IMG/VR virus record: IMGVR_UViG_3300005589_000095
Coordinates: 1 to 25,675 of that record
Origin: a virus
Length of the DNA stretch: 25,675 bases
Strand: one strand, 5' to 3'
The translations under genes and the position numbers were made by a program. Shown piece by piece: positions 1 through 25,675 of the stretch (its first letter is position 1; each line of letters starts with the position of its first letter). The notes below the pieces were generated by a model. That model ran no database searches. It was not told where the DNA came from and saw only the letters and a program-made list of their open reading frames with translations.

Positions 1-132
1 AACGATGTCCGTGCGCTCTGCCACTGGCTTGTCGCGGTTCATCGTGTAATGCGAATGGACCCGCGCCGGAATGTGCGCAGGTCCGTTGTCGTACACGGTG
101 TTGTCGTCGATGCAGTACCAGATGCTTTTCAT
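1..132 (-). CDS. Hypothetical protein, cut by the window edge
   Basis: An ATG at 132 on the minus strand opens a frame of 44 codons that runs off the left edge without a stop. The protein begins MKSIWYCIDDNTVYDNG and is polar with several aromatic residues. I do not recognise it. A GAGGTAGAG stretch lies about 10 bases upstream and may be a weak ribosome site. It is the last visible gene of the leftward string that starts at 2707, so a late or virion-associated role is possible, but that comes from position only. Confidence 0.55.
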   Translation of the reverse strand, partial: MKSIWYCIDDNTVYDNGPAHIPARVHSHYTMNRDKPVAERTDIV

Positions 133-171
133 AGTCAGGACTCTACCTCGGGTAAGCTGTCAACTCCAGCC

Positions 172-600
172 TCAATACAGCGGACATTGCTTGCCGTACT
201 TCTTCTCAAACTCTGCGCCGGACAGCGTCTTGGCGTCCAGCTGCTCCTGTTTCGGTACATCGAACCTGCGGTGCCAGCTCTCGCTCACTCGCTCATTGAA
301 GGCGCGGTCCTCCGCCTGTGCCGCCAGCAGGGCGTCGTACTGCGCCTCTGTGATGAGCCCATTCATCTGCCACTCCACCCACTTGTCGTGGCTGTCAGCC
401 TTACGCAGGAGCTCTCCGAAGGCGTCCTCGGCTGCCGCAATGCTCTTCTCGTTGGCTGGGACTTTGAGCGCCTGCGCGAAGATGGGCTTGTTCAGTCCGC
501 CAGCCGCAATCATTCGATGGGTGATGTCGTAGCGGCTAAAGGCATCCTTGAGGCGGAGTCGCCCGAGCCTTGCCAGTACGTGATTGCGACTGTAGTTCAC
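172..600 (-). CDS. Hypothetical protein, 142 aa
   Basis: The frame opens with GTG at 600, which shares the four bases GTGA with the stop of the upstream gene, a tight translational-coupling arrangement. The product is charged and apparently soluble, with helix-like runs (residues about 45-115 rich in Ala, Glu, Gln and Lys) and no membrane segment or signal peptide. It ends KKYGKQCPLY. I see no recognisable catalytic motif. It lies in the leftward string downstream of the large structural protein, so a late-gene role is possible. Confidence 0.7.
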   Translation of the reverse strand: MNYSRNHVLARLGRLRLKDAFSRYDITHRMIAAGGLNKPIFAQALKVPANEKSIAAAEDAFGELLRKADSHDKWVEWQMNGLITEAQYDALLAAQAEDRAFNERVSESWHRRFDVPKQEQLDAKTLSGAEFEKKYGKQCPLY

Positions 601-932
601 CGGTAATCACTCAGGTAAACGACGTTGTCCGCCTCTACCCGCTCCTCGGGTGGCTGCGGGATTCTCTCCAGCACAGCAAGCACCCAGCAGTTTCTCGCGT
701 TGTCTACGCCCCAGCGTGCATACGCTGCCAGCTTCATCAGCTCGTGACGGTCTCCGCCCACTCTGTGCAGCAGGTCTTCCCACACCATCTCAATGACACC
801 GCCGTCCATAGTACGACCGAACGAAGCCACCTCCTTCAGGATGCAGCCCTCCGGCACCTGCTCGTACAGCTCGTTGAGCGTGGGGTCCGTCGTCTTGGGC
901 ATGGGGAGCCAGTCCTCGTAGCCGGTCAGCAT
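597..932 (-). CDS. Hypothetical protein, 111 aa
   Basis: ATG at 932, with GGGAGGACCT just upstream as ribosome site. The start overlaps the stop of the 46-residue gene before it (ATGCTGA), and its own stop overlaps the next gene. The protein is acidic to neutral; residues about 40-80 (the FGRTMDGGVIEMVWEDLLHR region) could be a strand followed by an amphipathic helix. There is no signal peptide or transmembrane segment. Family unknown. The overlaps on both sides argue that it is really translated. Confidence 0.7.
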   Translation of the reverse strand: MLTGYEDWLPMPKTTDPTLNELYEQVPEGCILKEVASFGRTMDGGVIEMVWEDLLHRVGGDRHELMKLAAYARWGVDNARNCWVLAVLERIPQPPEERVEADNVVYLSDYR

Positions 933-1066
933 AGGTCCTCCCTGAGCCTAACCGGTCGAAAGCGGTCAAAGCGACCAAACCACCATAGCTCTCGCCGGCG
1001 ATATTCGCGCTCCTGCTCTGCGAGCTTCCGATACAGCCGAGAGATGTAGTTGGTGGGCACAGTCAT
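926..1066 (-). CDS. Small basic hypothetical protein, 46 aa
   Basis: A short frame starting at ATG 1066 and fitting exactly between its neighbours: its ATG overlaps the upstream stop as ATGA and its TGA overlaps the downstream ATG as ATGCTGA. The product is very basic and arginine-rich, with YRKLAEQEREYRRRELWW in the first half, which could form a charged amphipathic helix. The stop/start overlaps on both ends are the main support. Function unknown; small basic peptides at this place in phages can be lysis accessories, but nothing here proves that. Confidence 0.55.
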   Translation of the reverse strand: MTVPTNYISRLYRKLAEQEREYRRRELWWFGRFDRFRPVRLREDLC

Positions 1067-1260
1067 TTGTCGGTAACCAACCGCGGGATGATGCCGAGCT
1101 CCTCAAGGAACACCCACACCAACAGCGCGGTCAACACCAGCTGGAATGCAGCCAGTGCAAAGTTGCCGGACATCGCCAGCTCATAAAAGCTCGCGCCGAA
1201 CAGCGTGAACATGATGGCAGCCACCGCTGCCCGTTTGTACTCAACCTTAATCCTAACCAT
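1063..1260 (-). CDS. Small two-helix membrane protein, holin-like candidate
   Basis: I take ATG at 1260 as the start (65 aa) because AAGGTGG lies 8 bases upstream and the start overlaps the TAG of the preceding gene; an in-frame ATG at 1302 would need a 50-base overlap. Two hydrophobic segments are visible, about residues 10-29 (around AAIMFTLFGASFYELAM) and 34-58 (around AAFQLVLTALLVWVFL), with a basic N-terminus (MVRIKVEYKR) and charged tail. Size and topology fit a class II-like holin next to late genes, but no endolysin is visible nearby, so any small membrane protein remains possible. Confidence 0.65.
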   Translation of the reverse strand: MVRIKVEYKRAAVAAIMFTLFGASFYELAMSGNFALAAFQLVLTALLVWVFLEELGIIPRLVTDK

Positions 1261-2593
1261 CGTCGTCACCACCTTGATAGAAATTGCGATGACGGAACTC
1301 ATACTCCGCCACCTTGGGTCTTCCCTGTGAATACTTGTCGGCTATCGTGCGGGCATCCATCACCTTGGTGCCGGCGTGCCCACCGCCTACCCGTCCGGTC
1401 TTATCACGACCAATGAACAGGCAGCCCAGCTGCATCGGGTCGCGGGCTCTGCTGAACGTCAGCACCGTCCCACGGCTAAACGCCGAGTGGCTCTCGAAGG
1501 ATGCAGATACAGTGGCTGCACTGTCGCTAGGATTCATTAGGTGGACCGCCCTGTCGTTGTACACACCGCTCTTCGTGTTCGGTGTTGCCACTCCGCTCTC
1601 TGCGGACAGTGACAGGCAGCTTTGTGTGCCGTCCGGTGCTACGGTCCCCAGCATGAAGCGCATATCATCTTCAACGGTCTCCAGTGCAGTGGTTGCACCT
1701 GCGAACAACACGGATGCGTGATACTCGTTATCAGGGAACAGCGTGTCGAGCCTCTGGTGTGGGCTCAGGTAGGTTGGCGTAGGTGCGAAGCCTACTCTCA
1801 GGCTGTATCCGCCCATGAGCTTCAGGCACAGGAAGGTGACTGACGCATCGGCAGTGCCGGCTACCTTGGTGCAAGTGAATCCGGTGTCGGTGATGCTGCC
1901 TACCGTGAAGGTCTGCAGTGTCGGCGTTGATGCCACGTAATCCAGCTCTGCAATCATCGCGGTGCTGGTGCTGTAGCTATCACTGTTGCTTGGGCTTGCT
2001 CCGTGCTCATCGGCTGCGGCTACTGACGCATAGCTGCTGTTGCCGTAGAAGCTGACAGCCATGCTGGCGTTGTTGCTGCTCCCGCCCATGGCAGAAGGGT
2101 TGCCAAAGCACACGATGGCGTCTGGCTGGAATGTGGTGGTGATGTCGGTGGTACCGGTGCCGTTGATGGTGGCATCCACCAGCTCGGCTTGGGCTACACC
2201 TTCCTGAAACAGGGTCGAGACGTAGTCGCCCTGCGTACCCACGTTGCTGAAGTCGGTTGCGATACCGCCCTCGGTCAGTCCGGTGAGGGCTGACTCGTAC
2301 AGGAGGTTCGCGCTGTTGCTCTGGTCGCCGGCACCAATGACCGCGTCGTTGCGTGATGCTGTGCCTGAGTTAGCCGCACCATCCTCAGCACTCAACGTAA
2401 AAAGGCGCTGACCGTTTCCGCCTATCGACAGACCGATGCCAACGCCTACGTGGTCGCTCTCTTGGTTCTTCTGGGCTCGTGCCCCGAGGTGTACGCCGAA
2501 GACCGGCGAAGGAAAGCCGGCGCGGGCTACATTCTCGCTGCCGGTTGCGACGGGGACCGTCTTGGTGATGGCTGTTGCTGCTTCACGCCGCAC
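1253..2593 (-). CDS. Putative virion/tail structural protein, 446 aa, Ser/Thr/Ala-rich
   Basis: A long frame from GTG 2593 to TAG 1255. The composition (Ser, Thr, Ala, Gly, Asn; few Lys; no signal peptide) is that of a beta-rich phage structural or receptor-binding protein. It looks internally duplicated: LSAEDGAANSG at about 67-77 followed by ND at 82 matches LSAESGVATPN at about 329-339 followed by ND at 346. No ribosome site stands before the GTG, whereas the 36-codon frame upstream (2707-2597) is in the same frame, has a strong ribosome site and is separated only by TAG plus one codon. The real product may therefore be a 484-codon protein read through, or interrupted at, the amber codon. 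The family is not recognised. Confidence 0.7.
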   Translation of the reverse strand: MRREAATAITKTVPVATGSENVARAGFPSPVFGVHLGARAQKNQESDHVGVGIGLSIGGNGQRLFTLSAEDGAANSGTASRNDAVIGAGDQSNSANLLYESALTGLTEGGIATDFSNVGTQGDYVSTLFQEGVAQAELVDATINGTGTTDITTTFQPDAIVCFGNPSAMGGSSNNASMAVSFYGNSSYASVAAADEHGASPSNSDSYSTSTAMIAELDYVASTPTLQTFTVGSITDTGFTCTKVAGTADASVTFLCLKLMGGYSLRVGFAPTPTYLSPHQRLDTLFPDNEYHASVLFAGATTALETVEDDMRFMLGTVAPDGTQSCLSLSAESGVATPNTKSGVYNDRAVHLMNPSDSAATVSASFESHSAFSRGTVLTFSRARDPMQLGCLFIGRDKTGRVGGGHAGTKVMDARTIADKYSQGRPKVAEYEFRHRNFYQGGDDDG

Positions 2594-2596
2594 AGG

Positions 2597-2707
2597 CTAC
2601 ACCCACATCGTGATGCCGCAACTCCCTGAGTCGCCCCACCACTCGTGACCGATTACTGCCAGCGGGTCTACAGGGTCGGCGGTTTTAATAACATCAGTGG
2701 TCTTCAT
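2597..2707 (-). CDS. Short frame (36 aa), probably the N-terminus of the downstream structural protein
   Basis: ATG 2707 follows AAGGAGAGCGAA, one of the best ribosome sites on this strand. The frame reads MKTTDVIKTADPVDPLAVIG and ends GDSGSCGITMWV at a TAG (2599-2597). The next in-frame codons are CCT and then GTG 2593, the apparent start of the 446-residue protein, so the two frames are one reading frame interrupted by an amber codon. It could be a true small gene, the start of a readthrough product, a fresh nonsense mutation (CAG to TAG would restore it) or a sequencing error. I favour a single gene. Confidence 0.55.
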   Translation of the reverse strand: MKTTDVIKTADPVDPLAVIGHEWWGDSGSCGITMWV

Positions 2708-2754
2708 TTCGCTCTCCTTTGCAGTTCCCAAACACTACACGAAACACCCCTTAA

Positions 2755-4220
2755 CTCAAGGGCTTAACGCCCTCAAAAAGTACCCGTACCTTTCACTTTT
2801 TGAAAGTTACTGGAATTTTTTGGCGGCACGCCGGCAGGACGCTACCCTCTGCTGCGGTTATAGCTCTCCGATGCTCGTCAGCACCCCTATGCCCTTTCCG
2901 CCACGGTCACCATGCTCGCAAGGTGCCGCTGTGTGTCTGCGTTCCACACCGCAGCGTGCCATTAACTGAATCAGGGTTTGTGGCAGCAGGAGACCACCGA
3001 GACCGCTTTGTTCGCTTAAATGCCGGTAGCGAACCGACTGCGCCCTGCTTCTTGTCACTGACGCCTGCTCGTGAGCTCTTCAAAAGGCGCCGGCAGTAAC
3101 CCCAAACCGATGCAATCGCTTAGAGAGAACCCGCTACTTAACGCTACTCGCGGTCGTACCCCAGAACTCTTAGACCATAACAGAGCCAGCATTTCGCCCC
3201 GAAGGGCTTCTGGGTGCGTCTGGGCGCTTTTGCCTACACCTACGACGGTGCAGTTGCTTCGCGGGGTCTTTCTAAACAATCGTAAAGGTGTGGAAGGGCT
3301 GAGACTACACCCAACACTGGAGCCGCCTTTGAGACCGTACCCTTTCGGTTAATCTCGTGTCCACCCCGCCAAGGCAGGGTCCGTACTCCACGACAGCCAA
3401 TTTCTTTTACAGCGCTGGCGATAGCCCTGTTCTACCGAGCATCTCGAAGTTCGTCCTCTTACCCTGCGCAGCTAACGCCGAGTATTTGGGCTCCCCTCAA
3501 TCCCGTCGGACCTTGGAGGTCGTCTGGTAGGTCATTACCCGTAGGCTGACCGTTATGCCGCTTTTGCTCTGGCACCGACAGGCGTCTTTCCATTTTCGCA
3601 TTAACGAATTAATAGTTCGTCGCTAAGGGTGGACTCGAACCACCGACTGCTTGCTTTCAAGGCAAGAGCTCTACCAACTGAGCTACTAAGCTAAGCATAT
3701 CTACGACGAGCGCCTGCCTGTGCCTTCACTGGGTTGCCCCAGCAAAATAACACCCGACGTCTGTTTTCACCTGACGGCTACTCACGGTTCTGGCGACTCA
3801 CGGCGTTACCCGCATTCCGCATTTGCAACTGGTCTGGCGCCCTCGGCTATCAACCTTGAACCTCCAGTCCTACCCCTTACTCATCGCCAGTTCGCTGCTT
3901 TTGAGCGCACCTATGGCTTCTCACGCCATCGGAATCCAGCCAGAGTTACCCACCTTCATCCTTTTCAATGCAGCAGCTTCGCCGGTCCGGTCCGCCTTTT
4001 ACGAACCCCGTGCCCTGTAAGCACGCTGAGCGAGGCTTGCATGGTCTGACCACCTTGGTGGCGGGTACGTGTATGCCCGTATCCCTTTGACCGATATCAC
4101 TACCGGCTATCCACGCCATGCCGCGTCTGTCTCATCAGTTTTGCTGTTCCCGCGTGAGCCGAAGCCCGTTGGGTTCACCGCTTCGTCTGAGACGAATGTC
4201 GCTGCCGAAGCAGCGATTAA
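2755..4220 (-). ncRNA. Candidate giant structured non-coding RNA with an embedded tRNA-like gene
   Basis: About 1.5 kb between the structural operon and the gene ending at 4250 has no convincing reading frame on either strand, although genes elsewhere overlap. It starts just after a TATAAT promoter on the minus strand. Read leftward it is full of short stable hairpins: GCTGC-TTCG-GCAGC and TTCGTCT-AGACGAA near the start, CCACC-AA-GGTGG, ACC-GAAA-GGGT (a GNRA loop), GCCC-TTCG-GGGC, and CTTTCA-TGAAAG plus GGGC-GCCC near the end. A tRNA-like fold lies at 3621-3692. Phage giant RNAs of the GOLLD and ROOL classes are known to lie next to tRNA genes, and some GOLLD examples contain one; that makes GOLLD-like the first guess. 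Class assignment is inference, and I see no clear poly-U terminator, so the 3' end is approximate. Confidence 0.6.
3621..3692 (-). tRNA. tRNA-like gene, anticodon UGA (Ser-type), inside the giant RNA
   Basis: On the minus strand: D stem GCTC/GAGC with loop AGTTGGTA, anticodon stem CTTGC/GCAAG with loop CTTGAAA (anticodon TGA), a 5-base variable region CAGTC, and T arm GGTGG-TTCGAGT-CCACC. The acceptor strands AGCTTAG and CTTAGCG pair at five of seven positions, with mismatches at 1-72 and 5-68. No CCA is encoded (ACGA follows). UGA reads the Ser codon UCA, but bacterial tRNA-Ser carries a long variable arm, which this lacks. It may be a decayed tRNA, or a tRNA-shaped domain of the surrounding RNA. 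Confidence 0.7.
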
Positions 4221-4225
4221 GGAGC

Positions 4226-4253
4226 ATTATACTGTCCAGTGGCTGGAAGTCAA
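4226..4253 (-). promoter_or_regulatory. Promoter with operator-like repeat, driving the giant RNA
   Basis: Minus strand: -35 TTGACT (4253-4248), 16-base spacer, -10 TATAAT (4231-4226). The spacer holds a perfect 13-base inverted repeat, TCCAGCCACTGGA (4247-4235). The TGA stop of the upstream gene lies inside the -35 box. This is the strongest-looking promoter in the window and no gene follows for 1.5 kb. Confidence 0.8.
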
Positions 4254-4546
4254 GCCTTTGGACTTAATAATTCAAAATAATCTTCGCGCTCCCACTGACG
4301 CTTCTCAATCACCTTGCCGGAGGCGTCGGTGTGAACGGCGGTCTGGCGCACTATCTTCGCGCCACTGGTCGTCTGGATGTACTGCGTAAACCCGTAGTAG
4401 GAGTCCAGTCCGACGTCTGCGCCATCGAGCGCAGCCTTAATGCTCTGGATGTGTTCCAGTGTCAGCTCGCTGTCGGACGCTAACTTCGGAATCAGCGGGG
4501 TCACAAGCGCCGCGCCGGCACCCATCAAAAACATTCGTCTATTCAT
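4250..4546 (-). CDS. Hypothetical protein with N-terminal signal-like segment, 98 aa
   Basis: I choose ATG 4546 rather than an ATG further upstream because it overlaps the stop of the preceding gene and places a typical export signal at the N-terminus: NRRMFLMGAGAALVTPLIP, two arginines then a hydrophobic core with small residues. The double-arginine pattern resembles a twin-arginine signal but the consensus is incomplete. The mature part is polar (ELTLEHIQSIKAALDGADV, then a Tyr-rich stretch). Function unknown; probably membrane-anchored or periplasmic. Its TGA stop is part of the -35 box of the giant RNA promoter. Confidence 0.65.
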   Translation of the reverse strand: MNRRMFLMGAGAALVTPLIPKLASDSELTLEHIQSIKAALDGADVGLDSYYGFTQYIQTTSGAKIVRQTAVHTDASGKVIEKRQWEREDYFELLSPKA

Positions 4547-4865
4547 CGCTATCTCTCGGTGGCGGGTCGAGCTGCTCGCCCACCTTCTCGAAGTTAATGT
4601 TCTCGCCGCAGTACCAGCATTCCGCTGGCGCCGCAAAGCAGACCTCTCTGCCCTCGACCGTCAGCGCGTGCTCTGACTTAATCACCGCACCCGCCACGTA
4701 CTCGCTCTCCTTGTACTGAAACGCCTTGCCGCCGCACTTCGTGTGCTTCAGCATCACGTAGCCTTCTTCCGGCTTGGCGAACGCATTGATGTGTCCACGC
4801 TCGTACTGGTCCCTGTTCACCTGTCTGGGCTCGTCACCCTTCCCGCCTACATACGACCTGCTCAA
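4539..4865 (-). CDS. Small zinc-binding-like protein, about 108 aa
   Basis: The likely start is TTG 4865, which overlaps the upstream TGA (TTGA) and has GGAGGAAGCGCA just before it; an upstream ATG at 4922 would overlap the previous gene by about 60 bases. Counting from TTG, H41-x2-C44-G-G and C83-x2-C86-G form the two halves of a probable zinc ribbon (KHTKCGG and ECWYCGE). The C-terminus is acidic and Pro-rich (QLDPPPRDSDE). It may bind nucleic acid or a partner protein; the family is unknown. Confidence 0.65.
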   Translation of the reverse strand: MSRSYVGGKGDEPRQVNRDQYERGHINAFAKPEEGYVMLKHTKCGGKAFQYKESEYVAGAVIKSEHALTVEGREVCFAAPAECWYCGENINFEKVGEQLDPPPRDSDE

Positions 4866-5398
4866 TGCGCTTCCTCCACCTGTCTGGCTTTCAGCGTGAC
4901 CCGCATCAGCCCCTCGTTCCACCGGACGATTGCCGGCAACGGCTTGTCCTCAAGGTCGACCTCCGCCGCCGCTAAAAGGACGCCGTCCATGGCGTCAAAC
5001 AGCACAACGTGCTTCGTCTCGCGGGCTCTCGGGATGTCAGGTATCTGCACCGACAAGCCTGCGGCAAGCACTCCATCGACAAACTGAAACACGCCCAGCG
5101 GATTCCGCCCCACCTGATACAGAGCCGGAACGTCGCTCATCGTCATATCAAGGTCAAAGGCGGGCTCGTAGCCGCCCGTACACAGCGCCACACTGATGTG
5201 GTACGCGCCGTCAAGCCCTCGCTTGTTCACTAGCGCCTGCGCCGAACCATAAGTGAACAGCGTGCTAGGCTCTCTGGTTGCGCCTACAAAGCCGTCTGGC
5301 TGCAGCCCGAACCAGCCTAGCACTGTCGCCACGAAACCCAGCCCTAGGACCAGCAGGACGCCCGTAGTGGCGCCTGCGAAGAAGATTAACCACGACAC
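4862..5398 (-). CDS. Hypothetical membrane-anchored protein, 178 aa
   Basis: GTG 5398 follows GGAGGGCTAGGC. Residues about 3-30 form one long hydrophobic helix (around LIFFAGATTGVLLVLGLGF and AAVLGWFG-like sequence), so the protein should be anchored in the inner membrane by its N-terminus. The remainder is soluble, beta-strand-like and acidic (around AFDLDMTMSDVPALYQVG and VDLEDKPLPAIVRWNEG). No catalytic motif is visible. It is the second gene of the operon begun by the HTH-like protein at 5658, and its stop overlaps the next start. Confidence 0.7.
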   Translation of the reverse strand: MSWLIFFAGATTGVLLVLGLGFVATVLGWFGLQPDGFVGATREPSTLFTYGSAQALVNKRGLDGAYHISVALCTGGYEPAFDLDMTMSDVPALYQVGRNPLGVFQFVDGVLAAGLSVQIPDIPRARETKHVVLFDAMDGVLLAAAEVDLEDKPLPAIVRWNEGLMRVTLKARQVEEAH

Positions 5399-5400
5399 GC

Positions 5401-5658
5401 CTAGCCCTCCGCCGGATAGCGGGGCTCAGCAAAGCCGAGCTCCAGTTTGAACAGCCGCAAAGCTGAATCAGGCATGGGCAGGTAGCTGACAGACTCGGGG
5501 TCCGCCTTCCACGCAAAGATGTATGTACGCGAATAGCCGGTAATATCCTGAATGAATGGGACCTCCGCCTTTCGCTCCTGTGAGGCAAGCAGCTCCTTGA
5601 AGCGGCGGGTCTTCAGCAGCTTCAGGAATTGCTTGTTGTTTTGGTCTTTTACTTTCAT
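5401..5658 (-). CDS. Small HTH-like DNA-binding protein, candidate regulator
   Basis: An 85-residue protein with a basic N-terminal half (MKVKDQNNKQFLKLLKTRRF) and a segment that fits a helix-turn-helix: FIQDITGYSRTYIFAWK at about 35-51, Gly at the turn and a Ser-Arg-rich recognition helix, followed by PMPDSALRLFKLELGF, which resembles the last helix of Cro/CI-type domains. Its promoter (5667-5695) carries the shared operator-like repeat and lies 8 bases from the ATG, with no Shine-Dalgarno between, so the mRNA should be leaderless, as for lambda cI from PRM. It is a candidate for the protein that reads the repeat. HTH assignment is by eye. Confidence 0.65.
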   Translation of the reverse strand: MKVKDQNNKQFLKLLKTRRFKELLASQERKAEVPFIQDITGYSRTYIFAWKADPESVSYLPMPDSALRLFKLELGFAEPRYPAEG

Positions 5659-5666
5659 GGGCGCCT

Positions 5667-5695
5667 AGAATAAGTGCAGTCACTGGACAATACAA
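5667..5695 (-). promoter_or_regulatory. Operator-type promoter of the HTH gene, leaderless
   Basis: Minus strand: -35 TTGTAT (5695-5690), 17-base spacer, -10 TATTCT (5672-5667). The spacer contains TCCAGTGACTGCA (5687-5675), a degenerate copy of the shared inverted repeat. Only 8 bases separate the -10 from the ATG at 5658. Confidence 0.6.
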
Positions 5696-5708
5696 GGGCT
5701 GTACTTGG

Positions 5709-7223
5709 TTATTCGTACTCGGGCTCGAACGCATCAGGGTCTGAATAGCTAGAGCCCATGCTGGTTTTGGACGGAACCTCCTCTGCGAAGGTCATAGCCA
5801 GCGCGTCGCCGGTGTCCGGTGATGCCACGCCACGCTTCTCCATATCCTCCTTGCGCTCCAGCCTCATGCGCATGGCGATGTCGTACTCGTACTGTGGCGC
5901 AATAAGGTCCTCCTTCAGCGGGTTGTCGCTCGGAATAGCGCCGTGCCCCTCTATCCAGCGCTTCATCCTGTACCACATCAGGATGCGCTGGTTATAGAAA
6001 ATCTTGCCATCCCAGCCCTTATTGCTCAGGCGCTCGCCGGCATACACAGGGACCACATTGTCGTAGCCCAGCTGTACCAGCAGCAGATACACGCCATGCC
6101 CGTGACCGTTGGCGTCAACGAACACGATGTCTGGGGTAAATTTGTTGATGGCTTCCGCAATCCTGCCAGCAATCGAGGTGTGATTGCCCTCTCGGAACCG
6201 AATGATGTCGGGGAACATGACGTTACCCTGCCGGCGCACAATGACGTTCTCGGCGGTGCCATACGAGCCGATGTCGATACCCATAATCTTCGGCAAGGAC
6301 ACAGGCAGCTTCCGCGGGTCGGCGTAGCGCTCGCTCTTCGGGTCGCCGCGGTCCTCCGCCTTTTCGACGTCGTAGATACTGATGAGCTGCTTGGCGCCGG
6401 TCGATGGGAACTCGCCGCGAACACGAACCTTCACGAAGTCCGAGTCGATACCGTAATCCTCAATCCACTCGGCAATCTGGTTCTGGTCCGCCATCTTGGC
6501 GTTGCGGCTGTCCACCTGATAGGTGACCCAGCGCCGGCGGAACTTCGTCCAGCATTGGCGGAAGCGAGTGGAGTTATCGGTCGGGTTACCAAAGGCGAAC
6601 CACATCGCGCCGGCTGTCGTCATGGCGCCCTCGGTCACCTCCCAGATAATGGAGTCAATCTCTGACGCCTCATCCATGATGACCAGTACGTGCGCCTCGT
6701 GAGTACCGGCGAACGCTGATGAGTTGCTGGCAGACCATGGCACCGCGGTAGCGAACCATGTCGCCTCCCTGCCCTTGCGCTTCAGCTGTGTTGCTGTGTG
6801 CTGGAACCAGTGCCCGATAAGGCAGACGTCGTTCCACTTCGCCAGCTCTCGCCACGTTTTGGTGGTCAGCTGGTTCTGGGTATTGGCGGTCACTACCACC
6901 TGCGGATTCGGTCGGGTAGCCATGAACCAGATGATGAGCCATGCCACCAGCGCCGTCTTGCCGACACCGTGACCCGACGTCACCGCCATCCTGATGGCTT
7001 GCTCGGCGGGAAACCCCGCCCTGATTAGTTGCCCCAGCTTATGGAGGAAGTCGCGCTGCCAGTCGTCTGGACCGTCGAACGCGGCTAGGGGCGTGCCCTT
7101 CTCTCCCCACGGAAACACGAACAACACGAACCCCAAGGGGTCCGCGTAAAAGTCCAGCATCTTCTTACCAAGGTCTCGTTCAACCTCCTCGTCCGGTGAG
7201 AGGTCCGAGGCTGCCTGAGCCAT
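5709..7223 (-). CDS. terL: Terminase large subunit (ATPase and nuclease of the packaging motor)
   Basis: A 504-residue protein with the complete TerL signature. The N-terminal ATPase has Walker A SGHGVGKT (83-90), Walker B VLVIMDEA (179-186) and coupling motif FGNPT (211-215). The C-terminal RNase H-like nuclease has its acidic residues at D317 (GIDIGS), D370 (VFVDANG) and D470/D473 (SPDTGDAL). The length is normal for the family, so it looks complete and active. The protein cuts concatemeric DNA and pumps it into proheads while docked on the portal. ATG 7223 has GGAG about 8 bases upstream. Unusually, terS lies about 3.2 kb upstream, with tail genes between them. Confidence 0.97.
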   Translation of the reverse strand: MAQAASDLSPDEEVERDLGKKMLDFYADPLGFVLFVFPWGEKGTPLAAFDGPDDWQRDFLHKLGQLIRAGFPAEQAIRMAVTSGHGVGKTALVAWLIIWFMATRPNPQVVVTANTQNQLTTKTWRELAKWNDVCLIGHWFQHTATQLKRKGREATWFATAVPWSASNSSAFAGTHEAHVLVIMDEASEIDSIIWEVTEGAMTTAGAMWFAFGNPTDNSTRFRQCWTKFRRRWVTYQVDSRNAKMADQNQIAEWIEDYGIDSDFVKVRVRGEFPSTGAKQLISIYDVEKAEDRGDPKSERYADPRKLPVSLPKIMGIDIGSYGTAENVIVRRQGNVMFPDIIRFREGNHTSIAGRIAEAINKFTPDIVFVDANGHGHGVYLLLVQLGYDNVVPVYAGERLSNKGWDGKIFYNQRILMWYRMKRWIEGHGAIPSDNPLKEDLIAPQYEYDIAMRMRLERKEDMEKRGVASPDTGDALAMTFAEEVPSKTSMGSSYSDPDAFEPEYE

Positions 7224-7234
7224 TGGCTACTCCG

Positions 7235-8119
7235 TTACGGCATCACGCTCGTGATGTTTGATGTTCCTGCGCCAGCGCCGGCGGTGTTACTGCGCACCGA
7301 GCCCTCGCCCACCTTCAGGATGTTGGTCGTCGCGCCAGCGGCGTTGTCGTCAATGGTTGTGACGTCGATAAAGCCCACCATCGCGTTCACGGTGGCGGAG
7401 CTGTCGTTGTTAATAAACGTAGTGGCGCCAGAGTTCACCTGCACCACGCGACCCACCCGAACCGACAGGTCGCCAGCGCTTCCCTCGAAGGTAATCAGGT
7501 CGTGGGCTGTGGTAATTACCGCGCCCATCAACACGCCGATATCCAGCGTCAGGTTGCCATCGTCTGTGGCGGTTGACCCGCCAAACAGGCTGCCGCTACC
7601 ACCGGATTTAATCGCCATCGGGGTTTCCACGATAAGGTGATTAACCTGCGTGTGATAAATAGCCGGACCGCTGGAGCTTGCCTCAATACGGTTTGCGCGA
7701 ATCACGTTCGTTGACGAAGTTGGTGCAGACCCCGAGATGGTGATGCCGTTGCCTGTCGAGTCGTTCAGAACAAGGTGAACATCAACGATGCAGCCACCGC
7801 CCAGCGTAAGGTTGCGCAACCGACTGTAGGGCGCAAACAGCCATGTGTAATTCGGCAGCTGCAGCCCCTGCTCACCACCGAAGTCGACGGCATCGGTCAC
7901 CACAATGCGATTGAGGGTCTGGCTATCGCCAGCCTCAAAATATACCCCGACAAGCTCGATTGCCTTCTCGAGCGTCTTCACCGCAGTCTCCGGCGAACGC
8001 CCGTCGGCATTGTCATCACCGCCGGAGCGGACGAAGACCGTTCGCTCCGGAATCACGTTGTAGCTCGGGTCAGGAACCTGCCCCTTTCGGCTTAATGTGT
8101 AGGTTGGTTGTCCTTGCAT
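7235..8119 (-). CDS. Right-handed beta-helix tail protein (tailspike/fibre-like)
   Basis: The N-terminal part contains FVRSGGDDNADGRSPETA at about 29-46 followed by VKTLEKAIELVG, the entry pattern of pectate-lyase-like parallel beta-helix proteins (short strand, DGxSPxTA, then a helix). From about residue 65 on, the sequence is Val, Ile, Gly, Asn, Thr and Ser in short periodic strands, as in a beta-solenoid. Such proteins bind or cut surface glycans in tailspikes. No catalytic residues can be assigned by eye. ATG 8119 follows AAAAGGAGAGCAAG. It sits between a deacetylase-like tail protein and terL. Confidence 0.75.
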   Translation of the reverse strand: MQGQPTYTLSRKGQVPDPSYNVIPERTVFVRSGGDDNADGRSPETAVKTLEKAIELVGVYFEAGDSQTLNRIVVTDAVDFGGEQGLQLPNYTWLFAPYSRLRNLTLGGGCIVDVHLVLNDSTGNGITISGSAPTSSTNVIRANRIEASSSGPAIYHTQVNHLIVETPMAIKSGGSGSLFGGSTATDDGNLTLDIGVLMGAVITTAHDLITFEGSAGDLSVRVGRVVQVNSGATTFINNDSSATVNAMVGFIDVTTIDDNAAGATTNILKVGEGSVRSNTAGAGAGTSNITSVMP

Positions 8120-8131
8120 CTTGCTCTCCTT

Positions 8132-9613
8132 TTACCCGCCGTTGTACAGCTCTGTCACGTAAGCATACCAGTCAGAGATGTTGAGGCAGATGATGTCTCC
8201 ATTGTTCTGAAGCTCCGCGAGCTTCTCGATGAAGTCCGCCATGTCGTCCTTGTGGAACGAGGTTGTCCCAAGAAAGGTCCTGTTCGTAGTGTCTGGATTG
8301 GTCGCGTCCAGAATCTGGTGCATATACAGCAGCTGCGGTGCACCGCTGTTTACAATGGTGTGCCCCAGCGCATTGTCGAGCAGCTGTGAAAGACGGTCCG
8401 CCGGCGACGCAGAGCCCTCGATGCCATACCCCTCGATGTGCTCGGGGTTGAAGGTGCTGTACACACTGGGGTCGAACACGCCAAACTGCGGGTAGCTGGT
8501 TCGACGCAGCTTAAAGCCCTCCGCCTGCATCAGCGGTTTCAGCGCGTCGTGGTAGGTCTGGTTGGGCTTGATTCTGTTCGCTGGAAACACGTAATAATCA
8601 ATAGCCCTGTTCAGGTTCAGCGTCTCCGACATATATCGCCTGTTGTAGAGAATGCCGTCCTCCGCATCGCCCTCATCTAGGTCCCAGCTCATGCCATTGC
8701 TGGCATTAACAAAGTTCGCGTCCTCCTGAGTTGCGCTGCCATGCACGCAGAGGTCCCAGCCGGCGGCATACATCTCGGTGGTATGCTCAGAGTCCAGATA
8801 CGCGGGCGTATCAATCTTCTCACGAATCACCGGCACGCTCGCCGGAATGCCGTGATGCTTCATGCGCTCAAAGGAAGTGAGCGAGCCCAACCCGTCGCTG
8901 TTGTCGTGGCTGTATGCGTAAACGCCGTCGTACCCGTCATCGAACATCAGGGCTACCGGCACCGGCGAAATACCGCCACCATAGGTAATGCCACCGAACT
9001 TCCACGACCGACTCAGGGTCCACACATCGCCTGACAGGGTGATGCGCACAATACCGTCTGACGGGTCCCAGTGCCCGCTGGAGCCGGCGACCCAGCCCTC
9101 ACCGCGAACAGGACAGAACCCATCTGCACCATAGCTGGCGTCTTCAAGCCATGACGGCAGCAGTCGAATCGGGCACCAGCCGTCCTCCTTGGAGAACTCG
9201 CTGATGGTCAGGGTAAAAGAGCTGCTTTCGTTGTAGTCGCCACTGTTGCCATAGACCGTAATGGTCAGCGAGCGACTGCCCAGACCCGCCCATGCGCCAA
9301 ACTGCATCCAGAAGGTCAGGGGCTTTGTGGTGTCGGGGATGGCGAACGGCGTGCCGAAGTCCCGCGTAATCGTGGACGTACCGCCGTCGTAGTAATAAAT
9401 CATGCCGCCGCTGCCGAAGAGGCGGGCGGAGCTATCCTCTAACCAGAACCCGTTGTCTCGTGTCCAGTTCGCCACGTTCGCATCATCCACCAGCTCATAG
9501 GGCAGCTTGGTCAGGGGGTTCTGATTCCCGCCGCGGTTGGTCCGACGGACATGACCAAACCCCTGAGAGAAACTCCCAGAGGGTCTCAGACTGGTCTTTA
9601 CCGCGAAGGACAT
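8132..9613 (-). CDS. Tail protein with polysaccharide-deacetylase (CE4/NodB-like) domain
   Basis: A 493-residue protein. Residues 1-215 are beta-rich and Gly/Ser/Trp-rich, like a tail or carbohydrate-binding module. From about 216 the sequence PVPVALMFDDGYDGVYAY holds the double-aspartate motif of CE4 deacetylases (FDDG, 224-227), followed by a helix and LCVHGSATQED (288-298), which resembles the metal-binding His motif; the second His of the usual HxxxH is not evident. Later parts (around YYVFPANRIKPN and LLYMHQILD) fit the rest of a NodB barrel. Likely role: deacetylation of capsule or O-antigen during adsorption. Activity is uncertain because of the altered His motif. ATG 9613 overlaps the previous TAA by one base. 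Confidence 0.75.
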   Translation of the reverse strand: MSFAVKTSLRPSGSFSQGFGHVRRTNRGGNQNPLTKLPYELVDDANVANWTRDNGFWLEDSSARLFGSGGMIYYYDGGTSTITRDFGTPFAIPDTTKPLTFWMQFGAWAGLGSRSLTITVYGNSGDYNESSSFTLTISEFSKEDGWCPIRLLPSWLEDASYGADGFCPVRGEGWVAGSSGHWDPSDGIVRITLSGDVWTLSRSWKFGGITYGGGISPVPVALMFDDGYDGVYAYSHDNSDGLGSLTSFERMKHHGIPASVPVIREKIDTPAYLDSEHTTEMYAAGWDLCVHGSATQEDANFVNASNGMSWDLDEGDAEDGILYNRRYMSETLNLNRAIDYYVFPANRIKPNQTYHDALKPLMQAEGFKLRRTSYPQFGVFDPSVYSTFNPEHIEGYGIEGSASPADRLSQLLDNALGHTIVNSGAPQLLYMHQILDATNPDTTNRTFLGTTSFHKDDMADFIEKLAELQNNGDIICLNISDWYAYVTELYNGG

Positions 9614-9936
9614 TACCGAATCAGCTTAACGGTTTCGATGGTGCCAGAGCCGCTTACGCTCCAGTCAATCTCCAGACCGTCCGCAAGGTCAACCGAATAA
9701 ACACCATCGGCGGTGTAAGCCATGCCATTGATGTCTTCCAGTGCGTCGCTGGAGCCGGCGACTCTGCCAACTGCCTGAAGGGTCTGCCCCGCGTCCAGCC
9801 CGCTGATGTACAGGGCGATGGGGCGTCTGGTTTTGTTGAACTCACGCACCGACTGGGTGTTGGTCTGCGCGTAGGATGAGGTGAGATTGGTCCACTCCAT
9901 GGTGGCGTTTCTCGCTGGTACTGCTCGTGTGGTCAT
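9613..9936 (-). CDS. Small putative virion protein, 107 aa
   Basis: ATG 9936 with GGGAAAG about 6 bases upstream. The product is beta-rich with Asn, Thr, Ser and Gly (LTSSYAQTNTQSVREFNKTR, then ALYISGLDAGQTLQAVGRVAG). It ends in a strand-rich stretch (LEIDWSVSGSGTIETVKL) and has no hydrophobic segment. The composition and its one-base overlap with the deacetylase-like tail gene suggest a tail adaptor or fibre-associated protein. No family is recognised. Confidence 0.65.
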   Translation of the reverse strand: MTTRAVPARNATMEWTNLTSSYAQTNTQSVREFNKTRRPIALYISGLDAGQTLQAVGRVAGSSDALEDINGMAYTADGVYSVDLADGLEIDWSVSGSGTIETVKLIR

Positions 9937-9971
9937 CTGTCTTTCCCTAGAAGAGTATCTGTGTGACCTCC

Positions 9972-10021
9972 CACAGGGCGTACCAGAAGCAAATTACCTG
10001 CACGTACTCGAACGCCCTGTG
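9972..10021. other. Long-range inverted repeat upstream of the tail genes
   Basis: CACAGGGCGT (9972-9981) and ACGCCCTGTG (10012-10021) form a perfect 10-base stem around a 30-base loop. Read leftward it lies in the untranslated stretch before the gene starting at 9936, so it may be part of its mRNA leader. Confidence 0.45.
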
Positions 10022-10068
10022 AGCCATCCGCAGAGACTGGCACGATTTCTGGGTCAACTCAAGGGGTT

Positions 10069-10094
10069 AAAGCGGGGGCTCCGGCGAGCCCCGC
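10069..10094 (-). terminator. Possible intrinsic terminator after the 84-aa gene
   Basis: On the minus strand GCGGGGCT, loop CGCCGG, then AGCCCCCGC (one bulged C), followed by TTTAA. The stem is strong but the T tract is short, so termination may be partial. It lies downstream of the stop at 10127 and before the tail operon. Confidence 0.35.
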
Positions 10095-10126
10095 GCAGGG
10101 AACTCGCCGGCTCGGACGATAGCCCC

Positions 10127-10381
10127 CTATCCGGTCATGGCGCGAGGGTGCGACTGAAAGCGGGCTAGTGCCACGCTGTCGTATGCCTCGCTCTTCCAAT
10201 ACTCACCTACGAGCTCGATTTCACCGCCGGCTGGGTCCAGCCCGAACAGGTCAACGGGACTACGCACGTACACAGCAGCATCTGGATGCGCATTCTGCTC
10301 ACGCATCCATCTGCGGTACTGGTCGTAGTTGCCAGCTATGACATATTTGCGGTACATCGGCTTGTGTGTCTGTCCACTCAT
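10127..10381 (-). CDS. Hypothetical protein, 84 aa, leaderless
   Basis: I take ATG 10381 (MSGQTHKPMYRKYVIAGN) because an operator-type promoter ends 8 bases upstream of it; the earlier in-frame ATG at 10429 would lie upstream of that promoter. There is no ribosome site before 10381, so the mRNA should be leaderless. The sequence KYVIAGNYDQYRRWMREQN then VYVRSPVDLFGLDP is an alternating strand-helix-strand pattern, suggesting a small alpha/beta fold. It sits directly after terS and before the tail genes. Function unknown. Confidence 0.65.
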   Translation of the reverse strand: MSGQTHKPMYRKYVIAGNYDQYRRWMREQNAHPDAAVYVRSPVDLFGLDPAGGEIELVGEYWKSEAYDSVALARFQSHPRAMTG

Positions 10382-10389
10382 TGAACCAG

Positions 10390-10418
10390 ACCTTAGTCCA
10401 ATTACTGCATCAGTGCAA
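10390..10418 (-). promoter_or_regulatory. Operator-type promoter, leaderless
   Basis: Minus strand: -35 TTGCAC (10418-10413), 17-base spacer, -10 TAAGGT (10395-10390). TGCAGTAATTGGA (10409-10397) is a weaker copy of the shared repeat. The ATG at 10381 is 8 bases past the -10, the same distance as for the HTH gene at 5658. Confidence 0.5.
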
Positions 10419-10428
10419 GCCGAAACCA

Positions 10429-11163
10429 TTACGCCCCCTCCTCTATGAGATTGCCTTCCTCGTCGTACAGGTTGCCGCCCTCCAGCCTGCCCAGCTCCCT
10501 CATGCGAGCCACGCCCTTCTCAACCATGTCGGCAGCATCAAACCTGTGGGTTACCTCGACCTTGTCGGTCAGCATATGAGCCGCCCGCGCCATACTGTCG
10601 ACCGCCTTCTGCGGGTCGACCAGCTCGAACTGAACGTCCTCGTTGATGGCTGCCTCCTCGCCCTCGTCGCCAACCACCACGGTGCGCTTTATCTTCAGCT
10701 TGCGCAGATTCTGCTGCATCCCTACTGGCAGCTGGCTGAGGTTCTTGAGCTTGAGGGACTTTGTTTCCTCGTCGTAATCGAGGTAGTCCATGACGTTGGC
10801 GTTGGCGTGTTGAATCCACTTGCCAATGATGAAGTCTGCTTCCAGCTTCTGGTCGTCGTGCAGCTGCTTCGTGAGCGCGGACACGTACCGCTGGGTGTCT
10901 GGGTGGTTTAGAATCTTGCAGCCCTCGACTGCGGCTGTCTTCGCGGTGACTTTGGGACTCATCTCCCTGTACGCAGCCGCCGCGTTGCAGTCGTTGCGCA
11001 ACCAGAGCAGAGCGAATCGGCGGCGGCGCTGGTCATCCTTCTTGGCTTTCGCCACCGCCTTGGCGGTCTTCGCCTTCTCCAGCGCCTTGGGCTGCGGGGC
11101 ACTCTTCACCACCTGCTGCCCTTTCTGTTGTGCAATCAGCTCCCTGAGCCTTGGCTGCGACAT
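10429..11163 (-). CDS. terS: Terminase small subunit
   Basis: A 244-residue protein. After a Lys/Ala/Gln-rich N-terminus (1-45), residues about 46-100 match the DNA-binding part of small terminases: RRRRFALLWLRNDCNAAAAY then TAKTAAVEGCKILNHPDTQRYV, the pattern in which a helix-turn-helix is followed by a G-x-x-x-L-x-x-P block. A predicted oligomerisation and tail region follows and ends acidic (NLYDEEGNLIEEGA). It should recognise the packaging site and regulate TerL. ATG 11163 follows AGGAGGACAGG. The leader upstream is strongly structured and its hairpin loop is complementary to this ribosome site. Confidence 0.88.
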   Translation of the reverse strand: MSQPRLRELIAQQKGQQVVKSAPQPKALEKAKTAKAVAKAKKDDQRRRRFALLWLRNDCNAAAAYREMSPKVTAKTAAVEGCKILNHPDTQRYVSALTKQLHDDQKLEADFIIGKWIQHANANVMDYLDYDEETKSLKLKNLSQLPVGMQQNLRKLKIKRTVVVGDEGEEAAINEDVQFELVDPQKAVDSMARAAHMLTDKVEVTHRFDAADMVEKGVARMRELGRLEGGNLYDEEGNLIEEGA

Positions 11164-11165
11164 CC

Positions 11166-11292
11166 TGTCCTCCTAATAGGTCGAAGGGGTGGACCAAGGA
11201 GGTAGGTCCACCCCTTCTACCAGTCGGTGCATGGGGGTGTTGAGGGAACAGCGACCTTGAAATGGGTGTGGGGTCGTGTGTCCACCGACTGG
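11166..11292 (-). promoter_or_regulatory. Structured terS leader with anti-Shine-Dalgarno hairpin loop
   Basis: Read leftward: CCAGTCGGTG (11292-11283) can pair with CACCGACTGG (11229-11220). Next comes a perfect 13-base stem, GAAGGGGTGGACC/GGTCCACCCCTTC (within 11184-11218), with loop TACCTCCTT. The loop contains CCTCCT, the exact complement of the terS ribosome site AGGAGG about 15 bases further on. Pairing would give an H-type pseudoknot that hides the ribosome site. Confidence 0.6.
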
Positions 11293-11300
11293 ATAATCTA

Positions 11301-11330
11301 ACTATAGCAGAGGATACACCCTCTCATCAA
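11301..11330 (-). promoter_or_regulatory. Candidate terS promoter with a different palindrome
   Basis: Minus strand: -35 TTGATG (11330-11325), 18-base spacer, -10 TATAGT (11306-11301). The spacer carries AGAGG-6-CCTCT (11324-11309), an inverted repeat unlike the TCCAG type, so control may differ. The TAG stop of the upstream gene lies inside the -10 box. Confidence 0.5.
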
Positions 11331-11772
11331 AAGCTGTAGCAAACTCCCGAACAACCTGCTTGTATTCAACACCGTCCGCCTCTTTCTGCTCTGCCTCCCG
11401 AGCAATCGCGGTCGCCTCCGCCACCACTTTGTCGAGCAGCTGCTGCTCGAGCCCTTTCTGCTTGCAGATGATGTCAAAGATTCTCCGGTTGGCGTACCGC
11501 TGGTGAATCGACTGATTCTCTGTCGGGTCGGTCAGCTTCGCCGGCTCGTAGCTGCTCGGGTCCGCTGCCTTAGCGAACCTCACGAACTTCGGCAGCGACG
11601 GCGGGTGCTCCCCGCCCTCCTCAATCAGTAGCTTAAAGGCGTGCTGCGCCTGATACGGCTTCATCGACACGATAGCCGCGGTCCACATCTCGTTGGGCAC
11701 ATCGCCCATCAGAGACGTCCACCGCTCTCCGTACATCTCCGCCATGCGGACCCACACATCAACCGGCGTCAT
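11302..11772 (-). CDS. Putative replication protein, helicase-loader-like (lambda P type), 156 aa
   Basis: ATG 11772 follows GGAGGTGCTGG. The N-terminal half has VWVRMAEMYGERWTSLMGD, then MWTAAIVSMKPYQAQHAFKL, then EHPPSLPKFVRFAKAA: two helices followed by a PPSLPxF element. This layout is seen in the N-terminal regions of phage replication proteins of the lambda P/helicase-loader kind. The rest is a long charged helix (DKVVAEATAIAREAEQKEA). It lies two genes from another replication-like protein, which supports the idea. Its TAG stop is inside the candidate terS -10 box. Assignment by pattern only. Confidence 0.6.
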   Translation of the reverse strand: MTPVDVWVRMAEMYGERWTSLMGDVPNEMWTAAIVSMKPYQAQHAFKLLIEEGGEHPPSLPKFVRFAKAADPSSYEPAKLTDPTENQSIHQRYANRRIFDIICKQKGLEQQLLDKVVAEATAIAREAEQKEADGVEYKQVVREFATAFDERVYPLL

Positions 11773-12049
11773 CCAGCACCTCCGGTATTTTCATAATCAA
11801 GTGGTCGACCTTCTCCAGCTGCCCCGTCTTCCGGTAGCTGGCATATATCGTCTTCAGGTGCCACTCCAGCTCGTTATACATATGCTCAATACCATGGATA
11901 TGGTCGACATACGTTCGCGCTTCCTGCAGCTCCCTGCGCAGCTTGGCGTTACGATAACCGCCCACCATTGCTCCGACCGCCAGCCCCACCAGAAACCCCA
12001 TGGTGGGTGCGACAATCGCTATCAACTCGATGACGTCTTCAGCACTCAC
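11759..12049 (-). CDS. Small membrane protein with coiled C-terminal part, 96 aa
   Basis: GTG 12049 overlaps the previous TGA as GTGA. Residues about 6-30 form one hydrophobic helix with glycine-zipper character (around TMGFLVGLAVGAMVGG), followed at once by a charged helical region (KLRRELQEARTYVDHIHG and on). So it is probably N-terminally anchored with a cytoplasmic or periplasmic coil. It overlaps the next gene by 14 bases. It might tether replication proteins to the membrane or be a superinfection or lysis accessory; the sequence does not decide. Confidence 0.65.
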   Translation of the reverse strand: MSAEDVIELIAIVAPTMGFLVGLAVGAMVGGYRNAKLRRELQEARTYVDHIHGIEHMYNELEWHLKTIYASYRKTGQLEKVDHLIMKIPEVLDDAG

Positions 12050-12411
12050 AGCAGCCTCCGGTTGTCTGGGCTCACATCAATCACGCTGCCGCCCTCCTGC
12101 GCCTTTCGGCGGATTCGGTCGGCAGCCGACTCTCTCTGTGGCTCTGGGTCAGGCTCATCCTCGTACCCCTCCCAGTGCTGGGACGGTCCAAAGAAGGTCT
12201 GCGCCTGCTTAATAAAACAGCGCCGCCATTTGGGGCGCTGTGATTCTCTTTCAATGTGCCTCGCGTAGGCGATGGTGCCGGCGAGGATTTCCTCGTAGGT
12301 CGCGTGACCCTTCTGGATGTGCCGCTCAATCAGCTTGCGGCTCTTCCCCTTCAGGTTTCCCTGTCGCTTCGGGTACTGCGCCCACAGGAAGTCGAATTGC
12401 TCGTCGTTCAC
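12046..12411 (-). CDS. Putative replication-initiation accessory protein, 121 aa
   Basis: I prefer GTG 12411, with GGAG 9 bases upstream, over ATG 12453, which would overlap the previous gene by 40 bases. The product starts MNDEQFDFLWAQYPKRQG, then a basic helix (KGKSRKLIERHIQ), EEILAGTIAYARHIE, and CFIKQAQTFFGPSQHWEGY. The YPKR, K-x-A-x-x-F and W-x-x-Y elements are typical of the C-terminal region of phage replisome organisers, here as a free-standing protein. It ends in an acidic and then basic tail. Likely acts at the phage origin with the gene at 11302-11772. Confidence 0.6.
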   Translation of the reverse strand: MNDEQFDFLWAQYPKRQGNLKGKSRKLIERHIQKGHATYEEILAGTIAYARHIERESQRPKWRRCFIKQAQTFFGPSQHWEGYEDEPDPEPQRESAADRIRRKAQEGGSVIDVSPDNRRLL

Positions 12412-12413
12412 CG

Positions 12414-12746
12414 CTACATACTCCAGTAAGTTTCGGTGCTCGGGTCGCAGCAACCACCGACTTCGGACCGGCTAATCTTCACCGGACCGCCGCTCATCAG
12501 GCTGCGTACCACCACCTCTTCGCTGGCGAGCTTCACGTACTCTTCCAGCGACATCACGCGACAATGCTTCTTCGTATAGTCGCAGACCTTGTACCCGTAC
12601 CGGTCATGGACCGGCGGGCAGTGCCGTTCTGCGGTGCCTTTGTGCTTGTAGCGCTTCAGCGCCTCCACCCGACCGTTCGGGTCTGGAGACACAAAGGCTA
12701 CAATCCAGTTCTTCCCCTCATCAGGGTGCTTTCCTATGTATGGCAT
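12414..12746 (-). CDS. Hypothetical Cys/His-containing protein, 110 aa
   Basis: ATG 12746 follows AAGGAGGGCGAT. The sequence has H42-C43, C55, H61-C62 and C99-C100, which could bind a metal but do not form a classic CxxC ribbon. The N-terminus (MPYIGKHPDEGKNWIVAFVS) and the Arg/Lys-rich middle suggest a small nucleic-acid-associated protein. The family is not recognised. Its TAG stop is just 2 bases from the GTG of the next gene, so translation is probably coupled. Confidence 0.65.
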   Translation of the reverse strand: MPYIGKHPDEGKNWIVAFVSPDPNGRVEALKRYKHKGTAERHCPPVHDRYGYKVCDYTKKHCRVMSLEEYVKLASEEVVVRSLMSGGPVKISRSEVGGCCDPSTETYWSM

Positions 12747-12756
12747 ATCGCCCTCC

Positions 12757-13371
12757 TTACCCTAAATAAATCAAACCAGAGCTGCTGGCTCGGTAGTTCT
12801 TCCAGCGGTTGTATGACTTTCCGTCAGAAAGCAGCTCTCGAATCTCTTCGTCGCTCTTCATCCGCGACTCGACCTCGCCGTCGACAAGCTCGACGTTGCT
12901 GCGATAGGTCCAGACCGCATCCGGATACTTGCCGTCTACCGCCTTGCCGCTGGGTGAAATTCCGATGCTGACTACGGTCTTATGGTAGCCGTACTTCTTC
13001 TCGGACATATAGAACACGACGCCTTCGGTGCCGACCGGCGCCTTGCGTCCCTTGACTACTTTGACCCGACTGCCTTTGACAATCCGCGACGCCTCGTTCC
13101 GGAAGTATGACTTCACTGGCTCGAACATCGCTTCTGCCGCCCACTTCTCTGCCTTGGCTTTGACCTCATCGGTCGCGTCGACCGTTGCGCTGCCGTCGCT
13201 CCAGAAGCGTGTGGTGGCATACTCGACGTTGGTGAGTTTCCCCTCCTCGTCGTCCCACACAATGGCGTAAAAGTCGGAGTCATCGTAGTAGTTGCGTTCG
13301 CGGGTCTCGAGGACCGCACCGACGTATGCCGGAGCGCTGTCGCCCTTACCGCTGTTGAATACTACTGGCAT
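12757..13371 (-). CDS. Hypothetical protein with KOW-like segment, 204 aa
   Basis: First gene of the operon behind the promoter at 13413-13441; ATG 13371 follows AAGGAGGCACT. Residues 97-119 (RIVKGSRVKVVKGRKAPVGT and on) have the spacing of a KOW motif, a small beta element common in RNA- or RNA-polymerase-binding proteins. The first 90 residues are mixed strand and helix, with YAIVWDDEEGKLTNVEY. There is no membrane segment. As the first early gene of its operon, a takeover role is conceivable, but only the KOW-like piece points to a function. Confidence 0.65.
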   Translation of the reverse strand: MPVVFNSGKGDSAPAYVGAVLETRERNYYDDSDFYAIVWDDEEGKLTNVEYATTRFWSDGSATVDATDEVKAKAEKWAAEAMFEPVKSYFRNEASRIVKGSRVKVVKGRKAPVGTEGVVFYMSEKKYGYHKTVVSIGISPSGKAVDGKYPDAVWTYRSNVELVDGEVESRMKSDEEIRELLSDGKSYNRWKNYRASSSGLIYLG

Positions 13372-13387
13372 AGTGCCTCCTTAATTA

Positions 13388-13405
13388 GTCGGTCCCATTA
13401 CCGAC
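13388..13405 (-). promoter_or_regulatory. 5'-terminal leader hairpin, RATGGG loop (copy 1)
   Basis: Minus strand GTCGGTAATGGGACCGAC: six-base stem with loop AATGGG. It begins near the expected transcription start (14 bases from the -10 to the loop ATG) and is followed by AAGGAGG. Reading from the loop ATG gives a 5-codon frame (MGPTN) ending in a TAA that merges with the ribosome site. Confidence 0.75.
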
Positions 13406-13412
13406 AAAACAC

Positions 13413-13441
13413 ATTGTATCAGTTCAGTGGCTGGATGTCAA
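13413..13441 (-). promoter_or_regulatory. Operator-type promoter, class with leader hairpin
   Basis: Minus strand: -35 TTGACA (13441-13436), 17-base spacer, -10 TACAAT (13418-13413). TCCAGCCACTGAA (13435-13423) follows the -35 directly. The TGA of the HD-domain gene upstream is inside the -35 box. Confidence 0.8.
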
Positions 13442-13887
13442 CCAGCGTTCGCTGAGTAGCGAGCAAGCAGCACTGGGTGCAGCTTCTCGTAGCGCTTCAT
13501 CAGGCTCGGCGGTGCGCCATCCCGACCCATGTTGTCCTCCACATCCGCCAGCTTCACTCGCACCGCAATCGGGTTCTCGAGCACTCGGCTGATGTACTCA
13601 CTGTGGGTCTCGTGGTTGCGCTTACTGATGGCGTCGACTGCCTCCGCGACCTCAACCCCGTAGGCGTTCATAACCTCCGCCAGCGTCAAGGGAGTGTCCT
13701 CCACCGTGTCGTGAAGGACCGCGACAATCATGCCGACGTAGTCGTATTCGTTCCGCGCCTTAACGCGGTTCATCACGCTCAGCGGATGCAGGATGTAGGG
13801 TCGCCCCATCTTGTCCTCATCGCCCTCGTGCATCGTGGTCGCCAGCATCACAGCTGGGGTGACCAAGCTCTTGTAATCATGGTTCAT
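13438..13887 (-). CDS. Small HD-domain (p)ppGpp-hydrolase-like protein (MESH1/SpoT-HD type)
   Basis: A 149-residue protein that matches the stand-alone HD domain of RelA/SpoT hydrolases: GRPYILHPLSV (H34), VAVLHDTVEDT (H59-D60, E63-D64), NPIAVRVKLADVEDNM (D115 and N119, in place of the usual KLADRLHNL). The metal-binding H, HD and D are all present, so hydrolysis of (p)ppGpp or related alarmones is plausible. No synthetase domain is present. A phage could use it to relieve the stringent response or to disarm alarmone-based defence; that is inference. ATG 13887 follows AAGGAGGAACC. It is the last gene of the operon begun at 15001, after a gap of about 200 bases with no gene. Confidence 0.85.
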   Translation of the reverse strand: MNHDYKSLVTPAVMLATTMHEGDEDKMGRPYILHPLSVMNRVKARNEYDYVGMIVAVLHDTVEDTPLTLAEVMNAYGVEVAEAVDAISKRNHETHSEYISRVLENPIAVRVKLADVEDNMGRDGAPPSLMKRYEKLHPVLLARYSANAG

Positions 13888-14085
13888 GGTTCCTCCTTAG
13901 TAGAATTAGTGCGGGGGTTGCAGCACTTTACCGGTTGTATGACGTCGCCCGCGCAGGGTAGAAGTAATCCTAAAAGCCCCTGCGACCGCACCGGTAGTAG
14001 CAACACTGCTTGGGCTATTTCGGGCGGAGTTCCGCCGCGATGATGCCCCCGCTCACCACCGCAAGGAGCGCGGTGTGGGCGCTTG

Positions 14086-14289
14086 TTAGTGCAATATGTT
14101 TTCGTCGGGGACCGGTCCCAGAAGAAGCTCTTCTGGCGGCGGCGGTCCGCCGTTCACGCCTATCCTTTCGCCGCATCGTGAGCACTCGAAGACCCTGCCT
14201 ACCATCGCGTCGGGATTTATCCGACCGAGGTACAGTTTGTTTCCGCACTCACAGATTATGTGCGGGCAGCGGTCCGATGCTAGCTTGAT
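14086..14289 (-). CDS. Zinc-ribbon protein with no standard start codon, about 67 aa
   Basis: The frame between 14289 and the TAA at 14086 encodes a clear double-Cys ribbon: C8-x-H10, C13-x-C15-G, and C36-x2-C39-G, then a Pro-rich stretch (GGPPPPEELLLGPVPDEN). The frame has no ATG, GTG or TTG before the first Cys pair. Upstream, AGGAGG lies 9 bases before an ATC codon at 14289, so initiation at ATC is the simplest reading. It overlaps nothing and follows the TAA of the gene before it by 1 base. A base error that removed an ATG is the alternative. Probably nucleic-acid or protein binding. Confidence 0.55.
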   Translation of the reverse strand: MKLASDRCPHIICECGNKLYLGRINPDAMVGRVFECSRCGERIGVNGGPPPPEELLLGPVPDENILH

Positions 14290-14290
14290 T

Positions 14291-14572
14291 TTACTTCTCC
14301 TCCTTTTCGTCGATGCTCACCTCGGCGGCGATGATTGCGATGCTTCGATTCAGGTACATCATCAGTCCGACCGATGAGTAGGCTGCGGAGCCCTCCCCAT
14401 CCGCCTTCGCGTACTTCTCGAAGACCGTGAATGCCTCGTCCGCGTCAGCTGGCGCCTCTGCGAACATCTTACAGTAGCCCATACTGTCGGCTACCGCTTT
14501 CTTCTCCGGCGACAGCGCCTCGTAAAGCTCGCCACCACCCATGTCTAAAACTTCGTATGCTGCTTCAGTCAT
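14291..14572 (-). CDS. Hypothetical acidic helical protein, 93 aa
   Basis: ATG 14572 follows AGAGGAGGTTGTT. The product is acidic and Ala/Glu-rich, with EALSPEKKAVADSMGYCKMF then ADADEAFTVFEKYAKADGEG. A moderately hydrophobic stretch near the end (SSVGLMMYLNRSIAIIAAEV) could be a buried helix rather than a membrane segment. It ends DEKEEK, and the bases encoding this tail double as the ribosome site of the next gene. Function unknown. Confidence 0.65.
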   Translation of the reverse strand: MTEAAYEVLDMGGGELYEALSPEKKAVADSMGYCKMFAEAPADADEAFTVFEKYAKADGEGSAAYSSVGLMMYLNRSIAIIAAEVSIDEKEEK

Positions 14573-14583
14573 AACAACCTCCT

Positions 14584-14784
14584 CTAGCTGACGGTCATCC
14601 CGTCGTTCTTAATACCATCCACAATGGCGCCGATGTATCGCGGCTCTACTGGGATGGACCTCTCGCTGGCGTAGTCGGGGATATCAATGTTCTCCTTCGC
14701 CCACGCCTTCGCTTTGTCACTCCACGGAACCAGAATCACAAGACTCATGCCCGCGGGGTTAATAATGAAATCAGGACCGTTCAT
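14584..14784 (-). CDS. Hypothetical protein, 66 aa
   Basis: I use ATG 14784, which overlaps the end of the previous gene and has AGAGAAGG just before it; an upstream in-frame ATG at 14820 would overlap by 50 bases. The protein begins MNGPDFIINPAGMSLVILVP, then WSDKAKAWAKENIDI and VEPRYIGAIVDGIKNDG. The strand-helix-strand pattern suggests a small alpha/beta fold. No motif is recognised. It is the second gene of the operon begun at 15001. Confidence 0.65.
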   Translation of the reverse strand: MNGPDFIINPAGMSLVILVPWSDKAKAWAKENIDIPDYASERSIPVEPRYIGAIVDGIKNDGMTVS

Positions 14785-15001
14785 ACGCCTTCTCTTTGAT
14801 GTTTGGGAAATATCGCTCAACAGTCTTCATCGCTACGTCGACTCGGTCCCGAGCCAGCCTCAAGTCCATCCTGACTGGCGCGTATGCTCCCTCTGGAAGC
14901 TCCGCTATCGACTTGCTATTCAACAACATATCGAGAGACTCCTTGTTGATTCTCAGGCTTTTGTAGCCAGAAACAATCAGGTCCTCGTCGTAGATACTCA
15001 C
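14771..15001 (-). CDS. Hypothetical protein, 76 aa
   Basis: The first gene after the operator-type promoter at 15043-15071 and its leader hairpin. GTG 15001 follows AAAGGAGGTGAT, and the tiny frame that starts in the hairpin loop stops (TGA) right at this GTG. The product (MSIYDEDLIVSGYKSLRINK, then MDLRLARDRVDVAMKTVERY) is charged and mostly helical in its second half. Function unknown. Confidence 0.65.
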   Translation of the reverse strand: MSIYDEDLIVSGYKSLRINKESLDMLLNSKSIAELPEGAYAPVRMDLRLARDRVDVAMKTVERYFPNIKEKAYERS

Positions 15002-15018
15002 ATCACCTCCTTTGTTTC

Positions 15019-15036
15019 GTCGGTCCCATTCCCGAC
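15019..15036 (-). promoter_or_regulatory. 5'-terminal leader hairpin, RATGGG loop (copy 2)
   Basis: Minus strand GTCGGGAATGGGACCGAC: stem GTCGG/CCGAC, loop-closing G-A mismatch, loop AATGGG. The loop ATG opens an 8-codon frame (MGPTKQRR) whose TGA lies directly before the GTG of the first gene. Spacing from the -10 to the loop ATG is 13 bases. Confidence 0.75.
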
Positions 15037-15042
15037 AAACAC

Positions 15043-15071
15043 AGTATAACAGTCCAACTGCTGGATGTCAA
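15043..15071 (-). promoter_or_regulatory. Operator-type promoter, class with leader hairpin
   Basis: Minus strand: -35 TTGACA (15071-15066), 17-base spacer, -10 TATACT (15048-15043). TCCAGCAGTTGGA (15065-15053) follows the -35 directly. The TGA of the upstream zinc-finger gene is inside the -35. Confidence 0.8.
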
Positions 15072-15244
15072 GAATGGCGTTCTTTGTACTCGTCCACCGC
15101 CTTGTCGAACTCCCGAGCCGCCCTATGAGGCTCGTCCCAGAGACCGTTCTCGGCAGCCCAGTTGTCGAGGTCGACAGGCATCCCGCAGTAGTGGCAATGC
15201 CCGTCGTTCTCGGCTACGTGATGGCAGCTGCGCCAGTTACGCAT
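15068..15244 (-). CDS. Small Cys/His zinc-finger-like protein, 58 aa
   Basis: I choose ATG 15244, which overlaps the previous stop (GCGTAA) and follows GAGGTGGAGG; a start further upstream would overlap the previous gene by more than 80 bases and add a low-complexity Arg/Trp-rich leader. Potential zinc ligands are C7-H8-H9 and H16-C17-H18-x-C20, in RSCHHVAENDGHCHYCGMP. The rest is acidic and helical (EFDKAVDEYKERHS). Unknown function; it may be a DNA- or protein-binding finger. Its TGA is part of the next operon's -35 box. Confidence 0.65.
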   Translation of the reverse strand: MRNWRSCHHVAENDGHCHYCGMPVDLDNWAAENGLWDEPHRAAREFDKAVDEYKERHS

Positions 15245-15572
15245 CCTCCACCTCGAGCGCCACCTTCTCCGCCATGTACCAGACCAGCAGGTTCTTGCGA
15301 CCGGTTGGGGTGTCGGCGTCATCGGCTCGGTTGAATCCGGCTATCATGGCGCTGGTGTTCTCGTACCCCAGCGACTCCGCCTCCTCCGACAGCGCCCCCA
15401 TTATCTCGACCTCGTACTTGTCGTACAGAGCGACAGTGTCGCTGTAGTAGGTGATGTACGGATAACCTCCATCCGCGCCGTGGCTGGCGATGTCTGACAG
15501 GCTGTCCTCCAGCTCTACCTTGAAAAACTCGGCTATCGAGTCATAGCCATCCCATGCCTTTGCTTCTGGCAT
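15237..15572 (-). CDS. Hypothetical acidic protein, 111 aa
   Basis: ATG 15572 shares one base with the preceding TAA and follows TAGGAGAGGTGTA. The product is acidic and helical: EFFKVELEDSLSDIASHGAD, then TYYSDTVALYDKYEVEIMG and LLVWYMAEKVALEVEDA. The pattern (DKYE-x2-I, then W-Y-x2-E-x-V-A near the end) resembles small early proteins common in phages of enteric and aquatic bacteria, but I cannot name the family. No transmembrane segment. Confidence 0.7.
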   Translation of the reverse strand: MPEAKAWDGYDSIAEFFKVELEDSLSDIASHGADGGYPYITYYSDTVALYDKYEVEIMGALSEEAESLGYENTSAMIAGFNRADDADTPTGRKNLLVWYMAEKVALEVEDA

Positions 15573-15790
15573 TACACCTCTCCTAGTTCGTAAAGAAATT
15601 CGTCAGCCAAGATGTAACCGAAGTGGTCAACGTAGCCGCTCGGGTCAGTCACATAGCCCTTGAACACAGCCTTTTTGCCAGACACCTTGCCCAGCTCTTT
15701 CTTGGCGTTAGCCTTCGCCTCCTTCAGGGTATCTCCGTACCCGTATACGTGGGGTCCGACCACGATAATTTTTGCCTTGTTTTCTGACAT
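15572..15790 (-). CDS. Small hypothetical protein, 72 aa, related in layout to the gene at 16657
   Basis: ATG 15790 follows AAGGAGGATAA. The sequence IIVVGPHVYGYGDTLKEAKA then NAKKELGKVSGKKAVFKGYV is a strand, a helix with EAKxxAKKEL, then a second strand. The gene at 16657-16848 has the same layout (a short strand, then YEAKKKAMHEL, then a strand), and such small beta-alpha-beta proteins are widespread in phages. The role is not known. It lies in the operon of the 16048 promoter. Confidence 0.65.
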   Translation of the reverse strand: MSENKAKIIVVGPHVYGYGDTLKEAKANAKKELGKVSGKKAVFKGYVTDPSGYVDHFGYILADEFLYELGEV

Positions 15791-16003
15791 TTATCCTCCT
15801 TCTGGTGGTTTTGGTTTGGGTCCCTTCCCGCTCTTGTAGGCGATGTAGTCGTCATACACTGCCTTGTTCTCGGGGCTTTCTTCGGATGCGGCTCGCAGCT
15901 CCTCGCTGTCCGCCTCGCCGGCTTTGTAGTGCCGGTGGTCGTCACTCATGTGATACCACCAGTCGTGCTTCTCAAGCCGGCTGTACAGTTCGATTGGTTT
16001 CAC
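15791..16003 (-). CDS. Hypothetical acidic protein, 70 aa
   Basis: The first gene of its operon. GTG 16003 follows CAGGAGGGTTCCAC. The product starts MKPIELYSRLEKHDWWYHMS, has an acidic middle (GEADSEELRAASEESPENKA), and ends Lys/Pro/Gly-rich (KSGKGPKPKPPEGG). The clustered His, Trp and Tyr near residues 13-26 are striking and may bind a partner or metal. Not recognised. Confidence 0.65.
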   Translation of the reverse strand: MKPIELYSRLEKHDWWYHMSDDHRHYKAGEADSEELRAASEESPENKAVYDDYIAYKSGKGPKPKPPEGG

Positions 16004-16020
16004 GTGGAACCCTCCTGTGT

Positions 16021-16040
16021 CACTGAGCCCATTCCCAGTG
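16021..16040 (-). promoter_or_regulatory. 5'-terminal leader hairpin, RATGGG loop (copy 3)
   Basis: Minus strand CACTGGGAATGGGCTCAGTG: stem CACTG/CAGTG plus a G-T and a G-C pair, loop AATGGG. The stem sequence is unrelated to copies 1 and 2 but still pairs. The loop ATG opens a 10-codon frame (MGSVTQEGST) whose TGA overlaps the GTG of the first gene. Confidence 0.7.
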
Positions 16041-16047
16041 CACAGCG

Positions 16048-16076
16048 ATGATACCAGTCCAGCCCTTGGATGTCAA
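16048..16076 (-). promoter_or_regulatory. Operator-type promoter, class with leader hairpin
   Basis: Minus strand: -35 TTGACA (16076-16071), 17-base spacer, -10 TATCAT (16053-16048). TCCAAGGGCTGGA (16070-16058) follows the -35 directly. It faces away from the plus-strand promoter at 16462 across about 385 bases. Confidence 0.75.
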
Positions 16077-16157
16077 TAGCCGCAACCTTGAAGCCGGCTT
16101 TAATGTGTAAGGTTAAAGTTGGGTTGAAGGTGACAGCGCAGCAGGAAGCCGCTATCC

Positions 16158-16228
16158 TGAAAAGACAAAGCCCGCTGTGAAAGCGGGCTTCGACCGAGCG
16201 AAAGTTTGCAGACCGACCTCGGGTTTAG
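16158..16228 (-). ncRNA. Candidate small RNA, about 70 nt, ending in an intrinsic terminator
   Basis: A possible promoter (16235-16262) points leftward and would start an RNA near 16228. The RNA ends at AAGCCCGC-TTTCACA-GCGGGCTT (stem within 16190-16168) followed by TGTCTTTT, a proper terminator for this strand. No frame of note lies between. It may regulate the divergent early operons, but no target is evident. Confidence 0.4.
16168..16190 (-). terminator. Intrinsic terminator (leftward)
   Basis: Perfect 8-base stem AAGCCCGC/GCGGGCTT with 7-base loop, followed on the minus strand by TGTCTTTT. On the plus strand it is followed by CGACC, so it works leftward only. Since no gene to its right is on the minus strand until 20802, it implies a short leftward transcript from 16190-16461. 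Confidence 0.6.
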
Positions 16229-16234
16229 GGTTCC

Positions 16235-16262
16235 ATTATCCCATAATCCGCCTTCGATTCAA
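16235..16262 (-). promoter_or_regulatory. Possible promoter of the small RNA
   Basis: Minus strand: TTGAAT (16262-16257), 16-base spacer, GATAAT (16240-16235). It lacks the TCCAG operator. The match is moderate, supported mainly by the terminator about 70 bases downstream. Confidence 0.35.
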
Positions 16263-16270
16263 ACACTTTT

Positions 16271-16369
16271 CTCGGTCCCAGTTCGGGGCAGAGGCTGCGT
16301 AATAAACAGGCGCAGAGACCGGAGTCGACATCCGCCATGCCCCCCTCGGGAGTCTCTAGCCGAAGAGGG
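16271..16369. other. Structured non-coding segment of the divergent region
   Basis: The 385-base gap 16077-16461 holds no believable gene. Within it CTCGGTC (16271-16277) can pair with GACCGGAG (16317-16324). That stem encloses CCC-agttc-GGGG (16277-16288) and CTGCG/CGCAG (16295-16315), so a three-way fold is possible. Next to it CCCTC/GAGGG (16343-16347 with 16365-16369) forms another hairpin. It could be part of a replication origin or of an RNA; the strand is unclear. Confidence 0.4.
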
Positions 16370-16461
16370 ACAGCAGTCGCTACTGTATACGACACTAGGG
16401 AGCACCACCGCTGATGCTGCGGTTGGTCGCGTGTGCCCGATGGTTATTGACTTTCAGAGAC

Positions 16462-16490
16462 TTGACATCCAGTGGCTGAACCCTTATACT
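16462..16490 (+). promoter_or_regulatory. Operator-type promoter, class with leader hairpin
   Basis: TTGACA (16462-16467), 17-base spacer, TATACT (16485-16490). TCCAGTGGCTGAA (16468-16480) follows the -35 directly. It starts the rightward early operon. Confidence 0.8.
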
Positions 16491-16497
16491 CTGGGTT

Positions 16498-16515
16498 GTG
16501 GGTAATGGGACCCGC
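16498..16515 (+). promoter_or_regulatory. 5'-terminal leader hairpin, RATGGG loop (copy 4)
   Basis: GTGGGTAATGGGACCCGC: stem GTGGGT/ACCCGC with one G-T pair, extended by T16497-A16516, loop AATGGG. Here the loop ATG (16505) is in frame with the first gene's ATG (16535) and no stop intervenes, so it may be an alternative start that adds 10 residues. Confidence 0.75.
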
Positions 16516-16534
16516 ACTGGAAAAGGAGGTTGAT

Positions 16535-16660
16535 ATGGCTGGTTTGCTTTCAGCTCTAATCATCGCGTCGGTTCTCGCTTCTCTCTACCTTGAGCTGGAC
16601 GAATCGTCGCTTTCATACAACTCGGCACTGCTTGCCGACGCCGCGGGGTCCTTAGCATGA
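16535..16660 (+). CDS. Single-helix membrane peptide, 41 aa
   Basis: ATG 16535 follows AAAGGAGGTTGAT. The peptide has a hydrophobic N-terminal helix (LLSALIIASVLASLYLEL) and a short polar tail (DESSLSYNSALLADAAGSLA), so it should insert in the inner membrane. The in-frame ATG in the leader hairpin loop could start a version with an extra MGPALEKEVD. Its TGA overlaps the next ATG. As the first early gene it might be a host-interfering or superinfection membrane peptide; this is inference. Confidence 0.65.
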   Translation: MAGLLSALIIASVLASLYLELDESSLSYNSALLADAAGSLA

Positions 16661-16848
16661 ACGGATACATCGCGCACTACGGAGGGAAGAAGGCTGAGAT
16701 TTACGCCCCCTCACTCTACGAAGCCAAGAAGAAAGCCATGCACGAGCTGTCTGTCCCACTGACAAAAATGGGACTGCTCTCAGTGGCGCTCGCTGAAGTC
16801 GACGGCGAGCCTGTTATTCACGACGGCGCTTCGATAGCGCCTTACTAG
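16657..16848 (+). CDS. Small hypothetical phage protein, 63 aa
   Basis: ATG 16657 overlaps the previous stop (ATGA). The start MNGYIAHYGGKKAEIYAPSL followed by YEAKKKAMHELSVP is typical of a small protein common in phages of proteobacteria (Y-I-x-H-Y-x-G-K, then an EAxxxA helix, then a strand). Function unknown. The gene at 15572-15790 on the other strand has the same layout, so the two may be distant paralogues in separate early operons. Confidence 0.75.
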   Translation: MNGYIAHYGGKKAEIYAPSLYEAKKKAMHELSVPLTKMGLLSVALAEVDGEPVIHDGASIAPY

Positions 16849-16859
16849 GAGGAGACACC

Positions 16860-16982
16860 ATGACCCCAATGTCTATGAGCGAATATCTTATGTGGGAGCG
16901 GGTTGGGATTCGCCCCGCGGACGCCGAAGATGCCGGCATCCCTGACAATGTCGCCGGCGATAGCGAAGAGGAGGAATCGTGA
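16860..16982 (+). CDS. Small acidic hypothetical protein, 40 aa
   Basis: ATG 16860 follows TAGGAGGAGACACC. The product runs MTPMSMSEYLMWERVGIRPA and ends in an acidic tail (DSEEEES). It is short, but the strong ribosome site and the stop overlapping the next GTG make it likely to be translated. Its acidic tail is encoded by GA-rich DNA that also serves as the next gene's ribosome site. Function unknown. Confidence 0.6.
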   Translation: MTPMSMSEYLMWERVGIRPADAEDAGIPDNVAGDSEEEES

Positions 16983-17149
16983 AGGATATCGGAATAGACC
17001 CTCTGGGCGTGATTAACTCGAATGAGTGGAGGCTCGAGAACAACCGCAAGAGAGCCATGAGGGCTGCAGAAACCATCGAGAAGCTGAAGGAAGAGCTGAG
17101 GCTTCGCATCATTAACGACAAGAAAGGAGGAGTTGGAATTGCGTCTTAA
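16979..17149 (+). CDS. Small basic helical protein, 56 aa
   Basis: GTG 16979 overlaps the previous TGA (GTGA) and follows GAGGAGGAATC. The middle is a basic amphipathic helix: WRLENNRKRAMRAAETIEKL and KEELRLRIIN. This suggests a coiled-coil or nucleic-acid-associated peptide. It overlaps the start of the next gene by about 11 bases. No family is recognised. Confidence 0.6.
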   Translation: MKDIGIDPLGVINSNEWRLENNRKRAMRAAETIEKLKEELRLRIINDKKGGVGIAS

Positions 17150-17420
17150 CTATCTGAAAGAGAACGGACTGGTTCTCGCCATCTTCGACATTCCGGCGGA
17201 CTATGCCGGCGGTGTTGTGCTGGCGAAGCTGGACGGCAAGTTTGTGGTCTGGAGCTTTAACGCCGAAGGCAGCCTGTTCTGGGGCAAATACTTCCCAGTG
17301 AGCGAGGGCTCGAACGGCGAGGCTGAGCGAGCAGAGGCGGAGGAAGCCTTCAAGAAGAAGGTCGCAGACAACCTGCCCTACGGTCGACTGGGCGTCTACG
17401 AATTACCGAAGGAGGCGTAG
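17139..17420 (+). CDS. Hypothetical protein, 93 aa, TTG start
   Basis: The start is probably TTG 17139, 8 bases after AGGAGG; the in-frame TTG at 17133 is too close to that site. The product begins MRLNYLKENGLVLAIFDIPA, then VVLAKLDGKFVVWSFNAEGS and SLFWGKYFPVSEGS, a run of short beta strands, and ends with a charged helix (AERAEAEEAFKKKVADNLPY). No catalytic motif is visible. It lies mid-operon in the small early genes, and the next gene starts two bases after its stop. Confidence 0.65.
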   Translation: MRLNYLKENGLVLAIFDIPADYAGGVVLAKLDGKFVVWSFNAEGSLFWGKYFPVSEGSNGEAERAEAEEAFKKKVADNLPYGRLGVYELPKEA

Positions 17421-17421
17421 C

Positions 17422-17868
17422 GTGGACTACCTTTACAAGCTACTAGCCAAGCCCACGACCGTTAATGTCGGGCTGAGCGCCGACACTGTTGACATCCACC
17501 TCGCTGAGTTCGTCTTCAAGCCACTGTCGCCCTACGGGTTTCGTGGTGAGGAGAACGAGAAGGTCAACCGGCGCATCATGGCTCGGAAGTACCTGCCAAC
17601 GAAACGAGCTTGGGACCGAGCCGGAATTAACCCTAACGGAGCCTTCTTTGCTACGGAGCTGAAGGACGGAGCACTCGTCTACAAGCTGAACCGCAGCGAA
17701 CCGATGTACTACGAAGAGTCCGACCTCGGCAGGAAGCGAGCGCCGATAGTTGGCGCCCTAATGATTGCGGCAAGCGGGACCATGCGAATCTACAACCCGT
17801 CCACTGTCGACTACAACGACTACAAGGCAGCCATCAAGGAGAACCCCAGCTATGTCAAAGCCGCTTAA
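17422..17868 (+). CDS. Hypothetical protein, 148 aa
   Basis: GTG 17422 follows AAGGAGGCGTAGC. The sequence MDYLYKLLAKPTTVNVGLSA, then VDIHLAEFVFKPLSPYGFRG and MARKYLPTKRAWDRAGINPN, has mixed helix and strand with several Tyr and Pro. The last part (IVGALMIAASGTMRIYN) is mildly hydrophobic but too short and polar for a confident membrane helix. Family unknown. The last bases overlap the next gene by 17. Confidence 0.65.
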   Translation: MDYLYKLLAKPTTVNVGLSADTVDIHLAEFVFKPLSPYGFRGEENEKVNRRIMARKYLPTKRAWDRAGINPNGAFFATELKDGALVYKLNRSEPMYYEESDLGRKRAPIVGALMIAASGTMRIYNPSTVDYNDYKAAIKENPSYVKAA

Positions 17869-17983
17869 GCCAGACGTCAAGGCAATCCTCCTGCGGAACC
17901 TCAAGAGGCGCCGCAAGGAAGGAATCTCGGAGGCTCGCAACGAGCGCTACCGCAAAGCCTTTATCAACGCCAACCCAAAGTAG
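17852..17983 (+). CDS. Small very basic protein, 43 aa
   Basis: ATG 17852 with AAGGAG 10 bases upstream, overlapping the preceding gene. The product MSKPLKPDVKAILLRNLKRR then RKEGISEARNERYRKAFINA is strongly basic and helical, suggesting nucleic-acid binding. Its TAG stop is directly followed by the -35 TTGACG of the next operon, so the gene border and promoter abut. Confidence 0.6.
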   Translation: MSKPLKPDVKAILLRNLKRRRKEGISEARNERYRKAFINANPK

Positions 17984-18012
17984 TTGACGTCCAGCCTCTG
18001 GACTGGTAAGAT
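17984..18012 (+). promoter_or_regulatory. Operator-type promoter, class with leader hairpin
   Basis: TTGACG (17984-17989), 17-base spacer, TAAGAT (18007-18012). TCCAGCCTCTGGA (17990-18002) is a perfect copy of the inverted repeat and follows the -35 directly. Confidence 0.8.
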
Positions 18013-18018
18013 GACTGT

Positions 18019-18036
18019 GCTGGTAATGGGACCAGC
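18019..18036 (+). promoter_or_regulatory. 5'-terminal leader hairpin, RATGGG loop (copy 5)
   Basis: GCTGGTAATGGGACCAGC: stem GCTGGT/ACCAGC, loop AATGGG, starting 7 bases after the -10, that is at the expected first base of the RNA. The loop ATG opens an 8-codon frame (MGPAKRRS) whose TAG overlaps the GTG of the first gene. Confidence 0.8.
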
Positions 18037-18051
18037 CAAAAGGAGAAGCTA

Positions 18052-18144
18052 GTGAGCAACAACTATATCGACATCGAAAACGCGAGGCGGCATCGCCGTA
18101 GGCGGCGCCAAGAAGGCAGTAACACTACTAAAGAAAGGAGGTGA
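18052..18144 (+). CDS. Arginine-rich micro-protein, 30 aa
   Basis: GTG 18052 follows AAAAGGAGAAGCTA. The peptide is MSNNYIDIENARRHRRRRRQ followed by EGSNTTKERR. The Arg-rich block resembles RNA-binding arginine-rich motifs, such as that of lambda N, which binds a leader hairpin; no claim of homology is made. The frame's stop overlaps the ribosome site of the next gene. It is short, but its place as first gene after a strong promoter supports it. Confidence 0.55.
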   Translation: MSNNYIDIENARRHRRRRRQEGSNTTKERR

Positions 18145-18147
18145 ATA

Positions 18148-18423
18148 GTGGCACGATTTTACGCAAGCATTAAAGGCAGCCGCGGCGAAGTATCGCGGCT
18201 CGGCGGCAAGTCGAGCGGAGCTACGGCTGTCGCTGCAGGCTGGGGTGGCGCCATCAAGGTCGAGCTCTCGGTCCGAGAGTGGGAAGGCAAGGAGGTCGAC
18301 TGGTACACGGTCTGGATGACGCCATGGAAAGGCAGTGGCGGCAGCTCGGTCAAACTGACCGAAGGCGTCCTCGATGCAGTCGAGCGCGACATCTACTGTA
18401 AGGGCGGAATGCCCACCTGCTAA
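18148..18423 (+). CDS. Hypothetical early phage protein, 91 aa
   Basis: GTG 18148 follows AAAGGAGGTGAATA. The product MARFYASIKGSRGEVSRLGG, then ATAVAAGWGGAIKVELSV and VDWYTVWMTPWKGSGGSS, is a small beta-rich protein of a kind common in phages (MARFY-x-S-I-x-G-x-RGE-x-x-R-x-G near the start). No function is known to me. It carries one Cys pair near the end (DIYCKGGMPTC). Confidence 0.7.
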   Translation: MARFYASIKGSRGEVSRLGGKSSGATAVAAGWGGAIKVELSVREWEGKEVDWYTVWMTPWKGSGGSSVKLTEGVLDAVERDIYCKGGMPTC

Positions 18424-18434
18424 AAGGAGGAACC

Positions 18435-18881
18435 ATGGGACACAAACTACACAATGCACTGGAGCCGGCGGGCGGCAAGCACAACCGCTACTGCGGTCCA
18501 GCTGCGATAGCCGCCATCACCGGCATGACGACCGGCGAGGCGGCAGCCGAAGCCAGAGCAGTGACGGGGAAGCCGTCCATCCGAGGGATGTACTCGTTCG
18601 ACCTCTTGCACGTACTGCTTCGCAACGGGTTCTCGTCGAAGGGCACCGAAAGTTACCGGCGAGGCAAAGGACCGACGCTGAAGCGCTGGCTGGCGGACCA
18701 CTACGACGGCACCGCCCTGTGCGTGGTGCGGACCACCACCCACTTCTGGGCGATGAGCAACGGCGAGTTCGTCGACACCTACTTCCGGATGCCCAGCCCA
18801 CTCGATAAGGTGCACTCACCAAGGGCTCGGGTGATGGACGTCTTCTATCTGGAGCCACCAGCAGAGGAGGTGGCGGCATGA
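18435..18881 (+). CDS. Papain-like/C39-like cysteine peptidase-fold protein, 148 aa
   Basis: ATG 18435 follows AAAAGGAGGAACC. The sequence has the layout of a minimal papain-like (C39/transglutaminase-like) fold: C20 at the start of a helix in NRYCGPAAIAAITGM, then DLLHVLLRNGF, then TTTHFWAMSNGEFVDTYF with H103 and D114. The order Cys, His, Asp and the YCGPAA helix fit a catalytic triad. It could cut or modify a host protein early in infection, or be a deamidase. No signal peptide is present, so it acts in the cytoplasm. The fold call is by eye. Confidence 0.7.
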   Translation: MGHKLHNALEPAGGKHNRYCGPAAIAAITGMTTGEAAAEARAVTGKPSIRGMYSFDLLHVLLRNGFSSKGTESYRRGKGPTLKRWLADHYDGTALCVVRTTTHFWAMSNGEFVDTYFRMPSPLDKVHSPRARVMDVFYLEPPAEEVAA

Positions 18882-19219
18882 TGGAGACTCCTCCGAAGCC
18901 GGTGGTGCTGGACTGGTACTGCCCGTCCACACCACCCACGCTAACCCTGCCGGTTGACCCAGAGCGGCTCAACCTGCGAAGCCCGCTGCTGCAAATACTG
19001 CTGACGACGAACAGCGGCGGCAAGGACACCTACTGCACCACGGGCTACTACAACTGCCGAGAGGGCGTCTTCCTGATACGCGGGTTCGAGGACTACTGGG
19101 ACCCACTGCCGATGGAGCACATGGTTGCATGGGCATACGCCCCGACCTTCCGAGCCCCAAGCAAGGACCGGATTAAGCCGGTATCAATACCTCTCCGCCC
19201 CTTGACATCCAGTGGCTGA
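18878..19219 (+). CDS. Hypothetical protein, 113 aa, containing the next promoter in its 3' end
   Basis: ATG 18878 overlaps the previous stop (ATGATG). The product is Pro-rich at its N-terminus (PPKPVVLDWYCPSTPPTLTL); later it has GGKDTYCTTGYYNCREGVFL and GFEDYWDPLPMEHMVAWAY. The W-x-PLP element recalls small phage proteins ending in a WxPLP motif, but the similarity is loose. The last codons (PLTSSG) are encoded by the -35 and the operator repeat of the next promoter, so coding and control sequences overlap. Confidence 0.65.
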   Translation: MMETPPKPVVLDWYCPSTPPTLTLPVDPERLNLRSPLLQILLTTNSGGKDTYCTTGYYNCREGVFLIRGFEDYWDPLPMEHMVAWAYAPTFRAPSKDRIKPVSIPLRPLTSSG

Positions 19220-19230
19220 ACCCCTATACT
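19202..19230 (+). promoter_or_regulatory. Operator-type promoter, class with leader hairpin
   Basis: TTGACA (19202-19207), 17-base spacer, TATACT (19225-19230). TCCAGTGGCTGAA (19208-19220) follows the -35 directly. The first half of the promoter is inside the preceding gene. Confidence 0.8.
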
Positions 19231-19236
19231 AACCAT

Positions 19237-19254
19237 GTCAGCGATGGGGCTGAC
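19237..19254 (+). promoter_or_regulatory. 5'-terminal leader hairpin, RATGGG loop (copy 6)
   Basis: GTCAGCGATGGGGCTGAC: stem GTCAGC/GCTGAC with a C-G closing pair in place of T-A, loop GATGGG. It begins 7 bases after the -10. The loop ATG opens an 11-codon frame whose TAA overlaps the ATG of the first gene. Confidence 0.8.
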
Positions 19255-19271
19255 TCAACGAAGGAGGTTTT

Positions 19272-19469
19272 ATGGCTAAGTATCCAGACATCAATGTGAA
19301 GCTGGTCGGAGAGAGCGGCAACGCCTTCTCCATCATCGGTCGGGTTCGCAAGGCAATGAAGCGGGGTGGCGTCGACCCCGCAGAGATTGAGAAATACAGC
19401 GACGAAGCGATGAGCGGCGACTACGACAACGTGTTGTCGACCACCATGAAGTACGTCGAGGTGTCCTGA
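19272..19469 (+). CDS. Conserved small phage protein, 65 aa
   Basis: ATG 19272 follows AAGGAGGTTTT. The sequence VKLVGESGNAFSIIGRVRKA then MKRGGVDPAEIEKYSDEAMS and SGDYDNVLSTTMKYVEV matches a small family seen in many phages and mobile elements (V-x-L-x-G-x-x-GNAF-x-I-x-G-x-V at the start, SGDYD-x-L-x-x-T at the end). Its function is not established. The conserved pattern supports the start. Its stop overlaps the next start (TGATG). Confidence 0.85.
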   Translation: MAKYPDINVKLVGESGNAFSIIGRVRKAMKRGGVDPAEIEKYSDEAMSGDYDNVLSTTMKYVEVS

Positions 19470-19699
19470 TGGACAAGTGGGTAATCTGCAAATACTGCAA
19501 GGGCGACGGCAGCGAGCTGCGCGGCGAAGCCGGCGACAAAGTTCGGGTCAGCTGCAAGCCATGCCGCGGCACCGGCAAGATGCGGAAGCTCTCTGAGGAA
19601 GAGGCAGCCGACATCATGGAAGCCCGCCGGACCTACTGCGCCGAAATGGGCATCGCCCGAGGCACCGCAGACTACGACTACATTATGAAAAACGGATAG
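19469..19699 (+). CDS. DnaJ-type zinc-finger protein, 76 aa
   Basis: ATG 19469 shares its A with the preceding TGA. Two CxxCxGxG motifs are present: C7-x2-C10-KGDG and C29-x2-C32-RGTG, spaced as in one zinc-binding unit of the DnaJ central domain. No J domain is present. A basic or acidic helix follows (KLSEEEAADIMEARRTYC). Stand-alone versions of this finger occur in phages and may bind unfolded proteins, RNA or a host factor. The zinc-finger call is firm; the role is unknown. Confidence 0.8.
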   Translation: MDKWVICKYCKGDGSELRGEAGDKVRVSCKPCRGTGKMRKLSEEEAADIMEARRTYCAEMGIARGTADYDYIMKNG

Positions 19700-19707
19700 G
19701 AGGTGAT

Positions 19708-20061
19708 ATGAAATATCGTGTTAATGGGCTGCGCTACTTCTCCGAAGAGGACTCCTACCTAGAGGGTTGCCTTCCGGAAACTGGGCGGGTCGCAGACTAC
19801 AACATCGAGTTTACCGGCGACTCTCCGGAGGAGGTGAAGAGCAGCATCATGGACCACTTCTTGGTCGACAATGATGCCATTGATATCGACTCTTGCGGCG
19901 ACGACCCAAGCCGAATCGACATCGCCCGAATGGAAGACGAAAGCGGGCTTTTAGCCAGCGAGGAAGAGCTGGAAGCCTTTAAGAAAGGTGAAATGAAACT
20001 TTACTACGCGGTCTACACCGGTTTCCTTGAGAAGGTCGATACCGCCAACTGGGACAACTAA
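19708..20061 (+). CDS. Hypothetical acidic phage protein, 117 aa
   Basis: ATG 19708 follows TAGGAGGTGAT. The product is strongly acidic: LRYFSEEDSYLEGCLPETGR, DYNIEFTGDSPEEVKSSIMD, then NDAIDIDSCGDDPSRIDIAR. The N-terminal strand-helix part, with SPEEVxxxI, resembles small proteins common in early regions of phages. The acidity might suggest DNA mimicry or binding to a basic partner, but this is speculative. No catalytic motif is seen. Confidence 0.7.
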   Translation: MKYRVNGLRYFSEEDSYLEGCLPETGRVADYNIEFTGDSPEEVKSSIMDHFLVDNDAIDIDSCGDDPSRIDIARMEDESGLLASEEELEAFKKGEMKLYYAVYTGFLEKVDTANWDN

Positions 20062-20070
20062 GGAGGAGTA

Positions 20071-20388
20071 ATGAGCAAGATTAAAGACGCACTGAAGAAG
20101 CTACCCAATCTCTACGAGATGGACGCCAAGCCGGCGAAGGCGCCGGCAGTTAAGTTATTCAACGCCTACGGAGCCGGCACATGGTTCGTATCAGAGTACA
20201 ACCCTGACACCGGAGAGGCGTTCGGAATCGCGGACCTCGGCATGGGGTGCCCTGAGTACGGCTACATCAGCGTACCGGAGCTCGAGAGCCTGACCATGAT
20301 GGCTGGCGCCCTGCCAATGATTGAGGTCGACCTTTACTTTGACGGCACCCTTGCTGACGGCAAGAAGGCGCTGGGAATGGCAGCCTAG
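20071..20388 (+). CDS. DUF2958-like protein, 105 aa
   Basis: ATG 20071 follows AAGGAGGAGTA. The sequence NLYEMDAKPAKAPAVKLFNA, then GTWFVSEYNPDTGEAFGIAD, PEYGYISVPELESL and IEVDLYF fits DUF2958: LY near the start, TW-x-x-x-E-Y/F, a G-x-AD-x-G segment, E-x-GY-x-S-x-x-EL, then E-x-D-x-x-F at the end. The family is found on plasmids and phages and has no established function. Length is normal. Confidence 0.75.
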   Translation: MSKIKDALKKLPNLYEMDAKPAKAPAVKLFNAYGAGTWFVSEYNPDTGEAFGIADLGMGCPEYGYISVPELESLTMMAGALPMIEVDLYFDGTLADGKKALGMAA

Positions 20389-20399
20389 AAGGAGGATAT

Positions 20400-20741
20400 A
20401 TGCCTGAACTAAAAAACCTGAAGCCCGATATGTCTGAGTACGTGCAGGTTTACAACCACTTCAGCTCGGTCCACGCCAGCATCGAGCTGTACCGGCTCGA
20501 CTGGGGGCTCTACGACATGGACGGCTCGGAAGGCGTCGCTGCCGAAATGAATAAGTCGGTCGAGAACGAGCTGGTCCGGCGCTCCCATTGGAAGGATAAA
20601 ATCAAAGCCATCATGCACAGCTTCAAAGAATACAAAGCCTACGGCTCGACCGACACCGCGGTGCGAGAGGTGCTGTACGCCGTACTGGTCTCAGCAGGAA
20701 TGCCGAACGGCATCTGGGACGGCGGACCGATTAACTGGTAG
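20400..20741 (+). CDS. Hypothetical protein, 113 aa
   Basis: ATG 20400 follows AGAAGGAGGATAT. The product MPELKNLKPDMSEYVQVYNH, then ASIELYRLDWGLYDMDGSEG and AAEMNKSVENELVRRSHWKD, is helical and charged, followed by STDTAVREVLYAVLVSAGMP. It has no membrane segment or motif I recognise. It is the last gene of the rightward operon; a strong hairpin follows its stop. Confidence 0.7.
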   Translation: MPELKNLKPDMSEYVQVYNHFSSVHASIELYRLDWGLYDMDGSEGVAAEMNKSVENELVRRSHWKDKIKAIMHSFKEYKAYGSTDTAVREVLYAVLVSAGMPNGIWDGGPINW

Positions 20742-20753
20742 TATCCAGATTCT

Positions 20754-20806
20754 CCTAGGGCGGGCGATTAGTCCGTGCCGACAGCCCTCGTCGGTCCCGC
20801 CCTAGG
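20754..20806. terminator. Nested hairpin between convergent operons, possible bidirectional terminator
   Basis: CCTAGGGCGGG (20754-20764) pairs with CCCGCCCTAGG (20796-20806), an 11-base perfect stem. Inside is a second hairpin, CCGAC-agccctc-GTCGG (20778-20794). It lies between the ends of two convergent operons, and the TAG of the leftward gene is inside the stem. There is no clear T tract (CGTCCTTT on the plus strand), so termination may depend on Rho or on roadblock effects. Confidence 0.5.
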
Positions 20807-21188
20807 CGTCCTTTATCACCTCAATAACCAACCTCTCATCACCAGCCTTGCAGCGCTTTTGCTCAAGGCTTTTCTGCGTAATGACCTCGGTGGTATCGTC
20901 CGGCAGGATGTCGAGCTTCACCAGCGCATCCACCACGGGCTTGTAGCCGCCCTGCCAGTTGTCCTCATCCTTGATGGGTCCACCAGAGAAGTACGATGTG
21001 AAGCGCAGCTGCGCCTTGGTGAACGCCAGCGCTGGGGTGCCCCTCACTCCAGCCTGCTGCTTCGCCACCCACACCTCCTGCAACCACATCTTGTCGTAGC
21101 GCCGGCGCGACCGCCAGTGCATCCGGAGATATGAGTTAAGGCTCTTGGGGGGCTTGGTAGGGACGACGAGTTTCAAACTTACGGTCAT
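20802..21188 (-). CDS. rusA: RusA-like Holliday junction resolvase, 128 aa
   Basis: I use ATG 21188, which gives the normal RusA size; an earlier ATG at 21278 would add 30 residues unlike the family and overlap the previous gene further. The product has KSLNSYLRMHWRSRRRYDKM near the start and the acidic signature at about 74-98: D74, D76-N77 (KDEDNWQGG), D88 (VVDALVKLDI) and D97-D98 (ILPDD). RusA dimers use such aspartates to bind Mg and cut four-way junctions. It lies in the operon with the HNH nuclease, opposite recT. Its ribosome site is weak, so coupling to the previous gene is likely. Confidence 0.85.
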   Translation of the reverse strand: MTVSLKLVVPTKPPKSLNSYLRMHWRSRRRYDKMWLQEVWVAKQQAGVRGTPALAFTKAQLRFTSYFSGGPIKDEDNWQGGYKPVVDALVKLDILPDDTTEVITQKSLEQKRCKAGDERLVIEVIKDA

Positions 21189-21510
21189 AGCCTGCTCTCT
21201 CAAATACATCGTAACCGAGCAGGTGACTGACCCACTCGAGCAAAATAGTCTGGCGGTAAAACTCTGCCTCCCAGCCACGAGGACCCGCCTTCATTGTGTC
21301 GAGACCCCAGTCGCCCTGATGCAGCTCTTTCGACAGGGGAATCACGAGCCAGTCGTTCTGCTTTCGCGCAAGCGCGGGCTGCCACTCGTAGCCCAGCTCG
21401 TCGATAATGGAGCCGCCGTGACAGTGGGCGATGGTAGCAGGCTGCTCTGTGAGCAGGCACTGCAACCCCGCCACCCTGTCCCAGTGCTTCTTAGTCTCGG
21501 CGCTAGGCAT
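21136..21510 (-). CDS. HNH-type endonuclease (Ref/DUF968-like), 124 aa
   Basis: ATG 21510 overlaps the previous TAG (ATGCCTAG). The product starts MPSAETKKHWDRVAGLQCLL and continues TEQPATIAHCHGGSI, with C18 and the AHCH cluster H29-C30-H31; then QNDWLVIPLSKELHQGDWG (H64) and GPRGWEAEF (W80-E81). This is the layout of small phage nucleases related to lambda Ref/NinG-type HNH proteins: a Cys-His half site, a VIPL-x-x-x-x-H strand-helix, and a later W-E. It probably acts in recombination or DNA processing together with RusA. Confidence 0.75.
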   Translation of the reverse strand: MPSAETKKHWDRVAGLQCLLTEQPATIAHCHGGSIIDELGYEWQPALARKQNDWLVIPLSKELHQGDWGLDTMKAGPRGWEAEFYRQTILLEWVSHLLGYDVFERAGYDRKFETRRPYQAPQEP

Positions 21511-22276
21511 CGGTGCCGAGCCACCCCATGTAGGGCACTTTGAACAGCTGCTGGAATTGACCCCAGAAAAACTCGTTCACATCGAACTGCTTAAACGAAT
21601 CCATCTGCAGTGTCGTTATTACGAGCTCGTGCGCGTCCGCATAGGTTGAGAACGGTCCGTACTCGCGGTACCTGCTGGCGTGGTTCAACCACATAAGGAA
21701 GTCGTCCTCGCGCAACATTCGAGCCGCATTCTGACTCTTCGGTCCGCCCTTGAGGGGCTTGCCGGACGCCTCTGCGACCTCCTGCGCCACGCCACGCTCC
21801 ATGCCGGCGTAGGCTCTGGCTTCCGCCTCTCTCAGGTGGCGCTGGTTAATGATGCGCTCATCATCGCCCACCTCGAGCAGGATGACGTAGAAGCGGTCGC
21901 CCCGCTCCTCTGCCTCTCCTTGGTCTTTGGTGCGCTGCTGCTTCCACCACATAACGTCGCTGCCGGCAAAGTGCAGCGCGATGTGCGTGCCTTTTTGCTC
22001 CGACCAGCCACGCCCCCAGAACTGCGTCTCAAAGCGCTTGGTGTCCACCTTGTCGCCGGAGACGACAATCTGGTACCGATGCCCTGCCTTACCCTTCCGG
22101 CGCGTCATAACGCCGTCAAACGCCTTCAGGTGCTCTCTGCTGGGCAGGGTGAGCTGCACCTTAAAGCCGTGGGCGCTGGTCTCTATCCATGCCCGATACT
22201 CGACATAGCTCTCGTAGGCGGTGAAGTCGTTGACGTACTCCGCGTCCTGCTCATTTATTTCTTTTGCTAAGTCCAT
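21503..22276 (-). CDS. Hypothetical protein, 257 aa
   Basis: ATG 22276 lies inside the end of the previous gene (overlap of about 25 bases). The product is charged and apparently soluble. The segment YRAWIETSAHGFKVQLTLPS and TRFETQFWGRGWSEQKGTH-like region (about 28-105) has alternating strands, and the later part is helical (QRHLREAEARAYAGMERGVA, then KSQNAARMLREDDFLMWLNH). Its place with nuclease genes beside recT suggests a DNA metabolism role, perhaps an ssDNA-binding or recombination mediator, but I see no diagnostic motif. Confidence 0.7.
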   Translation of the reverse strand: MDLAKEINEQDAEYVNDFTAYESYVEYRAWIETSAHGFKVQLTLPSREHLKAFDGVMTRRKGKAGHRYQIVVSGDKVDTKRFETQFWGRGWSEQKGTHIALHFAGSDVMWWKQQRTKDQGEAEERGDRFYVILLEVGDDERIINQRHLREAEARAYAGMERGVAQEVAEASGKPLKGGPKSQNAARMLREDDFLMWLNHASRYREYGPFSTYADAHELVITTLQMDSFKQFDVNEFFWGQFQQLFKVPYMGWLGTDA

Positions 22277-22664
22277 CCCATTCCTTCCCCACGCTGGTTC
22301 CCTCTACATATTTAACAACCGCCGCCGGCATCCTCCCATCCAGCCGCGCTTCCTTTTTCAGGTGGACCTCCCAGTCCAGCATCGACTGCTCCAGCGCCTT
22401 AATCATGGAGCTGCGCTGATGCGCGTTCAGGCTGTCGATAGCAATGGTTGCGTTGTCATTGCCCATGCTGGCTGCCTTCTCGGACATATCCGCCAGCAGA
22501 ATTTCGGCGCTGGGCAGCAGGTCCTTGTACGACATCGGTCGGGTGACGGCTACGAAGACAGTGACGTCGTCTCCAAACTGCTCCCGACCAGCGAGCAGCG
22601 CCTCCTGTGGTGTGCGAAACAGACCGACGAACGAGTCAGCCTGACGGTGTGAATACTGATACAT
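22251..22664 (-). CDS. Hypothetical protein, 137 aa, first gene of the leftward recombination operon
   Basis: ATG 22664 follows AACAAGGAGAACCTA; a frame extension upstream crosses the divergent promoters, so it is not used. The product MYQYSHRQADSFVGLFRTPQ then EALLAGREQFGDDVTVFVAV and EILLADMSEKAASMGNDNAT is strand-helix alternating and then helical, ending basic (KKEARLDGRMPAAVVKYVEG and on). No motif is recognised. It is transcribed from the minus half of the shared divergent promoter region. Confidence 0.65.
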   Translation of the reverse strand: MYQYSHRQADSFVGLFRTPQEALLAGREQFGDDVTVFVAVTRPMSYKDLLPSAEILLADMSEKAASMGNDNATIAIDSLNAHQRSSMIKALEQSMLDWEVHLKKEARLDGRMPAAVVKYVEGTSVGKEWDGLSKRNK

Positions 22665-22689
22665 TAGGTTCTCCTTGTTAGACCCACGC

Positions 22690-22718
22690 ATTCTAGCTGT
22701 TGGACCTTTCACTTGCAA
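22690..22718 (-). promoter_or_regulatory. Leftward half of divergent promoter pair
   Basis: Minus strand: -35 TTGCAA (22718-22713), 17-base spacer, -10 TAGAAT (22695-22690). TCCAACAGCTAGA (22704-22692) is a weaker repeat that overlaps the -10. The -35 is a palindrome and is used by the rightward promoter too. Confidence 0.6.
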
Positions 22719-22741
22719 ACATCCAGCCTTTCGACTATACT
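22713..22741 (+). promoter_or_regulatory. recT: recT promoter, rightward half of divergent pair
   Basis: TTGCAA (22713-22718), 17-base spacer, TATACT (22736-22741). TCCAGCCTTTCGA (22722-22734) is a partial copy of the shared repeat. The transcript leader is short and has no RATGGG hairpin. Confidence 0.65.
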
Positions 22742-22764
22742 GGTCGAAATTTAAGGAGGAACCA

Positions 22765-23718
22765 ATGGAACACCCTGTTATCACGGCGGTCAACACGCCG
22801 TCCCTACGTTCGAGCTTCACCGCCAACCGAACCCTGCCTGACATGAAGTTCAAGGCGGAGCTTCAGTTTCTCGGGCAGATGCTCGGGAAGAACGAAAAAC
22901 TCGCCAACTGCACAGAGCAGTCCTTGAAGAACGCTATGCTGGACGTTGCGTTTTCGGGGCTTTCGCTGCGTCCGTCCTTGGGCTACGCCTATCTGGTGCC
23001 ATACAAGAACGGCAGCACCTTCGAGGCTCAGTTTCAGGCAGGCTACCGAGGTCTGCTTCACATGGTCTATAAAGCCGGTACCGTGGCTCTGGTCCAGACC
23101 GGCTACGTCGTCCCCAAGGACCCCACGTTTCGGGTCTGGACCGACATTGAGGGCAAGCATATCCTGCATGAAGAAGCCCGCAACCCTGACGACAGGGACG
23201 TCACAAAGCTGACGCACGCATACTGCGTTGCCAAGTTCACCAACGGCTCGACCTACACAGAGATAATGACCGCCAAGCAGGTCAACGCCTGCGAGCAGGC
23301 TGCCAAGAGGAAGGGGGGTGGCTACGTCTGGAATGGACCGTGGCGCTCAGAGATGGTGGCGAAGTCCGTTATCCGCCGCGCATGGAAGAAGTTCCCCATG
23401 GACCCCGAGGGGCTGATGGCTCACGCCATGGAAGTGGCAAACCGCTTCGACCCCGTCAGCTTTGATGACGAGCCGGCGGACTCACCTCCGCCAGAGTACG
23501 TGGTTATCAGTGAAGAGCAGGAGCTCGCGCTGCACGCCTCCCTGACGGAGGGTGGGCTGAGCGGCTCAGAAGCCACAGAATGGCTCCAGAAGTACGCCGA
23601 GGCTCGCGGGTACGCCAGCATTAAGCAGCTGCCGGCAGACGCTGTAGAGGGCGCTCAGGGCTCGCTGATGACTCGTCTAGGCGAGGTAAAGGAGCGCAAA
23701 AATGCTGCAGCCTCGTGA
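22765..23718 (+). CDS. recT: RecT-family single-strand annealing protein
   Basis: ATG 22765 follows TTAAGGAGGAACCA. The 317-residue protein has the RecT hallmarks: FLGQMLGKNEKLANCTEQSL and NAMLDVAFSGLSLRPSLGYA (about 36-85), YLVPYKNGSTFEAQFQAGYR then GLLHMVYKAG (about 84-120), and MVAKSVIRRAWKKFP near 215-230. The acidic C-terminus carries EEQELALHASLTEGG. RecT coats and anneals single strands and works with a partner exonuclease, which is the next gene. Length is usual for the family. Transcribed from the divergent promoter just upstream. Confidence 0.95.
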   Translation: MEHPVITAVNTPSLRSSFTANRTLPDMKFKAELQFLGQMLGKNEKLANCTEQSLKNAMLDVAFSGLSLRPSLGYAYLVPYKNGSTFEAQFQAGYRGLLHMVYKAGTVALVQTGYVVPKDPTFRVWTDIEGKHILHEEARNPDDRDVTKLTHAYCVAKFTNGSTYTEIMTAKQVNACEQAAKRKGGGYVWNGPWRSEMVAKSVIRRAWKKFPMDPEGLMAHAMEVANRFDPVSFDDEPADSPPPEYVVISEEQELALHASLTEGGLSGSEATEWLQKYAEARGYASIKQLPADAVEGAQGSLMTRLGEVKERKNAAAS

Positions 23719-24343
23719 GGGGCGAATCACCGGCTCTCGTATAGGGGTTATTGCAAAGGGCGGCTACAAGGCATGGAACACTCTGAGCCGAGAGCTGCAT
23801 GAAGCCAAGCCCATCCCATACGACCGTGCGGTCAATACGCCGATACCCAGTCTGGCGCATGGGGCGAAGTACGAGCCCCAATGCGTAGGGCAATTCTGGG
23901 AGCGCCACTCCGAGTACGTCACACTGCCCAGCGAGATGCTGCGGTGGCACGACGCCAAGGCGCTGGTGTTTCACCACTACACCGGCGTGTCGCCCGACGC
24001 CATCCTCGGGCAGAACGGCAGGATGGTCTCGGCGCTGGAGGTCAAGTGCCCCTACGTCGAAGAGAAGTTTGTTGGGTGGCTAGAGCGGGGCGAGCTGCCC
24101 GAAGAGCACAAGCCACAGGTGATGTGGTCAATGATAGTCCCCGACCTCGAGAACTGCTGGTTCGCCAGCTGGGACCCGAGGCAGCCCGAGGGAAAGAATT
24201 ACTTCGATGTTCTGGTCGAGCGTGACCGGACCTACGAAGCCGAACTGATGGACAAGGTGAACCGCTTTCTGGAGGTCCACCTTGCCGGAGGAGAATTTAA
24301 GCCAGTGCGCAAAAGCGCCAAAGAACTAAGGAATTTACTATGA
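23702..24343 (+). CDS. YqaJ/lambda-exonuclease-like recombinase nuclease, 213 aa
   Basis: ATG 23702 lies inside the end of recT and follows AAAGGAGCGCAAAA. Catalytic residues of the PD-(D/E)XK nuclease fold are visible: E58 in HGAKYEPQC, D99 in VSPDAILG, E113 and K115 in SALEVKCP, and Q139 in HKPQVMWSM. This protein should degrade one strand of duplex ends, giving the 3' tails that RecT anneals. It is short but complete for the family. The tail is basic (KPVRKSAKELRNLL). Confidence 0.92.
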   Translation: MLQPREGRITGSRIGVIAKGGYKAWNTLSRELHEAKPIPYDRAVNTPIPSLAHGAKYEPQCVGQFWERHSEYVTLPSEMLRWHDAKALVFHHYTGVSPDAILGQNGRMVSALEVKCPYVEEKFVGWLERGELPEEHKPQVMWSMIVPDLENCWFASWDPRQPEGKNYFDVLVERDRTYEAELMDKVNRFLEVHLAGGEFKPVRKSAKELRNLL

Positions 24344-25086
24344 GTGCACCCGCAACAATCTACACCGAAATCACCCAGAGCAAGAACGCTGTAGCCATTC
24401 TTGCCGAAGTAAAGGAGCTGCTGTCTCAGGTCGAGAAGCTCGGCACCATTGAGACCGAAGAACAGGCTGCTGCCGTCGGAGAGTTCCGCCAGCAGATTTC
24501 AGTCCGGAAGCGCGAGCTGGACAACGAGCGCAAGGAGATGGTTGCCCCCGCCCTTCAGATTCAGCGCAGCCTGAACGACAAGTTCAAGGAGCCGCTAGCC
24601 GAGCTGGACCGCATCAAGGGCTCATGCGACAAGCTGCTTCTGGAATGGACCCGCGAGCAGGAGCGCATCGCTCGTGAAGCCGAGCAGGCTCGCCTGAAGA
24701 AAGAGCAGGAAGAGCGCGAGGCTGAAGAAGCCCGTATCGAAGCTGAACGTCTGGCGCAGCTGGCGGAGACTGAAGACGAGGTGCTCGAGGCTCAGGCTGC
24801 GGTTGAAGAGTCAATCGAGCGGACCGACTCGGTCCGCCAGCAGGTGGTGCCGAAGGCTCCCGAGAAGACTGGTCAGGTTACCGGCACGCAAGGCGCCAAA
24901 GTCTCCAAGGTCGACAACTGGAAGTACCGCATCGTCGATATCAACGCGGTGCCGGAGGAGTTCCTGCGCCCGCCCGAAGAGCGCGTGAACAAGCTGGCTC
25001 TGAACAAGGTGGCGAAGAGCCAGAAGGGAGAGGCGGAGGTTGCCGGCATCGAGTTTTACAACGAGCCACACATCTCCTCACGTTGA
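24340..25086 (+). CDS. Coiled-coil protein of the recombination operon, 248 aa
   Basis: ATG 24340 overlaps the previous TGA. Residues about 30-165 form a long charged coiled coil (REQERIAREAEQARLKKEQE and AEEARIEAERLAQLAETED, for instance). A small C-terminal domain follows, around WKYRIVDINAVPEEFLRP (from about 193) and ending GIEFYNEPHISSR. This pairing of a coil and a W-x-Y-x-I-x-D-x-x-x-VP-x-E-x-L domain is common next to RecT and exonuclease genes in phages; its function is unclear, perhaps a recombination accessory or a host RecBCD-type inhibitor. Its TGA lies inside the next gene's -35 box. Confidence 0.8.
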   Translation: MSAPATIYTEITQSKNAVAILAEVKELLSQVEKLGTIETEEQAAAVGEFRQQISVRKRELDNERKEMVAPALQIQRSLNDKFKEPLAELDRIKGSCDKLLLEWTREQERIAREAEQARLKKEQEEREAEEARIEAERLAQLAETEDEVLEAQAAVEESIERTDSVRQQVVPKAPEKTGQVTGTQGAKVSKVDNWKYRIVDINAVPEEFLRPPEERVNKLALNKVAKSQKGEAEVAGIEFYNEPHISSR

Positions 25087-25111
25087 CAGTCCAGCCATTG
25101 GATGTTATAAT
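25083..25111 (+). promoter_or_regulatory. Operator-type promoter of the SprT-like gene, leaderless
   Basis: TTGACA (25083-25088), 17-base spacer, TATAAT (25106-25111). TCCAGCCATTGGA (25090-25102) is a copy of the shared repeat. Only 6 bases (CAGCCC) separate the -10 from the ATG at 25118, so the mRNA should start at or near the ATG. Confidence 0.8.
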
Positions 25112-25117
25112 CAGCCC

Positions 25118-25492
25118 ATGAACAAAGCACTCTTACTTATCGTGATGGTCGTCTTGGTCCTGTTTACCAAGTTCGCCCTCGGTGATGACGTCAACCGGAT
25201 GCGGCTCACCATGAACGTAGCCGGTCTGGCGAAGCATGAGGCAGCGCTCAGCTATGAGATGCCGCCCAGTATGCCGGCGAGCCTGTACCACGGTGCGGCA
25301 GAGTGCCTGCCCAAAATGAAGGTCTACCTAAATCCGGACACGGACAAGGAGTTCCTTCACAGCGAGGTCATCCCTCACGAGGTAGCACACCTCGTGATAT
25401 GCGCTAAATACGGGCACATAGGTGAGGACCCCCATGGGCGCGAATACCGGAAGGTCCTCAAGAAGTTACTCAACGACCTGAAGAGCCATTAA
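25118..25492 (+). CDS. SprT-like zinc metallopeptidase with N-terminal signal or anchor, 124 aa
   Basis: I take ATG 25118, which lies 6 bases past the -10; an ATG at 25040 lies upstream of the promoter and inside the previous gene. The first 22 residues (KALLLIVMVVLVLFTKFALG) are a signal peptide or single membrane helix, which is unusual for this family. The catalytic motif HEVAH (87-91) and a third ligand in DPHGREYRKVLKKL (H106) fit a SprT-like zincin. The rest of a SprT domain, including the zinc ribbon, is missing. It may cleave envelope proteins or act as an exclusion factor; function unproven. Confidence 0.8.
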   Translation: MNKALLLIVMVVLVLFTKFALGDDVNRMRLTMNVAGLAKHEAALSYEMPPSMPASLYHGAAECLPKMKVYLNPDTDKEFLHSEVIPHEVAHLVICAKYGHIGEDPHGREYRKVLKKLLNDLKSH

Positions 25493-25501
25493 GGAGGTGC
25501 T

Positions 25502-25675
25502 ATGAGCGGTCAATTAGAAGAAATCTCGAGAGAGAAGGCAAAGGAGCTGAGGGATATCGGCTTCGGGCATTTGGTCGAAAAAAAGACCGAGGTCCGGTTT
25601 TACGTCCGAACAGCCAACGGCAACGCCATGGTTAAGAAAGGCGCCACCACCGGTGTCAAACGACCGAAGGCGGAG
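25502..25675 (+). CDS. Hypothetical protein, cut by the window edge
   Basis: ATG 25502 follows TAAGGAGGTGCT, a strong ribosome site 9 bases after the previous stop. The first 58 residues run MSGQLEEISREKAKELRDIG, then FGHLVEKKTEVRFYVRTANG and a basic stretch (KKGATTGVKRPKAE), and continue off the right end. A helix followed by two strands is suggested. Not recognised. It is cotranscribed with the SprT-like gene. Confidence 0.65.
   Translation, partial: MSGQLEEISREKAKELRDIGFGHLVEKKTEVRFYVRTANGNAMVKKGATTGVKRPKAE

What the first reader, a model, noticed from the sequence alone, without database searches (positions are those of the whole stretch)
13388..19254. Six mRNAs begin with a hairpin of changing stem and fixed (A/G)ATGGG loop
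Copies at 13388, 15019, 16021, 16498, 18019 and 19237 have stems GTCGGT, GTCGG, CACTG, GTGGGT, GCTGGT and GTCAGC, each paired by compensating bases, while the hexaloop stays AATGGG or GATGGG. The loop ATG is always 13-15 bases after the -10, so the hairpin is the 5' end of the RNA, and an AGGAGG-type site follows closely. Covariation plus a fixed loop argues for a selected RNA element, for example a binding site for a phage or host protein or a 5' cap-like stabiliser. I know of no described family with this pattern.
Basis: partly seen in the sequence, partly recalled or inferred. Interest (0 to 1): 0.92.

Follow-up and report, generated by a model that had tools for sequence, protein, structure and literature searches.

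The report
Repeated 5' hairpin on phage mRNAs
Six messenger RNAs of an uncultured bacterial virus are predicted to begin with the same small RNA hairpin, whose stem letters change in matched pairs while its six-letter loop stays nearly fixed, which points to a selected RNA tag that probably protects the messages and may be read by a partner not yet known.

Summary
Six sigma-70-like promoters in a 25.7-kb phage contig are each followed, at the predicted +1, by a 5-7 bp hairpin with loop AATGGG (five) or GATGGG (one), then a Shine-Dalgarno site 4-8 nt on. Six of seven stem positions show two-sided change. Pairwise identity is 94% in the loop, 51-56% in the stem arms, 32% in the discriminator.

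Missed context: all six promoters carry one palindrome, TCCAR-N3-YTGRA, a probable operator. The same palindrome sits at a promoter before a GOLLD-like giant RNA and, once weaker, at two promoters that look leaderless and have no such hairpin.

Pattern scans of IMG/VR found full RATGGG hairpins in this layout in four other records and one family of six contigs, plus a weaker case. One of the records has three promoter copies with loops GATGGG, GATACG and GAGAGG, so loop and ATG are not universal. Rfam has no match at the hairpins.

Most likely this is a 5'-terminal stem-loop that blocks 5'-end-dependent mRNA decay with the ribosome site outside it. The fixed loop suggests an added recognition step; a 30-aa arginine-rich ORF behind copy five is a candidate partner. 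Nothing was measured.

The parts
13388..13405 (-). hairpin 1, GTCGGT-AATGGG-ACCGAC, predicted at +1
   Evidence: 30.0 bits
13413..13441 (-). promoter 1, TTGACA-17-TACAAT, palindrome TCCAGCCACTGAA in spacer
12757..13371 (-). ORF of 204 aa behind hairpin 1; residues 9-68 resemble Rhodococcus, Caulobacter and Streptomyces phage proteins
15019..15036 (-). hairpin 2, GTCGGG-AATGGG-ACCGAC, five pairs plus G.A mismatch at the loop
   Evidence: 27.1 bits
15043..15071 (-). promoter 2, TTGACA-17-TATACT, palindrome TCCAGCAGTTGGA
16021..16040 (-). hairpin 3, CACTGGG-AATGGG-CTCAGTG, seven pairs with one G.U
   Evidence: 25.4 bits
16048..16076 (-). promoter 3, TTGACA-17-TATCAT, palindrome TCCAAGGGCTGGA
16462..16490 (+). 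promoter 4, TTGACA-17-TATACT, palindrome TCCAGTGGCTGAA
16497..16516 (+). hairpin 4, TGTGGGT-AATGGG-ACCCGCA
   Evidence: 27.5 bits
17984..18012 (+). promoter 5, TTGACG-17-TAAGAT (9 of 12 consensus bases), palindrome TCCAGCCTCTGGA (perfect)
18019..18036 (+). hairpin 5, GCTGGT-AATGGG-ACCAGC
   Evidence: 28.4 bits
18052..18144 (+). 30-aa ORF directly behind hairpin 5, MSNNYIDIENARRHRRRRRQEGSNTTKERR; arginine-rich; candidate RNA binder, untested
19202..19230 (+). promoter 6, TTGACA-17-TATACT, palindrome TCCAGTGGCTGAA
19237..19254 (+). hairpin 6, GTCAGC-GATGGG-GCTGAC
   Evidence: 25.8 bits
4226..4253 (-). promoter with the same palindrome (TCCAGCCACTGGA, perfect), 16-nt spacer, TATAAT; upstream of the GOLLD-like RNA
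4200..4215 (-). hairpin CGCTGC-TTCG-GCAGCG near the 5' end of that transcript, read by eye; different loop; the computed fold of 50 nt prefers another pairing
3296..3760 (-). GOLLD-like RNA, conserved part, with tRNA-Ser (3619-3692) inside it
   Evidence: (RF02032, 55.9 bits, E 1.9e-13, below gathering score 150)
25083..25111 (+). same-palindrome promoter TTGACA-17-TATAAT; ATG at 25118 is the 7th base after the -10, so the mRNA looks leaderless; SprT-like gene
5667..5695 (-). weaker promoter TTGTAT-17-TATTCT with TCCAGTGACTGCA (one base off the palindrome); ATG at 5658, 9th base after the -10, near-leaderless; 85-aa ORF

Best explanation
The six hairpins are one repeated leader module of a phage regulon. 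Host sigma-70 RNA polymerase starts at six promoters that share one operator, and each RNA then begins at or within about a base of a 5-7 bp stem closed by an (A/G)AUGGG hexaloop, with the ribosome site 4-8 nt downstream. The terminal stem leaves almost no single-stranded 5' end, so RppH-type and RNase E/J-type enzymes that need one are held off and the short messages last longer, while the Shine-Dalgarno site lies outside the hairpin. The fixed loop is best explained by an added constraint: recognition by a phage or host RNA-binding factor, or a special loop fold. Shown: sequence, shared palindrome, covariation, loop conservation, layout. Inferred: start sites, RNA folding in the cell, the operator's repressor, protection, the loop's partner.
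For: Two-sided changes at six of seven stem positions, and 0 of 500 shuffles at the observed covariation score. Loop identity 0.944 against 0.322 in the discriminator and 0.35-0.43 behind the hairpin, so recent duplication does not explain it. In folds of the predicted RNAs +1 to +3 are paired (unpaired probability at most 0.06) in 3 of 6, and all but the first base in 2 more. Two same-palindrome promoters that look leaderless lack the hairpin, so it goes with a leader and not with the operator. A review states that RppH and RNase E rely on single-stranded 5' ends and that 5' structures stabilise mRNA (PMC3997798, passages). Same promoter-hairpin-SD layout in other viral records, which share no detectable DNA similarity with the window as far as held.
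Against: No transcription start, RNA structure or decay was measured. The host is unknown, so RppH or RNase E is assumed. A plain protector needs no fixed loop. For copy 6 the computed fold of 49 nt prefers another structure with +1 to +3 open. In 5 of 6 folds at least one of the six SD bases is more often paired than not, copy 5 being the exception. Z-scores of the whole leaders are modest, -1.1 to -2.3. One terminase relative, L095 (36% over 506 aa), has the same -35 and palindrome before an SD and ATG but no such hairpin, so a leader under this kind of promoter may lack it; that single site may also be chance.
Confidence: 0.5

Rival explanations
1. The loop is a binding site for a phage RNA-binding protein or arginine-rich peptide that represses or boosts translation of the whole set at once (an RNA regulon), with protection a side effect.
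For: Fixed loop over a changing stem is the usual mark of loop recognition. A 30-aa ORF directly behind hairpin 5 has the stretch NARRHRRRRRQEG, reminiscent of the P22 N peptide NAKTRRHERRRKLAIERDT that binds a boxB hairpin (sequence from PMC11480772 passages).
Against: No binding data. Basic short ORFs turn up in other sequences by the same loose filter. The hairpins of other records would need their own or a host partner. Two of three loops in G017 differ.
Confidence: 0.25
2. The hairpin is an antitermination signal like lambda boxB or the HK022 put sites, letting polymerase from these promoters pass terminators.
For: It lies at the start of six transcription units, and an arginine-rich ORF is at hand. 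Terminator-like sites are more frequent than in shuffles (20 against 12.0, sd 3.5, in 10000-25675), and some lie in the path, the best being 16788-16810 plus, 8 pairs, inside an ORF.
Against: The strongest predicted terminator, 16192-16166 minus (11 pairs, T-rich tail), lies upstream of promoter 3 and outside the path of these transcripts; those in the path are weaker or have broken T runs. I noticed no boxA-like stretch by eye, and the SD follows within 8 nt.
Confidence: 0.08
3. The ATG in the loop starts a tiny upstream reading frame that couples to or competes with the gene.
For: All six loops hold ATG; five of the six frames close after 5-11 codons near the gene start, one is in frame with its gene.
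Against: Frames end at different places and the loop ATG has no room for a ribosome site upstream. Loops GATACG and GAGAGG in G017 lack ATG. It does not explain the stem.
Confidence: 0.06
4. The element acts in DNA (second operator or pause signal downstream of +1) and the stem is incidental.
For: The loop lies at a nearly fixed distance, 12-14 nt, from the -10.
Against: Half-sites differ between copies while pairing is kept, which a double-stranded DNA site would not need.
Confidence: 0.06
5. The six copies are recent duplicates and the pattern is inherited, not selected.
For: Promoters 4 and 6 share 22 identical bases from the -35 on, and the 3' arms of copies 1 and 2 match.
Against: Bases beside the hairpin are near random identity, 0.32-0.43, while the loop is 0.944; changes in the stem are paired.
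Confidence: 0.05

Closest known systems
5'-terminal stabilising stem-loops of enterobacterial mRNAs (papA; ompA recalled)
   Same: A stem at or near +1 in front of the ribosome site; 5' structure hinders RppH and RNase E (PMC3997798, passages and reference titles).
   Different: As I recall they are single leaders without a fixed loop; here six leaders with one operator share a fixed hexaloop over changing stems.
Phage lambda/P22 boxB hairpin with N peptide
   Same: Short phage RNA hairpin with a conserved loop; a small arginine-rich ORF is present.
   Different: Loop, place and neighbours differ; no boxA-like stretch noticed, only weak terminator-like sites in the path.
CsrA/RsmA binding hairpins (recalled)
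   Same: Hexaloop in a leader near the SD; GGA spans loop and stem in copies 1, 4 and 5 and is unpaired in copy 2.
   Different: Recalled core is GGA in the loop; copies 3 and 6 have no GGA in the hairpin.
SAS/ESAS elements of cluster K mycobacteriophages (search listing and starts of abstracts only)
   Same: Repeated, phage-wide element before small genes, with an inverted repeat (details recalled).
   Different: Recalled as conserved sequence next to the start codon; here the stem sequence is free and the hairpin sits at +1.
PhotoRC-I RNA (RF01716)
   Same: Below-threshold match (22.3 bits, gathering 45) of the GOLLD promoter-leader, not of the six hairpins.
   Different: The six hairpins do not match it.

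Membership tests
5'-terminal stabilising stem-loop | stem begins at or within about 4 nt of the RNA 5' end | tested here: inconclusive
   The stem begins at the 7th or 8th base after the -10 in all six, where +1 is expected; start sites not mapped.
5'-terminal stabilising stem-loop | ribosome site left accessible | tested here: inconclusive
   The hairpin does not include the SD, but in 5 of 6 folds at least one SD base is more often paired than not.
5'-terminal stabilising stem-loop | longer mRNA half-life that depends on the stem | not testable with these tools
   Needs RNA measurements in a host.
Any Rfam 15 family | score at or above the family's gathering cut-off at the hairpins | tested here: not met
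   Whole window: only tRNA reaches gathering. 13000-19500 at E up to 5: one weak match, at 16158-16252, off the hairpins.
nut/boxB antitermination site | boxA next to boxB, terminators in the transcript's path | tested here: inconclusive
   Only weaker terminator-like sites in the path; no boxA-like stretch noticed by eye; no systematic boxA scan.
N4 virion RNA polymerase promoter hairpin (recalled) | hairpin upstream of +1 in the promoter, no sigma-70 hexamers needed | tested here: not met
   Hairpins lie downstream of complete -35/-10 pairs with 17-nt spacers.
CsrA/RsmA site (recalled) | GGA in the loop, in every copy | tested here: not met
   GGA is absent from the hairpins of copies 3 and 6; in copies 1, 4 and 5 its A is in the stem; only in copy 2 is it unpaired.
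GOLLD RNA (for the neighbouring ncRNA, not the hairpin) | match to RF02032 at gathering score | tested here: not met
   55.9 bits, full model length 1-416, E 1.9e-13, below gathering 150; so GOLLD-like.

The most novel reading that the evidence does not exclude
A phage marks the leader-bearing mRNAs of one repressor regulon with a 5'-terminal RNA tag whose identity lies only in an (A/G)AUGGG hexaloop; a phage-coded factor, possibly the 30-aa arginine-rich product of 18052-18144, reads the tag to protect or translate phage messages selectively, a cap-like self-mark for viral mRNA, and other phages have the same or similar tags.
Probability: 0.2. Interest if true: 0.82.

Novelty: new variant of a known kind. 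Interest (0 to 1): 0.52.

Why it matters
If right, it is a compact natural leader that couples a strong repressible promoter, a protected 5' end and a ribosome site, repeated with independent stems, so the phage would gain uniform, stable expression without long direct repeats that could recombine. If the loop is also read by a partner, it would be a cap-like way to tell viral from host mRNA in bacteria. Because stem and loop can be changed apart, both claims are directly testable in reporters.

Tried and rejected
Close phage relatives: no megablast match among 50,697 phage records; the terminase has only matches under 60% identity there. The 68 terminase-relative loci other than the twin record have no match to the model of the six below E 1.

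Same operator elsewhere: the IMG/VR scan returned 23 stretches, the twin record and 22 others; by eye none of the 22 has the hairpin. Most look like chance, but L095 has the promoter, an SD and ATG, and a terminase relative, with no hairpin; only one exact site in its 45.6-kb record. The first such scan gave the twin record and two others without hairpin. The genome scan gave one hit, L116, with SD and ATG but no hairpin. 0 of 297 genomes of that hit's phylum matched the hairpin pattern, and 0 its control; that phylum has no known tie to this phage.

Control loop: the reversed loop gave 3 hits, 0 of 3 with six pairs, against 4 of 8 for RATGGG outside the twin record. That contrast alone is not significant (Fisher p 0.24).

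Repressor candidate: the 85-aa ORF at 5658-5401 gave no Pfam match and a poor single-sequence fold (pLDDT 60.5), so no helix-turn-helix is claimed. The 43-aa basic ORF 17852-17983 has no phage relative at E up to 1; the 30-aa ORF was not searched.

Literature: no paper on this element in the listings of my searches, which cover open-licence full texts only.
Full report
What the window is. It is a 25,675-base IMG/VR virus record. It matches part of a 61,329-base record, IMGVR_UViG_3300010430_000035 (here G001), with 3 differences in 25,675 bases, none in a hairpin. It has a terminase large subunit (phrog_2 and phrog_5902), RecT and a YqaJ-type nuclease, a RusA-like resolvase and many small ORFs. 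Nothing in 50,697 phage records matches at DNA level. The host is unknown.

The observation. Each lies behind a sigma-70-like promoter with a 17-nt spacer; five match 11 of 12 consensus bases, promoter 5 matches 9. Six or seven bases separate the -10 from the stem, and the loop ATG starts 13-15 nt after the -10. Two details change: copy 2 has five pairs and a G.A mismatch at the loop, and copy 3 has seven pairs with one G.U.

More than chance. On the six copies 90.5% of 42 cells are standard pairs, six of seven positions have at least one two-sided change (the outermost one is unpaired in three copies), and the covariation score is 0.781 against 0.347 in shuffles, 0 of 500 reaching it; sliding the partner destroys the pairing. 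0 of 200,000 within-arm shuffles reached the 35 of 36 inner pairs seen; 2 of 720 re-pairings of arms did, the true one and the swap of two identical arms. Pairwise identity is 0.944 in the loop, 0.70 in the -10, 0.556 and 0.511 in the stem arms, 0.322 in the discriminator and 0.35-0.43 behind the hairpin. The loop is conserved on a background that has drifted, and the stem is kept as pairing, not as sequence. That argues against a double-stranded DNA site.

All six promoters hold TCCAR-N3-YTGRA between -35 and -10, an imperfect to perfect palindrome of TCCAG-N3-CTGGA. It reads like one operator for one repressor, which I could not identify. In the 61-kb record 13 sites fit TCCAG-N3-CTGGA with at most one mismatch: nine are at the promoters described here and four (window 11293, 10853, 8319 and one outside the window) are not at a promoter that I recognise. 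One of the nine is the promoter at 4253-4226 minus, before a GOLLD-like RNA (RF02032, 55.9 bits, E 1.9e-13, full model length, but below the gathering score of 150) with a tRNA-Ser inside. [quoted passage not shown] That transcript also has, by eye, a hairpin near its 5' end with a UUCG loop, although the computed fold of its first 50 nt prefers another pairing. Two others, 25083-25111 plus and the weaker 5695-5667 minus, put the ATG 7 and 9 bases after the -10, so those mRNAs look leaderless, and they have no hairpin. The hairpin thus goes with a leader and not with the operator.

Elsewhere. A pattern free of the operator (-10, G-Y-N-R stem, RATGGG, SD) hit the twin record and three others, L091, L092 and L093; all three have full stems of 7-10 pairs. 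A second pattern added L118 (7 pairs) and four hits without a full stem, L117 and L119-L121. The reversed-loop control hit three records, none with six pairs; 4 of 8 against 0 of 3 is not significant by itself (Fisher p 0.24). Looser patterns gave 35 and 17 stretches, the twin record among each. Without the twin, 50 hits merged to 36 distinct ones, of which five have six or more pairs (L091, L092, L093, L175 and a family of six contigs around L148), where 0.7-1.2 are expected (P about 0.001-0.009); all five have a start codon behind the SD, against 17 of 31 of the rest. L175 has a poor -10. Because these scans fixed the loop beforehand, they show that such leaders exist elsewhere, not that RATGGG is preferred over other loops. 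The records around L091, L092, L093, L118, L148 and L175, as far as I held them, have no DNA match to the window; the only protein matches at E 1e-3 are a RecT-region frame (29%, the record of L118) and one at the HD-domain gene (30%, the record of L093). So they are at most distant kin.

Another viral record with several copies. The record of L091 (G017) has three promoter hairpins with almost the same stem, loops GATGGG, GATACG and GAGAGG, a different, looser palindrome upstream (GCACA...TGTGC type by eye; only one of the three fits the exact form searched) and the same SD layout. There the stem is fixed and the loop moves, the reverse of our phage. So the common part is a 5'-terminal stem with a hexaloop that starts with purine-A and ends in G, and the ATG is dispensable there. 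Across 14 copies from all sources 93.9% of 98 cells pair and six of seven positions covary; eight of those 14 were picked because they pair, so this count leans towards the structure. In 68 terminase-relative loci the model of the six has no match below E 1.

A case against. L095, one of the 22 other hits of the operator pattern, encodes a terminase relative (36% over 506 aa) and has TTGACATCCAATCCCTGAAC, a -10, an SD and an ATG in order, but no hairpin of this kind. It has one exact site in 45.6 kb, so it may be chance; if real, the promoter type can exist without the hairpin.

Known families. Rfam has no match at the hairpins. The paper searches listed nothing with this element. A review supports the known principle that RppH and RNase E need single-stranded 5' ends (PMC3997798, passages).

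Mechanism. I take the module to be a protected leader: +1 falls in or beside the stem, so few or no 5' bases are free, while the SD lies outside it. In folds of the predicted RNAs the first three bases are paired in copies 1, 2 and 5, all but the first in copies 3 and 4, but not in copy 6, where another structure competes; in 5 of 6 folds part of the SD is more often paired than not. Protection alone does not need a fixed loop. The loop asks for a reader or a special fold. Directly behind hairpin 5 lies a 30-aa ORF with NARRHRRRRRQEG, which resembles the P22 N peptide that binds boxB (sequence in PMC11480772, passages). This is a lead only: the stretch is short and of low complexity, and the same loose filter finds basic ORFs in other sequences. 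Antitermination is less likely: the strongest terminator of the region (16192-16166 minus) lies outside the path of these transcripts, although weaker terminator-like sites lie in it, the best at 16788-16810 plus. A reading frame from the loop ATG ends at different places in the six.

Verdict. A real, selected RNA element of a known general kind (5'-terminal stem-loop) in an unusual form: repeated through one apparent regulon with free stems and a nearly fixed hexaloop. The function is inferred.

Noticed in passing
window 4253-2720, minus strand: A roughly 1.5-kb stretch without an assigned gene on this strand holds a GOLLD-like RNA with a tRNA-Ser inside, under a promoter with the same palindrome as the six hairpin promoters; this would put a GOLLD RNA in a phage regulon.
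   Followed up: partly
window 25083-25118 plus and 5695-5658 minus: Two same-palindrome promoters (the second weaker) whose ATG is 7 and 9 bases after the -10: apparent leaderless mRNAs, one for a SprT-like protein (PF10263, E 4.4e-06).
   Followed up: partly
window 17852-17983 and 18052-18144 plus: Two tiny basic ORFs (43 and 30 aa) on either side of promoter 5 both hold an arginine run followed by EG (RRRKEG, RRRRQEG); they may be related.
   Followed up: partly
window 12757-13371 minus: Residues 9-68 of the 204-aa ORF resemble proteins of Rhodococcus, Caulobacter and Streptomyces phages (49-62% identity in the rows shown, Burkholderia phages in the tally); no Pfam match at E up to 0.01.
   Followed up: no
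L092 7749-7772 plus: A second hairpin of 9 pairs with loop AATGGG, directly before GGAGAGGAGG and an ATG; I saw no obvious promoter.
   Followed up: no
L148, L151, L152, L159, L165, L167: Six short IMG/VR contigs share a leader TATAGT-GAAA-CTGTGC-AATGGG-GCACGG before an ATG, with two versions of the upstream sequence.
   Followed up: no
L095 1240 minus: A terminase relative with the same -35 and palindrome before an SD and ATG but no hairpin.
   Followed up: partly
window 4201-4257 minus: Below-threshold similarity of the GOLLD promoter-leader to PhotoRC-I (22.3 bits, gathering 45).
   Followed up: partly
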